This document shows positions 1-64,000 of a stretch of 64,000 nucleotides of DNA, piece after piece. Positions within the stretch are counted from its first letter, which is position 1; every line of letters begins with the position of its first letter. Position numbers and translations under genes: made by a program. Source of the DNA: Winogradskyella marina. GTDB lineage: Bacteria > Bacteroidota > Bacteroidia > Flavobacteriales > Flavobacteriaceae. The notes under the pieces are model-generated. The model searched no databases. It was given only the letters and a program-made list of their open reading frames with translations, and was not told where the DNA came from. Where the stretch lies: assembly GCF_015645385.1 (NCBI RefSeq), contig NZ_JADOET010000001.1, positions 310,001-374,000 of the forward strand, in the 5' to 3' direction.

Positions 1-1313
1 TCAATTCCAATATCTCCTGCTCCAATAGTTAATACAATTTGAGCATTAGATTTTTCTATTTCATCAATTAAATGTGATTTTTCAATTAATTTTTTATTAG
101 GATTTTTAACCTTATCTAAAAGCCATTTAGACGTCACTCCATCAATTGGTATTTCTCTTGCTGGATAGATATCTAAGAGTAATAATTCGTCGAAATTTGA
201 AAGACTTTCAGCAAATCCATCCACAAAATCTCTTGTTCTAGTATATAAATGTGGTTGAAAAATTGCCAACACTTTTTTATCGGGATACATTTCCCTAACA
301 GCCTGATGTACAGCATTTATTTCTTCAGGATGATGTGCATAATCATCAATAAACACAAAATCGTCTGTTCTAATATGATAGGTAAATCGTCGTTTGACGC
401 CTTTATAGGTTTCAAGAGCTTTCGACAATTCATTGTATTCACAACCATATTCTGCAGCCATAGCTATCGCAATAATGGCGTTAGAAAGATTATGCCTGCC
501 TGGTAAACTAAATTTGAAATCGTAATACGTTCCGCTTGGTGTTTTTATATCAAAAATATAAGAACCATTTTCTATGGAGATATTTTGCGCACAATAATCT
601 GAGTCATCATCAATACCGTAAGTTATCCCTTTTAGCGGTAATCCATTCTTTACAAATAGCTTTCCATTTGGTTTTATACACTCTGAAAAATCTTTGAATG
701 TTTCTACCAACGCTTCAGCATTACCATAAATATCTAGATGGTCTGCATCCATAGACGTAATACATGCCAAATCTGGCGACAAGGTTAAAAATGAACGATC
801 GAATTCATCTGCCTCTACAACGGTTACTTCAGTTCCGTTTATAATTAAATTAGAATTGTAATTTTCACTTATTCCGCCTAAAAATGCGGTTACTGGCACA
901 TTGCACGCATTCAACAAATGCCCTAAAATACTGGTCGTCGTTGTTTTACCATGCGTACCTGCAACTGCCAAACAAACGGTTTGTTTTGTTATTTCTCCTA
1001 ATACAGCAGAACGCTTTAAAACATTAAAATTATTATCCTTAAAATAATCGAATTCTGAATGGTTTTTAGGAATGGCTGGCGTATATACCACAAGCGTATC
1101 TTCAGAATTTAAAAATGTGCTAGGAATTTTATTGACATCATCTTCAAAGTGAATATCAATTCCTAACCCTCCCAATGCATTTGTGATGTCAGTTGATGTT
1201 TTGTCATAACCAGCCACTTGTTTACCGTTGGCCTCAAAATAGCGCGCAATAGCACTCATTCCGATGCCTCCGATACCAATAAAATAGACGTTATTTACTG
1301 TACTAAAATTCAC
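1..1313 (-). CDS. murC: UDP-N-acetylmuramate--L-alanine ligase MurC (3' end cut by window edge)
   Basis: MurC adds L-alanine to UDP-MurNAc, the first cytoplasmic step of the peptide stem. I translated this frame by hand. It starts at a GTG (1313-1311) that overlaps the murG stop in a GTGA arrangement, and reads [20 protein letters not shown], the Mur-ligase nucleotide-binding glycine motif. The ATP loop [10 protein letters not shown] lies near 930-965 of the window. About 437 codons are present and the frame runs open off the left edge at a sequence reading [14 protein letters not shown]. MurC proteins of this group end shortly after that motif, so probably only 10-20 residues are missing. 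This is truncation by the window and not gene decay. It is the last visible gene of the dcw operon. Confidence 0.96.
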
Positions 1314-2407
1314 TTGCTTTTTAATAATTTTTCAACTTCATCCACTATGTCATTTGTGGCATTTACTAAAGCTAAAGCTTCAATGTTTTTACTTAATTCT
1401 TCTTTCTTAGTTTCATTGGACATTAATTCTGAAAATTCCGTTTGAAATTCAGTGTCCAAATCTTGCTCTTTTATTAAAATCGCAGCATTTTTATCTGCAA
1501 CCGCTTTTGCATTTTTTGTTTGGTGATCTTCTGCTACATTTGGCGACGGAATAAAAATTACCGGTTTTCCAACAATACATAGTTCTGAAACCGAAATCGC
1601 ACCTGCCCGAGAAATTATTGCATCTGCTGCTGCATAAGCCAAATCCATCTGATTTAAAAAGGCATGGACTTGAATATTTTTTAATTGATTATGCTTTTTG
1701 TATTGCGCGTGGTACAATTTGCCACACTGCCAAACCACTTGAATATCTTGCGCTTCAAAAAACGGAATATTATCCTCAATTAATTGATTAATTCGTCTTG
1801 CTCCCAAACTACCACCTAACACCAATAGCGTTTGTTTATTGTGTTTTAGATTGAACGCATCTTTACCTTCAGTAGGTTTGTTTTTTACCTGTAATAAATC
1901 TTTACGGATTGGGTTGCCTGTTAGTTTAATTTTTTCTTTTGGGAAGAATTTCTCCAACCCTTCATAAGCCACACAAATAGTGTTCACTTTTTTAGCCAAT
2001 AACTTATTAGTTATGCCTGGAAAAGAATTCTGTTCTTGAATTAAACTCGGAACTCCTTTTGAAGAAGCTACCTGCAATAAAGGTCCACTTGCAAAACCAC
2101 CTGTACCAATTACAGCATCTGGTTTAAACGCATTTACAATTTTTCGTGACCGTAACAAACTACTAATTAACTTAAATGGAAATGCTAAATTTTTCAAAGT
2201 CAGCTTTCTTTGAATTCCAGAAATCCATAACCCTTCAATCTTATAACCAGCTTGCGGCACTTTATCCATTTCCATACGGTCAGAAGCTCCAACAAATAAG
2301 AATTCGGCATCAGGATAGCGCGACTTTAATTCGTCGGCAATCGCAACTGCAGGATAAATATGTCCTCCTGTTCCTCCTCCAGATAATATGAATTTGTAAT
2401 TACTCAT
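1310..2407 (-). CDS. murG: MurG, lipid II-forming GlcNAc transferase
   Basis: MurG transfers GlcNAc from UDP-GlcNAc onto lipid I to give lipid II at the inner face of the membrane. The 365-residue product has the usual length. The N-terminal [10 protein letters not shown] loop is at residues 11-20, followed by GTGGFASGP around 101 and QEQNSFPG around 125. The GT28 C-terminal half has GGSLGARR near 197 and [11 protein letters not shown] near 265, which line the donor sugar-nucleotide site in this family. Its ATG shares one base with the upstream ftsW stop (TAATG) and its own TGA overlaps the murC GTG, so translation of the three genes is probably coupled. Confidence 0.98.
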
Positions 2408-3600
2408 TAAATTGTTTCGCTTAAAATTGATAATGGATTATCGTTATCCGCCTCATCTTTATTGTCCTTTATTTCTTGTCGTCTTGCACTTACGCTTAGT
2501 ATAATCCCTATAGCCAAACAGGTCATCCAAATAGATGTTCCACCACTACTTATTAATGGTAACGTTTGGCCAGTAACCGGAAATAACTCAACCGCTACTG
2601 CCATATTAATTAAGGCCTGAAATACTATTGGCAAACCAACACCTAAAACCAGTAATTTACCAAAAATGGTATCTGATTTATGACTTACAACTACTATTCT
2701 GAATAATAGCCACATATATAACACCAGTAAAAGCACACCACCAAACAAGCCGTATTCTTCAATTATAATGGCAAAAATAAAATCGGATGACGACTGTGGC
2801 AAAAAATTCTTTTGCACACTTTTTCCTGGTCCTAAAGGCGTAAGTCCTGTCGCAATTGCAATTTTTGCTTTTTCTATCTGATAGTCCGCTTCTGTATCTT
2901 CTCCATTTGCAAAATTCTCAATTCTACTCATCCAAGTATCTACTCTATTTGGCATCGCCTCAGGAAATGCTTTAGCTACCAAAACGAAAATTGCCAAGGC
3001 TGCAAAACCACTCAACATCATTAAAACCAAATACTTTAGAGGATAACCACCTATAAATGCCAACATCATAATCATTGTAAAAATGATAGCTGTTGTTGAA
3101 AAATTAGCTGGAAGAATGAGCATTAAAATCACAAAAACAGGTGTCCAAAGCGGTAAAATTGTTTCTGTAAACTTAACCTCTTTATCTTTTATTTTTGACA
3201 AATACCTCGCCACATAAACCATTAACACCACTGATGCTAAGGTCGAAGTTTGAAACGACATATTAACAATCGGAATCTGAATCCAGCGGCTTGCGTTTGC
3301 ACCTGCAATAGTTGTTCCTTGCAGCATTGTAACCAACAACAACACAAACACAATAGGAATCATTACCATTGATAAACCACGAAAATACTTGTAAGGAACT
3401 TTATGAACGCCAAACATAATAACAATACCCAAAAACAAATGCATAAAATGCTTTACAAAGAATGAAAACGTGTTGGTGTTTCCACTATTTGCTAAATTAC
3501 TGGCAGCACTATAAACAGGCATAAACGAAAATATAGCCAATAGCGCGACTATTGCCCAAATAGCTTTATCCCCTTTTATTTGTTTAAATAACTTTTGCAT
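2407..3600 (-). CDS. ftsW: FtsW, SEDS-family septal peptidoglycan glycosyltransferase
   Basis: This is an integral membrane protein of 397 residues with about ten hydrophobic segments. It is the SEDS polymerase that makes septal glycan strands together with the class B PBP encoded upstream (ftsI). Diagnostic stretches are the [15 protein letters not shown] segment and the C-terminal [10 protein letters not shown] motif typical of FtsW/RodA. The position between murD and murG is the standard dcw position of ftsW and argues against RodA. The last 30 residues are a charged cytoplasmic tail. A 79-bp gap separates it from murD, one of the larger gaps in the operon. Confidence 0.95.
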
Positions 3601-3679
3601 GTTTTGTTTTATCCTTCCTAACCCTGTACTATCGTTTGAGGTAATTTCCCGTAGGAACCTTAAAATTTATGACACTGTT

Positions 3680-5080
3680 TTATAAATTTCTCACAGCATT
3701 TTTAAACTGTCGTCCTCTGTCTTCGTAACTCTCAAATAAATCGAAACTTGCACAAGCAGGTGACAACAATACATTATCGCCAGCTTCTGCTAACCTGTAA
3801 GCAATCTTTACAGCTTCGCTCATATATTGCGTCTCAACGACTACATCTACCATGTTACCAAAAGACTCCATAAGCTTCGCATTGTCTACACCTAAACAGA
3901 TAATTGCTTTGACTTTTTCGTTTACAAACGGAAATAATTCTCGATACTCATTACCTTTATCAACACCACCAACAATCCATACTGTAGGCGCATCCATACT
4001 TTCTAAAGCAAAATACGTTGCATTAACATTGGTTGCTTTTGAATCATTGATATAGCGTACTTTATTGATTTTTAACACGTGCTCTAAGCGATGCTCCACA
4101 CCTTGAAAGTTCTCTAAACTTTCGCGAATGGTTTGCTTTCTAATTTTTAATAAATGCGCAACAGTAGAAGCTGCCATTGCGTTTTTCACGTTGTGTTTTC
4201 CTTCTAATGCTAAGTTATTTGTTGGCATAATGATTTTATTATTATCTATTGTTATTATTATATTATTATCGTGATCTAAATAAGCACCTTGTTCAATAAC
4301 TTTCGTTAATGAAAAAGGTAATTTTCTAGATTGAATTTGATGCTTACTCATGTACTCTAAAATGACCTCATCATCGGCATCATATATAAAATAATCGTCT
4401 TCTGTTTGATTCTCTATTACTCTAAATTTTGAAGCGATATAATTTTCAAACTTATAATCGTAGCGATCTAAATGGTCTGGTGACAAATTAGTTAACACAG
4501 CAATTTTTGGTTTAAAATCTATAATATCATCTAACTGAAAACTGCTAACCTCCAGCACATAATTATCATGATCTTTATCTAAAATTTGTTTCGCGAAACT
4601 ATCACCTATATTTCCTGCTAAACCAACATTTATTTCTTGTTTTAAGAGATGGTGTGTTAGTGTTGCTGTTGTCGTTTTACCGTTACTACCAGTTATAGCC
4701 ACCAAAGTTGCATCTGTAAATTTTGATGCAAACTCAATTTCAGACACCACTGTTATTTTAGCTTCACGAATTTGTTTCACCAAAGCCACCTTATCTGGAA
4801 TACCTGGACTTTTCATGATGATGTCTGCATTTAGAATTTTTGATTCTGTGTGCTGCTCATCTTCAAATTCAATCTCATTATTTAAAAGAACGTCTTTATA
4901 TTTTTCTTTAACTTTTCCTTTATCAGATACAAAAACCTTGTATCCTTTTGCTTTTCCGAGCAATGCTGTTCCTACTCCACTTTCACCACCTCCAAGAATT
5001 ACTAACCGAAGCTGACCCCTAATTCCTTCCCCAAAAGAAAAGGACTTCTCACTTTGCTGGTTATTAATTGCTTCGTTCAT
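3680..5080 (-). CDS. murD: MurD, UDP-MurNAc-L-Ala--D-Glu ligase with unusual N-terminal extension
   Basis: MurD adds D-glutamate to UDP-MurNAc-L-Ala in the cytoplasm. The Rossmann-like first domain starts at LRLVILGGGESGVG (residues 24-37), the ATP loop GSNGKTT is at 131-137, and the protein ends in the Mur C-terminal domain (DNVLLSPACASFD). It is 466 residues. About 23 residues precede the point where I expect the family to begin. Residues 11-22 (EKSFSFGEGIRG) are encoded by a sequence that resembles a dispersed flavobacterial palindromic repeat (see 5014-5050). I see no ATG, GTG or TTG between the repeat and LRLVI, so the ATG at 5080 appears to be the only usable start. Confidence 0.95.
   Translation of the reverse strand: MNEAINNQQSEKSFSFGEGIRGQLRLVILGGGESGVGTALLGKAKGYKVFVSDKGKVKEKYKDVLLNNEIEFEDEQHTESKILNADIIMKSPGIPDKVALVKQIREAKITVVSEIEFASKFTDATLVAITGSNGKTTTATLTHHLLKQEINVGLAGNIGDSFAKQILDKDHDNYVLEVSSFQLDDIIDFKPKIAVLTNLSPDHLDRYDYKFENYIASKFRVIENQTEDDYFIYDADDEVILEYMSKHQIQSRKLPFSLTKVIEQGAYLDHDNNIIITIDNNKIIMPTNNLALEGKHNVKNAMAASTVAHLLKIRKQTIRESLENFQGVEHRLEHVLKINKVRYINDSKATNVNATYFALESMDAPTVWIVGGVDKGNEYRELFPFVNEKVKAIICLGVDNAKLMESFGNMVDVVVETQYMSEAVKIAYRLAEAGDNVLLSPACASFDLFESYEDRGRQFKNAVRNL
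5014..5050 (-). repeat. Dispersed palindromic repeat inside the murD 5' end
   Basis: Read on the minus strand this stretch is a CCTTC..GAAGG hairpin followed by AATTAGGGGT. A second copy of the same design, hairpin then TTTAGGGGTG, lies between oppC and prc at 14546-14576. Repeats of this general form are common between flavobacterial genes, as far as I recall. Here the copy is read in frame as murD residues 11-22. Confidence 0.5.
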
Positions 5081-5093
5081 TATTTTCTTTATG

Positions 5094-5164
5094 TCATTCC
5101 TGCAAAAGCAGGAACCTACTTATATTCTACTTTTATTGTGGATCCCTGCTTTTGCAGGAATAAC
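5094..5164. repeat. Paired inverted REP-like palindromes between murD and mraY
   Basis: Two copies of a short palindrome face each other: ATTCCTGCAAAAGCAGGAA at 5096-5114 and TCCCTGCTTTTGCAGGAAT at 5143-5161. Each copy can form its own CCTGC/GCAGG hairpin, and the two copies can also pair with each other. This tail-to-tail layout resembles REP/BIME elements, and the ATTCCTGC..GCAGGAAT core is a familiar intergenic repeat in flavobacteria. Within the operon transcript it could stabilise or attenuate RNA between mraY and murD. Confidence 0.7.
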
Positions 5165-5171
5165 AAATCGT

Positions 5172-6413
5172 TTATCTAATTTTAAGAGTTACAATAGTTA
5201 TAATGGCAAGCAGGATTCCAACAATCCAAAAACGCGTTACAATCTTACTTTCGTGATAACCTGATTTTTGATAGTGATGGTGTAATGGAGACATTTTGAA
5301 AATGCGTCGTCCTTCACCAAACTTTTTTCTAGTGTATTTGAAATAGCTAACCTGCAAAACAACCGATAAGTTTTCTGCTAAGAAAATTCCACATAGTATT
5401 GGAATTAACCATTCTTTCCTAACAGCAATCGCAATAACAGCTATAATACCTCCAATGGTTAAACTTCCTGTATCTCCCATAAAAACTTGAGCTGGATACG
5501 TATTATACCACAAGAAACCAACTAATGCCCCTACAAATGCAGCGATGTAAATTGTTATTTCTTCTGCTCTTGGGATATACATAATATCTAAGTATCCTGA
5601 AAAAACGATGTTACTAGAAACCCATGCAAAAATCCCAAGTGTTAATACAATTATAGCAGAAGTTCCTGCTGCGAGACCATCTATTCCATCTGTGAGATTT
5701 GCACCATTAGACACTGCTGTAATTATGAAAATGCTAACTAGAATAAAAACGATCCACGCATACTTTTCTAGTTCAGGACTTATCCAAGTAATTAAATCTG
5801 AATAATTAAACTCATTGTCTTTTGCGAAAGGAATGGTGGTCTTTGTTGATTTTGTTTCTTCTTTAAATAGTTTTGTAGCTTGTACATCTGGATTTGATGT
5901 ACGTAATTCATTCTGTTGTGCAATTGGTAATTTTTCTTTAATGGTTACATCTTGATGAAAAAATAGAGTTGCACCAACTATAATTCCTAAACCAACTTGA
6001 CCAAGCACTTTAAACTTTCCTTTTAAACCTTCTTTATCATTTTTGAACTTCTTTATATAATCGTCAATAAACCCAATGGTTCCCATCCAAAGTGTGGTTA
6101 CGATTAGAAGAATTATATAAATGTTTTCAAGTTTTGCTAATAACAGTACTGGAATAAGTGTGGCTAAAATAATAATGATTCCACCCATGGTTGGCGTTCC
6201 AGCTTTTTCAACCTGACCTTCTAATCCCAAATCACGAATGGTTTCTCCCACTTGCTGTTTTTGTAAAAATCGGATGATCCGCTTACCAAAAATCGTAGAA
6301 ATTAACAATGACAATATAATTGCCACAGCCGCTCTAAAGGTTATAAACCCAAAAAGTGAAGCTCCAGGTAATTGGAACTGTTGTTCTAGATATTCGAATA
6401 AGTAATACAGCAT
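5172..6413 (-). CDS. mraY: MraY, phospho-MurNAc-pentapeptide translocase
   Basis: MraY transfers phospho-MurNAc-pentapeptide to undecaprenyl phosphate, forming lipid I. The 413-residue protein is polytopic and carries the GTPTMGG motif near residue 73 ([12 protein letters not shown]), DDYIKK near 117, the [10 protein letters not shown] motif in the middle, and the [11 protein letters not shown] active-site histidines near the C-terminus. It is about 50 residues longer than the usual 360. The extra length is a polar insertion, about residues 150-210, between membrane segments, which I believe is normal for this phylum. Palindromic repeats flank the gene on both sides. Confidence 0.97.
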
Positions 6414-6462
6414 CGTATTTTGTTAATTATTTATTTTCTTTTTTACTTCGTTCTTCCAAACA

Positions 6463-6489
6463 CCTACAAGGTTTTAGAAACCTTGCAGG
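6463..6489. repeat. Imperfect palindrome between murE and mraY
   Basis: The sequence CCTACAAGGTTT, a 3-base spacer, then AAACCTTGCAGG forms a 12-bp stem with one mismatch. A related palindrome occurs at 31900-31926 between two unrelated genes, so this is probably a small dispersed repeat and not a gene-specific site. It has no T-run in the direction of operon transcription, so I do not call it a terminator. Confidence 0.6.
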
Positions 6490-6494
6490 AGTAT

Positions 6495-7958
6495 TTATTT
6501 CTGTAATTGTTCTAAATAGTTTTTAACGATTTTATAATCATCAAAATCAGACCGTTCTCCTTTTATCTCTTGATACGTCTCATGGCCTTTTCCTGCAATT
6601 AAAATAATATCGTTTGGTCCTGCCATCTGACAAGCTGTTTTAATCGCTTGCTTTCTATCTGTAATGGACAAGGTTTTTTTGAAATCCTGAGGCTCAACAC
6701 CTTTTTCCATGTCTTCAATTATGGTTTCAGGGACTTCATGTCTTGGGTTATCGCTAGTTAAAATCACTTTAGTACTTAAGGTTGAAGCGATATGCGCCAT
6801 TTTTGGCCGTTTCGTTTTATCTCTATTACCACCACATCCAACGACTGTAATCAGTTCTTCATTTTTAGTTCTGATATCATTAATAGTTTGTAAAACATTT
6901 TTCAACGCATCTGGTGTGTGTGCATAATCTACAATGGCAGTAATTTTTTCTTCTGAAATAAAATACTGAAAGCGTCCAGCTACATTTTCAAGCTCACTTA
7001 TTAAGCGTAATATTTCAACTTTATCTAAACCTAATAATTCAGCTGTTCCGTAAATAGCAAGAATATTGTAAGCATTAAAACTTCCTATTAATCGCGTCCA
7101 CAGCTCACTGTCATTCAACTTTAATAGTAATCCACTAAATTCATTCTCTAAAATTTTCGCTCTGAAATCGGCATAATTTTTTAAAGCGTATGTATATTTT
7201 TTGGCTGATGTATTTTGAAACATCACCAAACCATTTTTATCATCTATATTGGTTAAGGCAAAAGCATCATTTGGTAATTGATCAAAAAACCGCTTCTTTA
7301 CATCTCTATATTCTGCAAAGGTGTCGTGATAATCTAAGTGATCATGCGATAAGTTGGTATAAATACCACCTTCAAACTTTAAGCCTTCTGTTCTACTTTG
7401 ATGAATACCATGCGAACTCACTTCCATGAAGCAAAACTCTACACCTTCATCATTCATTAACTGCAAATACCTATTAATTGTTAAGGAATCTGGCGTGGTA
7501 TGCGTTGCCTTATACGTTGTATTATCTACCATAACCTTTACAGTAGACAACAAACCAACTTTATAGCCTGCCTTTTTAAACAACTGATACAACAAACTTG
7601 AAACTGTTGTTTTTCCATTAGTCCCTGTAACACCAACAAGTTTTAAATTCTCTGAAGGATGACCATAGAAATTGGCTGCCATATAAGCCATAGCCTGATT
7701 AGAATTAACAACTTCTATATAAGTAATTCCATCTTCTAATGTCTCGGGAAGCCGCTCACAAACTATCGCTGTAGCACCATCTTTGATTGCTTTTTCAATA
7801 TAAAGATGACCATTAGTAACTGTTCCAGAAATTGCCACAAAAACATCATTGGTTTCAATTTGACGTGAATCGAATTCAATTTTACCCACTGTAATATTGG
7901 TACTACCAACAACAGCATTAATTGTAACCTTATATAATATGTCTTTTAATACCATCAT
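6495..7958 (-). CDS. murE: MurE, UDP-MurNAc-tripeptide synthetase (likely meso-DAP adding)
   Basis: MurE adds the third stem-peptide residue. The 487-residue product has the three Mur-ligase domains. The ATP loop GTNGKTT is at residues 112-118, the carbamylated-lysine region follows the MEVSSHG motif, and DNPRHE is at 403-408. DNPR is the signature associated with meso-diaminopimelate in characterised MurE enzymes, so meso-DAP is the inferred substrate. KGHE lies near 456-460. The gene begins with two consecutive ATG codons; the first (7958) overlaps the ftsI TGA in an ATGA junction. Confidence 0.97.
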   Translation of the reverse strand: MMVLKDILYKVTINAVVGSTNITVGKIEFDSRQIETNDVFVAISGTVTNGHLYIEKAIKDGATAIVCERLPETLEDGITYIEVVNSNQAMAYMAANFYGHPSENLKLVGVTGTNGKTTVSSLLYQLFKKAGYKVGLLSTVKVMVDNTTYKATHTTPDSLTINRYLQLMNDEGVEFCFMEVSSHGIHQSRTEGLKFEGGIYTNLSHDHLDYHDTFAEYRDVKKRFFDQLPNDAFALTNIDDKNGLVMFQNTSAKKYTYALKNYADFRAKILENEFSGLLLKLNDSELWTRLIGSFNAYNILAIYGTAELLGLDKVEILRLISELENVAGRFQYFISEEKITAIVDYAHTPDALKNVLQTINDIRTKNEELITVVGCGGNRDKTKRPKMAHIASTLSTKVILTSDNPRHEVPETIIEDMEKGVEPQDFKKTLSITDRKQAIKTACQMAGPNDIILIAGKGHETYQEIKGERSDFDDYKIVKNYLEQLQK

Positions 7959-9967
7959 GATGCTTCTAAAACAACGGTTTGATTGGTTTGTAATTTCTGA
8001 TGTCTTTCAACAGACTGCTTTTTTATAATGCCATTCCCATTCAACTTCACTCGTACATCTACTTGCAAATTTTCTAACAATGCAATAGCATCCATCGCTG
8101 GCATTCCTATTACGCTTGGCATTAATTCTCTATATTTTCGAGCGTTTTCATAATAGCTCTCAAAATCTTCCTCAACCACCTTGTGTTCAAAGTTTAAGGT
8201 TTCAACTTCATCTATAATAGGCGTATCCGTATAGATCTTTTGAGCAACTCTTTTAAAAACTGGACCAGCAACATCAGACCCATAAATACCTACTTTTGTA
8301 CTCGGTTTATGAATAACTACAATGCATGAATATTTTGGGTTATCTGCCGGAAAATAACCAGCAAATGAAGAAATATACTTACGGTCTTTATTCCATTCTT
8401 CGGTATTTGCATAATCCGTTCTAGCTGTACCTGTTTTACCTGCCATAGAAAATGTTTCAGAATACATTCGTCTACCTGTGCCACGAATCACAACATTCTT
8501 TAATATGTCTTGCATTTCATTCAATGTCTTATTAGAGCATATTTTTTCTACAAGGACTTCTTTTTTAAATACTTCAATGTTTTTATCAAACGACTTTACC
8601 GATTTTAAAAAACGAGGCTTAATCAATTCACCATCATTTGCAATAGCATTATAAAACGCTAATATTTGAAGCGGAGTCATTTCTAAGTTATAGCCATAAG
8701 CCATAGATGGCAAAGCATTTCTACTCCAGTTAGCAGCTCCAGGCTTTGGAATATCTGGCTCACCTTCTCCAATAATAGCAACACCTAAAGTTTTATCTAA
8801 CCTCCACGATCTTAATCTATTCAAAAACTTTTCTGGTTCTTGTGAATAATGCTCGTCAATAATAGTTGCCAAACCAATATTAGAAGACACTTCTAAAGCT
8901 CTTGCAGCAGAAATCTCACCATAACCAGGACCAGAATCCGTAATCACACGACCATAAAGTGATTTTCTTCCTTTCTTAGTATCTACAACGGTTGATGTAT
9001 CAATAACCTTATCTTCTAAAGCCGCCATCAAAGCCATAACTTTAAATGTAGAACCAGGCTCATGACTTTCGCCAACCGCATAATTTAGACGTTCGTAATA
9101 GTTTCCATTTTTGTTTCGTCCAAGATTAGAAATCGCTTTAATTTCACCAGTTTTTACATCCATAACTACAACACAACCATGATCTGCTTCATAGATTTCT
9201 AACTGCCTTAATAAAGAGTGATGCGCAATATCTTGAATGTTTACATCAATAGTGGTATACACATCATATCCATCTTGCGGTTCTATTTGATCAAAATCTG
9301 CAATAGGTTTCCATTGCCCATTACCAATTTTTTGTTTTAAACGTTTACCGTTTTTGCCCTGTAAATATTTAACTCCAAAAGCACCATCTATACCTGGCCT
9401 TGTAAAGTTCCCATCTTCATCTTGACGCTCATACCCTATGGTTCGTTCTGCAATTCCACCCATTGGGTGTTCACGCCTAGTGGTTTGCTCAACAATTAAA
9501 CCTCCTTTAATCGCGCCGAGATTTAACAATGGGAAATTGCGCATTCTGATATAATCAGAATAACTAATATTTCGCGCTAATAGGAAATATCTGTTTTTGT
9601 TTTTTCGGGCTTTGCGAATTATATTTCTGTAGTACGACTTAGGTTTCCCTTTATAAACGTGAAGTGAATCTGCTAAGGCTCCGATATATTTTTCAAAAGT
9701 GACGTCTTTTGCCTGGATGGCATCAATTCTAATATCATATTTAGGAACAGAAGTTGCTAGCAAACTTCCATCTGCAGAATACACATTACCACGATTTGCA
9801 GGTATAGGAAAATCTCTAGTTGTAGTTTTTTCTGCAAGCGCTCTATATTTATCACCATGCACAAACTGAATACTCACCAACTTGAACACCACAGCCAAAG
9901 CGAATACAAACATGCAGCCTGCTACGAAGTACAATCTGTGTAATATGTTTTTTTCTGTTATTGCCAA
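7955..9967 (-). CDS. ftsI: Class B penicillin-binding protein (FtsI/PBP3) with C-terminal PASTA domain
   Basis: This is the septal DD-transpeptidase that cross-links the glycan made by FtsW. Residues 12-33 form the single membrane anchor, followed by the PBP dimerisation domain. The transpeptidase domain has the catalytic STFK at 306-309, SSN at 361-363 and KTG at 511-513. Residues 609-670 look like one PASTA domain (PSVIGMPAMDAIALLEN). The start appears to be a TTG at 9967, 3 nt after the ftsL stop. The next in-frame Met is residue 19, inside the membrane segment, so it is unlikely to be used. Length is 670 residues. Confidence 0.95.
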   Translation of the reverse strand: MAITEKNILHRLYFVAGCMFVFALAVVFKLVSIQFVHGDKYRALAEKTTTRDFPIPANRGNVYSADGSLLATSVPKYDIRIDAIQAKDVTFEKYIGALADSLHVYKGKPKSYYRNIIRKARKNKNRYFLLARNISYSDYIRMRNFPLLNLGAIKGGLIVEQTTRREHPMGGIAERTIGYERQDEDGNFTRPGIDGAFGVKYLQGKNGKRLKQKIGNGQWKPIADFDQIEPQDGYDVYTTIDVNIQDIAHHSLLRQLEIYEADHGCVVVMDVKTGEIKAISNLGRNKNGNYYERLNYAVGESHEPGSTFKVMALMAALEDKVIDTSTVVDTKKGRKSLYGRVITDSGPGYGEISAARALEVSSNIGLATIIDEHYSQEPEKFLNRLRSWRLDKTLGVAIIGEGEPDIPKPGAANWSRNALPSMAYGYNLEMTPLQILAFYNAIANDGELIKPRFLKSVKSFDKNIEVFKKEVLVEKICSNKTLNEMQDILKNVVIRGTGRRMYSETFSMAGKTGTARTDYANTEEWNKDRKYISSFAGYFPADNPKYSCIVVIHKPSTKVGIYGSDVAGPVFKRVAQKIYTDTPIIDEVETLNFEHKVVEEDFESYYENARKYRELMPSVIGMPAMDAIALLENLQVDVRVKLNGNGIIKKQSVERHQKLQTNQTVVLEAS

Positions 9968-9970
9968 AGC

Positions 9971-10297
9971 TTAGTCTTGTTGCTGTTGTGATTTAACTAT
10001 TATTTTTGTTGGTGGGTTTAAGGAAATCCCAATTCCTTTTTTTTTCATTTCAGCTTCTACAAAAGATTCCTTTTTAAGCTGCATTAGCTTTCCTCTTTTA
10101 TCTACAAATGCCGAACGCAATTCTTTTACTTCATTTGTTAGTTTTGCGATTTCATAAACTTTCTGATCAGCACTATGCGAACTCGCAATCATTATGATTG
10201 CTAGAAATGAAATAAAAATGATGATACGCCAATTTTTAAACGAATCATCACTGATTAGAAACTTACCTCTTAATATGCTGTATATGTTTTTTTTCAT
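9971..10297 (-). CDS. ftsL: FtsL-like small division protein
   Basis: This 108-residue bitopic protein has one membrane segment (about residues 25-43, IIIFISFLAIIMIASS) followed by a heptad-rich helix (EIAKLTNEVKELRSAFVDKRGKLMQLK). That architecture, and the position between rsmH and ftsI, is that of FtsL, which bridges FtsQ and the FtsW/FtsI synthase. Sequence conservation of FtsL is low, so the name rests mainly on topology and position. Its ATG overlaps the rsmH TGA (ATGA). Confidence 0.85.
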   Translation of the reverse strand: MKKNIYSILRGKFLISDDSFKNWRIIIFISFLAIIMIASSHSADQKVYEIAKLTNEVKELRSAFVDKRGKLMQLKKESFVEAEMKKKGIGISLNPPTKIIVKSQQQQD

Positions 10298-11190
10298 ATT
10301 TTTTCGGCAATCCTCAGTTTCGCACTTCTAGCTCTATTGTTTTGTTTTATTTCTTCTTTTGTTGGAACTATCAATTTCCCAACCTTTTTTAATGGCACTT
10401 CAAAATTGCCAAACACATCGCGTTCTGGCTCACCTTCAAACAAGCCATTTCGTATAAAGCGTTTCACCAACCTATCTTCTAAAGAATGGTATGAGATAAA
10501 ACTTAAGCGACCTTTCTTTTTTAAAACCTCTGGTGTTTGAAGCAATAATTCTTTTAGCACTTCAATTTCTTGATTCACTTCAATACGAATAGCTTGATAG
10601 ATTTGCGCCAAAACTTTATTTTCCTTTTGATGGTTTAAAAACTGTTTTAAAACCGCTTTTAACTGTTCGCTTGTTTTTATTTCTTCATCCTTACGTGCCC
10701 CAACAATTACTCTTGCCATTGCAGGCGCTTGTCTTAATTCACCATATTGAAACAGAACAGCTCTTAATTGTTCTTCGTCATAATTATTAATAACTTCAAA
10801 TGCCGACAGCTTACTATCTTGATTCATTCGCATATCTAAGTCAGCTTCAAAGCGTGTAGAAAAACCACGTTCGGCAACATCAAATTGATGCGATGACACT
10901 CCGAAGTCAGCCAACACTCCATCAACCTCTTTAGCGCCATAAAACCTTAAAAAACGTTTTATAAATCTGAAATTCTCATTGATTAACACAAACCGATCAT
11001 CATCAATTGTATTTACCAACGCATCTTTATCTTGATCAAAAGCGAATAATTTTCCGTTTGGACCTAAGCGCGATAAGATTTCACGACTATGACCTCCACC
11101 TCCAAAAGTGACATCGACATATACACCGTCTGGCTTAATTGCCAAACCATCGACGGTTTCTTTTAGTAAAACTGCATTATGATAATCCAT
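10294..11190 (-). CDS. rsmH: RsmH (MraW), 16S rRNA C1402 N4-methyltransferase
   Basis: RsmH methylates N4 of C1402 in 16S rRNA and is the second gene of most dcw operons. The product has the SAM motif DVTFGGGGHS and the later FISYHSLEDRLVKRF stretch, both hallmarks of the family. The open frame extends up to 11292, but that part overlaps mraZ and has no family resemblance. I chose the ATG at 11190 (MDYHNAVLLKE), giving 298 residues, close to the family norm. The ATG at 11199 (MKT-MDYHN) is possible too. The start lies 14 bases inside the mraZ 3' end. Confidence 0.95.
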   Translation of the reverse strand: MDYHNAVLLKETVDGLAIKPDGVYVDVTFGGGGHSREILSRLGPNGKLFAFDQDKDALVNTIDDDRFVLINENFRFIKRFLRFYGAKEVDGVLADFGVSSHQFDVAERGFSTRFEADLDMRMNQDSKLSAFEVINNYDEEQLRAVLFQYGELRQAPAMARVIVGARKDEEIKTSEQLKAVLKQFLNHQKENKVLAQIYQAIRIEVNQEIEVLKELLLQTPEVLKKKGRLSFISYHSLEDRLVKRFIRNGLFEGEPERDVFGNFEVPLKKVGKLIVPTKEEIKQNNRARSAKLRIAEKI

Positions 11191-11647
11191 TGTCTTCATC
11201 GTCTTGCCCCATGACTTCTTCGGCCAAATCTGCAAAATCTGAAGCCGCATCATCAATAGCTTGTTCGTATTTATCTTTATCCCAGATTTCAAGAATATTA
11301 ACAGCAGAAGCCAACACGACCTCTTTTGTAATACCTGAAAAACTGATTAAATTTTTCGGAATTAATAAGCGACCAGTACTATCTACTTCAACAATTTTAA
11401 CACCAGCCGTAAATCGTCTTATAAAATCATTATTCTTTTTCTTAAAACGATTGAGCTTATTTATTTTCTCCATCATTTTGTTCCATTCAGACATAGGATA
11501 CAACTCCAAACACGGTTGAAACACAGCGCGCTTTAATACAAAACCATCTTGCAAAGCCGCTGACAACTGTTTTTTTAAGACAGCAGGTATCATTAACCTC
11601 CCTTTAGCATCAGCTTTACATTCGTATGTTCCTATAAATGAATTCAA
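11177..11647 (-). CDS. mraZ: MraZ, AbrB-type regulator of the dcw operon
   Basis: MraZ forms ring-shaped oligomers that bind repeats upstream of their own gene and control the division operon. The 156-residue product has two tandem AbrB-like units, FIGTYECKADAKGRLMIP at 4-21 and a second containing VDSTGRLLIPKNL. The start must be a TTG at 11647. An in-frame TAG lies a few codons upstream, and the next Met (residue 21-22 region) would delete the first DNA-binding loop. The acidic tail (GQDDEDNGLS) overlaps rsmH. The probable operator is described at 11701-11754. Confidence 0.95.
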   Translation of the reverse strand: MNSFIGTYECKADAKGRLMIPAVLKKQLSAALQDGFVLKRAVFQPCLELYPMSEWNKMMEKINKLNRFKKKNNDFIRRFTAGVKIVEVDSTGRLLIPKNLISFSGITKEVVLASAVNILEIWDKDKYEQAIDDAASDFADLAEEVMGQDDEDNGLS

Positions 11648-11680
11648 TCCGTTTTTCTTTCTATTCTAACGATTAAGAAT

Positions 11681-11688
11681 CAAAGATA
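11681..11688 (-). promoter_or_regulatory. Candidate -7 element of the mraZ/dcw promoter
   Basis: On the minus strand this reads TATCTTTG, a full match to the Bacteroidota -7 consensus TAnnTTTG. No TTG is present about 19 bases further upstream; that position is taken by the GTGG repeats. Transcription would begin near 11674, leaving a leader of roughly 25 nt before the TTG start of mraZ. Confidence 0.55.
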
Positions 11689-11700
11689 TTGAAAATTTAA

Positions 11701-11754
11701 CCACTTTTTACCACATTTTACCACATTTGTTGATAAGTTTTGGTTTAAAACCAC
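11701..11754 (-). promoter_or_regulatory. MraZ-box array: GTGG repeats with 10-bp phase
   Basis: CCAC (GTGG on the minus strand) occurs at 11701, 11711 and 11721, exactly 10 bases apart. Each is embedded in a GTGGTAAAA/GTGGTTAAA-like unit. A fourth CCAC lies at 11751, 30 bases further and so in the same helical phase. Tandem G-rich repeats at one-turn spacing upstream of mraZ are the known binding sites of MraZ in other bacteria. Here they sit at and just beyond the -33 position, where bound protein would be expected to block the promoter. Confidence 0.7.
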
Positions 11755-11896
11755 TTCAACTTATATTAACACCAATGAATTCAACTTTTCAGCAACTATT
11801 TTTAAGTGGGAATTATTAACAACCTCTAACGTCATATTCTTCCGATAAAAAATTTCGATATTTTTTCCATATTATTTATATTCTAAAGGATTTGGT

Positions 11897-11904
11897 TATA
11901 TTTG
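11897..11904 (+). promoter_or_regulatory. Candidate -7 element upstream of the alpha/beta hydrolase
   Basis: TATATTTG matches TAnnTTTG exactly and lies 28 bases before the chosen ATG at 11933. The -33 region shows only a TTT at 11875-11877 and not TTG, so the call rests on the -7 box and its position. The interval 11755-11896 back to the mraZ operator holds no other feature I can support. Confidence 0.45.
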
Positions 11905-11932
11905 TTTCTAACACATAAGCACGAACTTGCAA

Positions 11933-12697
11933 ATGGCACACCTTTTAAAGAAAGAAAAGGATTTTAGATATATTGAAGTAGGCGAAGGCACACCAATTAT
12001 TGTGTTGCATGGCTTAATGGGTGGACTCAGTAACTTTGACGGAGTCACTAAACATTTTAGTTCTATAGGTTACAAGGTTATTATACCTGAACTCCCTATT
12101 TACACCATGTCTCTAATAAAAACCAATGTTAAAAACTTTGCTAATTACCTAAAGGATTTTATCGAATTTAAAGGTTTAGACGATGTTATTTTATTAGGTA
12201 ACTCTTTAGGTGGACACATAGGTTTATACCATACAAAATTATATCCTGAAAAAATAAAAGCGCTTATAATCACAGGAAGCTCTGGACTTTACGAAAGCGC
12301 CATGGGAGGTGGTTACACCAAACGAAGCGATTACGAAGTAATGAAAAAGAAAGCGCAAGAAGTGTTTTACGATCCTGCTGTAGCAACCAAAGACATCGTG
12401 GACGAAGTCTATGAAACGGTTAATGACCGCAATAAGCTTATAAAAACCTTGGCCATAGCAAAAAGTGCCATTAGACATAATATGGCAAAGGATTTACCAA
12501 ATATGAATACACCTATCTGTATTATTTGGGGAAAGAATGACACTGTAACTCCACCAGAAGTTGCAGAAGAGTTTCATGAGTTATTACCAGATTCTGAGTT
12601 GTATTGGATTGATAAATGCGGCCATGCGGCCATGATGGAACACCCTGAAGAATTTAATGACATATTGAGTGCTTGGTTAATAAAAAGAGGATTCTAA
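11933..12697 (+). CDS. Alpha/beta-fold hydrolase of unknown substrate
   Basis: The 254-residue protein has the full alpha/beta hydrolase signature: HGLMGGLSNF (oxyanion region) near 27, the nucleophile elbow GNSLGGH near 92, the acid WGKNDTVTP near 200, and the catalytic histidine in CGHAAMMEHPEEF near the C-terminus. No signal peptide is visible, so it is probably cytoplasmic. The substrate cannot be told from sequence. An upstream TTG at 11927 could add two residues (M-Q-), but the ATG fits better. It is the first plus-strand gene after the divergent dcw operon, with engB downstream. Confidence 0.85.
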   Translation: MAHLLKKEKDFRYIEVGEGTPIIVLHGLMGGLSNFDGVTKHFSSIGYKVIIPELPIYTMSLIKTNVKNFANYLKDFIEFKGLDDVILLGNSLGGHIGLYHTKLYPEKIKALIITGSSGLYESAMGGGYTKRSDYEVMKKKAQEVFYDPAVATKDIVDEVYETVNDRNKLIKTLAIAKSAIRHNMAKDLPNMNTPICIIWGKNDTVTPPEVAEEFHELLPDSELYWIDKCGHAAMMEHPEEFNDILSAWLIKRGF

Positions 12698-12768
12698 ATA
12701 GCTTAAACTCACACAAAGCCTCTTATATAGTAAAGAATAAATTACCTTAAAGTTTAATTAAAATAAGA

Positions 12769-12786
12769 TTCCCATTGTCATGGGAA
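12769..12786 (+). repeat. Short palindrome just before the engB start
   Basis: TTCCCAT, a 4-base loop, then ATGGGAA makes a perfect 7-bp stem that ends 6 bases before the engB ATG. It could mask the ribosome landing site of engB. It could equally be another small dispersed repeat. No T-run follows, so it is not a terminator for the hydrolase gene. Confidence 0.5.
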
Positions 12787-12792
12787 CTAAAG

Positions 12793-13407
12793 ATGAAAAT
12801 AAAATCAGCTGAATTTGTAGTTAGTAATTCTGAAGTGGCAAAATGCCCCAAAGATAATTTACCCGAATATGCTTTTATTGGACGAAGTAACGTGGGCAAA
12901 TCGTCTTTAATTAACATGCTAACGGATCGCAAAAGCCTAGCAAAAACGTCTGGACGACCAGGAAAAACACAGTTAATCAATCACTTTTTGATTAATAAAA
13001 ATTGGTATTTAGTAGATTTACCAGGTTATGGTTATGCGCGTGTTTCAAAATCATCTAAGAAGAAGTTTCAGAAATTTATTACCAATTATTTTGAACAACG
13101 ACAACAATTACTTTCTGCATTTGTCCTTGTTGATATTAGACATAAACCTCAACCGATCGATTTAGAATTTATGCAGTACTTGGGTGAAAGCGGCATTCCT
13201 TTTGGAATCATCTTCACCAAAGCTGATAAACTAAAGCCAAAAGCCATTGAAAAACACGTTGAAGCGTATTGCGAAGTACTTCTGAAAACTTGGGAAGAAT
13301 TACCACCTTATTTTGTAACGTCTTCTTCAAAAGGCATTGGGCAAGACGAAGTTTTAGGGTTTATTGGCGCTACAAATGAAGAGATTGAAGAATTAAAATC
13401 TAATTAA
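12793..13407 (+). CDS. engB: Ribosome biogenesis GTP-binding protein EngB (YihA/YsxC)
   Basis: EngB is a cytoplasmic GTPase needed for large ribosomal subunit assembly. The GTPase motifs are clear: G1 GRSNVGKSS, G2 threonine in the SGRPGKTQ region, G3 DLPGYGYA and G4 TKADK. The open frame could begin at a TTG at 12775, but those residues (MSWELK) fall in a palindrome. The ATG at 12793 (MKIKSAEFV) gives 204 residues, the family length. The gene ends tail to tail with oppC; the two stop codons overlap within 13404-13407. Confidence 0.95.
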   Translation: MKIKSAEFVVSNSEVAKCPKDNLPEYAFIGRSNVGKSSLINMLTDRKSLAKTSGRPGKTQLINHFLINKNWYLVDLPGYGYARVSKSSKKKFQKFITNYFEQRQQLLSAFVLVDIRHKPQPIDLEFMQYLGESGIPFGIIFTKADKLKPKAIEKHVEAYCEVLLKTWEELPPYFVTSSSKGIGQDEVLGFIGATNEEIEELKSN

Positions 13408-14498
13408 GTCTTCACATCCAAAGCATCTCGTAAAGCATTACCAACTAACATAAACGCCATTACCAATAGCATAATACAAAGTCCTGGAATTAAGGCCAAA
13501 TACGGTTTTCCTAATATTATATAATTGTAATGATCTTTTATCATCGCGCCCCAACTTGCCATAGGTGGTTGCGCTCCAATGCCTAAGAAACTTAAACCGC
13601 TTTCTATTAAAATAGCGGCCGCAAAATTAGCGGCCGAAATGACGATTAAAGGCCCAAAAATATTGGGCAATATGTGTTTTGTGATAATTCTATAATCATT
13701 ATACCCTAAAGCTCTTGCCGCTGTAACATATTGCATTTCCTTAGCACTAATTATTTGCCCTCTCACCACTCTTGCCACTTCCACCCACATCGTTAAACCC
13801 ACAGCAATAAAAACTTGCCAAAAGCCTTTTCCTAAGGCCAGTGTAATAGCAATAACTAATAACAACGTAGGAATGGACCACGTGATATTTATGATCCACA
13901 TAATAAAGGCATCTATTTTACCACCATAATAGCCTGCTAAACTTCCCATTAATAGTCCAACGATTAAGGAAATAAAAACAGCAACAAAACCAATGAAGAA
14001 TGAAATCCGTGAACCAATTAGAATACGGCTTAAATAATCGCGTCCGTATTTATCAGTACCAAAAACAAATCCTCTGTTTTCTATATAAGATTCATAATTT
14101 GAATTTGGAAATCGTGACACAACGATTTGCTTTTCCTGTCCTTGCAAACCATCTGATGCATATTCTACATAATGTAAAACCTCATTTTTCACCTCATAAG
14201 ACTGAATAGGAATCTCGGTATCTGTATTATTTTTTCCGAAGAATAATTTTGAAAAGAAGTTTTGACCCGCTTCAATTCCTGATGGAATGGTTAGCATTTG
14301 CACTTCAAAACCGGGTGATTTTGAATGAATAGACAAATGCATTTGATTCGCATTTTTTGAAGCGTCTGGTGCAAACACATAAGCAAAGATAGAAATTAAC
14401 CCAATACACGTAATGATAGCCAAACTAAAAACGCCCCAAAAGTTCTTTTTAAACTTTTGAAGCGCTAAGCTTGTTAATGAATTATTTTCGTTAGACAT
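13404..14498 (-). CDS. DppC/OppC-type ABC transporter permease
   Basis: This is the inner-membrane permease of a peptide/nickel-class ABC importer. After a first membrane segment (about 20-42) there is a long extracytoplasmic stretch, about residues 43-155. The conserved permease core follows, with the EAA-type loop AARALGYNDYRIITKHILPN and the C-terminal FLGIGAQPPMASWGAMI segment typical of DppC/OppC. No partner permease, ATPase or binding protein is in the window, so it is an orphan here. It probably works with subunits encoded elsewhere. It is co-oriented with prc, 137 bp downstream of it. Confidence 0.85.
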   Translation of the reverse strand: MSNENNSLTSLALQKFKKNFWGVFSLAIITCIGLISIFAYVFAPDASKNANQMHLSIHSKSPGFEVQMLTIPSGIEAGQNFFSKLFFGKNNTDTEIPIQSYEVKNEVLHYVEYASDGLQGQEKQIVVSRFPNSNYESYIENRGFVFGTDKYGRDYLSRILIGSRISFFIGFVAVFISLIVGLLMGSLAGYYGGKIDAFIMWIINITWSIPTLLLVIAITLALGKGFWQVFIAVGLTMWVEVARVVRGQIISAKEMQYVTAARALGYNDYRIITKHILPNIFGPLIVISAANFAAAILIESGLSFLGIGAQPPMASWGAMIKDHYNYIILGKPYLALIPGLCIMLLVMAFMLVGNALRDALDVKT

Positions 14499-14545
14499 AT
14501 TGAGCTTTAGAATTGTACCATTGTTAAATGTTTAAGTAAGTGAAA

Positions 14546-14576
14546 CACCCCTAAAGTCTCCTCAAGAGGACAATCC
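14546..14576. repeat. Dispersed repeat between oppC and prc
   Basis: On the minus strand this reads a TCCTC/GAGGA hairpin followed by ACTTTAGGGGTG. It shares its layout with the repeat read into murD at 5014-5050. The rest of the 137-bp gap (14499-14635) shows nothing I can name. Confidence 0.45.
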
Positions 14577-14635
14577 ATATAATTAAAACATTTAGGACAG
14601 AAACAAAGGTATTGAACCATTAAAGATTTAGTCGC

Positions 14636-16771
14636 TTAATTCTTCACAGATTCTGCAACTTTATTTTTTATAGCATACGTCATTTTTAAATCGTGAAGTA
14701 CATTAATAGCTTCCTCAACATACACATCTTTAGCTAAAGCTTCATGCCAGCGATTACGCTTTTCTAACAATACAGAATCCTTATCCATTAGTTTAACTTC
14801 ATAAGGCAACGATGTAAAAGTTAAGTCTGTTTGGTATTCGGATAGCTTAGCAAAACGTTTTGCTTCTTCTTCGTTAATATCCATTTCCTTTTTGTACGTC
14901 TCATAGTTTAAAGAATACGACTCACGATCTCTAATTTTCTTTACCCATTGTGCATTTGCATCAATAAGTTTCAACTGTTCATTAGCTGCCATTCTGGCTT
15001 TACTCTTACTAATTGTAGTATCGTAATCGAAATAATTACCCCAAACTTCATAATCAGCAGCATCAATTTTATCCCAAGCTAAAGGGTTATCTTGATTTTT
15101 TTCTCCTATATCAATATAACTGTAACGGTCTGGGACAATTACATCACTCTTTACACCTTCTAATTGTGTTGACCCTCCATTAATTCTATAAAACTTTTGA
15201 GTGGTAAACTTTAACGCTCCCATATCTCCCTTAGTGTTATTCTTAACCATTCGATTGAGGTCCATAACCGTTTGCACAGTTCCTTTACCGTAAGTTTGCT
15301 TACTACCAATGACGATACCTCGCTTATAATCTTGCATCGCAGCCGCTAAAATCTCAGATGCAGAAGCAGACAATTCATTTACTAATATCACTAATGGTCC
15401 ATCCCAAACAATAGACTTATCTTTATCCGCAAGTACTTCTTTTGCAGAACCTGTTGTTTTTACTTGCACAATTGGCCCTTCTTCTATAAACAAGCCTGCA
15501 ATATCTACAACGGTTTGTAACGAACCTCCACCATTATTTCTTAGGTCCATAACCAAGCCTTCAACACCTTCTTCTTTTAACCTTAAAATTTCTTTTTTAA
15601 TATCTGAAGCCGCATTTCGTTCGTTATAATCTTCAAAACTGATATAGAACTTAGGTAAATTTATGACACCAAAGGTCTTTCCTTCTTTTTCTACTATCGA
15701 AGATTTTGCGTAGGTTTCTTCTAATTCAACCACATCTCTTGTTATAGAAATGTCTTGAATAGTTCCATCTACTTTTTTCAAGGTTAATGTAACAACTGTT
15801 CCTTTTGGGCCTTTTATATATTTAATTGCGTCAGCTAAGCGCATGCCAACCACATTGATTGACTCGTTTTCATCTTCTTGTTTTACTTTAAGAATTTGAT
15901 CGCCAACTTCTAATTCGTTTCCTCTCCATGCTGGTCCACCACTAATAACTTCGTCAACCAGAATACCATCTACTTTCTTTTGTAAACGAGCACCTATTCC
16001 TTCAAACTTTCCAGAAATATCTCTATCAAAACGCTCCTTATCTTCCGGTGCAAAATAAAATGTATGCGGATCAAAGCCTTCTACAATTGCATTGATATAA
16101 ACAGAAAACCAATCGTTACGTGTTCTGTCTTCAATATAATCGTACAATACATCGATTGATTCTTTTGTTGCTAATCGTGCTTCAGCTTCAATTTCCTTCA
16201 ATGACTTCTTCTCATTAGTCTCTGATGTTTCTGAATCTGCTTCTTGCTGTGAAATTATTTCATCATAATTAGCAATGGTTGAAAATTTAAGTTGTTGTCT
16301 CCAACGCTCTTTCAATTCACGCTTATTTGTAGCGTAAGTTAAGTCCTCATAATCTGCAACATAGTCTTCATCTTTAGAAAAATCGAATGGTTTTTCTAAA
16401 ATTTCAGTATAGATTGTTTTTGCTTCTGCAATACGTTGTAATAGGCGTTGATGTGTAAGGTTGAAAAATGACACATCATACGCTTTAATTTGATCATCTA
16501 TTTTATCTTGATAAGCTTTAAATTCTTTGATATCTGATGCGTAAAAAAATCGCTTAAATTGATCGACGTTATTCAAATAATCTTCAAATACTTCAAATGA
16601 AAAATCATCATTAATGTCCTTTGGCTCAAAATGACCTTGATCTAAAAGATACGTAATAAGCTGCATCAGTAATTTATCCTTATCTGGATCTTCAAATTTC
16701 TTACTTGTAAAACTGCATGAGGCGAATGCTATCAATAAAGCGAGTAGCAAAAATTTATATTTCCCTTTCAT
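14636..16771 (-). CDS. prc: Tail-specific protease Prc (S41A family), lipoprotein
   Basis: Prc degrades or processes periplasmic proteins from their C-termini and in Gram-negatives tunes cell wall hydrolases. The 711-residue protein begins with a lipoprotein signal (lipobox cysteine at 19, AFASC). It has an N-terminal helical domain to about 235, a PDZ domain at about 250-345, and the S41 protease core. Catalytic Ser470 in SASASEI and Lys496 in TYGKGTVQ line up with Ser430 and Lys455 of E. coli Tsp. The C-terminal 150 residues match the extra domain of the long Prc type. It has a 256-bp upstream gap to the divergent surE with no clear promoter by eye. Confidence 0.93.
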   Translation of the reverse strand: MKGKYKFLLLALLIAFASCSFTSKKFEDPDKDKLLMQLITYLLDQGHFEPKDINDDFSFEVFEDYLNNVDQFKRFFYASDIKEFKAYQDKIDDQIKAYDVSFFNLTHQRLLQRIAEAKTIYTEILEKPFDFSKDEDYVADYEDLTYATNKRELKERWRQQLKFSTIANYDEIISQQEADSETSETNEKKSLKEIEAEARLATKESIDVLYDYIEDRTRNDWFSVYINAIVEGFDPHTFYFAPEDKERFDRDISGKFEGIGARLQKKVDGILVDEVISGGPAWRGNELEVGDQILKVKQEDENESINVVGMRLADAIKYIKGPKGTVVTLTLKKVDGTIQDISITRDVVELEETYAKSSIVEKEGKTFGVINLPKFYISFEDYNERNAASDIKKEILRLKEEGVEGLVMDLRNNGGGSLQTVVDIAGLFIEEGPIVQVKTTGSAKEVLADKDKSIVWDGPLVILVNELSASASEILAAAMQDYKRGIVIGSKQTYGKGTVQTVMDLNRMVKNNTKGDMGALKFTTQKFYRINGGSTQLEGVKSDVIVPDRYSYIDIGEKNQDNPLAWDKIDAADYEVWGNYFDYDTTISKSKARMAANEQLKLIDANAQWVKKIRDRESYSLNYETYKKEMDINEEEAKRFAKLSEYQTDLTFTSLPYEVKLMDKDSVLLEKRNRWHEALAKDVYVEEAINVLHDLKMTYAIKNKVAESVKN

Positions 16772-17027
16772 AATTCTTTTTTATTGTATTAATTCGGTAA
16801 AAACAACTTAAACAATCATCAAAACTCTTCAATTGAAGCTGATACTTTGTTTTAGTCCATTAATTCCTTAAATGATTATTATTAAGTAGGTTCTCAATTT
16901 TTCACTAAAATAGTAGAAAAAACCGTGCCATAAAAAATAGATAGCCTATTTTTTTGTTAAAGCTAAGATTACTCATAAATCGCTACCTTTTTTAGTATTT
17001 TTACAACTCATTAAACTTTTGTACGAA

Positions 17028-17801
17028 ATGTCAGCACGCCCTTTAATTTTAGTTACCAATGATGATGGCATCACTGCTCCAGGATTAAGAACTTTAATTT
17101 CTGTAATGAACGACATTGGAGATGTTGTGGTGGTTGCACCAGACAGTCCTCAAAGCGCAATGGGACATGCTATTACCATCAATTCTACATTACATATGGA
17201 AAAAGTAACTATAGATGGTAAGCAACCTGAATATAGTTGTTCTGGCACTCCTGCAGATTGTGTAAAACTCGCTGTTAATGAAATTTTAGGTAGACGACCA
17301 GACATTTGTGTTTCGGGAATAAACCACGGATCTAATTCATCAATAAACGTTATTTATTCGGGTACAATGAGCGCGGCTTTAGAAGCTGGTATTGAGAGTA
17401 TTCCTGCCATTGGGTTTTCGTTATTAGATTACAACTGGAATGCAAATTTTGAACATTGTAAATCTTTTGTAGAAACCATTACAAGACGAGTTTTAGAACA
17501 TGGATTACCAGACGGTGTTGTTCTAAATGTAAACATACCAAACCTTGAAAAAAAAGCTATAAAAGGCATTAAGGTTTGCCGACAAGCGCGTGCCAATTGG
17601 AAAGAAGAGTTTGACAAACGCACCAACCCAATGGGTCGTGAATATTACTGGCTAAGTGGTAAATTTGTAAATATGGACAAAGGGCAAGATACCGACGAAT
17701 GGGCTTTAGAACATGGTTATGTCTCTGTTGTGCCTGTTCATTTTGATTTAACCGCACATCACACGATTCAAAACTTAAACACCTGGAAATTAAACAACTA
17801 A
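17028..17801 (+). CDS. surE: SurE, 5'/3'-nucleotidase
   Basis: SurE is a metal-dependent nucleoside monophosphate phosphatase of the cytoplasm. The N-terminal ILVTNDDGITAPG supplies the metal-binding aspartates, and PDSPQSAMGHAIT and SGINHGSNSSINVIYSGT carry the conserved serine and asparagine positions. I took the ATG at 17028 (MSARPLILV), giving 257 residues. A TTG at 17019 would add three residues. The gene heads a short plus-strand run with a small membrane protein and lpxB. Confidence 0.95.
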   Translation: MSARPLILVTNDDGITAPGLRTLISVMNDIGDVVVVAPDSPQSAMGHAITINSTLHMEKVTIDGKQPEYSCSGTPADCVKLAVNEILGRRPDICVSGINHGSNSSINVIYSGTMSAALEAGIESIPAIGFSLLDYNWNANFEHCKSFVETITRRVLEHGLPDGVVLNVNIPNLEKKAIKGIKVCRQARANWKEEFDKRTNPMGREYYWLSGKFVNMDKGQDTDEWALEHGYVSVVPVHFDLTAHHTIQNLNTWKLNN

Positions 17802-17829
17802 ACACTACGGCGTTTAGACCAAATAGCAT

Positions 17830-18114
17830 ATGAAAAAAGAGATTTTAATAGGATTTGCAGTTGGCGTTATCGCTACAATTTTTGGATTTATTTTTGCTAT
17901 TCAGATTTTTGGACACTCTGATGATTGGGGAACTGTAATTGAACAAGCCATTACCGAAGGTTTTTTCACAAAACTAATGAGTATTGGTGCCCTACTCAAC
18001 TTAGGAGCATTTTTCATTTTCTTGAAGAAGAATAAAGACCACAGAGCAAAAGGAGTTTTAATTTCTACAGTGGTAATACTAATTATAACAATGGTTATTA
18101 AATTTTTTAACTGA
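17830..18114 (+). CDS. Small membrane protein between surE and lpxB
   Basis: This 94-residue product has three hydrophobic stretches (about 5-25, 51-65 and 74-92) separated by short polar loops, so it is an integral inner-membrane protein. It starts 28 bases after surE and ends 45 bases before lpxB, which suggests co-transcription. I do not recognise the family and assign no function. The compact spacing, ATG start and uninterrupted frame support a real gene. Confidence 0.75.
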   Translation: MKKEILIGFAVGVIATIFGFIFAIQIFGHSDDWGTVIEQAITEGFFTKLMSIGALLNLGAFFIFLKKNKDHRAKGVLISTVVILIITMVIKFFN

Positions 18115-18159
18115 TTATTTAAATTGTTCCTTTGACGTATAAAAAGCAATAAAACACAC

Positions 18160-19272
18160 ATGAAATACTATATCATTGCTGGTGAAGCTTCAGGCGATTT
18201 GCATGGTTCTAACCTCATGAAGGCGTTGTTTAAACAAGACGAGGAAGCCAACATAAGATTTTGGGGAGGCGACCTTATGCAGCGTGTTGGTGGTGAATTA
18301 GTAATGCATTATAAGGACCGTCAATTTATGGGTTTTGCTGAAGTTATACTTAACCTCAGAAAAGTTTTAGGTCAAATAAAGTTCTGTAAATCTGATATCG
18401 AAAAATTTCAACCAGATGTAATAATTTTTATTGATAATTCTGGTTTCAACTTAAGAATTGCCAAATGGGCAAAAGCACACAATTATAAAACCCATTATTA
18501 TATTTCACCTCAAGTTTGGGCATCTAGAGCAAGTAGAGTTGAAAAAATAAAACAAGATGTTGATGCTATGTACTGCATCCTTCCATTTGAAAAAGCATTT
18601 TATAAAAAATATGACTACGATATTAATTTTGTTGGTCATCCACTGATTGATGCTATTGCAAACAGACCCCAAGTTAATGACCAAGTTTTTAGAGAAGAAC
18701 ACAAGCTTAGCGACCAACCTATCATCGCCTTATTACCTGGAAGTAGAAAGCAAGAAATCACAAAAATGCTTGGCGTAATGCTCAGTTTAGTTGATGATTT
18801 TAAGGACTATCAGTTTGTTATTGCTGGAGCACCAAGTCAGGATTTTGACTTTTACAAAAGTTTTATAAAGAAGAAAAACATTAAATTTATATCTAATAAA
18901 ACGTATGATTTACTGAGTATTTCAACGGCTGCATTAGTGACTTCTGGTACTGCCACGTTAGAAACAGCTTTGTTTAAAGTCCCACAAGTGGTTTGCTATA
19001 AAGCCAATGCCATTTCTTATCAGATAGCCAAACGAATTATTACTTTAAAATATATTTCGTTAGTGAATTTAATTATGGATCGTGAAGTGGTTACGGAACT
19101 CATCCAAGGAGATCTAAACAAAAAGCGACTTAAAAAAGAATTAACAGCCATTTTAGACACCAAAAAACGAGAACAACTCTTTTTGGAATATTATGAACTA
19201 GAGAAGAAATTAGGAGGTCGTGGAGCTAGTGAAAAAACCGCTAGTTTAATTTATAACGCGATTAAAAATTAA
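18160..19272 (+). CDS. lpxB: LpxB, lipid-A-disaccharide synthase
   Basis: LpxB joins UDP-2,3-diacylglucosamine and lipid X to form the lipid A disaccharide, showing that the organism makes LPS or LOS. The 370-residue GT19 protein starts MKYYIIAGEASGDLHGSNL, the classic LpxB N-terminus, with IDNSGFNLR near 90, YYISPQVWASR near 115, and LLPGSRKQEI in the middle. ALVTSGTATLETALF near 270 is the donor-binding region. Its last 11 bases overlap the end of the convergent gene at 19262-19552. Confidence 0.97.
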   Translation: MKYYIIAGEASGDLHGSNLMKALFKQDEEANIRFWGGDLMQRVGGELVMHYKDRQFMGFAEVILNLRKVLGQIKFCKSDIEKFQPDVIIFIDNSGFNLRIAKWAKAHNYKTHYYISPQVWASRASRVEKIKQDVDAMYCILPFEKAFYKKYDYDINFVGHPLIDAIANRPQVNDQVFREEHKLSDQPIIALLPGSRKQEITKMLGVMLSLVDDFKDYQFVIAGAPSQDFDFYKSFIKKKNIKFISNKTYDLLSISTAALVTSGTATLETALFKVPQVVCYKANAISYQIAKRIITLKYISLVNLIMDREVVTELIQGDLNKKRLKKELTAILDTKKREQLFLEYYELEKKLGGRGASEKTASLIYNAIKN

Positions 19273-19552
19273 TAAGTTTATTTAGAGGAATGCATATAAT
19301 GGCAAATGCCAAAACACATAAAATAATTTGAGATTTAAAACTTATTTTTTTCTGTTTAACAAAAGTGCCATCGAAATTTAGCACATAATAATCTAAATTA
19401 ATATCGACGTTATCTTCAGGTAAATAATTAGATTCTTCCTCTTGAGAATGTAATCTTTTTGACAGCAAATTAAAAAATACCATTACTGTTATTAAAGCTA
19501 TGCCTGCAAAAATAAAATGCTCTACTTCAGAATAAAGTGTTATAATTTTCAT
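19262..19552 (-). CDS. Hypothetical two-helix membrane protein
   Basis: The 96-residue product has hydrophobic segments at about 11-30 and 76-95 with an acidic central loop (HSQEEESNYLPEDNVDINLD). I do not recognise it. It lies convergent with lpxB (11-bp tail overlap) and divergent from the NlpC/P60 gene 80 bp away. The open frame with an ATG and two plausible membrane helices makes a real gene likely, but no function follows. Confidence 0.65.
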   Translation of the reverse strand: MKIITLYSEVEHFIFAGIALITVMVFFNLLSKRLHSQEEESNYLPEDNVDINLDYYVLNFDGTFVKQKKISFKSQIILCVLAFAIICIPLNKLINF

Positions 19553-19632
19553 GATTCTATAAATTTATAAAAATTCATCATCTTTTTTTATTAATTTCGA
19601 CTTCAAAGTAACTACTCCTACTAAACACTTAA

Positions 19633-20142
19633 ATGAAACGTTTACTTCCATTCTTATTTTTGACCTTATTTATAGTGAGCTGTAAATCTAAAAAAACAGC
19701 TTCTAGTAAAAATAGACAGACACATTCTGTAAAAGTAAATACGACTGCCAAACCTACGGCTGAAGCAGAATCCATTGTAAAATATGCAAAAACTTTTAGT
19801 GGCACACGTTACAAATATGGAGGTACCACTAAAAAAGGCATGGATTGTTCTGGCTTGATACATACGAGTTATAAAAAATATGATGTCAATTTACCTAGAA
19901 CTACATCTACACTTAAAAGTACAGGTGATTGGATAGACTTAAAAGAAGTTAACGTTGGTGATTTGGTGTTTTTTGCAACTAAAAAGAACAGCCGAAACGT
20001 GAACCATGTTGGTATTGTAACCAGTGTGCGACCAGGCAATGTTGAGTTTCTCCATGCCTCTAGTAGTAGAGGTGTTATGATTTCTTCCTTGGCTGAAAAG
20101 TATTGGTATTTCTCTTTTGTGCAAGCAAGACGCGTCTTGTAA
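19633..20142 (+). CDS. NlpC/P60-family cell wall endopeptidase, lipoprotein
   Basis: This is a secreted murein peptidase of 169 residues. A lipoprotein signal ends at Cys17 (LFIVSC), followed by a basic linker and the NlpC/P60 domain from about residue 45. The catalytic triad is visible as Cys72 in DCSGL, His125 in NHVGIV and His141 in FLHAS. Members of this family cut within the stem peptide, usually the D-Glu to meso-DAP bond. It could act in growth or division. Its gene is followed 33 bases later by comEC. Confidence 0.92.
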   Translation: MKRLLPFLFLTLFIVSCKSKKTASSKNRQTHSVKVNTTAKPTAEAESIVKYAKTFSGTRYKYGGTTKKGMDCSGLIHTSYKKYDVNLPRTTSTLKSTGDWIDLKEVNVGDLVFFATKKNSRNVNHVGIVTSVRPGNVEFLHASSSRGVMISSLAEKYWYFSFVQARRVL

Positions 20143-20175
20143 TTTACATTTTCTTTATCTTAGTAACTCATAATC

Positions 20176-22206
20176 ATGAAGTTACTAAATTTTACCATAA
20201 TAAAACTAACCATTTGTTTGGTTCTTGGCATTCTTTTGGCGCATTACCTAAAGCTAGATTTTCATGTCGTTTTATGTCTCACTATTGCTCTGGTATTTGC
20301 TCTAGGAGTGTATTGGCTAATTTTAAGATCAAAAATTAATCGTGCACCCTATTTTGGCATTTTAGCTTGCTGCTGTATGATAGGTGTTGGTATGACGTCT
20401 TACAATATACAAGACGAAAAACTGCGACCTCACCATTATACACATCTCAATGCTAGCGAAAATTATAATTCCATCGTTTTTCAAATTGAAGAACGACTAA
20501 AACCAGACGCTTATAATGACAAATATATTGTTGCTATTACATCCTTTAACGATAAGGAAGCGATAGGTCGTTTATTAATTAATATTAAACGCGATAGTAT
20601 TTCGAAGCCTATATATGTAGATGATATATTCTTTACGTCATCTGAATTAAAAGTGATTCAAAAACCACTAAATCCGCATCAGTTTGATTATGGTAAGTAT
20701 CTAGAAATGCAACAGGTATATCATCAACTTTACCTCAATTCAACAAACATCTTACTACTTTCAGATTCAAAAAGAACCATTTACGGTTATGCTGATGCTT
20801 TAAGAACTAAAATTAACTTAAAACTTGTAGAAGCTGGTTTTACAGGCGATGCACTAAGTATAATGAATGCGCTTTTATTGGGCCAACGACAAACCATTGA
20901 TAAAACCGTATATGATAATTATGTTAACTCTGGAACCATTCATATTTTGGCGGTTTCAGGCCTTCATGTTGGTATTATTTTAATAATTCTAAATGTCATA
21001 TTTAAACCATTACTCCGTCTTAAATATGGTCATTTTATTAGACCAATCATTTTAGTCGCCTTATTATGGAGTTTTGCTGTTATAGCCGGATTACGTCCTT
21101 CTGTAACACGAGCCGTAACCATGTTTAGTGTTATTAGTATCGCAATGCATCTTAAACGAAGAACTAACATTTATAATACCTTAATTATTTCTGCATTCCT
21201 TATTTTGCTATTTAAACCTGCGTTTTTATTTGCTGTCGGATTTCAAATGAGTTATTTGGCCGTATTAGGTATTGTTACTATTCAACCTATTTTTTATAAA
21301 CTTTGGAAACCCAAATATTGGATTATAGATAAACCTTGGCAAATCTTCACTGTGACTTTAGCAGCTCAAATTGGAGTTGTTCCCATTAGCCTATTTTATT
21401 TTCATCAATTTCCAGGATTGTTTTTTATTTCTAACCTTGTTGTCATTCCGTTTTTAGGACTCATACTAGGTTTGGGCATACTGGTTATTGTTTTGGCTTT
21501 ACTAAATGTAATACCAAATTTCCTAGTTATAACTTATAGTTTTATCATTGATTGCTTAAATGGATTTATAGCTTGGGTGGCGCAATTTGAAAACTTTCTG
21601 TTCAGAGATATTCCTTTTACGATACTTCAGGTTGTGGCTACTTATGCAATTATAATGGCTTTAGTACAAGCTTATAAATTCCGAAACTTTAAATGGATTG
21701 CACTTAGTTTGATCGCGATTATTGGGCTTCAAGGAGTTTACTTTTACAACAAACATCAGACTCAAAATGACGCATTTATAATTTTTAATAAGAGTCGTTA
21801 TTCTATCATTGGTAAAAAGCAAAATGAAAAATTAATGCTCTATCACAACTATGATTTTAAAAAACTAAAATCAGATTATACCATTACGAATTACAAGGTT
21901 GGTGAAGCAATAGACACGATTACTTTAGATAGTTTACAATCGGTTTACGCGTTTAAGAATAAGGTTATTTTAGAAATTGATAGTTTAGCCGTTTACAAGG
22001 AAGTTACGTTTCGGCCACATTATATTTTATTACGAAACTCACCAAGATTGAATCTCAATAGAGTTATAGACAGTTTAAAACCTGAACTTATTATTGCTGA
22101 TGCAAGTAATTATAAATCGTACTTAAAACGCTGGAAGGAAACTTGTGAGCATAAAAAAATCCCTTTCCATCAAACTAATGAAAAGGGAGCTTTTATTATT
22201 AAATAA
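20176..22206 (+). CDS. comEC: ComEC/Rec2-family DNA-uptake membrane protein
   Basis: ComEC forms the inner-membrane channel for single-stranded DNA in natural transformation. The 676-residue protein has an N-terminal membrane and soluble region (DUF4131 type) to about residue 195. The competence domain, about 225-505, contains the signature LAVSGLHVGI near 255 and many membrane helices. The remaining 150 residues look like a short soluble tail and lack the HxHxDH metal motif of the metallo-beta-lactamase domain found in longer ComEC proteins. Whether the cells are competent cannot be told from this gene alone. Confidence 0.9.
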   Translation: MKLLNFTIIKLTICLVLGILLAHYLKLDFHVVLCLTIALVFALGVYWLILRSKINRAPYFGILACCCMIGVGMTSYNIQDEKLRPHHYTHLNASENYNSIVFQIEERLKPDAYNDKYIVAITSFNDKEAIGRLLINIKRDSISKPIYVDDIFFTSSELKVIQKPLNPHQFDYGKYLEMQQVYHQLYLNSTNILLLSDSKRTIYGYADALRTKINLKLVEAGFTGDALSIMNALLLGQRQTIDKTVYDNYVNSGTIHILAVSGLHVGIILIILNVIFKPLLRLKYGHFIRPIILVALLWSFAVIAGLRPSVTRAVTMFSVISIAMHLKRRTNIYNTLIISAFLILLFKPAFLFAVGFQMSYLAVLGIVTIQPIFYKLWKPKYWIIDKPWQIFTVTLAAQIGVVPISLFYFHQFPGLFFISNLVVIPFLGLILGLGILVIVLALLNVIPNFLVITYSFIIDCLNGFIAWVAQFENFLFRDIPFTILQVVATYAIIMALVQAYKFRNFKWIALSLIAIIGLQGVYFYNKHQTQNDAFIIFNKSRYSIIGKKQNEKLMLYHNYDFKKLKSDYTITNYKVGEAIDTITLDSLQSVYAFKNKVILEIDSLAVYKEVTFRPHYILLRNSPRLNLNRVIDSLKPELIIADASNYKSYLKRWKETCEHKKIPFHQTNEKGAFIIK

Positions 22207-22239
22207 TAAAGTTGAAGACATAAATCGGTTTCAACTTTA
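22207..22239. terminator. Hairpin after comEC
   Basis: TAAAGTTGAA and TTCAACTTTA form a perfect 10-bp stem around a 13-base loop, starting right after the comEC stop codon. It lies between the convergent comEC and thioredoxin genes. The tract after it on the plus strand (GTTTATCC) is only weakly T-rich, so it may act for both directions or simply protect mRNA ends. Confidence 0.6.
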
Positions 22240-22240
22240 G

Positions 22241-22271
22241 TTTATCCTGAGCGCAGTCTAAGGCTCAACCC
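22241..22271. repeat. Fragment of a dispersed intergenic repeat
   Basis: TTTATCCTGAGCGCAGTC followed by TAAGGCTC resembles the TCCTGAGCGCAGTCGAAGG repeat that I recall as common between flavobacterial genes. Only one copy is in this window, so the call relies on memory and is tentative. Confidence 0.35.
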
Positions 22272-22280
22272 AACATCAAC

Positions 22281-22832
22281 TTATTCTTTAAACGTAGGTT
22301 TAAATGATTTGTAGTATTCATTGAACTGCTTTTGGGAGGTCATTTCTTTATACTTATCACTTTGAAAAATCTTTAAATACAGTTCTAACTGCTGTGGTTT
22401 TAAATACCCTTGCACTGGAGAAATCACACCACCTTCTTCATCAAAAAATACCATTGTTGGATAAGCCCTAACTTGTAAGTATCTCGAAAATTCATGTGCG
22501 CTATTTCGTCTATTAGCTTTTGTAGCGTCGTAATTTGGATTCTTAAATGTATTGTCTTTGTATGTGACCTCTTCATTCCCTTCGGCATTAAACTTTACAG
22601 CATAATAATGTTCATTGACAAAAGCTGCAACATCTGCATTACCAAACGTATTTTTATCTAACATTTTACAAGGACCACACCAATTGGTATACACATCCAT
22701 AAAAATCTTTTTAGGTTCTTTTTTCTGAAGCTCCAATGCTTCGTCCATAGTGACCCAGTTAATCTCTTGTGCGATTCCTACTATTGAAAAAGCAAAAACA
22801 GCAATTAATCCTAAAGTTATTTTTTTCATCAT
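22281..22832 (-). CDS. Exported thioredoxin-fold protein
   Basis: The 183-residue product has a signal peptide (about residues 1-21, ending GIAQ) and a thioredoxin fold with the redox motif CGPC at 52-55 in TNWCGPCKML. A cis-proline region follows (RAYPTMVFFDEEGG). It is likely a periplasmic disulfide reductase or thiol oxidoreductase of the type often annotated DUF255-like or thioredoxin family in Bacteroidota. Two ATGs, at 22832 and 22829, are equally good starts. The partner substrate is unknown. Confidence 0.88.
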   Translation of the reverse strand: MMKKITLGLIAVFAFSIVGIAQEINWVTMDEALELQKKEPKKIFMDVYTNWCGPCKMLDKNTFGNADVAAFVNEHYYAVKFNAEGNEEVTYKDNTFKNPNYDATKANRRNSAHEFSRYLQVRAYPTMVFFDEEGGVISPVQGYLKPQQLELYLKIFQSDKYKEMTSQKQFNEYYKSFKPTFKE

Positions 22833-22868
22833 ATTCGATTTGTAGCAAATAATGCTCCGAACTTACAA

Positions 22869-22894
22869 AAAATGCTCCTAAACAGGAGCATTTT
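22869..22894 (-). terminator. Intrinsic terminator of the peptide transporter operon
   Basis: Read on the minus strand, AAAATGCTCCT, a 4-base loop and AGGAGCATTTT form a perfect 11-bp stem that runs into a TTTTTT tract. It lies 20 bases beyond the stop of the gene at 22915-25035. Confidence 0.85.
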
Positions 22895-22914
22895 AGATAT
22901 ATTTAACGGTTTAC

Positions 22915-25035
22915 TTAGCGTACTCCGTGCATTAGTTTTTTAAGTAATGGGTTTAAAAAGAATATTACAAGTCCTGCAATTATAGGCACAATTGTAAAAA
23001 TCAAAAAGAAAGTTGACAAGCTGTACTCCTTTGTAATGTTTTCTATCTGACCACCTAGTACTGCCGCTAACTTATTACCTATGGCAATGGCCAAATACCA
23101 CATTCCAAACATTAAGGCAATCATTCTTCCAGGCACTAACTTACTTACATACGATAGCCCTACAGGAGATAAACAGAGTTCTCCAAGTGTATGGAATAGA
23201 TAGGCTAAAATCAGCCAAATCATACTCACTTTTACTCCATCTACAATGCCAAATGCACCAAATGCTAGTAAGCCAAAACCAATTCCCATTACACTTAAAC
23301 CCAGCGCATATTTAGTTGCGGCACTTGGATTGTATTTACTTTCCCACCATTTTGAAAAGAAAGATGCAAAAACGATAATAAAAAAGGAGTTTAAAATACT
23401 AAACCAAGATACTGTTATTTCAACTTCGTTTTCACGTACATTGGTAATTGTAGCTGCCACAACTCCATTATCTCTATTTAACTCTTTCCCTTTTTGTCTA
23501 GTGAGTTCTAAACGTGTATCATCTAAAACCCCAAATTCAGTACCGTCATTATTTTTAGGTGTTATGTTTAATTTATCACCCAAATTAAAAGTCAGTGGTT
23601 CTGCAATAGAAGTAGTTCTTGTTACTACTTGGTGGTCAGAATTAGCTGCAGTATTTTCAGAAACTGGAATATAAACGAACTGTAATTTACCGTCTTTATC
23701 CTTTTTCTGCTTACCGTCTTCATCTAAATCAGGTTGTTCAATAGCAGAGTATTCAACATCATAAGCAATAGTGTTATAATCTCTGTTAAGCATCCAACCA
23801 ACAATTCCCCACATCAATAAAAAACAGAGAACCAATACAATGTTTGAACCTGCAATTTTACTGAATGTTTTTTTCCATAGGACATATAGCACATAAGAAA
23901 TAATAATTAATGGAATTACCGTAAGTAAGGTGTTAACCACGTTGAAAATGGTAGCCGAATTACCACTTAGCATTCGATCTACATTGTCTCTTGCAAATAT
24001 CACTAAAGATGATGCACCTTGCTCAAATGACATCCAAAAGAATACCGTAAAAAAAGCAAATATGATAAACGCAATCATTCTATCCCTCACCACAGCAGTA
24101 TATCGTAGAATTCGTCCAATTACTAAAATTAAAAACAACAATAGCGCAAAAAGTACAGCCGTATATTGTCCTTCAAAATCACCAATTTGCAAAAATGAAA
24201 ACATATCTATGCCTCCAATTTTTGACATTGGATCGTTAATAGCATACCCAAGACCAATAATAGAGGAAATAATAATTAAAACTTTATCGAAAGTTGTAAA
24301 TGGATTTGGTCGTTCTTCTTTTTCTTCCGTAGAATCTTCAACTTCTACACTTTCTTCGTTAATATTTTGAGGTAACTCTACGTCATGAACTTTAGATGGT
24401 TTAGCTCCAATTTTCCCAAACAAAGGACCTGCTAACCAAAACTGAATAGTTCCTAATAACATGAAGATTCCCGCAAGCCCAAAACCATAAGCCCAACCTA
24501 CTTTTTCAGCTAAGTAACCACAAAGCATCATTCCGAAAAATGCTCCTGCGTTCACTCCCATATAATAGATGGTATAAGCACCATCTTTTTTCTCTGGGTT
24601 TTTTTTATACATATCTGAAATAATAGAAGTCATAGTTGGTTTAAAGAAACCTGTACCTACAACTAATAAGAACAAACCAAAGTACAATGAAAACTCTGTT
24701 TCAATAGCCATAGAAGCATGACCTGCGGTCATAATTAACGACCCAATAATAACAGCCCATCGATATCCTGTATATTTATCTGCAAGCCAACCACCAATAA
24801 TCGGAGTTATATAAAGTAGCATGGCATAAGTCCCAAAAAGTGCACCTGCATTTTCAACAGTCCATTCCCAACCTGGATTATAGCCAATGGCTGCCATGGT
24901 CAAGAAATTTACCAATAATACACGCATTCCGTAAAAGGAAAAACGTTCCCACATTTCTGTAAAAAACAATACAAAAAGTCCAGCAGGATGTCCAAGAACT
25001 TTATCTTTAAACAGGTTTTCGATGTCTGTATTCAT
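22915..25035 (-). CDS. POT-family proton-coupled oligopeptide transporter (long form)
   Basis: POT/PTR2 transporters import di- and tripeptides with protons across the inner membrane. The N-terminal FFTEMWERFSFYGMR stretch carries the ExxER-type motif of the family, and GTGFFKPTMTSIISDMY matches the PTR2 signature. The protein is 706 residues, much longer than the usual 450-520. Extra sequence lies in a hydrophilic insert of about 130 residues (about 415-545) between late membrane helices, plus an acidic loop near residue 225-245. It is the last gene of a DPP-IV/POT/POT run, which links it to use of peptides released by the peptidase. Confidence 0.93.
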   Translation of the reverse strand: MNTDIENLFKDKVLGHPAGLFVLFFTEMWERFSFYGMRVLLVNFLTMAAIGYNPGWEWTVENAGALFGTYAMLLYITPIIGGWLADKYTGYRWAVIIGSLIMTAGHASMAIETEFSLYFGLFLLVVGTGFFKPTMTSIISDMYKKNPEKKDGAYTIYYMGVNAGAFFGMMLCGYLAEKVGWAYGFGLAGIFMLLGTIQFWLAGPLFGKIGAKPSKVHDVELPQNINEESVEVEDSTEEKEERPNPFTTFDKVLIIISSIIGLGYAINDPMSKIGGIDMFSFLQIGDFEGQYTAVLFALLLFLILVIGRILRYTAVVRDRMIAFIIFAFFTVFFWMSFEQGASSLVIFARDNVDRMLSGNSATIFNVVNTLLTVIPLIIISYVLYVLWKKTFSKIAGSNIVLVLCFLLMWGIVGWMLNRDYNTIAYDVEYSAIEQPDLDEDGKQKKDKDGKLQFVYIPVSENTAANSDHQVVTRTTSIAEPLTFNLGDKLNITPKNNDGTEFGVLDDTRLELTRQKGKELNRDNGVVAATITNVRENEVEITVSWFSILNSFFIIVFASFFSKWWESKYNPSAATKYALGLSVMGIGFGLLAFGAFGIVDGVKVSMIWLILAYLFHTLGELCLSPVGLSYVSKLVPGRMIALMFGMWYLAIAIGNKLAAVLGGQIENITKEYSLSTFFLIFTIVPIIAGLVIFFLNPLLKKLMHGVR

Positions 25036-25054
25036 ATATAATAGTTTAGTTAGT

Positions 25055-25097
25055 AAGCCAAAACTCTTATACTAAATATTGTACAAGAGTTTGGCTT
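25055..25097. other. Hairpin between the two peptide transporter genes
   Basis: AAGCCAAAACTCTT at 25055-25068 pairs with AAGAGTTTGGCTT at 25085-25097, a 13-bp stem with one bulged base. It fills most of the 76-bp gap between two co-oriented transporter genes. A T-run follows only on the plus strand. In the transcribed (minus) direction it may be an mRNA-stabilising or attenuating element, allowing different expression of the two transporters. Confidence 0.6.
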
Positions 25098-25111
25098 TTA
25101 ATAAATAGTAG

Positions 25112-26941
25112 TTATTCGTTTAGGTCTGGATTAGCAAGTTCAAATGGTTCTTGTTCCAATATTTCATGCTCATTATCTTCTGCTCCATGAGTTAATTTCT
25201 TCAATTTTTTCAAGAACAATAAAAGTAATAAACCGAAAGCTACTGTAAATATAGTTAACCACATGAACGTTGCATATTCTTGCTCACTTTGTTCTTCTTC
25301 TAAAACAAAAGACACTCCATAGTCATTTCCATCTCCTTTATTTTCAGTAATCTGAGCTTTATCTTTATCCTTTTCGAATACTAATTTTGCATGATATGGG
25401 TTTGAAGCAGAAACGTTGTTTTCGGTCAAATCCTCTAATAACTGCTTTGAATTTGAGTCTTCACCTTGAGACATTTTAAATAATGCATTCAAATCCTTAC
25501 CAGTTTCAAAATCTTTAAATACGACTTGTCCATTCTCTGGGTAAACTGTAGATTTAATGCTGAAATTTTTATCTTCATTAATAGGATACTCTGTTATTTC
25601 GACAACTTCCTTATTTTCATTTTTAACTTTGAAGGTTTCTTTAGATATAAATGGTATAATTTCTTGTTTACTCACTACCATTTCACCTGTAAAAGACTCC
25701 AATTGTGATGCTTCACCTATACTTCCTGCTAATTTGTTTCCAAAACCTGTTGCTGCAAAATAAACACCCATCATAATAGACGCATATTTCAAAGGTGCCA
25801 ATTTTGTAATGAAAGATAATGAAACTGGCGATGTACACAGCTCACCTATCGTATGGAACAAATAAGCCAAGAAAATCCAAACCATAGCTGCTTTACCAAA
25901 AGTTTCTGCACTAGCTTCTTGCGATGCAAACATCATAAACACATAACCTAGTCCCATAATTATGGTACCAATGGCCATTTTGAATAAAGAAGATGATTCC
26001 TTTCCTTTTTTCTTCCACCAAATCCAGAAACCACCTATCACGGTTCCAAAAATTATGATATAACCTGCATTTAAAGATTGAAAAACTGCCGCAGGTATTT
26101 CTTCTAACCAGCTCAATCCGATAAATCTATCGACTTTAGCATCTGTGTAAAGATTCATTAGGCCACCTGCTTGTTCAAAAGCTCCCCAGAACACCACAAC
26201 GATTAAGAATGAAATTAATAAAACAACCACTCTATCCTTTTCAATTTTACTTAAAGGACGTTTTGAAGCTAATCGTTCAGCTTCTGTTGCCTGACTTCCT
26301 CCTGTGAATTCACCAACTCCTTTTAAGTATTTTTGGCCCCAAATAAATACAGCCTGACCAACTAACATACCAATACCAGCTAAACCAAATCCATAATGCC
26401 AACCATAATAATAGGCTACTAAACCTACCGTAATACTTGCCAAAAATGCACCTATGTTAATTCCGATATAAAATATAGTAAAACCACTATCACGTCTAAT
26501 ATCTCCTTCTTTATAGAGACCTCCAACCATCGTTGAGATGTTAGGTTTAAGTCCACCAACTCCTAAAATAATTAAAATAAGACCCGTAAAAAACGCCCAA
26601 CTTTGAGGGATTGCTAATACTCCATGGCCAGCACAAAGCAACAACCCACCAAGCATTACAGTTTTCTTTTGGCCTAAAAACTTATCGGCAATCCAACCTC
26701 CTGGGATTGAAGCTACATAAACTAGCATCGTATACCAACCATATAACCAAATAGCATCTTTATTAGACCAACCCAACCCTGGGTCAATTGCAGTAGCTGA
26801 TGCTGCCATATAAAGCACAAGAATTCCTCGCATTCCGTAATAAGAAAATCGCTCCCACATTTCTGTAAAAAACAAAATAAAAAGTCCTACTGGATGCCCA
26901 AAAAGTTCCTTTCGTTTAATTGGCTGAGTTGTTGTTGACAT
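25112..26941 (-). CDS. POT-family proton-coupled oligopeptide transporter (second copy)
   Basis: This is a paralogue of the neighbouring transporter, 609 residues, with the same FFTEMWERFSYYGMR N-terminal motif and the GVGGLKPNISTMVGGLY signature. It too has a hydrophilic insert of about 130 residues, here just before the last membrane helix (about 425-560). That insert is different in sequence from the one in its neighbour. The C-terminal tail after the last helix is acidic (EDNEHEILEQEPFE). It starts 42 bases after the peptidase gene, so the two are probably co-transcribed. Confidence 0.93.
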   Translation of the reverse strand: MSTTTQPIKRKELFGHPVGLFILFFTEMWERFSYYGMRGILVLYMAASATAIDPGLGWSNKDAIWLYGWYTMLVYVASIPGGWIADKFLGQKKTVMLGGLLLCAGHGVLAIPQSWAFFTGLILIILGVGGLKPNISTMVGGLYKEGDIRRDSGFTIFYIGINIGAFLASITVGLVAYYYGWHYGFGLAGIGMLVGQAVFIWGQKYLKGVGEFTGGSQATEAERLASKRPLSKIEKDRVVVLLISFLIVVVFWGAFEQAGGLMNLYTDAKVDRFIGLSWLEEIPAAVFQSLNAGYIIIFGTVIGGFWIWWKKKGKESSSLFKMAIGTIIMGLGYVFMMFASQEASAETFGKAAMVWIFLAYLFHTIGELCTSPVSLSFITKLAPLKYASIMMGVYFAATGFGNKLAGSIGEASQLESFTGEMVVSKQEIIPFISKETFKVKNENKEVVEITEYPINEDKNFSIKSTVYPENGQVVFKDFETGKDLNALFKMSQGEDSNSKQLLEDLTENNVSASNPYHAKLVFEKDKDKAQITENKGDGNDYGVSFVLEEEQSEQEYATFMWLTIFTVAFGLLLLLFLKKLKKLTHGAEDNEHEILEQEPFELANPDLNE

Positions 26942-26983
26942 AATTTTATAGTTTAGTTAGTTGAATTGTTAATATAAAGATTT

Positions 26984-29182
26984 CTAATTTTCAGATGCTT
27001 TTAATTTATCACCCAATGTTTTATGGATAAAATTTGTCATCTTTTTATATAAGTGCAGTCTCGTGTTGCCACCATAAATACCGTGGTTTTTATCTGGATA
27101 AATCATCCATTCAAATTGCTTATCGGCTTGTATTAAAGCTTCAACCATTAACATGGTGTTTTGCACATGCACATTATCATCACCTGTTCCATGAATTAAT
27201 AAATAATCACCTTTAAGTTTATCAACGTGATTGATCGGCGAATTTTCATCATAACCACTTGGATTTTCTTGAGGTGTGGTCATGTAACGCTCTGTATAAA
27301 TTGTATCATAGAATCTCCAACTTGTAACAGGTGCTACTGCAATCGCCATTTTAAAGACATCGTTTCCTTTAAGAAGTGCATTACTACTCATAAAACCACC
27401 ATAACTCCAACCCCAAATTCCTATTCGCGATTCGTCAATGTGGTCTAATTTTCCTAGTTGCTTTGCGGCTTCAATCTGGTCTTCAACTTCGTATTTACCA
27501 AGTTCGTTTTGAGTTACTTTTTTAAAGTCAGATCCTTTATAACCAGTTCCTCGTCCATCAATACAAACAACGATATAACCTTCTTGTGCTAACATTTGAT
27601 ACCAATAATCGTTAGTGATATTCCAACGATTTGCCACTTGCTGCGATCCTGGACCAGAATATTGATACATAAATAATGGATATGTTTTGTTCGCATCAAA
27701 ATCCTTAGGCTTTATCGTCCACATGTTTAAGTCATTGCCATTTACTGTTATAGTGCTGAATTCTTTTTCAGACATCACATAATCTTCCAACTTTGTAGTT
27801 AGTGCATTATTATCTTTAATCTGCTTTACTATTTTACCAGATTTAGAATCGTATAATGTATATTCTTGTGGAGTTGTTGCGCTTGAAAATGTATTTATGA
27901 AATACGTAAAATCAGCACTGAATGAAGCACTATTTGTTCCATTCTTCTGAGTCAGACGTTTTTTGTTTTTGCCATTTAGCTGAATTGAATAGACATCTCT
28001 ATTTATAGAACCATTCTCTGTAGATTGGTAATAAATGGTGTTGGCTTTCTCATTAAAACCATAGTAGTTGGTGACTTCCCAATTTCCTTTGGTTACTTGA
28101 TTAATTAAATTCCCTTCTTTTGAATAATGATAAATATGGTTAAAACCATCTTTTTCACTCGTCCATATAAAACTATTATCTTTTAAAAATGTAAGATTAA
28201 AAGTTACATCTATATACGCTTTATCTATCTCAGCTAGTACATTAATCATTGTCTTTTCTTTAGTATCAAAAAGTATAAGATCTAACTCATTTTGATGACG
28301 GTTCATAAATTGAACGCTTAAAATATTAGGGTCATTTGTCCACTGTAATCTAGGAATATAAAAATCACCTGGTTTACCTTCGCTTAATTCTATGGTGCTT
28401 TTGTCATCTACATTATACAATTGCAAAGACACTTTAGAATTTGCTTCACCTGCTTTTGGGTATTTGAACACGTGCTGCGTTTGATACAATTCTGAACCAT
28501 ACACATCCATTGAAAATTCTGGCACTTCAGACTCATCAAACTTAATATAGGCAATTTGGTTGCTATCTGCATTCCAATCAAAAGCTCTTACAAAAGCAAA
28601 CTCTTCTTCGTAAACCCAGTCTGTAATACCGTTGATTATTTTATTTTTTTCACCATCTGTTGTGATTTGATCAACCTTTCCTGATGTTAAGTTTTTTACA
28701 TATAAATTATTTTCAAATCCATACGCTACTTTAGTACCATCTGGTGATAATGTTGGTTCTTGCACCAAATCATCAGATACTTTGGTTACTGTTTTTGATG
28801 CGATATCATAAATATAATACTCACCTAAAGTCGAACGTCTAAATACAGGTTCCGATTTTGTAGTTAAGATTAGTTTAGATTCATCGGCACTAAATGAATA
28901 ATCATAGAAACCTCTAATCTCAGAAATATCCGCGGAAGAGACTAAGGTCTTCACTTTTTTTAATGTCTTATAATCGTAAATATCTATGGTTGAAGTTCGG
29001 CTTTGCCTATCAAAATTTAACACCGAATACTGGTTCCCATTCGCCATGGAATGTAAGGCTTGCATACCTTCTGTTCTAAATTCACCACTCCAGATTTCTT
29101 GAAGTGTAAGTTGTTTTTCCTGACAAAAAACTAAGGAAGTCATTAAAAAGGCGAATACAGCCGCAACGTGTCTCAAGCTCAT
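26984..29182 (-). CDS. Dipeptidyl peptidase IV-type serine peptidase (S9B)
   Basis: The enzyme removes N-terminal dipeptides, usually after proline or alanine, outside the cytoplasm. A signal peptide covers residues 1-20. An eight-bladed propeller domain follows and contains the double-Glu motif VYEEEF (192-194), which in DPP-IV anchors the free substrate N-terminus. The C-terminal hydrolase domain has the nucleophile Ser593 in GWSYGG, the acid in GTGDDNVH (about 668-669) and His700 in NHGIY. At 732 residues it has full length. Two dipeptide/tripeptide transporters follow in the same orientation, so peptide cleavage and uptake are encoded together. Confidence 0.94.
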   Translation of the reverse strand: MSLRHVAAVFAFLMTSLVFCQEKQLTLQEIWSGEFRTEGMQALHSMANGNQYSVLNFDRQSRTSTIDIYDYKTLKKVKTLVSSADISEIRGFYDYSFSADESKLILTTKSEPVFRRSTLGEYYIYDIASKTVTKVSDDLVQEPTLSPDGTKVAYGFENNLYVKNLTSGKVDQITTDGEKNKIINGITDWVYEEEFAFVRAFDWNADSNQIAYIKFDESEVPEFSMDVYGSELYQTQHVFKYPKAGEANSKVSLQLYNVDDKSTIELSEGKPGDFYIPRLQWTNDPNILSVQFMNRHQNELDLILFDTKEKTMINVLAEIDKAYIDVTFNLTFLKDNSFIWTSEKDGFNHIYHYSKEGNLINQVTKGNWEVTNYYGFNEKANTIYYQSTENGSINRDVYSIQLNGKNKKRLTQKNGTNSASFSADFTYFINTFSSATTPQEYTLYDSKSGKIVKQIKDNNALTTKLEDYVMSEKEFSTITVNGNDLNMWTIKPKDFDANKTYPLFMYQYSGPGSQQVANRWNITNDYWYQMLAQEGYIVVCIDGRGTGYKGSDFKKVTQNELGKYEVEDQIEAAKQLGKLDHIDESRIGIWGWSYGGFMSSNALLKGNDVFKMAIAVAPVTSWRFYDTIYTERYMTTPQENPSGYDENSPINHVDKLKGDYLLIHGTGDDNVHVQNTMLMVEALIQADKQFEWMIYPDKNHGIYGGNTRLHLYKKMTNFIHKTLGDKLKASEN

Positions 29183-29301
29183 AAATTTTATGTTTCAACA
29201 AAGCAATGCCAAGTTTACTAAAAATTATGCAAAAAATCACTATTATTAACACTAAATAGGCATTTACAACCGATTATACCAACATTTTATTCCAATCCTA
29301 G

Positions 29302-29309
29302 TATCTTTG
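29302..29309 (+). promoter_or_regulatory. Candidate -7 element of the HMG-CoA reductase promoter
   Basis: TATCTTTG matches TAnnTTTG. No TTG occurs 19 bases upstream. Transcription would start near 29316, a few bases before the left arm of the inverted repeat at 29323, leaving a leader of about 185 nt. The rest of the gap between 29183 and 29301 is AT-rich, with nothing else I can support. Confidence 0.5.
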
Positions 29310-29322
29310 TTTTTACTAAAAA

Positions 29323-29484
29323 GTTTTTGGTCGGCAATAGACGAATTTTACAAAATAAATTATTTTTGATGTGATTTATTTTTATTTCTCTGAGGTGAAG
29401 CCTTAGCATCAGACGATTAAAAAATAAAGAGAAATATCGCGAATAGAAACTGTTTTTTATTTTGTTGTATTTCCGACCAAAAAC
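29323..29484 (+). promoter_or_regulatory. Long inverted repeat forming the HMG-CoA reductase leader
   Basis: GTTTTTGGTCGG at 29323-29334 is the exact reverse complement of CCGACCAAAAAC at 29473-29484. Further in, ACAAAATAAA and TTTATTTTGT-like segments and ATTTCTCT with AGAGAAAT also pair, so the whole 162 bases can fold into one long interrupted stem. It ends 17 bases before the mvaA ATG and begins close to the predicted transcription start. It could be a structured 5' leader RNA. A small MITE-like insertion with terminal inverted repeats is the main alternative. I do not recognise a known riboswitch class. Confidence 0.55.
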
Positions 29485-29501
29485 AAAAAATCAATACTAC
29501 G

Positions 29502-30806
29502 ATGCCAAATACGATTTCTGGCTTTTCTAAGCTATCTAAATCCGAAAAGATTGAGTGGCTTTTAGACACCTATTTTACCAACAAAGACAACGCAAGACAA
29601 CTTATTCAAAACTATTGGAATACTGATAAAAAACTTCAAAAGTTACACGATGAGTTTATTGAAAATACCATAACAAATTATTATTTACCATTAGGTGTTG
29701 CACCAAATTTTCGAATTAACGATACGTTTTATACTATTCCAATGGCCATTGAGGAAAGTTCAGTCATTGCAGCGGCGAGTAAAGCGGCTAAGTTTTGGTT
29801 AGAACGTGGTGGTTTTAAAGCTGAAGTCATATCGACTGAAAAAATCGGGCAAGTTCATTTTACTTATGATGGAGATAACGAGGATTTAAAGCTTTATATA
29901 GATACTGTGATTAAGCAAAAGTTCTTTGAGGACACTCAATCAATCACGAAAAGCATGCAAAATCGCGGTGGTGGCATTTTAAATATTGAATTAAAAGACA
30001 AAACAAAAGAGCTTGAAAACTATTATCAATTGCATGCTACGTTTGAAACGCTCGATGCAATGGGAGCCAACTTCATAAACTCGTGTTTAGAACAATTTGC
30101 ACAAACTCTGAAAAGTGAAGCTGAAAAATCGTTAGAAGGAAACCTAGATATAATTATGAGTATTCTTTCTAACTACGTACCACAATGTTTGGTGCGAGCT
30201 GAAGTCTCATGTAAAGTTGAAGATTTAAAAAGTAAAGACATTCCGAATCCGGAAGACTTTGCACAAAAATTTAAACAAGCCGTTACCATTGCAGAAATAG
30301 AACCTTACAGAGCGGTAACACATAACAAAGGCATAATGAATGGTATTGACGCTGTTGTTTTGGCGACAGGAAATGATTTTAGAGCCGTTGAAGCTGGTGT
30401 ACATGCTTATGCCGCAAAAGATGGTAGCTACACTAGTTTAACACATTGTTCGGTGGATGATGGTATCTTTAAATTTTGGATTGAAATCCCATTAGCCTTA
30501 GGAACTGTTGGTGGTTTAACCAACTTACATCCTTTAGTAAAGTTATCCTTAGAAATGTTACAAAAACCAACAGCAAAAGACTTAATGAAAATTGTTGCTG
30601 TTGCCGGATTAGCGCAAAATTTTGGAGCTGTAAAATCCTTAACAACAACAGGAATTCAAGAAGGACACATGAAAATGCACTTAATGAACATCTTGAATCA
30701 GTTTGAAGCTACAGATAAAGAAAAAGTAACACTTGTTGAACATTTTAAAACGAATGTGGTAACGCATAGTGCTGTTGTGGAAGCTTTAAAAAACATACGT
30801 GAGTAG
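29502..30806 (+). CDS. mvaA: Class II hydroxymethylglutaryl-CoA reductase
   Basis: The enzyme interconverts HMG-CoA and mevalonate. The 434-residue protein matches the class II bacterial type. The catalytic Glu is in AMEESS (84-85), Lys276 in THNKGIMNG, Asp292 in ATGNDFRA, and His389 in IQEGHMKMH; these are the four residues known from the Pseudomonas mevalonii enzyme. Class II enzymes were first known as degradative. Flavobacteria make isoprenoids through mevalonate, and a GHMP kinase of the GYDIA type follows, so a biosynthetic role is the better inference. An unusual structured leader precedes the gene. Confidence 0.96.
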   Translation: MPNTISGFSKLSKSEKIEWLLDTYFTNKDNARQLIQNYWNTDKKLQKLHDEFIENTITNYYLPLGVAPNFRINDTFYTIPMAIEESSVIAAASKAAKFWLERGGFKAEVISTEKIGQVHFTYDGDNEDLKLYIDTVIKQKFFEDTQSITKSMQNRGGGILNIELKDKTKELENYYQLHATFETLDAMGANFINSCLEQFAQTLKSEAEKSLEGNLDIIMSILSNYVPQCLVRAEVSCKVEDLKSKDIPNPEDFAQKFKQAVTIAEIEPYRAVTHNKGIMNGIDAVVLATGNDFRAVEAGVHAYAAKDGSYTSLTHCSVDDGIFKFWIEIPLALGTVGGLTNLHPLVKLSLEMLQKPTAKDLMKIVAVAGLAQNFGAVKSLTTTGIQEGHMKMHLMNILNQFEATDKEKVTLVEHFKTNVVTHSAVVEALKNIRE

Positions 30807-30912
30807 ATAAATTGTAAAAACAAAATTCGAAAGCACACTCGGATGAATAGTATCGCGCAACGACCCAGAGACGCAAAGCCATAATAACTCAACACCTTAA
30901 TTTCGATCATTT

Positions 30913-31866
30913 TTGAACGACAAAGCAACAACATACCGAAGCAACGGAAAACTATTACTAACGGCAGAATATGCTGTCTTAGATGGTGCGAAAGCTTTGG
31001 CTATTCCCACAAAATATGGACAGAGTTTGGTTATTAAGTCTAATGATTTTAATGTTATTAATTGGAAGAGCTATAATGAGCTGAATGAGGTTTGGTTTGA
31101 GTGCACAATTTCTTATGAAGACACATCTACTGCGCTCAATGAAACAGCAAACCCTCAAAAAAAGATTAAAGGCCAAGACGTAAAAGAACGCTTAATCCAA
31201 ATTTTAAATGTGGCCAAAAACTTGAATCCTGAATTCTTAAAGTCTAATCAAGGATTTGATATTACAACACATCAAGATTTTAATCGGCTTTGGGGTTTGG
31301 GCACTTCTTCGACTTTAATAAATAATATTGCAGAGTGGGCACATGTTGATGCCTATCAATTACTCGAAAAAACATTTGGTGGAAGCGGCTATGATATTGC
31401 TTGTGCTAAAAATAATTACGCCATATCATTTCAACTTCAAAAGCATCAAAAAAATCCAAATGTAAAACCTGTAACGTTTCAACCTGAATTTAAACACCAA
31501 CTGTATTTTGTTTATCTCAATGAGAAACAAAACAGTCGTGATGGGATTTCAGCTTATAAAGCGCTTGGAAACATAAATTCTAATAGTATTGATGACATCA
31601 ATTCTATTACTGAAGCAATGCTTGTTTGTAAGTCGCTTATAGAATTTCAAAATTTGATTGAAGCCCATGAAAACATTATCTCCAATCTCATTCAACAAGC
31701 CCCTATTCAATCACGATTATTCTCAGATTTTAATGGTGCCATAAAAAGTTTAGGTGCTTGGGGAGGCGATTTTATTTTAGTGGCAAGTGAAGAAAATCCT
31801 TCAACGTATTTTAATAGCAAGGGTTTTGAGACTGTTCTACCTTATGAGGATATGGTTTTAATATAA
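30913..31866 (+). CDS. GYDIA-family GHMP kinase (candidate mevalonate-pathway kinase)
   Basis: This 317-residue protein is a small-molecule kinase. The N-terminal SNGKLLLTAEYAVLDGAKAL stretch, the ATP-binding GLGTSSTLINN loop at 128-138, and the GGSGYDIACA motif (GYDIA at 159-163) define the Bacteroidota-specific GYDIA group. Adjacency to HMG-CoA reductase suggests mevalonate or phosphomevalonate kinase activity, but the substrate is inferred from context only. The start is a TTG at 30913. An in-frame TAA lies five codons upstream and no ATG fits before the conserved N-terminus. The 106-bp gap to mvaA includes GACCCAGAGACGCAAAGCC, perhaps a repeat remnant. Confidence 0.9.
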   Translation: MNDKATTYRSNGKLLLTAEYAVLDGAKALAIPTKYGQSLVIKSNDFNVINWKSYNELNEVWFECTISYEDTSTALNETANPQKKIKGQDVKERLIQILNVAKNLNPEFLKSNQGFDITTHQDFNRLWGLGTSSTLINNIAEWAHVDAYQLLEKTFGGSGYDIACAKNNYAISFQLQKHQKNPNVKPVTFQPEFKHQLYFVYLNEKQNSRDGISAYKALGNINSNSIDDINSITEAMLVCKSLIEFQNLIEAHENIISNLIQQAPIQSRLFSDFNGAIKSLGAWGGDFILVASEENPSTYFNSKGFETVLPYEDMVLI

Positions 31867-31899
31867 AGACTAAACTTTGACTTTATCTACCTTTAAATC

Positions 31900-31926
31900 C
31901 CTACATGGTTTTTGAAACCTTACAGG
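31900..31926. repeat. Imperfect palindrome related to the one at 6463-6489
   Basis: CCTACATGGTTT and AAACCTTACAGG flank a 3-base spacer. Both arms differ by one or two bases from the arms at 6463-6489. It is followed by ATAAAAAAA and lies 34 bases after the GHMP kinase stop, so it could double as a weak hairpin at the end of that transcript. Confidence 0.55.
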
Positions 31927-31932
31927 ATAAAA

Positions 31933-31962
31933 AAATGGCTTCACATTTCTGTAAAGCCATTT
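31933..31962 (-). terminator. Intrinsic terminator after the PpiD-like gene
   Basis: On the minus strand AAATGGCTT and AAGCCATTT form a 9-bp stem around a 12-base loop, and the second arm runs into TTTTTTTATCC. It lies 25 bases beyond the stop of the gene at 31987-34134. Confidence 0.8.
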
Positions 31963-31986
31963 CAAAATAATTTTAATGCTTGTTGG

Positions 31987-34134
31987 TTAGTACACCGTTT
32001 TAGCTCTATTATCTTCTATTTCTGCAGATTCTTCTAAAGCTGAATACACTTTAGTCTGTACAGCATTTCTACGTTCAGCATTTAATCTATTCACAATAGC
32101 TCCGTAGTTATCTAACTTAGTAGCCTCGTTTACTTTAGTAACATTTACAACGTAAACACCTTTTTCGCCATCAATTGGCTTAGACGTTTCACCTTCTGCT
32201 AAACCAAATGCTGCTCCTACAACTTTAGGTTCAACACCTGCACCAGATAAGGTCGTGTTTTTAATGGTAACAGCTGCTGCTGTTCTAGCGTTCTGACCTT
32301 GATTCTTAGCGATTTCTGCAACCGTAGTTCCTGTAATTTTTTCACGAATTAACTTCGCTTTCTTTTCTTTTCTAATTTCTGGTAAAGCTGTGATTGATGC
32401 GTCTTCAGTACTCATTAACCCTTCTTCTCTAACCTCAACAACTTTAGCAACTATAAATCCGAAATTAGATATGGCAAAGTTCTTGTAATCGCCTGCTTCT
32501 GTATCTTCATCAAAACTCCATCTTACAACTTCTCTCTGACTTCCAAGACCTGGAATATTTTCGTCTAAAGCATTAAATGTAATTGGCTTTACAGTTAAAT
32601 TACGCTCTTTTGCAATTTCATTAAAATCACCATCTTTTATAGCAATTTCAAACTTAGACATTACATTAAATACATCTTGAAGTGTTTTATCAGATGGTTC
32701 AAGTTTATTAGCAACTGTCGCAACTTTTACTGCTTTATTAAAACTCTTTTGTTCTAATATTTCAATAATATGGTATCCGAAAGACGTACGTACAACATCA
32801 ATATCACCTTCGTTATTATCAAAAGCATAGGCTTTAAATTCTGGTGCCATTCCTGCTAAATAGTCAAATTCAATTTCACCATCTTGCTCATTACTTACTT
32901 TATCAGAAGATAATTCTAATAAATCCATAAATTTAGTACCACCTTGAATTTTTGCAAAAATACTATCTGCAGTTGCCTTTGCTTGTTCTGGAGTTTTTGT
33001 TACAGACGCATCTGCTCTTTGTCCACCTACAAAAGGCACTAGTATATGACGCACTTTTACTGAGTCTGGTAATTGTTTTGTTGCAACAACTTTAGATAAT
33101 TTATAGTATTCACCATCTTTATAAGGTCCGTAATAACTACCAACACCTAATTTCATTAAAGTATCTTTAGCTACAGCTGGTAATTGTCCAGCTCTTAAGA
33201 AAGCATCGTTGTATTTTATAGCAGAATATGTATTTACAAACTCTTCAATATCTGTAGCAGAATCAAATCCAGGAATTGTATCTGTATTCTTACTATTGTC
33301 GTTATATTCTGTTCTATCTGACTTTAATGCTAACAGCTCTGCTTTTATTTCATCTTCATCTGCTTTAGAAGGCTCTTCCTTAAATTCTACATATACAACT
33401 TCTCTAGTAGCATCCGTTTTATAGGTATCCTCATGGTCTTTCATATAAGCAGTTATTTCACTTTTAGAAACCGCAACTAGACTATCTGCAATAGTTGTGT
33501 ATGGTACTTGAACGTAACTTATATCTACCGTTTTAGAATCTCCTAAATAATCTTCTTCTGCTTCAGCAATAGTTGTTCCTATACCTGCTTTAACGAGGTT
33601 GTAATAGGTTTGCTGAATTGCGTTTGCTGCAATAGTTTGTTCGTTGTTTGTCCAGCTTTCATAGTTAACAAGGAAGTTTCCTAATGGAGCAGTTTCTCCG
33701 TTTAAATCTTTTAAATTCGCTATAAATGCATTTAAACGATTAACATCAAAGTTTCCGTTTGCATCTTGAAATTCTGGATATGACGAAAAACTAGTCTTCA
33801 ACAAATCTCTCATTTCATCTTTTTCAACAGACAATCCTAATTCATCAATTTCTGATTGTAATACGATTTTACGAACCTCTTGATTGTAAATCGCATTCAT
33901 AGATTGTGTAGACGTTTGTGCTCCACCTGCTCTATCTTGGTAATTTTTTACCTTTTGCTGAAACTCTAGTCTGTTGATATCTGTACCATTAATGGTCGCT
34001 ATTACATCTTGAGATCCTCCTGTTAGAGCATCAGAATTTTTGAATAAATCTCCAATTACGAATGAAAATAATGCTAATGCAATTACTAATATTAATACCA
34101 GTGAGCGTTGTCTAATTTTATTTAAAACTGCCAT
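31987..34134 (-). CDS. SurA/PpiD-type peptidyl-prolyl isomerase chaperone
   Basis: This is a membrane-anchored periplasmic folding factor. Residues 12-30 form a single N-terminal membrane helix (LVLILVIALALFSFVIGDL). A SurA-N-like helical domain follows, and a parvulin (PpiC) domain lies around 345-460 (VRHILVPF..., DGEIEFDYLAGM, TSFGYHIIEI). The remaining 250 residues resemble the C-terminal part of PpiD proteins. At 715 residues it is longer than E. coli PpiD (about 620) but typical for Bacteroidota. It probably assists outer-membrane and secreted proteins leaving the Sec channel. Confidence 0.92.
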   Translation of the reverse strand: MAVLNKIRQRSLVLILVIALALFSFVIGDLFKNSDALTGGSQDVIATINGTDINRLEFQQKVKNYQDRAGGAQTSTQSMNAIYNQEVRKIVLQSEIDELGLSVEKDEMRDLLKTSFSSYPEFQDANGNFDVNRLNAFIANLKDLNGETAPLGNFLVNYESWTNNEQTIAANAIQQTYYNLVKAGIGTTIAEAEEDYLGDSKTVDISYVQVPYTTIADSLVAVSKSEITAYMKDHEDTYKTDATREVVYVEFKEEPSKADEDEIKAELLALKSDRTEYNDNSKNTDTIPGFDSATDIEEFVNTYSAIKYNDAFLRAGQLPAVAKDTLMKLGVGSYYGPYKDGEYYKLSKVVATKQLPDSVKVRHILVPFVGGQRADASVTKTPEQAKATADSIFAKIQGGTKFMDLLELSSDKVSNEQDGEIEFDYLAGMAPEFKAYAFDNNEGDIDVVRTSFGYHIIEILEQKSFNKAVKVATVANKLEPSDKTLQDVFNVMSKFEIAIKDGDFNEIAKERNLTVKPITFNALDENIPGLGSQREVVRWSFDEDTEAGDYKNFAISNFGFIVAKVVEVREEGLMSTEDASITALPEIRKEKKAKLIREKITGTTVAEIAKNQGQNARTAAAVTIKNTTLSGAGVEPKVVGAAFGLAEGETSKPIDGEKGVYVVNVTKVNEATKLDNYGAIVNRLNAERRNAVQTKVYSALEESAEIEDNRAKTVY

Positions 34135-34333
34135 AGTCTTTTTGTAATATCTTTAATTTGGTGTAAATAAGTCTGCGAAAATAGTATTTTATTGTAAATA
34201 ATAAAAGGAGAAGTGTAGTTTTTATAAGTGATAGAAGCTTTATTCAAAATTTATGTGAAAGGCGCATAAAATTCTTCTCTTTAATGTGCAGAAATATGGA
34301 CCAAATGTTACGTTTTGATGCCCTAAAAAATTG

Positions 34334-35623
34334 CTAATCTACATCAAGCACCTTTACTAAAACCTCATCAATTTTTGTAGAAGACACTTCTGTAATTGTA
34401 AATTTGAAATTTTCGATGTGTACATCGTCGTTTTCTTGAGGAATTCCTTCTGTAGCATGCACTATTAATCCACCTAAGGTTTCATAATTTTCGCTCTTAG
34501 GAAGATTTAACTTATAAGTTTCGTTAATATAATCCACTTCTAAACGTGCTGAAAACTTATAGGTATTGTCATTAATTTGCTCCTCTATCATCTCAATGAT
34601 ATCGTGTTCATCTTCAATTTCACCAAATAATTCTTCAACAATATCTTCAACCGTCATAATTCCAGAAGTTCCACCATATTCGTCAATTACAACAGCCATA
34701 CTTCGACGCTTTTTAGTCAAAATACTCAACACATCTTTAATAAGTATTGTTTCTGGCACGAAAGCCACACGAATTATAATGGACTTAATCGTTTCTGGTT
34801 TTTTAAACAATTCAAAAGAATGTACATAACCCAAAATATCATCGATACTATCTTTGTAAACAATGATTTTAGTTCGACCTGTTTCTATAAAAAGCTGTCT
34901 TAAATTTTCGATAGAATCTGAAATCTCTACACCAGTTATCTCAGTTCGTGGTACCATAACCTCACGTGCTTTCACTTCTGAAAACTCTAAAGCATTTTGA
35001 AAAATTTGAATCTCACTGTCTACATCATCATGATTTTCAACGGATTCCATTTGTTCCGTAATGTAATTACCTAATTCTACTTTGGTCATTGCTAAAACGA
35101 CATCTTCACCATCAGCTCTAAAAATGTATTTTAAAACGGCATCTGAAATCCAAATAATAAAATCTGAAACCCACGAAAACAACACATAGAATATATAGGT
35201 TGGAAATGCTAACACCTTTAATAAAGTGTTGGCATAAATTTGAAAGAATACTTTAGGTAAAAATTCTGCAGTAATTAAAATAACCAAGGTTGAAATTACC
35301 GTCTGTGTTAACAGTTGCAAATCTAAAAACAAATAGGTTAAAGCCGTACTGTCTGAAGGTAACATGGTTTGAAACCAACGCACCAAAACCTCACCCATTT
35401 TAAAACCATAGATCACCAATGCAATATTGTTTCCAATAAGCATTGTGGCAATATATTTTGATGGTTTTGCGGTAAGCTTTCCTAAAATCTTTCCTAAAAA
35501 ATCTCCTTGTTTCTTCTCTAATTCGATATGAATTTTATTCGAAGAGACATAAGCGATTTCCATACCAGAGAAAAAAGCTGAAAGTATAAGTGTACTTATA
35601 ATAATGACTATGTCAGCCGTCAT
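34334..35623 (-). CDS. CNNM/CorC-type transport-associated protein with CBS pair
   Basis: The 429-residue protein has an N-terminal DUF21/CNNM membrane domain (about 1-195, four hydrophobic segments). A CBS pair follows (about 205-335, with MVPRTEITGVE and RSMAVVIDEYGGTSGIMTVE), then a CorC/HlyC transporter-associated domain at about 345-425. Proteins of this type are often labelled hemolysin but are linked to magnesium or cobalt handling, and the flavobacterial gliding protein GldE shares the architecture. Without a gldD neighbour I do not call it GldE. It is 3 bp downstream of a small membrane protein gene in the lptC operon. Confidence 0.88.
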   Translation of the reverse strand: MTADIVIIISTLILSAFFSGMEIAYVSSNKIHIELEKKQGDFLGKILGKLTAKPSKYIATMLIGNNIALVIYGFKMGEVLVRWFQTMLPSDSTALTYLFLDLQLLTQTVISTLVILITAEFLPKVFFQIYANTLLKVLAFPTYIFYVLFSWVSDFIIWISDAVLKYIFRADGEDVVLAMTKVELGNYITEQMESVENHDDVDSEIQIFQNALEFSEVKAREVMVPRTEITGVEISDSIENLRQLFIETGRTKIIVYKDSIDDILGYVHSFELFKKPETIKSIIIRVAFVPETILIKDVLSILTKKRRSMAVVIDEYGGTSGIMTVEDIVEELFGEIEDEHDIIEMIEEQINDNTYKFSARLEVDYINETYKLNLPKSENYETLGGLIVHATEGIPQENDDVHIENFKFTITEVSSTKIDEVLVKVLDVD

Positions 35624-35626
35624 AAA

Positions 35627-35836
35627 TTACTTATTATTTCGGTCTTCAAGTTTATTATTAAATCGTTTTTTAAAGAAAAACATAAAAATTGCTAATGCAG
35701 CAAGCCCTAAAGATATGTAAGCAACGACTTGTTCATCTATCCATGTCATCACAACATCGTACAAGAATAAAGCTGCAAAAACAAGGTAAGCGTATTGAAA
35801 GATCCTCGTTAATTTCATATGTGTAATTTTTTTCAA
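35627..35836 (-). CDS. Small two-helix membrane protein
   Basis: This 69-residue product has two hydrophobic stretches (about 9-29 and 36-54) and a basic C-terminus (FKKRFNNKLEDRNNK). It ends 3 bases before the CNNM gene and lies about 100 bases after lptC, all on the same strand. I do not recognise a family. Tight coupling to the CNNM gene supports a real gene and hints that the two membrane proteins act together. Confidence 0.7.
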   Translation of the reverse strand: MKKITHMKLTRIFQYAYLVFAALFLYDVVMTWIDEQVVAYISLGLAALAIFMFFFKKRFNNKLEDRNNK

Positions 35837-35934
35837 CTATGACATGCCGTTTACTATGTAATCACTCAGCTGAGCAATATAATCTTAACAGGCTTGTCTT
35901 ATATGTTATGTAAAATATATTTTGGTAAAGATAG

Positions 35935-36501
35935 TTAATTATCAATTTGGAAATCACCTCCCATTTCTAACATCTGAAAGTTTTTAAATTCTTTATCCGA
36001 ATCTAATAAAACACCATGTAAAGGTCCAATAGAACGCTTAAACAAAAAGGATTCATTTGTAAACAACCATTCTAGTTTTTGATTGTAATACAATTGCTCG
36101 GTAAATAACGTATCGTTTTCGGATGTAATAATTCTAACATCGTCTCGTAAATCAATAATATCAGTTTCTTTATAAACAATAGCGTAGTTAGACGTTATCG
36201 TCGTCTTATTATTGTTTTCGTCATATATTTTAAGCTCTATACCTATCGGAAACTCATTAAAGGGAAAATTCCGATTAGAATAATCTAACATTTTTGGACT
36301 TAACAGATTGGCAACTAACCTCACTGTATCTTCTTTTAACTCGGTATATTTTAAGTCTATATGTTCAGCTTCACCAATAGGTTGATTCTGCAACACACCC
36401 ACTTTTTGAACCTCGTTAAAGTCATTGTTACATGAAAAAAACAAAGTCACAACAATTGCTGTGACTAGGTTTTTAATGATATGTGAATTTTTTGTTTTCA
36501 A
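35935..36501 (-). CDS. lptC: LptC-type LPS export lipoprotein
   Basis: LptC receives LPS from the inner-membrane LptBFG complex and passes it to LptA. The 188-residue protein has a lipoprotein signal with the cysteine in VTLFFSCNND (Cys24). The beta-rich domain after it includes the repeating IDLKYTELKEDTVRL and LTSNYAIVYKETDIIDL-like strands of LptC. The start is a TTG at 36501, directly abutting the TAA of the upstream TPR gene (TAATTG), and no early ATG exists. E. coli LptC has a membrane anchor and not a lipid anchor; lipoprotein forms seem usual in Bacteroidota. Confidence 0.85.
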   Translation of the reverse strand: MKTKNSHIIKNLVTAIVVTLFFSCNNDFNEVQKVGVLQNQPIGEAEHIDLKYTELKEDTVRLVANLLSPKMLDYSNRNFPFNEFPIGIELKIYDENNNKTTITSNYAIVYKETDIIDLRDDVRIITSENDTLFTEQLYYNQKLEWLFTNESFLFKRSIGPLHGVLLDSDKEFKNFQMLEMGGDFQIDN

Positions 36502-37881
36502 TTAACCTTTAGGTACAGTTACAGAACGTCCTATCCAGCAACCAATTTTAATTACTTCTCCTGCACAAGTACAGTTAAATATTTCTGTTTTGTTAGGCGC
36601 TTTAGCTCTATAACTAGCGGCTGTTTGCGCTGCTGTCTTTTTTAAACGACCATCAACTCTACCTGCCTTTTCTGCCTCAATTGCAGCTAACCAAAATACT
36701 GCTCTTTTGTTAAAGTTAGTGTCTCCACAACTGTTTGCACTAGCCGCATACATATTTGCAATTGCTAAATGTGGTGAACCATCTGCAGGATTAAGTTTTA
36801 AAGCTTCCATATAATATTGTCTTGCTTTTCCGTAGCTTCTTTTAGACTTAAGCTCATTAGCTAAACCTTTATATAACTTCGCCTTTTTTAAAGGGTCTGT
36901 TGACAACTCTATTGTTTGGTCTATGTATTTTTGCTCACCTGTAAGTATGTAAAGGTAATATGCAGTATCTGCACTTGGCTCGATAGTATTCTTTTGTTGA
37001 ACTAACTTTAAGAATAACGGATCTTCTTTACACTCTTTAGCATACATTCTATTCATTGCACGCTGTAACCACTCGCTATTTGTTTTGTTTTCTTCAAAAT
37101 CTCTTTCATAAAGAGGAACTAAAACGTCACAGTTAGCTCTATCACCAAGCTTTTTGTCCATACTTCCTAAAATCTGATTTTCAAAAGCCTCTATATTAGA
37201 CTCATAACTTGACTTATAACGTCCTTCCGTTTTAGTAAGTGTTCCTCCAGCTTCTTCTTTTTCAGCATATTTAATCAATTCCGTAGTCATTGAAGCAATT
37301 CGCTTTTCAATAATTTCGTTTACATCATCATACTTATTAAACATTTTTTGAGCATCATCTGAAGTTTGCGCACCTGCATCATATAAATCTACTGCTAAAG
37401 AAAAGTAAGTATAAAGACCAACTGCACTTTTAAAATTTTTAGGATCTTTTTTATAGGCTTCATCAAACATGTTATAAATCTCTTGGTCAGATTTATTTAG
37501 CACTTTTCTATATTTGTATGCTAAATTAGCTTTATCAACTAATACTTCACCAAGCGAATATCTAGATTCAAAATGCTCTCTACTCTGATCGTGCAACAAC
37601 ATTAAGTCTTCGATATGTGCTACTTGCTCTGCACCAGTAGACGTTTCTATCTTATGCTTTAAGATTTTCTCACCATGAACATAAATAGCTCTATTGAATT
37701 TAGGACACTTTTCTCTTACAATTTTCCACGGGCCATAAGCGTCATCATATTTTTTACTCTTTACATAACTATCAAACATTGATAGGTTGTTCATACAAAG
37801 TTCTTGATTGTCCTCTTGAGCAAATCCTAAGTTAACACTCATAAGGAGTGCAAAAAATAAAATAGTAATTCTCGTCTTCAT
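36502..37881 (-). CDS. Exported tetratricopeptide-repeat protein
   Basis: The 459-residue protein has a signal peptide (cleavage after VNLGFAQ, about residue 21) and is mostly helical, with recognisable TPR units near 35-75 and near 345-385 (KLYKGLANELKSKRSYGKARQYYMEALKLNPADG). It is exported, probably periplasmic. Its place between a putative outer-membrane beta-barrel gene and lptC suggests a role in envelope assembly, but this is inference from position only. The C-terminal NCTCAGEVIKIGCWIGRSV contains three cysteines that may form disulfides or bind metal. Confidence 0.85.
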   Translation of the reverse strand: MKTRITILFFALLMSVNLGFAQEDNQELCMNNLSMFDSYVKSKKYDDAYGPWKIVREKCPKFNRAIYVHGEKILKHKIETSTGAEQVAHIEDLMLLHDQSREHFESRYSLGEVLVDKANLAYKYRKVLNKSDQEIYNMFDEAYKKDPKNFKSAVGLYTYFSLAVDLYDAGAQTSDDAQKMFNKYDDVNEIIEKRIASMTTELIKYAEKEEAGGTLTKTEGRYKSSYESNIEAFENQILGSMDKKLGDRANCDVLVPLYERDFEENKTNSEWLQRAMNRMYAKECKEDPLFLKLVQQKNTIEPSADTAYYLYILTGEQKYIDQTIELSTDPLKKAKLYKGLANELKSKRSYGKARQYYMEALKLNPADGSPHLAIANMYAASANSCGDTNFNKRAVFWLAAIEAEKAGRVDGRLKKTAAQTAASYRAKAPNKTEIFNCTCAGEVIKIGCWIGRSVTVPKG

Positions 37882-37904
37882 CTTTAATTAATAATTAATA
37901 TTTG

Positions 37905-39224
37905 TTAGTTATACTTTCTTTGTTCAAACCATCTAGAGTTCAATGATAAACTCACATTAAAGCTTATAAAATTCTCTTGAATTAAGTTTTTATTAGTTGT
38001 TCCTCGTTTTCCGAATTCTAAGCCTAAATTGGCATTAGAGAATAAGTTTCGGTTTCCAACTGGTAAACCTAGTCCAAAAGACATGCCAAACTCTTTTATT
38101 GACTCATCTTTTATAACTAAACCTGTATTTGAAAAATTAAATCCTGCTCTATAAACCGCTCTTTTAAAGTATCCTGAGAAAGCATTATAATCTGGAATAT
38201 AAAAACCACCAACCGCTATTTTTGAAGAATTTTCATAGTTAGAAGGCAAGTTTGGAAATACCGGATTAGAAAAATCACTTGCAGTCTGATAGGTATATTC
38301 TGTACCAACAAACCAAGATTTTGGATCACCAACACCTACTCCTAAGGATAACGTTGACGGCAAGGTTAATTTTGTGTTTTTAAGATTTTGAGCCTCAAGA
38401 TCTACATCAATAGTATTTGATGTCGATGATGTTTCGAGAGTAGTCGCATCTAAAGTAACTGTAGAAAACGACCTAACGTTATCTGAATTAAGTTTGCTTC
38501 CTGGAGCAAATGTGGCTGTAGTTGACAACTCTAGCTTATCAGTAATCATGGTTTTGTAGCTTAGACCAAAGTTTAAATTTAAACCACTCAAATCAGACCT
38601 ATTAAATTCAACCGTTTGGTATTGCACTACTTGACCATTAGAATACTCTACTTCTAGTGCATTATTTTGAATGTTTCCGAAGTTATAATTAATATCCATA
38701 CCAACGCTCAGTTTTTCTGTAATCTGATAGCCAACACCAGCAAACACTCTATTTAAACCTCCTTCACCGTTGAAACGATTTTCTAAGACATTGTCGTCAT
38801 TAATAAGATCGAGCTTATAACCTACTGATGTAAAAGGCAGTAAACCAAAGCCAACTCCAAATTTTCCCATTGGCACAGATACAGCCAAATAATCGAAAAT
38901 AGCATTATTAGTTTTTGCATCTCCAGAGTTACTTTTTAATGTTGTATTGGTCATTGTACCGGCAACCGTAAACTTTACAGGTCTACTTTCTCCATTAAAA
39001 TAAGGCCCTTTTAATGGGTTTCCTGCGTAAGATGCTGGATTTTTTAAATTAAAATGTATACTATCTAAGTACACACCAATTCCTCCCATACTCTGGTTCT
39101 CTACAGTACCTTTAAACTTAAGACTTCCAATACCATAAAAAGAATATGGAGAACTAGTACCTTGTTGTGCAAAAGCTGCAGAACCTATAATTGTAATACA
39201 TATTACAATGAATCGTTTTATCAT
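37905..39224 (-). CDS. Putative outer-membrane beta-barrel protein
   Basis: The 439-residue protein has a signal peptide (to FAQQG, about residue 19) and an N-terminal SSPYSFYGIGSLKF region. Alternating hydrophobic strands follow, ending in an aromatic residue pattern (FISFNVSLSLNSRWFEQRKYN). This is the layout of a FadL/OmpP1-like barrel. I cannot name the ligand. Its ATG shares one base with the coaX stop (TAATG), and the TPR gene follows 23 bases later. Confidence 0.8.
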   Translation of the reverse strand: MIKRFIVICITIIGSAAFAQQGTSSPYSFYGIGSLKFKGTVENQSMGGIGVYLDSIHFNLKNPASYAGNPLKGPYFNGESRPVKFTVAGTMTNTTLKSNSGDAKTNNAIFDYLAVSVPMGKFGVGFGLLPFTSVGYKLDLINDDNVLENRFNGEGGLNRVFAGVGYQITEKLSVGMDINYNFGNIQNNALEVEYSNGQVVQYQTVEFNRSDLSGLNLNFGLSYKTMITDKLELSTTATFAPGSKLNSDNVRSFSTVTLDATTLETSSTSNTIDVDLEAQNLKNTKLTLPSTLSLGVGVGDPKSWFVGTEYTYQTASDFSNPVFPNLPSNYENSSKIAVGGFYIPDYNAFSGYFKRAVYRAGFNFSNTGLVIKDESIKEFGMSFGLGLPVGNRNLFSNANLGLEFGKRGTTNKNLIQENFISFNVSLSLNSRWFEQRKYN

Positions 39225-39952
39225 TATTTTGAATTATATTCTAGAATGAAATTCAAACCGTCCAAAAGAAAATTTGATTTCGCAAATATGGTATTTTTTA
39301 ATTGGTTTGACAAAAAATTGCTATCTCCACCTGTTAAAATAACTGTTAAATCTGAATAATCTTCTCGATATTGGTCAATTACTCCATCTATTTCCTTAAT
39401 TGCACCATAAACTACACCCGAATGAATAGAGGCCTCCGTAGAGTCTCCAACAATATTATTAGGCTGTTTTGTCTCTAATAACGGAAGATTTGCGGTTAAA
39501 TTATTCAATGTTATATATCGCAATCGTATTCCAGGCGAAATAGCACCTCCCAAATAGTGATTCTCATGAGTCACAAAATCGTAAGTTATACAGGTACCAG
39601 CATCTATAATTAAGACATTATTATTAGGAAACTGGTTTACTGACGCACAAACCAAAGCTATACGATCTACACCTAATGTTTTTGGTGTTTGATAATCATT
39701 TTTAAACGGGAAGTTTACGTTTGAACTTAATTCAATAACAATTAAATCATTTTTTATTAATTCTACGTGCTCATCAGATAAGTGACCAACCGAAGAAATA
39801 ATTGCTTTTTCCAACTTTGGAAAGCTTTTTTTCAAAGTTTTATATTGAATTTTAAACTCGTTTAGCTTAAAACTCAATTTATAAATTAAATCTGCCTTAT
39901 TAAAAACAGCAAACTTAACATACGTATTTCCCACATCTACAATAAGATTCAT
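39224..39952 (-). CDS. coaX: Type III pantothenate kinase CoaX
   Basis: CoaX phosphorylates pantothenate, the first step of coenzyme A synthesis. The 242-residue protein shows the ASKHA-fold motifs DVGNTYVKFAVF at 6-17 (phosphate-1 loop), TLGVDRIAL near 91 and IDAGTCITYD near 117. These define the type III family, which is insensitive to CoA feedback and uses a monovalent cation. It heads the minus-strand envelope operon that runs to the CNNM gene, and is divergent from tRNA-Phe. Confidence 0.95.
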   Translation of the reverse strand: MNLIVDVGNTYVKFAVFNKADLIYKLSFKLNEFKIQYKTLKKSFPKLEKAIISSVGHLSDEHVELIKNDLIVIELSSNVNFPFKNDYQTPKTLGVDRIALVCASVNQFPNNNVLIIDAGTCITYDFVTHENHYLGGAISPGIRLRYITLNNLTANLPLLETKQPNNIVGDSTEASIHSGVVYGAIKEIDGVIDQYREDYSDLTVILTGGDSNFLSNQLKNTIFAKSNFLLDGLNFILEYNSK

Positions 39953-39969
39953 AAGTAAATTATAAGTTA

Positions 39970-39977
39970 CAAATTTA
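39970..39977 (-). promoter_or_regulatory. Candidate -7 element of the coaX promoter
   Basis: On the minus strand this reads TAAATTTG (TAnnTTTG), 18 bases before the coaX ATG, which would give a very short leader. A TTTG-like -33 (39994-39997) is only 16 bases further upstream, shorter than the normal 19-21, so the call is tentative. Confidence 0.4.
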
Positions 39978-40003
39978 TAAAATCAAATTTTAGCAAATTC
40001 TTT

Positions 40004-40033
40004 TTGTGAATAATAAAAATGCTTCTATATTTG
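40004..40033 (+). promoter_or_regulatory. tRNA-Phe promoter (Bacteroidota -33/-7 type)
   Basis: TTG at 40004-40006 and TATATTTG at 40026-40033 are separated by 19 bases, a textbook Bacteroidota promoter. The tRNA begins 21 bases after the -7 box. Confidence 0.85.
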
Positions 40034-40054
40034 CACCCGCTTAATTAAGCAACT

Positions 40055-40127
40055 GGTGCCTTAGCTCAGTTGGTAGAGCAAAGGACTGAAAATCCTTGTG
40101 TCCCTGGTTCGATTCCTGGAGGCACCA
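40055..40127 (+). tRNA. tRNA-Phe (GAA anticodon)
   Basis: The 73 bases fold into a standard cloverleaf. The acceptor arms are GGTGCCT and AGGCACC with discriminator A, the D arm GCTC/GAGC contains AGTTGGTA, and the anticodon stem AAGGA/TCCTT encloses the loop CTGAAAA with GAA at positions 34-36. The T arm CCTGG/CCTGG has loop TTCGATT. The 3' CCA is not encoded (CCT follows the discriminator), so it must be added by CCA transferase. Confidence 0.98.
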
Positions 40128-40132
40128 CCTTA

Positions 40133-40168
40133 AAACCCTCGTTAACTCTATGTTTTCGAGGGTTTTTT
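40133..40168 (+). terminator. Terminator of tRNA-Phe
   Basis: AAACCCTCG and CGAGGGTTT form a perfect 9-bp stem that runs into TTTTTT, 5 bases after the tRNA. Confidence 0.9.
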
Positions 40169-40190
40169 AATTTACAGCTTTTTATTTACG

Positions 40191-40254
40191 GCGTTAATTA
40201 ACGCTAGTTCACTAGCATTCACAGCATATTCTAACATCATGTGTAATTACACAT
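40191..40254. other. Cluster of perfect palindromes between tRNA-Phe and the PUL
   Basis: Three palindromes lie together: GCGTTAATTAACGC (40191-40204), GCTAGTTCACTAGC (40203-40216, 6-bp arms) and ATGTGTAATTACACAT (40239-40254). No gene is present in 40128-40402. They might be protein-binding sites or remnants of an integration event next to the tRNA gene; I cannot decide which. Confidence 0.4.
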
Positions 40255-40347
40255 CCTTCAACGAATTTACTTTTTTTCACATCAACGTTTAGGAAAAATA
40301 TAGAAGATTATAATCAATTTTAATTATTTTGAAGTTGATAGAAAAGG

Positions 40348-40382
40348 GAAATCCCTGTAAAAAATATAATTACAGGGATTTC
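40348..40382 (-). terminator. Terminator at the end of the SusCD arm of the PUL
   Basis: GAAATCCCTGTAA and TTACAGGGATTTC form a perfect 13-bp stem with a 9-base loop, 21 bases beyond the stop of the FAS1 lipoprotein gene. On the minus strand it continues into CCCTTTTC, so the T-run is short but the stem is strong. Confidence 0.75.
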
Positions 40383-40402
40383 GACTCGCTACAAATCAAT
40401 TG

Positions 40403-42886
40403 TTATAAAGCTTCAAAACGCACATTATCTATTGCAAAATTTAATAATACATCTGCTCCTTCAAATGCCATCCCAAATTCTGCGTCCACGAGACTAAAAT
40501 CTGGAACTCCTAATACGGAACACGGTATAGATACGGTGGTCCAGCCTTCAGAATCAAAGGCTTCACCTGTATCATTCCATGGTGCCCAATCATAAAAGGC
40601 ATCGACACCATCTGAATCATTAAATCTAACTCTAAACATGCCTGCCGTTAGTGGTTCTATGGTATTAATATCAAATTTTAATACATAACCAGATAAATTT
40701 GACCCAACCGTAGATGCTCCATGAAAAGTACTGGCATCATTTCTCCAGAATAAATCTTGCCATCCTTCACCTCCTGTTTGGAAGTTTGCTCTACCATAAG
40801 CACTACCATCTAAACTTAGTGAAACATCGTTTTCCGCCACAGCATTTCCCCACCATGGCCCATTCGCATCCCAATCAAAGAACACTAATGAAGTATCATC
40901 TATAGGATCTGGCCCTCCACATCCTGGTGTATCAAATCGTACATTATCTATTGCAAAGTTTAAGAGCACATCTGCTCCTTCGAATGCCATTCCGAACTCC
41001 GCATCAACTAAACTAAAATCTGGAACTCCTAAAACAGATAACGGAATTTCAACAGTTTCCCATCCATCAGTCGTAAAAGGTTCTCCGGTATCATTCCAAG
41101 GTGCCCAATCGTAAAACGCATCTACTCCATCTGCATCATTGAATCTAATTCTAAAAGCACCATCAGTTAATGGTTCAATGACATTTATATCGAATTTTAA
41201 TGAGAAATTACTCAAGTTACTACCCACAGCTGAAGCACCATTAAACGTTCCCGCATCATTTCTCCAAAATAAATCTTGCCAACCTACACCTCCAGTTTGG
41301 AAATTTGCTCTACCATATGAACTACCATCAATACTTAAGGCTGCCGTATTTTCTGCGGTAACATTTCCCCACCAAGACCCATTGGCATCCCAATCGAAGA
41401 ATACCATTGAAGGATCTCCTACAGGACATAATCCTCCAGCGCCTGTTTCAATTCCAAGAGCACTTAATAATCCTTCTGGGATTAAAACGCGGTTAATTTC
41501 ATGAATAACTCCGTTATTGGCACCTATATTTCCTGTGGTAATAGTAGATGGTATGGCGTCACCAAAAGAAGGTAATAATCGCGCATCGTCTCCTGATAAG
41601 TCTGCAGTAATATCGTCACCATATAGTGTTGATATCGCACCTCCATATGTTAACTGGCTAGCCATTAAACTTCCTGTATGAAGGTGATAATTTATTAAAT
41701 CGGTTAATACAGCTAATTCTTCAGGTGTATCAAAATCATCTAAAGTTTCAAAATTATTTATAGCTGCAAAAAGCCCAATAAATGCGTCGTTGTTTGGCAC
41801 AAAAGCAGTTAACTCATCCGTTGATAAGCTATTTGTTAAACTCACCTTTTCTACAGCGTCTAAAAATGTTGTAAATCCTCTATCATTACATCTTTCAACA
41901 ATGTTAAGGGTTGCACTTAAAATACTTTGAAAAACGTCTTCTGGTAATAATACTTTATCTACACCATGCACAACACCATTAATCCCCTGAATATCCGTTA
42001 AAACAATATTTGCATTATTATAAGACGTATCATCTATAACAGTTCCACTAATAGCAAATGAATCGCCTTGCATTGACGTCTGTGTTGAGCCATCAGCATC
42101 TGCAGCAAGTGTATTTGCACCTGTTACCACATGATACTGTAAGATTTGTTGTAAAACCTCCTCCGGAACATCAGATAAGCTTGTCCAACCAAACGCTCCA
42201 TTTACCTGAGCCATTAACGCTTCAAATGCAGCATTGTTTGGTGCAAACAACGTATAAGGATAATTTTCGTTTGCTGTGTTTGATATAGATAACATTTCCC
42301 CTAATCCAGCTAACTCAATTGCACTGGCAAAACTAGAATAATCCGGATTTGCGACAACATGGTCTAATACAGTTGGAGGCGTTAAAACAGCATCTACGGT
42401 ATGAAGAATGCCATTTGTTGCTCCTATATCAAAAGAATTATCGACCAATGAAGCCATACCATTAAATACTATTTCATCTTCCGTATTTGTATAAAAACTA
42501 ATATTATTCCCATCTGGACCAGTTGCCAAGGTCTTTAAATAACCTGTTTCCATGGCTCCTGTAAAATCAGCAGTAACCGTACTTAATACATGGTTTAATA
42601 AAACATTTTCTAATGCCTCTCCTGTTAATGAGCTTATGTCTGAATTACCAAATGCCGAATTATTTGGCGCAAAAACCGTATAGGTTGTTGTACTGCTTAA
42701 CGTAGAGTCTAAGCGCACATCTGCCAAAGCATCAGAAAGTAAAGATAAATTAGGACTCTCCGATATAATTTCGGTTATGTTTTTTGGGCTGCTTGATGAT
42801 TGAAACATATCATCATCATCCTTACACGAAAAAAAGCATGTAAAGCCAAAAAGCAAAGTGATATATAAAATTTTAGATACTTTCAT
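40403..42886 (-). CDS. Surface lipoprotein with three FAS1 domains and two tandem Trp-rich domains
   Basis: This 827-residue lipoprotein (lipobox Cys21, FTCFFSC, followed by an acidic KDDDD stretch that favours surface export) has three fasciclin domains at about 36-170, 173-314 and 317-470. Each has the YTVFAPNNSAF-type and NGILHTVDAVL-type motifs. Two copies of a 158-residue domain follow at 494-651 and 667-824, about 83 percent identical by my count. They are rich in Trp, Tyr and Asp (FFDWDANG-WWGN, WQDLFWRNDA, FYDWAPWNDTG) and end in a strand like those of beta-sandwich carbohydrate-binding modules. As the last gene of the susC operon it is probably a surface glycan-binding protein. Binding to mannan is inferred. 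Confidence 0.85.
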   Translation of the reverse strand: MKVSKILYITLLFGFTCFFSCKDDDDMFQSSSSPKNITEIISESPNLSLLSDALADVRLDSTLSSTTTYTVFAPNNSAFGNSDISSLTGEALENVLLNHVLSTVTADFTGAMETGYLKTLATGPDGNNISFYTNTEDEIVFNGMASLVDNSFDIGATNGILHTVDAVLTPPTVLDHVVANPDYSSFASAIELAGLGEMLSISNTANENYPYTLFAPNNAAFEALMAQVNGAFGWTSLSDVPEEVLQQILQYHVVTGANTLAADADGSTQTSMQGDSFAISGTVIDDTSYNNANIVLTDIQGINGVVHGVDKVLLPEDVFQSILSATLNIVERCNDRGFTTFLDAVEKVSLTNSLSTDELTAFVPNNDAFIGLFAAINNFETLDDFDTPEELAVLTDLINYHLHTGSLMASQLTYGGAISTLYGDDITADLSGDDARLLPSFGDAIPSTITTGNIGANNGVIHEINRVLIPEGLLSALGIETGAGGLCPVGDPSMVFFDWDANGSWWGNVTAENTAALSIDGSSYGRANFQTGGVGWQDLFWRNDAGTFNGASAVGSNLSNFSLKFDINVIEPLTDGAFRIRFNDADGVDAFYDWAPWNDTGEPFTTDGWETVEIPLSVLGVPDFSLVDAEFGMAFEGADVLLNFAIDNVRFDTPGCGGPDPIDDTSLVFFDWDANGPWWGNAVAENDVSLSLDGSAYGRANFQTGGEGWQDLFWRNDASTFHGASTVGSNLSGYVLKFDINTIEPLTAGMFRVRFNDSDGVDAFYDWAPWNDTGEAFDSEGWTTVSIPCSVLGVPDFSLVDAEFGMAFEGADVLLNFAIDNVRFEAL
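40415..41407 (-). repeat. Tandem duplication encoding the two Trp-rich domains
   Basis: Units 40934-41407 and 40415-40888 encode near-identical domains, offset by 519 bases. The final 30-plus residues are identical in both copies while the DNA differs at many third positions. The duplication is therefore not recent and the protein sequence has been kept by selection. Confidence 0.9.
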
Positions 42887-42935
42887 TATAAATATTTTAG
42901 ATAATTAGTTTAAAATTTCTTCTGGTCGACTTCTA

Positions 42936-44021
42936 TTATAGGAAACCAAAATCATCTATATAGAAAATGTATTGTGCTAATCCTGTATTCGAAGATTCTT
43001 GAAAATCCATTCTAAATATTGTATCTGGCGCACCACCATTAGGGTAAAAATCTGACAACGGAATAACCACTTTATTCCATTCTCCAGGTATTAGATCTAT
43101 AGGTTGTACTGTTTGGGCTCCATCAAAATCATTTAAAGCAATTTGTACTTTATCTCCCGCTGAACCTGTTCCATAAACAGAAACCGTTAAGGCATCATAT
43201 TCATCAAAAGGAATATTTGGTGCTAAGAACGTAAGGCCAGACCATGCTTCTCTGACACTTTTTATTGAAAATTCACCTAATGCAACTTCGGTAGAAGCCA
43301 AATCATGAGTTCCACCCCATTCACTGGTTGACCAATCAGCATGTAAAGCATCAATAAAAATAGAATAACTAAATCCATAAGAATCCGATTGTGCCACAGC
43401 ACCTCTACTCGTCGCTAAATAAATAAACGCTTGTTCTACTCCTGATGGTACTTCTACAACAACTTCTGTTTGAGAAATAGATAAAATTGTTGCAGGTGCC
43501 TCTACTAGATTACCGTTTTCTTCAGATCCTGAAACGAAAGTAACCGAAGCTGTATCTGTAAAATCACCTCCTTGAAGAGTAACTGTTTTTACTCCATCTA
43601 CCGTTTCTTCAGTAAATCCATCAATTGATAGTAGAGAAAAATCATACTCGGTTGCACCTTTCAAATTTTCTAATCGTAGAATATTTTCTTGATCGATATA
43701 TGGCGCATCTTCTGGCACTTCCACAAACGCTATATTATCCGTTAAAAGTGCCGGATTAAAGCCTGCAGGAAAACCATTAAAGTCAATTGATATTAATGAC
43801 GCTAAATTCTCACCTCTTATAATGTACGTTCCTTCCAATACTCCCTGTGTTACAGGCACATCTTCCCTCGCCTCACTTACACTATGAATAACCGGCGGTG
43901 CTGTTGCTTCTGGAATTGAATCCTTGTGGAATTCATTTTCGCAAGACGTTAACTGAATTAAGGCTAACAGCATTAAAAAGAAAGCAGATATGTTGTTCAA
44001 TGTGACACTATTTTTTTTCAT
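42936..44021 (-). CDS. SGBP-type surface glycan-binding lipoprotein with IPT/TIG domains
   Basis: The 361-residue lipoprotein (lipobox in ALIQLTSCENEF, Cys27) has one or two IPT/TIG-like immunoglobulin domains (about 40-215). The C-terminal 140 residues are a beta-sandwich (DALTVSVYGTGSAGDKVQIAL..., ending IFYIDDFGFL) like the ligand-binding domain of SusE/SGBP-B-type proteins. It sits directly after susD, the usual place of a surface glycan-binding protein in a PUL. Its final strand resembles the ends of the tandem domains in the next gene, which suggests a related fold. Confidence 0.85.
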   Translation of the reverse strand: MKKNSVTLNNISAFFLMLLALIQLTSCENEFHKDSIPEATAPPVIHSVSEAREDVPVTQGVLEGTYIIRGENLASLISIDFNGFPAGFNPALLTDNIAFVEVPEDAPYIDQENILRLENLKGATEYDFSLLSIDGFTEETVDGVKTVTLQGGDFTDTASVTFVSGSEENGNLVEAPATILSISQTEVVVEVPSGVEQAFIYLATSRGAVAQSDSYGFSYSIFIDALHADWSTSEWGGTHDLASTEVALGEFSIKSVREAWSGLTFLAPNIPFDEYDALTVSVYGTGSAGDKVQIALNDFDGAQTVQPIDLIPGEWNKVVIPLSDFYPNGGAPDTIFRMDFQESSNTGLAQYIFYIDDFGFL

Positions 44022-44038
44022 AATCTTCTTTTTTATTT

Positions 44039-45613
44039 TTATTCTCCAAAATTATAAGGCACTGGTGGTTGTTGAAGTGCTGGGTTATTTTGAATTTCGT
44101 TTGTAGGATATGGGAAAAGCATATCATCCATTGTAGGACTATACATCTCAGAGTTCACAGTAGGAGGAGTTGTATCATTGTTAAACGTTCCTCGTTCTGT
44201 AGTGCTTAAATAGCTCATAGCAAAAGAAGGTCCTCGTCTTACAACATCGTACCAAAACTCAAATTCAAAAGCCAACTCAATTCGTCTTTCTTGAAAAACG
44301 TCATCAACCGTAGGATTATCAATATTTTCTAAACCGGCACGTCTTCGAACTTTATTAAGAGATTCTGCTCCAAAAGAACTTGAGCCTCCACCCATAAGTG
44401 CTGCTTCTGCATTTATTAATAACAATTCACCATACCTAAGAATATACGTGTTATTTGGATAGCTCTGTTGAGCTCCACCGCCATTAGTGGCCGCATTTCC
44501 TACTACATATTTTTTTATTCCAGCATTTGTGCCTTGATGATTTATGTTCTCAGAAACGGCATAACCTCCGTTTAAGTCTCCGTAATACGAACCAGGATCC
44601 ATAATTGTGGCATAATACCGAACGTCTTGCTCTGTATCTTCATAAGCATCTTGCAAATCTAACGACGGTCCTACAGCAGACCATCCGTCTGAAAACCCAG
44701 TAACACCAGCTGGTGCAAAAAGAGATTGTATACCATTACCTTCTGCATATTGACCAGATGTTGACCATTGCAGAGCAAAAATTGATTCTGGATTGTTATC
44801 ATTAGCAGTTAAAAACAAATCGTAATAACTACCTGAAGGATCACCATCTCCTGCATCGCCTCCATACAGTTTAAACTCCCCTGAATTAATTACTTCTTGA
44901 GATAATTGAAATGCTTCTGTATAATTTTGTTCATACAAATGAATCTTAGCTAACATTGCCTTTGCTGAACCGCTAGATACTTTTGCATTTAAATCGTAAC
45001 TACCACCTCTAATTTTTTGATAACAGTGATCTATTGCAAATTGATAATCTCTTTTAATAAATTCATAGACATCAGATTCTGGGTTTCTAGGAACAACCGG
45101 TTCTAATATATATTCGTCATTATCTGCAATAATAGGAATAGAGCCAAAAATACGTACAAGATAAAAATAGGCTGTTCCACGAATAAAACGCGCTTCTCCA
45201 ATGGCATTATTAACGACATCTTGAGAAACATCTGGACTCACAAATTCTGGCAACGTATTAATAACTGAGTTTGCTTGCGCCACTACAGCATATAAAGATT
45301 CCCAAGCCTGTGTTAATGTTCCGTGTTCTCCGGTTATAGCAAAATTTGTAAAATCAGCATTTCTAGGATCCCAAGTACGTCCATTACCAGAACTTAACTC
45401 ACCAATACACCAAGACACATTAGAGATGAAATTAAACCAAGGTTTAGAATATAAGTGATTTGTTCCTGAATTAACCTGTTCTTCCGTTTGATAAAAGTCT
45501 ACTACGTTATACGAATCTTCTGGTGGTCTATCCAAAAATTCCGTAGTACATGATGGCAGAAGAAACAACACTGCCAAAGTCAGTAAAAACTTAGTTCGTA
45601 ATAAATTATTCAT
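44039..45613 (-). CDS. SusD/RagB-family glycan-binding outer-membrane lipoprotein
   Basis: SusD-like proteins form the lid of the SusC channel and bind the incoming oligosaccharide. I took the ATG at 45613 (MNNLLRTKFLL), giving 524 residues. The frame extends 9 codons further, but that would overlap the susC end. The lipobox is LFLLPSC (Cys22). SusD hallmarks are RPPEDSYN after the signal, the TPR-like helices with EARFIRGTAYFYLVRIFG, and the C-terminal ILRYGELLLINAEAAL and VRRRAGLENI segments. It is 13 bases after susC. Confidence 0.96.
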   Translation of the reverse strand: MNNLLRTKFLLTLAVLFLLPSCTTEFLDRPPEDSYNVVDFYQTEEQVNSGTNHLYSKPWFNFISNVSWCIGELSSGNGRTWDPRNADFTNFAITGEHGTLTQAWESLYAVVAQANSVINTLPEFVSPDVSQDVVNNAIGEARFIRGTAYFYLVRIFGSIPIIADNDEYILEPVVPRNPESDVYEFIKRDYQFAIDHCYQKIRGGSYDLNAKVSSGSAKAMLAKIHLYEQNYTEAFQLSQEVINSGEFKLYGGDAGDGDPSGSYYDLFLTANDNNPESIFALQWSTSGQYAEGNGIQSLFAPAGVTGFSDGWSAVGPSLDLQDAYEDTEQDVRYYATIMDPGSYYGDLNGGYAVSENINHQGTNAGIKKYVVGNAATNGGGAQQSYPNNTYILRYGELLLINAEAALMGGGSSSFGAESLNKVRRRAGLENIDNPTVDDVFQERRIELAFEFEFWYDVVRRGPSFAMSYLSTTERGTFNNDTTPPTVNSEMYSPTMDDMLFPYPTNEIQNNPALQQPPVPYNFGE

Positions 45614-45626
45614 TTTATCTTGGTTT

Positions 45627-48600
45627 TTAAAATTCAACATTGATTCCTAACGTAAATGTTCTCGGTGATGGGTAACGTCCATTATCCACACCTAATAAAA
45701 GTGCATTTTGGTTATAAGCACCTACTTCTGGATCATAACCTGAGTAGTTGGTAAATGTGTGTAGGTTTTGAATACTACCATATACTTTTAGCTTACTCAA
45801 GCCAATATCATTTGAAAACCGACTAGGTAACGTATAACCTAAAGTTACATTTTGTATTCTTAAATAAGAACCATCTTCTATATACCTATCTGATATATTA
45901 ATATTTGGTGTATCATTCCTAGCAAGCCTAGGAGAACCTGCGTTAGGATTATCAATAGACCAATAATCTAACACTGAAGGCAATTGGTTGGTGAAAGTTC
46001 TATTTCCAGCGGTTAAAGAACGACCAATGGCATTAAAAATATCATTTCCGTAGGATCCTTGCATAAACACAGACAAGTCAAAACTTTTGTAAGAGAATGA
46101 ATTTTGAAAACCAAAGGTGAAATCTGGATGCGGATCTCCTATTACCGTTCTATCATCTCCATCAATAACACCATCTGGCACGCCATTAGGACCACTTACA
46201 TCTTTATATTTTACATCTCCCAACCATGTTGAACCAAAAAGCGCATCTTCAAACGGTCTTCCAAATTGTATTGGAGCTCCATTAATATCATCTAAGGTTC
46301 TAAAAAGCCCTTCAACTTGATAGCCATAAAACAATCCTATTGGTTGCCCAACTTGGGTTAGTGTTATATTCTGATTAGAATTATCTAAAGTAAGATCTCC
46401 ATTTATTGTTAAATCTCCTAAAAGCGCATTTACTTTGTTTTTGTAATGCGAAACCGTTAAAGAAGAACTCCAATTAAAATCTTTTGCATCTGTTTTATAG
46501 CTTAACGTAACATCTATACCTGTATTTTGCATTTCCCCTAAGTTAACCCAAGGCGGAGTAATTGCTCCTGGAGAATTTCCACCCGTAATAAAATCAGTTA
46601 CTGCCAGTTGGTATAAGAAGTCTTTTGAAACTTTTTTGTAAACCTCAACGGTTGTATTTAATCTTGAATTAAATAATGTGAAGTTTAGCCCTAAATTGGT
46701 TTGTGTAGATGATTCCCAAGTTAAGTCTTCGTTTGCAAAATTTGCATATTCGAATCCTGTTCCATTTCCTGTTGAAATAGTATTTAATCGTGCTCCATAC
46801 GCAAAGTTGGGAATGTTTTGATTTCCTACTTCACCATAACCTCCGTATAGTTTTATATTTTCTATAGCAGTGAAGCCTTCCATAAAACTCTCATTAGACA
46901 ATCTCCATGCTGCCGAAACAGAAGGAAAATAACCCCATTTATTGCCTTCTGCAAATTTTGAAGAGCCATCAGCCCTAAGGGAAGCTGTAACGTTATACTT
47001 ATTATCTAATGAGTAAATTAATCTTCCAAAGTACGACTCTAAGGCTGCACTACCTTTATATTGATCTGTAAAATCATTAGCATCTCCTGTACCTAAAATT
47101 GGCACATCATTACTTACAAAATCACCATCTTGAGCGATTGTACCTTCCCAACTAGACTCTTGTACCTCGTGCCCTAACAATACCGTGAAGTTGTGAATAT
47201 CGTTAAAGGATTTATTAAAGGTTAATAAGTTCTTTACGATCCAAAAATCGGTGTTTTCATTTCTAATGTTTAAACTATTAGTTCCTCTTTCAATAGCACC
47301 ATAACTAAATGTCGGCTGAAATCTATTGCTAATATTATTTCCAAAATCACCACCTACTTCTAATCTATATGTAAAGTTTTCTGATAATTTAAACTCACTA
47401 AAAATGTTTCCTAAAACCCTGTTTCTTGTTAAGTTGTTTCTAATGCTTAACGCTTCAGCGATAGGGTTTCTTATACCAAAAGCAATTTCGTCATTGGTAA
47501 CAGGACCAGCAAACGAACCGTCTGGATTATAAACAGCAGTTGCAGGATTATTACGCAGTGAAAGCCCAATAAGACCATTTGTTGAGTTATTTAAGGTTAG
47601 GCTTTCATTTGTTCTACTCATTGTAAAACTGGCCCCAACATTAATGGACTTATTTAATTTAGCATTCACATTAGCTCTTAAGGAAATTCTATCAAAAGAA
47701 GAACCAATCACTGTTCCTTCCTGGTCCACATATCCTGAGGATAAGAAATAATTTATTCCATCGTTACCACCAGAAAAAGACACTTGATGGTTTTGCATAA
47801 TTGCATCACTAAAAATTTCTTTTTGCCAATTAGTTCCTGGCCCTAATAAACTAGGATTTAAAAACGATATACGAGGATTTAAACCATATATTTCACCTAT
47901 TTCATTCTGTAATCTTGCATAACCAGGTAAATCTAAAACTTCAATTAAATTTGTAGGTCGCTGAACGGCCAAAAACGTATTATAAGCGAGTGTTCCTTTA
48001 GTATTTTTACCTTTTTTGGTTGTAATAATTACAACACCATTTGACCCTCTTGATCCATATATTGCGGTCGCAGAAGCATCTTTTAAGATATCAATAGACT
48101 CAACATCGTTAGGGTTTAGCGCTGACAATGGACTAACACCTGTTGACCCAGAGCTCTCACCTAATCCGTTATCTGCAATAGATCTTCCACTAGTACCAGT
48201 ATTATTAGAATCTCCAGACACTGGCACACCATCTATAATATATAAAGGTTCACTAGATCCTGTAATAGTATTTACACCTCTAATTCTTACAGAAACAGCA
48301 CTACCTGGCTGACCAGAATTCTGAGTAATACTCACACCTGCTGCTCTACCTTGCATCATTTGATCAATTCCAACCTGAGGTATTGTTTCTAAGGCTTCGG
48401 TATCTACACTAGAAACCGATCCACTTAGCTGCTCTTTTCTTTGTGAGCCATAACCAATAACAACAACCTCACTCAAACCTTCAACACTTTCTACTAAGGT
48501 TACATTAATGAGTTCTTTATTGTTTACCTCAATTTCTTTAGTTGCAAATCCTACATAACTAAACACCAGCGTTGCACTCTCACTCACATTAATAACATAA

Positions 48601-48803
48601 TTACCATCAAAGTCAGATACAACTCCATTTGTAGTTCCTTTTTCTATTACAGAAACTCCAAGTAGCGTTACTCCATTAGAGTCAGATACGGTTCCTTTTA
48701 CTTGGTTTTGCGCAACAGCAAATTGTCCTACTAAAAAAAGGAGTAAGAATGAATAACAATATTTAGTGCTGCAACAAATATTTTTAAAATCGGATTTTTG
48801 CAT
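45627..48803 (-). CDS. SusC/RagA-family TonB-dependent glycan transporter
   Basis: This outer-membrane transporter of 1058 residues imports mannan-derived oligosaccharides in a TonB-dependent way. It has a signal peptide (to AVAQ, about residue 31), a carboxypeptidase-D-like N-terminal domain (about 34-112, GTVSDSNGVTLLGVSVIEKG), and a TonB-box/plug region (EVVVIGYGSQRKEQLSGSVSSV). The plug motif IRGVNTITGSSEPLYIIDG and ILKDASATAIYGSRGSNGVV are SusC signatures. The barrel ends in FTLGINVEF with the terminal aromatic residue. It pairs with the SusD downstream. Confidence 0.97.
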   Translation of the reverse strand: MQKSDFKNICCSTKYCYSFLLLFLVGQFAVAQNQVKGTVSDSNGVTLLGVSVIEKGTTNGVVSDFDGNYVINVSESATLVFSYVGFATKEIEVNNKELINVTLVESVEGLSEVVVIGYGSQRKEQLSGSVSSVDTEALETIPQVGIDQMMQGRAAGVSITQNSGQPGSAVSVRIRGVNTITGSSEPLYIIDGVPVSGDSNNTGTSGRSIADNGLGESSGSTGVSPLSALNPNDVESIDILKDASATAIYGSRGSNGVVIITTKKGKNTKGTLAYNTFLAVQRPTNLIEVLDLPGYARLQNEIGEIYGLNPRISFLNPSLLGPGTNWQKEIFSDAIMQNHQVSFSGGNDGINYFLSSGYVDQEGTVIGSSFDRISLRANVNAKLNKSINVGASFTMSRTNESLTLNNSTNGLIGLSLRNNPATAVYNPDGSFAGPVTNDEIAFGIRNPIAEALSIRNNLTRNRVLGNIFSEFKLSENFTYRLEVGGDFGNNISNRFQPTFSYGAIERGTNSLNIRNENTDFWIVKNLLTFNKSFNDIHNFTVLLGHEVQESSWEGTIAQDGDFVSNDVPILGTGDANDFTDQYKGSAALESYFGRLIYSLDNKYNVTASLRADGSSKFAEGNKWGYFPSVSAAWRLSNESFMEGFTAIENIKLYGGYGEVGNQNIPNFAYGARLNTISTGNGTGFEYANFANEDLTWESSTQTNLGLNFTLFNSRLNTTVEVYKKVSKDFLYQLAVTDFITGGNSPGAITPPWVNLGEMQNTGIDVTLSYKTDAKDFNWSSSLTVSHYKNKVNALLGDLTINGDLTLDNSNQNITLTQVGQPIGLFYGYQVEGLFRTLDDINGAPIQFGRPFEDALFGSTWLGDVKYKDVSGPNGVPDGVIDGDDRTVIGDPHPDFTFGFQNSFSYKSFDLSVFMQGSYGNDIFNAIGRSLTAGNRTFTNQLPSVLDYWSIDNPNAGSPRLARNDTPNINISDRYIEDGSYLRIQNVTLGYTLPSRFSNDIGLSKLKVYGSIQNLHTFTNYSGYDPEVGAYNQNALLLGVDNGRYPSPRTFTLGINVEF

Positions 48804-48899
48804 ATTAAGAGATGTTAGTAGAAGTTGATTGTTAATTCTTAATTATTTCACCCTACAATTATTATATAAATAATTTTATAGGACATTTATTGACGATTT

Positions 48900-48907
48900 C
48901 AAAATTA
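48900..48907 (-). promoter_or_regulatory. Candidate -7 element of the susC promoter
   Basis: On the minus strand this reads TAATTTTG (TAnnTTTG), about 97 bases before the susC ATG. No -33 TTG is present at the right distance, which fits a promoter that needs an activator. GTTAAC and GTTAAT repeats just upstream (48906-48932) could be contacts for the AraC-type regulator. The rest of 48804-49098 is AT-rich with no gene. Confidence 0.4.
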
Positions 48908-49098
48908 ACGGAATTGTTAACTTACTGTTAATATTATTTTGTCATTTACTAATAAAATATATTCGACTAGACAAAATAATACATGATTTTTATAAAATTG
49001 TATAGACAACAACTACAACCCACTCAAACTTTTAAATAAAATCTCAGTGACCTACTTAGAAAATAACAACTCTATTTTAAACACCTAAGAAGTGATGT

Positions 49099-49977
49099 TT
49101 ATAAGATACGTTTTATACCTGAAAATTCATTTTTGTATTGCGTTGGTGTGCACTTTTTTAGCTTTTTAAACACTCTATTGAAATTTGCAATATTATTAAA
49201 CCCACAATTAAATGCAATTTCAGAAATAGTATTGTCTTTTTCTAACAACCACATAGACGCATAACCAATCCTAACATCATTAACGTAGTCTACAAAAGTT
49301 TTTCCGGTTCTTTTTTTCATAAACCTATTAAACGACACGTTGCTCATATTCACAATTTCAGAAACTTCGGATAGTGTTATTTTTTCACTGAAGTTACGCT
49401 GCACATACTCATAAACTGTTTTTATATTATCGCTATTTTCAAAGTTCTCTCTATTAACTGTGTATGTTGAAAGTAAACGTTGATTTCTTGAATTAGCCAA
49501 ATCATGAAGGATGGAAATTAATTCTAAAAAATAATCCATGCCATCCAAACGAGATACTTGCGCAATTCTATCATATAACATTGAAGCGGTTTTTTTAGAA
49601 AACAAAATACCATGAACAGATCTTTTAAACATATCTCTTATAGGTTTCATGATTCGTCTTCTTAAAAAATCTTGCGTAAATAAATTTTCATCAAATTGAA
49701 TGGTGATTTCATGAATTGATTTGCTTTTACAGTTATGAGTTATCCAACCATGATGCAAATTTGGACCGACCAAAACCAATTCAATGTCATCAATCTCTTC
49801 CATATTATCACCAACTATTCGTTTTACACCTTTTCCATTATGAATAAAATTTAATTCAAATTCAGGGTGAAAATGAATCGGAAAATCAAAATCTTCTTTC
49901 ACCCTATCAAAGACTAAAAAACTATCCTCTGGAGATAACGGAGTGATTTCTCTATGTGTGTTTTTAAGAATATTCAT
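49099..49977 (-). CDS. Cupin-AraC family transcriptional regulator (PUL regulator 1)
   Basis: The 292-residue protein has an N-terminal cupin-like sensor domain (FDFPIHFHPEFELNFI at about 31-46 carries the HFHPE-E metal/sugar-binding pattern). The C-terminal AraC DNA-binding domain has two helix-turn-helix units (LSEVSEIVNMSNVSFNRFMK, then ISEIAFNCGFNNIANFNRVFKK). It lies between susC and the divergent GH26 gene. It is therefore the likely activator of both arms in response to a mannan breakdown product. It is a close paralogue of the regulator at 61935-62816. No HTCS or ECF sigma/anti-sigma pair is present in this PUL. Confidence 0.93.
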   Translation of the reverse strand: MNILKNTHREITPLSPEDSFLVFDRVKEDFDFPIHFHPEFELNFIHNGKGVKRIVGDNMEEIDDIELVLVGPNLHHGWITHNCKSKSIHEITIQFDENLFTQDFLRRRIMKPIRDMFKRSVHGILFSKKTASMLYDRIAQVSRLDGMDYFLELISILHDLANSRNQRLLSTYTVNRENFENSDNIKTVYEYVQRNFSEKITLSEVSEIVNMSNVSFNRFMKKRTGKTFVDYVNDVRIGYASMWLLEKDNTISEIAFNCGFNNIANFNRVFKKLKKCTPTQYKNEFSGIKRIL

Positions 49978-50166
49978 AATAATGATTTATAATAGTGTAA
50001 TAAATTGATAAAATAATATCAACAATGTAAAATTGTGTTCCTTAAATTTGAAATATCTAAAATTAAAACACAAATCTTAAAGATTTGATAATTGAAGACG
50101 TAAAAATATTAATTAATTTAAAATACAGATATTCTTTTTTAAGAATACTTCAAATACACAAATTTT
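49978..50166. promoter_or_regulatory. Divergent control region between AraC regulator 1 and GH26
   Basis: This AT-rich 189-bp spacer serves two divergent transcripts. A plus-strand TAAATTTG (50043-50050) fits the -7 consensus. Two palindromes follow: CAAATCTTAAAGATTTG (50071-50087) and TATTCTTTTTTAAGAATA (50130-50147). Either could be an operator; the second is also close enough to the GH26 start to act in the mRNA leader. Confidence 0.4.
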
Positions 50167-51282
50167 ATGCTCAAGCGGATTATACCTGTACTATTAGTGT
50201 TTACGATGTTTTCTTGTAAATCAATTTATACAAGTGACTATAAAAAACCTGATTTAGTTGACAAAAACATATCAAAAAGTTCTAAATTACTGAGGAAAAA
50301 GTTATTTCTTATTTCCCAAGAAGGCTTTGCAATTGGTCATCAAGATTGTACGTCTTATGGCATGGGTTGGAACAAATCGGATTATATTGATGTTGAAAAA
50401 AGCGATGTTTTTGATATGATTGAAGACCAGCCTTCGGTTTACGGCTTTGATATTGGTTGGATAGAACATGGCTCTGATGTAAATCTCGATGGTGTTCCTT
50501 TTGATTTAATGCGAAATCTTATAATAGAAGCTCATAAAAAAGGCGGAATCATTACGGTTAGTTGGCACCTGGACAACCCAACATCTGGAGGCGACTCTTG
50601 GGATACAACACCTTCTGTTGCTAATATTTTAGAAGGTGGTTCGCACAGAGAAAAATACGAGCTATGGGTCGGAAGGGTTGCTAGTTTTTTTAAATCATTA
50701 GAGCACAACAACACACAGATTCCTGTAATATTTAGACCTTTTCATGAAATGAATGGCTCTTGGTTTTGGTGGGGAAAAGATAATTGTAATGTTACAGATT
50801 ATAAAAAGTTGTGGCATCAGACTGTTCATCTACTACGAGACAAACATAAGGTTAACAACTTATTATACACCTACTCACCAAACAAATTAAATCCTGATGA
50901 TAATTATATGACGTATTATCCTGGTGACGATTATGTAGATATTTTAGGGTCTGACATTTACGATTTCAACGATGCTGAAGAATATATTACTTCGGTTGTA
51001 AACGATTTAGCTATTGTAAAATCTATTGCTACAAAAAAAGACAAACTATTTGCCTTTACAGAAACTGGATTAGAGAAAATTCCGACTAAAAACTGGTTTA
51101 CTGAAGTGCTTTATCCTAATATAAAAGATTCGGGAATTAGTTGGATTTTATTCTGGAGAAACCATGACGAAACACACCATTATATGCCCTTTAAAGGCCA
51201 TGTTAACGAGCCTGATTTCAAGGATTTTAAAGCACTACCAGAAACATTGTTCTTAAAAGACATTAACCAGATTAATCCTTAA
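50167..51282 (+). CDS. GH26 beta-mannanase, lipoprotein
   Basis: GH26 enzymes cut beta-1,4-mannan with retention. The 371-residue lipoprotein (lipobox Cys17, FTMFSC) has a full catalytic domain. The acid/base is Glu194 in IFRPFHEMNGSWFWWG and the nucleophile is Glu299 in FAFTETG. These are the two signature motifs of the family. It may be an endo-mannanase or a mannobiose-releasing exo-enzyme like the B. fragilis enzyme coupled to an epimerase and GH130. The linked symporter, GH130 and epimerase genes make release of mannobiose likely. It is the first gene of the plus-strand arm. Confidence 0.94.
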   Translation: MLKRIIPVLLVFTMFSCKSIYTSDYKKPDLVDKNISKSSKLLRKKLFLISQEGFAIGHQDCTSYGMGWNKSDYIDVEKSDVFDMIEDQPSVYGFDIGWIEHGSDVNLDGVPFDLMRNLIIEAHKKGGIITVSWHLDNPTSGGDSWDTTPSVANILEGGSHREKYELWVGRVASFFKSLEHNNTQIPVIFRPFHEMNGSWFWWGKDNCNVTDYKKLWHQTVHLLRDKHKVNNLLYTYSPNKLNPDDNYMTYYPGDDYVDILGSDIYDFNDAEEYITSVVNDLAIVKSIATKKDKLFAFTETGLEKIPTKNWFTEVLYPNIKDSGISWILFWRNHDETHHYMPFKGHVNEPDFKDFKALPETLFLKDINQINP

Positions 51283-51287
51283 TTTAC

Positions 51288-53123
51288 ATGGAGCTACTAC
51301 ATACAGTCGATATTTTAATAATCGCTTTATACTTAGTCACAATCATTGTTATTGGTTTAGTGCTTCGAAAAAAAGCACAACAAAGTAAAGATGATTATTT
51401 ATTGGGTGGAAAAAGAATTCCTTGGTATTTATTAGGCCTTTCTAATGCCTCTGGTATGTTTGATATTTCTGGTACTATTTGGCTCGTTACACTCATGTTT
51501 GTTTACGGTATAAAAAGTGCTTGGGTGCCTTGGCTATGGCCTGTTTTCAACCAGATATTTTTAATGGTTTATTTGTCTAAATGGTTACGACGATCTAATG
51601 CTACAACTGGCGCCGAATGGATTGGTACACGTTTCGGTTTTGGTAATGGAGCCAAATTATCGCACATCATTGTTGTTGTTTTTGCATTAGTGGTATGTTT
51701 AGGTTATTTAGCCTATGGTTTTATTGGCTTAGGAAAGTTCGTAGAAATTTTTATCCCATGGGAATTTGCCAGTAACTACATTCCATTTGCTATTCCTCCA
51801 GAATATGTACCTCATTTTTATGGTACCATTTTCACATTGTTTGCCGTATTCTATTCGTTATTAGGTGGTATGTCTGGTATTGTTTGGGCAGATGTTGTAC
51901 AGTTTGCAATTATGACCATTTCTGCCATAGTTATAGGCTATTTAGGCTGGCAAGCCGTTGGTGAATTTGGAGTTAACGTTCCTAAAGATTGGATGAATCC
52001 ATTTACAGGTGGATTAAATTTAGACTGGAGCAACATCATACCAGAAGTCACTGATAAAATTAAAAGCGATGGTTATGGCGTATTCACCTACTTCCTATTT
52101 ATGATGCTTTTTAAAGGGGTTCTCGTTAGTGTGGCAGGACCTGCACCAACATACGATATGCAGAAAATCCTATCCACCAAAACCCCTGCAGAAGCTTCAA
52201 AAATGAGTGGATTTGTTTCTGTGATTTTAATGCCAATTCGCTATTTAATGATTGCTGGTTTTGCTGCATTAGCATTAATTTATTATGACCAATTAGATTT
52301 ATTAAATGCTGCAGGTCATATAGATTTTGAACTCATTCTACCAACAGCAATTAAAGAATTTGTTCCGGTAGGTTTATTAGGCTTATTACTAGCCGGATTA
52401 ATTGCCGCTTTTATGTCCACATTTGCTGGCACATTAAACGCTGCGCAAGCATATTTGGTTAACGATATTTATTTAAAATACACCAAACCAAATGCGTCTC
52501 AAAATCAAGTTAAAAACATGAATTATATCACAGGAATTACTGTGGTCGTTATCAGTATTGTACTTGGCTTTTTTGCCGAAAACGTAAATGCGATATTAAA
52601 TATAATCGTTTCAGTTCTATACGGAAGTTATGTTGGCGCCAACATTTTAAAATGGCATTGGTGGAGATTTAATGGTGAAGGGTTTTTCTGGGGCATGGTC
52701 GCAGGACTAGTGGCAGCAGCTATTGTACCACATTTATTTCCAGATGTGAATGCTTTATACTTATTTCCAGTATTGCTTATTGTTTCATTAATTGGAAGTG
52801 TTATCGGAACGTATTCTGCACCACCAACCGAAGCTAAAGTATTGAAAGATTTTTATAAAAACGTACGGCCTTGGGGATTTTGGAAACCGATTCATGATCA
52901 ACTTGCAGCTGAAAACCCAAATTTCAAAAAGAATACAGATTTCGGAAAAGACATGTTTAATGTTGCCATAGGAATCATCGCCCAAACCGCATTAGTAATT
53001 TTACCAATGTATCTTATTTTTAGACAAGAAACACCAATCTACATTTCGTTAGTCGTTTTAGTTATATGCAGTATTCTGTTGAAGAAATTCTGGTGGAATA
53101 ATTTGAACCAAAAACTAGACTAA
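51288..53123 (+). CDS. Sodium:solute symporter (SSS family), probable mannobiose/mannoside importer
   Basis: The 611-residue inner-membrane protein has about 13-14 hydrophobic helices. It shows the SSS motifs DDYLLGGKRIPWYLLGLSN near 34 and GLLGLLLAGLIAAFMSTFAGTLNAAQAYLVND in the centre, typical of sugar-type SSS transporters. It starts 5 bases after the GH26 stop and is followed by the cytoplasmic GH130 and epimerase. The inferred cargo is therefore mannobiose or a short mannoside, moved with sodium. Substrate specificity cannot be read from sequence. Confidence 0.92.
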   Translation: MELLHTVDILIIALYLVTIIVIGLVLRKKAQQSKDDYLLGGKRIPWYLLGLSNASGMFDISGTIWLVTLMFVYGIKSAWVPWLWPVFNQIFLMVYLSKWLRRSNATTGAEWIGTRFGFGNGAKLSHIIVVVFALVVCLGYLAYGFIGLGKFVEIFIPWEFASNYIPFAIPPEYVPHFYGTIFTLFAVFYSLLGGMSGIVWADVVQFAIMTISAIVIGYLGWQAVGEFGVNVPKDWMNPFTGGLNLDWSNIIPEVTDKIKSDGYGVFTYFLFMMLFKGVLVSVAGPAPTYDMQKILSTKTPAEASKMSGFVSVILMPIRYLMIAGFAALALIYYDQLDLLNAAGHIDFELILPTAIKEFVPVGLLGLLLAGLIAAFMSTFAGTLNAAQAYLVNDIYLKYTKPNASQNQVKNMNYITGITVVVISIVLGFFAENVNAILNIIVSVLYGSYVGANILKWHWWRFNGEGFFWGMVAGLVAAAIVPHLFPDVNALYLFPVLLIVSLIGSVIGTYSAPPTEAKVLKDFYKNVRPWGFWKPIHDQLAAENPNFKKNTDFGKDMFNVAIGIIAQTALVILPMYLIFRQETPIYISLVVLVICSILLKKFWWNNLNQKLD

Positions 53124-53147
53124 CCTGATAATATTCAAAATATAATT

Positions 53148-54314
53148 ATGAGTAGCAATACTATAGATAAAGCAAAAAAGCATTATACAAAAACAGTGAA
53201 TAGAAAAAACAAACCGCTATCACTTTCTAATGGAATTTATACGAGATATAAACACCCAATCATTACAACAAGCCACATACCAGTGCATTGGCGGTATGAC
53301 TTAAACCCTGAAACCAATCCTAATGCCTTAGAACGTATTGGGTTTAACGCCACATTTAATGCAGGTGCTTTAAAATGGAAGGGCAAATACATTATTTGCG
53401 TTCGTGTAGAAGGTAACGACCGAAAATCATTTTTTGCCATTGCTGAAAGTACTAATGGCATTGATGGATTTGAATTTTGGGACAAACCATGTATTATTCC
53501 ACAAACTGAGGAACCAGACACCAATGTGTATGATATGAGATTAACACAACATGAAGACGGCTGGATTTACGGCATCTTTTGCACAGAACGCAAAGATCCG
53601 AATGCTGCTGCCGAAGACACTAGTTCTGCTATTGCTAATGCAGGCATTGTAAGATCTAAAGACCTTATAAATTGGGAACGCCTTCCTGATTTAATTTCAA
53701 CAACAGGGCAACAACGCAATGTGGTATTACATCCTGAATTTGTTGATGGAAAATATGCTGTTTACACACGTCCACAAGATGGATTTATTAGTGTAGGTAA
53801 TGGTGGCGGAATTGGTTTAGGCTTCATTGATAACATGATGAATCCTGAGGTTCAAAATGAAAAAATAATCAACAACAAAGTGTATCATACTGTATTTGAA
53901 CTCAAAAACGGACTTGGTCCAGCACCAATAAAAACAGAACAAGGATGGCTACACTTAGCGCATGGAGTGAGAAACACAGCTGCAGGTTTACGCTATACTT
54001 TGTACATGTTTATGACCGATCTTAACGACATTTCAAAAGTTACACATCAACCAGCAGGTCATTTTATGGCACCACAACACAAAGAACGCATTGGTGATGT
54101 CTCAAATGTTTTATTCACAAATGGATGGATTGAAGATAACGACGGCACCATTTACATCTATTACGCGTCTTCGGATACGAGAATGCACGTGGCAGTTTCA
54201 ACAAAAGAAAAATTGGTGGATTATGTTACAAACTCACCAAAAGATGGATACACTTCAGCAAGTTCTGTAAATACAATTATTAAATTAATTGATAACAATC
54301 AAGGATTATACTAA
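53148..54314 (+). CDS. GH130 4-O-beta-D-mannosyl-D-glucose phosphorylase
   Basis: The enzyme phosphorolyses mannosyl-beta-1,4-glucose to mannose 1-phosphate and glucose. The 388-residue protein has no signal peptide and is cytoplasmic. It has the five-bladed propeller motifs NATFNAGALKWKGKYIICVRVEG (67-89) and NVYDMRLT (126-133). Asp129 in the latter lines up, from memory, with the catalytic acid of the Bacteroides fragilis enzyme. Length and motifs fit subfamily GH130_1 better than the mannan or N-glycan subfamilies. Its stop overlaps the epimerase ATG (TAATG), matching the two-step epimerase/phosphorylase pathway. Confidence 0.92.
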   Translation: MSSNTIDKAKKHYTKTVNRKNKPLSLSNGIYTRYKHPIITTSHIPVHWRYDLNPETNPNALERIGFNATFNAGALKWKGKYIICVRVEGNDRKSFFAIAESTNGIDGFEFWDKPCIIPQTEEPDTNVYDMRLTQHEDGWIYGIFCTERKDPNAAAEDTSSAIANAGIVRSKDLINWERLPDLISTTGQQRNVVLHPEFVDGKYAVYTRPQDGFISVGNGGGIGLGFIDNMMNPEVQNEKIINNKVYHTVFELKNGLGPAPIKTEQGWLHLAHGVRNTAAGLRYTLYMFMTDLNDISKVTHQPAGHFMAPQHKERIGDVSNVLFTNGWIEDNDGTIYIYYASSDTRMHVAVSTKEKLVDYVTNSPKDGYTSASSVNTIIKLIDNNQGLY

Positions 54315-55495
54315 TGTCTGAAAGCTATCCACAACTTAAAACAGAATGTCAAAATGAATTAATCGACATCGTAAGCTATTGGTCCAAAAACACAGTAGAC
54401 GCTGATCATGGTGGATTTTTAGGTCAGATTGATCATTTTAATGTACCGGTTCCAAAAGCAAACAAAGGGATTATTTTAAACACACGAATTCTTTGGAGTT
54501 TTTCGGCAGCATCAAATCATTTTAACACACAAGTCTACAAAGCTATTTGCGATAGAGCTTACCATTATCTCAAAGCATTTTTTAACGACCTTACATCAAA
54601 AGGTGTGTATTGGGAATTAGATTATTTAGGTAACCCTATCAACAAACGCAAACAGGTTTATGCGCAAGCTTTTGCTATTTATGCCTTATCAGAATACTAT
54701 ACGTTTTCTAAAGATGAAGCCGCAAAAAATTGGGCTATTGAACTCTTCGACCTCATAGAAAAACATGCCAAATGTGAACAAACAGGCTACTTAGATGCTT
54801 TTAATGACGATTGGACACCAATTGAAGATATGCGACTAAGTGAAAAGGATATGAATGCTGAAAAAACAATGAATACGCATCTTCACATAATGGAAGCGTA
54901 TACATCCTTACTCAAAATATATGACAATGAAAATTTGAAGGCATCCTTAAAATCATTAGTAAACATCTTTCAAAACAAGTTTCTAAACAGCAATAATCAT
55001 TACGATTTATTTTTCGATAAAAACTGGAACTTACTAAGCAATACCATTTCTTACGGTCATGATATTGAAACCGCTTGGTTAGTTATAGAAGCAACAAAAG
55101 CACTTAATAATGATGAGTTGTTAAACGAAGTAAAAACCACTGCTCTTAAAGTTGCTAATACATTTTTAAATGAAGCAATTGATGCTGAGGGTGGAGTTAT
55201 AAACGAAAAAAACCTCAGTACAAATCATACAGATACTGATAGACATTGGTGGCCACAAGTTGAAGCCTTAGTTGGCTTAAAGTATGCTTACAGCATTAAT
55301 GAAGACGAAAAATACAATGATAACGCTATAAAAATATGGGAGTTTACAAAAAAACATATTATCGACCATAACCATGGAGAATGGCATTTTAGAGTTGATA
55401 AAAATGGAAAACCATACACTAAAGAAGATAAAGTAAGTATGTGGAAAGCACCTTATCATACGACACGCGCATTTATCATTTTAAATGAAGATTAA
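54314..55495 (+). CDS. AGE-family epimerase, probable mannobiose/cellobiose 2-epimerase
   Basis: The 393-residue cytoplasmic protein is an (alpha/alpha)6-barrel of the N-acylglucosamine/cellobiose 2-epimerase family. It has the histidine-bearing motifs THLHIMEAYTSL (about 194), YGHDIETAWL (about 248), DRHWWPQVEALVG (about 311) and YHTTRAF near the C-terminus. In this setting it should turn beta-1,4-mannobiose into mannosylglucose, the substrate of the preceding GH130. The two genes share an ATG/stop overlap. Cellobiose epimerisation is the alternative activity known for the family. Confidence 0.92.
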   Translation: MSESYPQLKTECQNELIDIVSYWSKNTVDADHGGFLGQIDHFNVPVPKANKGIILNTRILWSFSAASNHFNTQVYKAICDRAYHYLKAFFNDLTSKGVYWELDYLGNPINKRKQVYAQAFAIYALSEYYTFSKDEAAKNWAIELFDLIEKHAKCEQTGYLDAFNDDWTPIEDMRLSEKDMNAEKTMNTHLHIMEAYTSLLKIYDNENLKASLKSLVNIFQNKFLNSNNHYDLFFDKNWNLLSNTISYGHDIETAWLVIEATKALNNDELLNEVKTTALKVANTFLNEAIDAEGGVINEKNLSTNHTDTDRHWWPQVEALVGLKYAYSINEDEKYNDNAIKIWEFTKKHIIDHNHGEWHFRVDKNGKPYTKEDKVSMWKAPYHTTRAFIILNED

Positions 55496-55497
55496 AA

Positions 55498-57036
55498 ATG
55501 AAAAAACGACTACTAATCAGTGCTTTTATAGGGGTCTTCATTTTTGGGTGTTCCAAAGATGACCCTGAATTTGAAACTGATATAATTGTTAGTATTTCTG
55601 CAAGTATTGGTTTTGCTTCGGAACCAGATAATCATGGCGAATTCACCATTTCGTTATCCGAACCATCTCGCACAGACACCACAATTGATTATACTGTTAG
55701 CGGAACCGCAACTAATGGAGTAGATTATCAAACTATAACAAACACTATTACCGTTCCCGCAAATAGCATTAGTAACACTATAGCTATAACCGTAATCGAT
55801 GACACCATTCAGGAAGGTGACGAAACAGTAATTATAACTTTAAACACAACCAGTAATCCGAATACAACTATAGGCAGCTCAAATTCTGCTACTGTTACTA
55901 TTTCTGAACTACCTGAAGATTTTATATTATCACCAGAAGACGCGTATTTATATATGGTAAACCCGAATGCAACACCAGAAACAATTGCGCTGTTTTATAA
56001 TTTAAAAGCGCTTTCTAAGACCAATTTTGTAGTGGGTCAGCACGATGCTTTTCATAGTTTTTATAACGATAATGAAGGTGAATCTGATATGATGAAAACA
56101 ACAGGGAGCGATCCAGGATTACTAGGTTCAGATTTTATGTTTATCACCGACGACAATAATGATGGCACTACATCAAACTGGTACCAGCAACAAGAACAAA
56201 TTATAACATCTAATGCAATAGAAGCTTACAATAAAGGTATGATTAACACCTTTTGTTGGCATATGAGAGAACCTTATGAAGGTGATTATTTTTACGCTAG
56301 TGAAATGACAGAATTCCAAAGAAACAATGCACTCGTTAGCATTTTGCCAGATGGAGCAAATCACGATTACTACAAACAAAAACTTCAAAAAATAGCCGAA
56401 GTCGCCAATAGCATGGTTGGTAATGATGGCAATTTAGTGCCTTTTATTTTTAGACCTTTTCATGAGTTTGATGGTGACTGGTTTTGGTGGGGAAAAGCGT
56501 ATTGTTCACCACAACAATTCAAGGAATTATGGCAATTTACAGTCACGTATTTAAGAGACACATTACAGGTTAACAATATCTTGTTTGCCTTTTCTCCAGA
56601 TAGCAGTTTTTTCTCAGCTGCCGAATATCTCAACAGATATCCAGGCGATGCTTACGTTGACATTCTTGGCATGGATAATTACACAGACTTTAATAACCAA
56701 GGACAAGCAGCTTTAGAAAGTGCCAACGAGAAACTTCAAATTATTACAGAGCTCGCCAAAGACCGCGTTAAAATTGCGGCATTAACAGAATCTGCTTATA
56801 TCGTTACACCGGGTGAAAACAATCCAATTTCAGGGTTTTATGCTAATCATATGTATAACGCCTTATCGAATAACAATGTAGAAATAGGTTATATGATGTT
56901 TTGGTCAAATACTACAAACACGTACTGCACACCACCACCAGGACAACCAAGTACAGCAGACTTTTTAGAATTTGTAGACAAACCGAGATCAATCTTACAA
57001 AACGAATTACCTACGATGTACACATTACCTCAATAA
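55498..57036 (+). CDS. GH26 beta-mannanase with N-terminal Calx-beta domain, lipoprotein
   Basis: The second GH26 of the locus is a 512-residue lipoprotein (lipobox Cys18, FIFGCSKDD; the KDD after it favours surface export). It has a Calx-beta domain at about 30-137 (YTVSGTATNGVDYQTITNT, IQEGDETVIITL) and a GH26 domain from about 145. The acid/base is Glu323 in FRPFHEFDGDWFWWG and the nucleophile is Glu431 in ALTESAY. It lacks obvious close similarity to the first GH26 outside the motifs, so the two likely have different modes, one on the surface and one in the periplasm. It starts 2 bases after the epimerase gene. Confidence 0.93.
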   Translation: MKKRLLISAFIGVFIFGCSKDDPEFETDIIVSISASIGFASEPDNHGEFTISLSEPSRTDTTIDYTVSGTATNGVDYQTITNTITVPANSISNTIAITVIDDTIQEGDETVIITLNTTSNPNTTIGSSNSATVTISELPEDFILSPEDAYLYMVNPNATPETIALFYNLKALSKTNFVVGQHDAFHSFYNDNEGESDMMKTTGSDPGLLGSDFMFITDDNNDGTTSNWYQQQEQIITSNAIEAYNKGMINTFCWHMREPYEGDYFYASEMTEFQRNNALVSILPDGANHDYYKQKLQKIAEVANSMVGNDGNLVPFIFRPFHEFDGDWFWWGKAYCSPQQFKELWQFTVTYLRDTLQVNNILFAFSPDSSFFSAAEYLNRYPGDAYVDILGMDNYTDFNNQGQAALESANEKLQIITELAKDRVKIAALTESAYIVTPGENNPISGFYANHMYNALSNNNVEIGYMMFWSNTTNTYCTPPPGQPSTADFLEFVDKPRSILQNELPTMYTLPQ

Positions 57037-57044
57037 CCCTTATA

Positions 57045-58364
57045 ATGAAAAACTTCAAGCTCATAGTAACAAGTCTTTGCATTACTGTATTATTTTCTTG
57101 TAAAAGTAAAAAGTACGTATTTAATGAAACACCATCGCCATCTGATTTTATAACGGTTAATGGTATGCAATTTCAAAAAGGAGATGAACCCTATTATTTT
57201 ATTGGAGCCAATTATTGGTATGGTCCATTACTAGGAGCTAAAAAAAGTGGCGATCGCGAACGTCTTATCAAAGAACTCGACCTAATGAAATCTGTTGGTA
57301 TAGATAATTTACGCATTTTAGTCGGTGCAGAAGGTGATGGAGGAGACTCTAGAGTTCATCCAGCTTTACAACCCGAACAAGGTGTCTATAATGACGATTT
57401 ATTGGATGGTTTAGATTTTTTATTAGCCGAAATGCGACAGCGAGACATGTATGCTGTTTTATATCTTAATAACAATTGGATTTGGTCTGGAGGTATGTCT
57501 GAATATTTAAAATGGAATGGCTATGGTGACGTTCCTAATCCGTTTTTAAAAACGTACTCTTGGGATGATTACATGAACTACACCAAACAATTTCACAGTT
57601 GCGAGCCTTGTAAAAATGCTTTCTACACACATATAAAATACATTATTGGTCGCACAAATTCTTACACTAAAATTAAATATACAGACGATCCTACCATTAT
57701 GTCTTGGCAGGTGGCAAATGAACCTCGCGTGTTAATGACACCTCATCATGAAGATGCTTTTGCCGAATGGTTAAATAAAACTGTAAGCATTATAAAAGAA
57801 CTCGCTCCTCATCAATTAATCTCAACGGGTACTGAAGGAAAACATGGTTTTTTACAAGATATAAAGATGTATGAAAGACTACATAGCAACCAAAATATCG
57901 ATTATTTAACCATGCATATGTGGCCAAAAAATTGGGGTTGGTATGATATTGATAACGAAAAAGAATCTACCCACGTTTCCATTTTAAATGCAACAAACTA
58001 CATGAATGAACATGAAAAAATTGCTGAAAAATTGAACAAACCTATTGTGATGTCTGAATTTGGTTTTCCAAGAGAAAAAGAAAGCCTATCACTCGACGCA
58101 TCTATAGAAAACAGAAATACATTTTACAAAGCTATTTTTGAAACCATCCAAAAAAGTAAAACCGATCAAAATGCTGTTGCTGGTTTAAATTTTTGGGGAT
58201 TTGCTGGCTATGCTATAACAGACCCTAACAATGGAAAGTGGAAACATGGTGATGATTTCACAGGAGATCCACCACAAGAGCCACAAGGATTAAATTCTGT
58301 TTTCGCATCAGATGTTTCAACATTAGAGTTAATTAAGCGATTTAATTTATTGTTAACTGAATAA
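57045..58364 (+). CDS. GH5 beta-mannanase (GH5_7-like), lipoprotein
   Basis: The 439-residue protein has a lipobox (Cys19, LFSC) and a GH5 (beta/alpha)8 domain. The acid/base is Glu226 in QVANEPR and the nucleophile is Glu338 in VMSEFGFPRE. The STGTEGKHG stretch near 260 and the long loops are of the type seen in subfamily 7 endo-mannanases. The open frame begins at 56901, but the first 48 codons overlap the previous gene in another frame. The ATG at 57045 gives a proper lipoprotein signal and was chosen. It is the last gene of the plus-strand arm. Confidence 0.92.
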   Translation: MKNFKLIVTSLCITVLFSCKSKKYVFNETPSPSDFITVNGMQFQKGDEPYYFIGANYWYGPLLGAKKSGDRERLIKELDLMKSVGIDNLRILVGAEGDGGDSRVHPALQPEQGVYNDDLLDGLDFLLAEMRQRDMYAVLYLNNNWIWSGGMSEYLKWNGYGDVPNPFLKTYSWDDYMNYTKQFHSCEPCKNAFYTHIKYIIGRTNSYTKIKYTDDPTIMSWQVANEPRVLMTPHHEDAFAEWLNKTVSIIKELAPHQLISTGTEGKHGFLQDIKMYERLHSNQNIDYLTMHMWPKNWGWYDIDNEKESTHVSILNATNYMNEHEKIAEKLNKPIVMSEFGFPREKESLSLDASIENRNTFYKAIFETIQKSKTDQNAVAGLNFWGFAGYAITDPNNGKWKHGDDFTGDPPQEPQGLNSVFASDVSTLELIKRFNLLLTE

Positions 58365-58404
58365 TTAATCAATACCTAAAAAACTTTATAAAGAATTACT
58401 TTAT

Positions 58405-60690
58405 TTATTCCAGTACAAAATCGGTTTCTAATGCGGTTATTGAGCTTCCGCCAACAAAGACTTTAAAGTCACCTGGCTCAATAATAAAATCACCATTATT
58501 ATTGTAAAACCCTAACGTCTCTTTATTTAAAGTGAAGTTTATTGTTTTTGTTTCTCCTGCTTTTATTTCTACCAGTTCAAATCCTTTGAGTTCTTTTACA
58601 GGCCGCGTAATACTGCCAACCAAATCTCTAATGTATAATTGTACGACTTCTTTCCCATCTATAGTTCCCGTATTCGTAACATTAACACTAACGTTTACGT
58701 CATCCTCTAAAGCAAACGTATTGCCGTTTATTTCTAAATCTGAATAGCTAAAGTTGGTATAACTTAAACCATGTCCGAATGGATATAAAGGTGTGTTTTC
58801 CACATCAGAATAATGTGACCAAAATACATTATCATCCTTATCTATTGGACGTCCTGTATTTTTATAGTTGTAATAAATTGGCACTTGACCAACATTTCGA
58901 GGAAAAGTCATTGGCAATTTTCCACTAGGATTATAATCACCATACAAAACTTGTGCTACTGCGTTTCCGGTTTGTGTTCCTAGTTGCCACGCTTCAACAA
59001 TTGAAGGAATATTTTCGTCTGCCCAAGTAATCGCCAATGGACGACCATTATTTAACACTAAAACGATATTTGGATTGGCTTTATAAACCGCTTCTAATAA
59101 TTCTTGCTGAACACCTGGCAATTGTAAATCGGTTCTACTTCTCCCTTCACCACTTTGAAATCCATATTCACCTAAAACCATCACCACTACATCAACTGTT
59201 TTTGCCACTCGTACAGCTTCAGCAAAACCACTAGTATCTGTTGTATTTAAGGGAACTTCTTTAAGAAATGTTGTTTGTTCTGTAGCGACCTCAGCACCTC
59301 TAACATACGTTAAGGTGTTACCTTTATATGCTTGCATGCCTTCTAATACAGATACACCTGTTTCGTCGTCTGAAGCGATTCTCCAACTTCCTAAAGGACT
59401 CGATTTATCATCAGCTAAATCACCCATTAAAGCAATTTTTTGCCCTTCTTTTTTTAATGGTAAAAGTTGATTTTCGTTCTTTAACAATACAATAGATTTT
59501 TTTGCCATATCTAAAACGGCTTCATGATGTGCAGGATTCCCAATAGTTTCTTTTTCTCTTTCCTCATCACAATATCTAAATGGATCTTCAAATAAACCTA
59601 ATTCAAATTTTACACGTAATATGCGTTTAACAGCGTCATCTATTATAGCTTCCTCAACGACTCCATCTTTAACAAGCTGAGCTAATTCCTGAACATACAC
59701 ATTACCTTCCATATCCATATCTGAACCCGCAGTTGCTGCAATTTTAGCAGCTTCTCTTTTGTCTTTTGCGTGTCCCCAACTTATCATTTCAAAAATTGAA
59801 GCCCAATCTGATAACACAAAACCTTTAAAATTCCATTTGCCTTTTAAAATATCGCGTTGTAAGTATGAACTTCCTGTCACTGGCACTCCATTTAATTCAT
59901 TAAACGAATTCATTAAGGTACGCACTCCTGTATCTACAGCAGCTTTAAAAGGAGGTAAAACGATATTATGCAATGTTGATGTTCCAATATCAACCGTGTT
60001 ATATTCCTTACCAGCTTCTGCAAATCCGTACGCTGCAAAGTGCTTTGCACAAGCAGCAATTGTATTTGGAGCTGCTAAATCATCACCTTGAAACCCTTGC
60101 ACTCTAGCAACCGCAATTTTACTTCCCAAAAACGGGTCTTCTCCTGCTCCTTCCATAACGCGTCCCCAACGTGGATCTCTACCGATATCTACCATTGGAG
60201 CAAACGTCCAATTAATTCCAGATGCCGAAGCTTCTGCTGCAGCAACACTTGCTGATGTTTTTATGGCTTCTAAATCCCAACTCGCAGCTTCCGCTAGAGG
60301 AATAGGGCTAAGCGTTTTATATCCATGAATAACATCGAAACCTATGATTAAAGGAATTCCCAATCGTGTTTCTTCTACGGCAATCTTCTGAACTGCTCTA
60401 ACTTCTTTTACTCCTCTTACAGATAGCATAGACCCAACTAAACCTTTACGTAAATGTTCATATTTCTGTTCGGCACTACCGCCTTCTGGTGCTGGACCTG
60501 TAACATCCCAAAAGCCATTATATTGATTCATTTGTCCTACTTTTTCTTCAATTGTCATTAGGGCTAGAAGAGAATCTACTTTTTGGTCTATGGTTATATT
60601 TTTATTCATTATTGTAGTGTTTTGGGCTTTACAATTTGTAAATACAATTAGAGATAAAGCAAAAATTATAGTGTTTTTTGTAGTGTTCAT
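58405..60690 (-). CDS. GH3 beta-glucosidase, lipoprotein (BglX-like)
   Basis: The 761-residue enzyme removes non-reducing beta-glucosyl units. It has a lipobox at Cys20 (LIVFTNC), the GH3 N-terminal barrel with KHF at 216-218 and the nucleophile Asp295 in GFVLSDWAS. The alpha/beta sandwich carries the acid/base, and a C-terminal fibronectin-III-like domain follows (about 660-755). GH3 enzymes also include exo-mannosidase-like or xylosidase members, but the BglX-type motifs suggest glucosidase. In a glucomannan locus it would trim glucose from cellobiosyl or glucosyl-mannose ends. It converges with the GH5 gene across a 40-bp gap. Confidence 0.92.
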   Translation of the reverse strand: MNTTKNTIIFALSLIVFTNCKAQNTTIMNKNITIDQKVDSLLALMTIEEKVGQMNQYNGFWDVTGPAPEGGSAEQKYEHLRKGLVGSMLSVRGVKEVRAVQKIAVEETRLGIPLIIGFDVIHGYKTLSPIPLAEAASWDLEAIKTSASVAAAEASASGINWTFAPMVDIGRDPRWGRVMEGAGEDPFLGSKIAVARVQGFQGDDLAAPNTIAACAKHFAAYGFAEAGKEYNTVDIGTSTLHNIVLPPFKAAVDTGVRTLMNSFNELNGVPVTGSSYLQRDILKGKWNFKGFVLSDWASIFEMISWGHAKDKREAAKIAATAGSDMDMEGNVYVQELAQLVKDGVVEEAIIDDAVKRILRVKFELGLFEDPFRYCDEEREKETIGNPAHHEAVLDMAKKSIVLLKNENQLLPLKKEGQKIALMGDLADDKSSPLGSWRIASDDETGVSVLEGMQAYKGNTLTYVRGAEVATEQTTFLKEVPLNTTDTSGFAEAVRVAKTVDVVVMVLGEYGFQSGEGRSRTDLQLPGVQQELLEAVYKANPNIVLVLNNGRPLAITWADENIPSIVEAWQLGTQTGNAVAQVLYGDYNPSGKLPMTFPRNVGQVPIYYNYKNTGRPIDKDDNVFWSHYSDVENTPLYPFGHGLSYTNFSYSDLEINGNTFALEDDVNVSVNVTNTGTIDGKEVVQLYIRDLVGSITRPVKELKGFELVEIKAGETKTINFTLNKETLGFYNNNGDFIIEPGDFKVFVGGSSITALETDFVLE

Positions 60691-60725
60691 TGTTATACTT
60701 TTTTTAGTTGCAAAGCTCGATGCAA

Positions 60726-61826
60726 CTATTTTTCAATATTTAAAAGCGTTTTAAAATAGGGTTCTAAAACAGTAACTATTGTGTTATGGTCTTCAGTACT
60801 TGGGTGAGAATTACAACCGCTTAAATATGTGTTTTCAAATTCAAATAACGCTATGTCTTTATTTTGTTCGGTTTTAAAATACTCCTGAACCTGTTTTAAA
60901 CAAGACACTAATGTGTACTGTTTTTCACCTGATAACATTGGACTATTTAATAAAACTATTTTAGTCGCTGGATATCGTTTATAAATACCTTGAACAAATT
61001 GAATATAGTTTGTGGTGAATTTTTCCTTACTAAATGGTAAACGCTCTTTTACACCATCACCATCAGACAAGTCATTAGTTCCTAAACAAACACTGACAAT
61101 ATCTGGTTTTGAAGTTGATTGAAAAGGCGTAGAATTATCTGCGCTTAAATACAAACGATCATAGACCTCTGGCATTGTGGCATCATTTTCATTTTCAGTA
61201 TTCCAATTGCGATACATGCCTATTCCTGAAACAGCACTAACCACAAAATCTGCTTGTAAGCGTTTTGCTAATTGTGGTCCATAAGCTAAATAAGCATTAT
61301 GTTGATCTTGGTAATCGCCTTCATTACAAGGCAAATCAGAATTATCAGACAGCGCACCACAGGTTATTGAATCTCCAATAAATTCAATCTCTAAAGGTTT
61401 AGATTCCATGGGCAGCAACGCTTCTGCATCTACTCCATAAAAAACTAGTCTATCATTATAGGCTTCTGTGGCTTTATAAATTCCTATTTTATTCTGTTGT
61501 GAATTCGGTAATTTTAATGCGATTTTTTGAATGGAATCCCCTTCAATTTTATAACGCTTTTTATATTTATCATTTACCGATATCACATAGTAATTTCGAT
61601 TAAGGGATTCCGTTTGAAGGTATAAATTTACCGCGTCGCCTTTTACATTAAATTCAACTGAAGCAGCTGAGCCTATAAGTGCTACAGCTTCATTTTCTAA
61701 AACAGTACTCCTTCCATGATAATGACACAACTCATTAGAAGACTGAAAATTAGACAGCTTTTGTTTTGCTTCTTCGCATGAAAAAAGCATCAAAGTAAAA
61801 ACAAATAGTAATTTCAATTTTAGCAT
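60726..61826 (-). CDS. SGNH-fold acetyl esterase, CE2-like, lipoprotein
   Basis: The 366-residue lipoprotein (lipobox Cys17, LMLFSC) has an N-terminal jelly-roll of about 110 residues and a C-terminal SGNH hydrolase domain. The block I motif is IEFIGDSITCG with Ser153. The GTNDL motif and the C-terminal CNSHPSTEDH region hold the other catalytic positions. A jelly-roll followed by SGNH is the architecture of carbohydrate esterase family 2, which deacetylates glucomannan and xylan. In this locus, removal of acetyl groups from acetylated glucomannan is the natural role; this is inference. Confidence 0.87.
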   Translation of the reverse strand: MLKLKLLFVFTLMLFSCEEAKQKLSNFQSSNELCHYHGRSTVLENEAVALIGSAASVEFNVKGDAVNLYLQTESLNRNYYVISVNDKYKKRYKIEGDSIQKIALKLPNSQQNKIGIYKATEAYNDRLVFYGVDAEALLPMESKPLEIEFIGDSITCGALSDNSDLPCNEGDYQDQHNAYLAYGPQLAKRLQADFVVSAVSGIGMYRNWNTENENDATMPEVYDRLYLSADNSTPFQSTSKPDIVSVCLGTNDLSDGDGVKERLPFSKEKFTTNYIQFVQGIYKRYPATKIVLLNSPMLSGEKQYTLVSCLKQVQEYFKTEQNKDIALFEFENTYLSGCNSHPSTEDHNTIVTVLEPYFKTLLNIEK

Positions 61827-61934
61827 TAAAACAAAATTGTTAACACATGTAAAGTTAGTGCAAACATCTTTTTTTTTCTAAGCGTAATTTTTCAAATCTT
61901 AATACTATTTACTATTTAAAACTGCTAACTAAAA

Positions 61935-62816
61935 TTATGAGATTCTGTTAAACCTTTGAACGGATTTAAATTCTGATTTAAACTTACTCGGTGTAACATT
62001 TTTTGATTTTTTGAAGAATCTATTAAAATTTGCGATACTATTAAATCCGCATTTATAAGCAATTTCACCTACAGACATATCAGTTTCTATCAGCAATTTT
62101 ATAGCGTGACCTATTCTTTTATCATTCATGTATTCTATGAATGTTTTTCCTGTTCGTTTTTTAATAAATCTATTAAATGAGCTTTGACTCATGTTTACTA
62201 ATGACGAAATTTCCTTTAATGAAATTTTACGTGAATAGTTGTGTTTTATAAATTCTTGAACTTTTTTAATTCTATCGCTGTTATCGTATTCGCTATCTCT
62301 AACAACATTTGATGACAACAATCTTTGGCTTTTAGAATCCGCAAGTTCTTCAAGCAATTTTAAAAGTTTAATAAAATCTGTAACACCATCAGTTGCAGTT
62401 AATTCTTTTATTTTAGGCATTAGCTTCATGGCCGTATCACCATCAAAAAGAACACCGTGTTTAGACTTCGTAAATAAATCTTGAATAGGCTTAAAGTTTT
62501 TTAAAGAGAGTAATTTGCTATTAAACAAATCTTCGTGAAACTGAATGGTTATTTCATAAATACTTTTACTTTCACATTTGTGCGTTTCCCAACCATGCTC
62601 TAAATTGGGTCCGACTAAAACCAATTCTATATCATCAATTTCTTCCATAGAGGTTCCCACAACACGCCGTATACCTTTTCCGTTTAGAATAAAATTCAGT
62701 TCATATTCTGGATGAAAATGAATAGGAAAGTCAAACTTTTGTTTCACTCTATCAATAATTAAAAACACATCATCTGATTTTAATTGTGTGATTTCTCGAT
62801 TAATATTTTCACTCAT
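61935..62816 (-). CDS. Cupin-AraC family transcriptional regulator (PUL regulator 2)
   Basis: This 293-residue paralogue of the regulator at 49099-49977 has the same cupin motif (FDFPIHFHPEYELNFI) and the same double HTH with identical FNRF-KKRTGKTF core. The two proteins share roughly half of their residues by eye, with the sensor and DNA-binding parts best kept and the linker most different. It lies 17 bases downstream of the GH5 gene in the same orientation, so it is probably co-transcribed with a gene it controls. It may sense a different product of the same polysaccharide. Confidence 0.92.
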   Translation of the reverse strand: MSENINREITQLKSDDVFLIIDRVKQKFDFPIHFHPEYELNFILNGKGIRRVVGTSMEEIDDIELVLVGPNLEHGWETHKCESKSIYEITIQFHEDLFNSKLLSLKNFKPIQDLFTKSKHGVLFDGDTAMKLMPKIKELTATDGVTDFIKLLKLLEELADSKSQRLLSSNVVRDSEYDNSDRIKKVQEFIKHNYSRKISLKEISSLVNMSQSSFNRFIKKRTGKTFIEYMNDKRIGHAIKLLIETDMSVGEIAYKCGFNSIANFNRFFKKSKNVTPSKFKSEFKSVQRFNRIS

Positions 62817-62833
62817 CGCAGCTCTATTTTAAA

Positions 62834-63853
62834 TTAATCATAATTATAACTTTGCAGTTTTTTCTTAAAGTATTCACCTTGACGAGACGGTTTATAACTG
62901 TCCCAATCTTCAAATAATCGTGGTGCCCATTGCGCATCGAACACCCAAACTACATAAGAAATTTCGTTGTCATCACAGTATTTTGTTATGGCCTCTCCAT
63001 AAGATTCGTCACTGATTACTGGTAAATGTGCTCCAAGGTCATCTGGACCACAAAAACCAACCTCCGTAAGGATTAAGGGATATTTATCTTTTACAAAACC
63101 CCAATCTTTTGTCCATTGCGCATCCCAAGGCTGCTTTCTTTTTTGAGGATAAGGATGACTTACATAACCAATCCCTTCAGCATCTAATGGCTCATTTAGC
63201 ACAGGTGTTAAATCGTAAGCCCAATTAAAACCAGCAACCAGTGGAATGCCTTCGCCTCCATTAGCTCTTATAATTCCAATAACTTCTTCATTTATAGTTT
63301 TCCATGTGTCCCAATTTGCACTTCCCAGTGTGCCACCATAAGTTGTTGGCTCATTAAAAATTTCATAAAAAGCGACAGTTGTATTGTTACCATACTCTGA
63401 AGCTATGGTTCTCCAAAAATCATAGGTCTCCTTCAATGTGGTGTCATACCTATCGGATTGAAACATTTCGGTTTGCAAATTGCCGATACTATGCCAATCG
63501 ATTATAACATAAAGCCCTAATGTTGTTGCCCATTGTATGCCATCATTTAAAAGTTTTAAATAGGCTTCTTTTCCTCTTTCGTTCCAATCTGCAGGATGAA
63601 CAGGTAGTCTAACAATATTGGCTCCCCATTTTTTAATTTCTTCGAAATAAGATTTATTCCAATGCCCTAAATTTTCTAAATGATTAGGATCACTTGCATT
63701 TAACCCTCTGAATACGAAGGTTTCATTTTCGCTATTCACAAAACTATTGCCTTTTACCGTGAGTCGATCTAATTCTTTTATTTCATTGGCATAACATCCT
63801 ATTGATATTAATATGAAAAATGGAATTATAAGTTTTGTTTTTAACAAACGCAT
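62834..63853 (-). CDS. GH5 endo-glycanase (glucanase- or mannanase-type), lipoprotein
   Basis: The 339-residue protein has a signal with a lipobox-like ISIGC (Cys20) and a compact GH5 domain. The RLPVHPADW strand is near 82, the acid/base Glu168 in YEIFNEPT, and the nucleophile Glu264 in LTEVGF. It differs clearly from the GH5 at 57045-58364 and looks more like the cellulase-type GH5 subfamilies, so cutting of glucosyl-containing stretches in glucomannan is plausible. The subfamily cannot be fixed by eye. A 147-bp AT-rich stretch, the window end, lies upstream. Confidence 0.88.
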   Translation of the reverse strand: MRLLKTKLIIPFFILISIGCYANEIKELDRLTVKGNSFVNSENETFVFRGLNASDPNHLENLGHWNKSYFEEIKKWGANIVRLPVHPADWNERGKEAYLKLLNDGIQWATTLGLYVIIDWHSIGNLQTEMFQSDRYDTTLKETYDFWRTIASEYGNNTTVAFYEIFNEPTTYGGTLGSANWDTWKTINEEVIGIIRANGGEGIPLVAGFNWAYDLTPVLNEPLDAEGIGYVSHPYPQKRKQPWDAQWTKDWGFVKDKYPLILTEVGFCGPDDLGAHLPVISDESYGEAITKYCDDNEISYVVWVFDAQWAPRLFEDWDSYKPSRQGEYFKKKLQSYNYD

Positions 63854-64000
63854 TTTGTGAGTTTTATATAGCCTTTTAAATTTATTAGATAATTAGTAAA
63901 TTAAGAAATCTTAGCTTGTGATTGGTAAAATAGTTCACTAAAATGGTAATTTAGTATAGATTATGTGGTTTTCTGTACTTTTTTAACGTATTTTTTATTT

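Follow-up and report, generated by a model that had tools for sequence, protein, structure and literature searches.

The closest described systems are the surface glycan-binding proteins B (SGBP-B) of Bacteroides ovatus (BACOVA_02650; 5e7g and 5e7h) and Bacteroides uniformis (7k44), with which the protein considered here shares a predicted β-sandwich, its C-terminal position, and the vicinity of susC and susD. In Cytophaga hutchinsonii, the SGBP-B-like outer-membrane protein CHU_1279 likewise has two CBM-like domains; however, it binds cellulose, mainly via one of them, and FAS1 is not mentioned in the accessible part of the source (PMC12016534). A further point of comparison is CBM112, which the available part of PMC13357471 presents as a β-mannan-binding β-sandwich with two key surface tryptophans; in mannan PULs, it can form the terminal domain of SGBPs whose spacers are Ig folds. 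Its likeness to the domain studied here is one of description. At the level of the gene cluster, marine β-mannan loci carry SusC/D, GH26, GH130, an epimerase, and GH5, and a GH27 α-galactosidase is reported to be conserved in them, according to the accessible sections of PMC9860051.

The analyzed window, a 64,000-nucleotide stretch of the Winogradskyella marina genome, contains on its minus strand an open reading frame (40403..42886) for a lipoprotein of 827 amino acids, in which Pfam detected three FAS1 and two SGBP_B_XBD domains behind a signal peptide. The N-terminal signal (42824..42886, minus strand), read from the sequence, ends in the lipobox residue Cys21, which was invariant in all 13 aligned full-length proteins. 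It is followed by KDDDD, an acidic tract that we take to be of the surface-lipoprotein type. The FAS1 domains (PF02469) are located on the same strand at 42377..42751 (67.3 bits), 41942..42346 (84.7 bits), and 41477..41878 (69.9 bits). When the whole protein was compared with the PDB using phmmer, the 22 sequences obtained were all of fasciclin type, judging by their names and matched ranges, and periostin and TGFBI were the best solved relatives. The C-terminal part consists of SGBP_B_XBD copy 1 (40931..41407), a linker of 14 residues (40889..40930), and copy 2 (40412..40888), all on the minus strand, with the stop codon two residues further on. The preliminary description had placed a tandem of units of about 158 residues at 40415-41407; in agreement with this, it was found at 40412-41407, where it ends the FAS1 lipoprotein.

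The same description named no family for the tandem and proposed a new carbohydrate-binding module, to be abandoned if the domain strongly matched a known CBM family. It did match a known family strongly, although a Pfam one, PF18329, whose full name is "Surface glycan-binding protein B xyloglucan binding domain." The whole protein scored 136.6 bits, and each copy alone passed the curated cut-off of 26.4 bits (76.2 bits for copy 1 and 70.2 bits for copy 2), the single-copy matches spanning profile positions 7-184 of 186. No second Pfam family matched the single copies at an E limit of 10, a search in which the HMMER filters drop most matches above approximately 0.1. All 28 copies in the alignment A1 matched PF18329 and no other family at E 0.001. 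Judged by these profile matches, the tandem consists of a sugar-binding domain of known family, present twice. Of the earlier proposal, the carbohydrate-binding β-sandwich stood, on the grounds of family, fold, and locus, whereas its novelty did not. A CBM family that is entirely new and has no catalogued relative would agree with the NCBIfam search, in which nothing exceeded the cut-offs and the matches lay far below them, and with the weak similarity to solved SGBP-B structures in direct sequence comparison. In a search with the profile built from the 28 copies, the E values were 7.7e-4 for the SGBP-B-like structure 3orj and 0.54 for 7k44, both weak, and hhalign of this profile (Neff 1.6) against the 5E7H domain gave a probability of 2.1%. 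However, the scores of 70-76 bits per copy and the agreement of all 28 copies make a nameless or wholly new family highly improbable, and it was rejected. Since the direct links to the solved SGBP-B are weak, it is the Pfam profile and the fold that connect the domain with the solved members. PF18329 was not found by name in the open-access literature searched.

The structure prediction called for earlier yielded a β-sandwich for copy 2 (pLDDT 75, pTM 0.69), for which the top Foldseek match was the SGBP-B of B. uniformis (7k44, E 3.3e-5). Modules of CBM30 ranked after it, CBM11 modules were also present, and the highest query TM among the best 50 Foldseek matches listed, 0.66, belonged to 5e7h (BACOVA_02650). 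With VIA-align, four SGBP-B-like chains (3orj, 7k44, 5e7h, and 6d2y) obtained Z values of 9.8-10.1, and a xanthanase domain (10.2), a virus turret protein, a lyase domain, agarase domains, CBM11, and CBM30 scored equally well. Thus, the modeled β-sandwich fits domain D of SGBP-B but is not diagnostic of SGBP-B. The model of the full-length protein (pLDDT 63, pTM 0.37) does not predict the geometry of rod and head. The aromatic residues invariant in all 28 copies include W6, W13, Y31, W43, W48, F72, Y99, W104, and W116 (numbering of copy 2). We presume that W330, Y363, and W364 form the xyloglucan-binding platform of 5E7H. In the alignment with this structure, to which hhalign assigned a probability of approximately 2%, W330 falls on W13 in both copies, Y363 on a glycine, and W364 on W43, although a shift of a gap also allows W48.

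The FAS1 gene is the last of a same-strand cluster of susC, susD, and a gene for a TIG-type surface glycan-binding protein. The SusC-like TonB-dependent transporter (45627..48803; PF07715/PF13715), the SusD-like protein (44039..45640; PF07980/PF14322), and the TIG protein adjoining susD (42936..44021; PF01833, 21.3 bits against a cut-off of 20.9) are all encoded on the minus strand, and 49 bases separate the TIG gene from the FAS1 gene. The lipoprotein is therefore encoded, as an SGBP-B is, downstream of susC/susD in a PUL; however, the Ig-like or TIG spacers that precede the C-terminal module of an SGBP-B are absent, and three FAS1 domains are present instead. This replacement marks the protein as an SGBP-B-like variant rather than an SGBP-B in the strict sense. 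It further differs from BACOVA_02650 and 7k44 in having two copies of the terminal domain, in the shorter length of this domain (159 amino acids), and in its location in a mannan rather than a xyloglucan locus. Judging from its domain composition, the FAS1-XBD2 protein is a new variant of the PUL surface glycan-binding proteins, in which a known domain is set on an unusual fasciclin stalk. Neither fasciclin- or FAS1-based SGBPs nor fasciclin proteins of PULs were found in the open-access literature searched, among the matches listed for the broader queries.

Upstream of susC, an AraC-type regulator is encoded on the minus strand (49099..49977; PF12833), followed on the plus strand by GH26 (50167..51282; PF02156), a sodium:solute symporter of the SSF type (51288..53123; PF00474), a GH130 phosphorylase (53148..54314; PF04041), a sugar 2-epimerase (54314..55495; PF07221), and a second GH26 with a Calx-beta domain (55498..57036; PF02156, PF03160). 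Both GH26 matches of the genome fall in this locus. The next plus-strand gene (57045..58364) encodes a putative GH5-mannanase-like lipoprotein according to a reading of the sequence; its Pfam match to GH42 is below the threshold (18.7 bits, cut-off 21), and it possibly belongs to a GH5 branch that the Pfam model misses. The minus strand then carries GH3 (58405..60690; PF00933/PF01915), a CE2-type acetylesterase (60726..61826; PF17996, PF13472), a second AraC-type regulator (61935..62816; PF12833), and GH5 (62834..63853; PF00150). The SusC/D pair, GH26, GH130, and epimerase that characterize β-mannan PULs in the accessible part of PMC9860051 are thus all present, and the β-mannan locus of Muricauda sp. 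described there has SusC/D, GH26s, GH130, an epimerase, and a symporter, as does the window. The two differ in GH27, which is conserved in the former; a search of the W. marina genome with Melibiase_2 (PF16499), the α-galactosidase family covered, gave no match. The words fasciclin, FAS1, SGBP, and glycan-binding do not occur in the main text of PMC9860051. Glucomannan or galactomannan as the ligand fits this gene content; since Melibiase_2 was not matched, the evidence leans toward (gluco)mannan rather than galactomannan. There is accordingly little sign, in the gene content, of removal of galactose side chains by the Melibiase_2 family in this genome.

We consider it unlikely that the modules bind the β-1,4-glucan of a composite wall (cellulose, mixed-linkage glucan, or xyloglucan) and not mannan. 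The Pfam name speaks for such a ligand, as do the joint role of SGBP-A and SGBP-B of B. ovatus in xyloglucan capture, described in the accessible part of PMC4967831, the binding of cellulose by CHU_1279 (PMC12016534, in the part available), and the position of PF18329 proteins next to a gene read by eye as GH10 in two loci (L003, L004). However, GH31, GH95, and GH29 were absent among the window proteins scanned (49099-63853), and the XBD subtype found here accompanies GH26 in two bacterial families.

A scan of genome contigs revealed 25 loci, 12 of which (L031-L042) encode proteins with three FAS1 and two XBD domains. Their hosts are Winogradskyella, Mangrovimonas, Christiangramia, Aureibaculum, Saonia, Meridianimaribacter, Allomuricauda, Flaviramulus, and uncultured flavobacteria; in Allomuricauda (two loci, L040 and L041), the FAS1-XBD2 protein is part of a locus of the β-mannan type. 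SusC, SusD, the TIG protein, GH26, and the symporter were encoded beside the FAS1-XBD2 gene in all 12 loci, and the order of susC/susD followed by the SGBP gene was likewise kept in 12/12. The 10 other FAS1 loci (L045-L054), which served as a control, contained no queried mannan-locus protein at E<=1e-6; L055, a piece of 3 kb, was left out of the flank comparison. Four loci picked by their TIG protein (L111-L114) had SusC/D and mannan-locus genes, and no FAS1 match was found within the fetched stretches. In L110, L115, and L116, GH26 was not found within 19 kb, the stretch ending close to the operon in each case. PF18329 matched in 23 of the 249 sampled genomes of the family, with 12 matches above the cut-off, and two copies within one frame of 829-856 amino acids occurred in 7/249. 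With the A1 profile, matches were obtained in 5 of the 68 genomes of the genus, each with two copies, and in 15/395 genomes of the phylum, where only the window genome and G398 had values better than E 1e-40. In L003, the gene at 2242-3687, which follows a PF18329 SGBP, has by eye a GH10-like start and then two near-identical binding-like repeats.

Comparison of the two copies in the window demonstrated that 130 of the 158 residues were identical in an ungapped alignment (82%, close to the 83 percent estimated initially), as were 360 of the 474 bases (76%). Over 159 codons, the third positions agreed in 55%, and dN and dS (NG86) were 0.147 and 1.45, respectively, a ratio of approximately 0.1; at the 45 fourfold-degenerate sites of shared residues, agreement was 38%. 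Since the copies are spaced by 519 bases and the longest period of Tandem Repeats Finder is 500, the empty output of this tool is uninformative. The preliminary description had also reported that more than 30 terminal residues are identical while their codons differ, and had attributed this to selection on the protein sequence. The final 35 residues proved to be the same in both copies, with 15 of the 35 codons and 17/105 bases changed, and the identity of this stretch despite the codon changes therefore bears out selection on the protein sequence. On these substitution patterns, the tandem of the window was duplicated long ago and has been kept by strong purifying selection.

The C-terminal residue was D in all 14 first copies and E in all 14 second copies, which suggests a single ancient duplication behind all the tandems. 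The tree of the copies (30 rows, with L026 omitted as an apparent duplicate of L042) was more complex. The first and second copies of the window, L031, and L032 fell into separate clades (98/94 and 100/96), and copy 2 of L033 was placed elsewhere. Copies from the same genome were sisters in L042 (100/100), L028 (97/97), L034 (82/97), and L038 (82/78), and the four copies of L040 and L041 formed one clade (100/99). In several lineages, the copies within one protein were thus more alike than orthologues; for L042, the identity was 96% within the protein versus 68% to copy 1 of the window. Recent gene conversion was not supported, because agreement between copies at fourfold sites was only 32-68% across proteins and the synonymous sites are too diverged. 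Older conversion or parallel selection may have caused the likeness within proteins.

The relatives also differed in the combination of stalk and binding head. In G398, a genome from another family of the same class, a single XBD that is 53% identical to copy 2 ends a TIG-repeat protein of 710 amino acids (PF18329, 92.5 bits; TIG, 80.9 bits), whose gene neighbors are a second PF18329 protein, GH26, GH5, and SusC/SusD. The SusC-like and SusD-like sequences of this genome lie in one frame of 1628 amino acids (L080:12528-17414), either a fusion or a sequencing error. Fasciclin domains occur in adhesion proteins, a point to which the solved relatives periostin and TGFBI lend weight, and a combination of FAS1 with XBD could in principle tether the bacterium to the walls of algae or plants, serving attachment and not feeding; two modules in tandem would also provide avidity for insoluble walls. 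Such an adhesin is, however, rather improbable, given that the gene ends a susC-susD-SGBP operon, company kept in all 12 loci, and that a close relative of the XBD in G398 is borne by a TIG-based protein.

The FAS1 scaffold was found, in turn, with other heads. In L043, L044, L109 (from G177), and L110 (from G143), it was 41-54% identical to that of the window; L043 and L044, near duplicates with 738/766 identical residues, shared 54% in the FAS1 part but had a different C-terminal tandem. In L043, this alternative tandem of binding-like domains on the FAS1 scaffold is encoded at 11465-12286. In all four proteins, the tandem is built of domains akin to the one that ends the neighboring TIG protein, and the proteins occupy the same operon position as FAS1-XBD2. 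The domains of L043 scored 83 and 103 against the window TIG-protein domain, where the maxima of 300 shuffles were 64 and 56, versus 37 and 28 against XBD copy 1, within the range of the shuffles. The tandems of L109 and L110 matched the TIG-domain profile at E 3e-14 to 2e-27; the L043 copies are among the rows of this profile, whereas L109 and L110 are outside it. The TIG-protein domain itself (42936..43367, minus strand) had no Pfam match in the window member and is CBM8-like by profile, and its family of 15 members had no good Pfam match. The best matches of single members were Big_3_5 (E 0.0048), PROCT (0.027), and an oxygenase family (0.044), in addition to four weak CIA30 matches (best 0.055) and PF21253, a mannanase galactose-binding-like family (0.082). 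Against the PDB, the profile matched CBM8 of Dictyostelium (7t7y) at E 1e-4. It may be this domain, and not the XBD tandem, that represents an uncatalogued binding module in the locus.

The occurrence of the same stalk with different heads, and of a similar head on a different stalk, makes scaffold and binding head look exchangeable in the sequences compared. A more general reading, to which we give somewhat better than even chances, is that flavobacterial β-mannan loci have a second, FAS1-based class of SGBPs, with a conserved three-FAS1 stalk whose heads, either an XBD pair or a CBM8-like pair, are exchanged at the same operon position. In this scheme, the XBD subtype would be a β-mannan-specific branch within a family whose name has so far referred to xyloglucan, and the TIG protein would end in an uncatalogued CBM.

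For the window protein, the tandem is quite probably a pair of PF18329 glycan-binding modules of a β-mannan-associated subtype, which tip a surface lipoprotein with a three-FAS1 spacer and would capture β-(gluco)mannan, the lipoprotein most likely acting as the second SGBP of the locus. The acylated N-terminus, indicated by the lipobox, would anchor the protein in the outer membrane after export to the surface, and the FAS1 rod would keep both modules away from the membrane. An exposed aromatic platform on each module may stack on the β-1,4-linked mannan or glucomannan chain, and two modules in series would raise the avidity. The held chain could then be cut by GH26 and GH5 and imported by SusC/SusD, which are represented here by the neighboring genes.

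If this is true, a Pfam family named for xyloglucan would be widened to mannan, and the Pfam name would be an unsafe ground for annotating its members as "xyloglucan binding." The role of the fasciclin lipoprotein in marine mannan loci would also be explained. In addition, proteins with the same stalk and different heads would provide a natural series for studying the division of labor between spacer and binding head in a complex for polysaccharide uptake.
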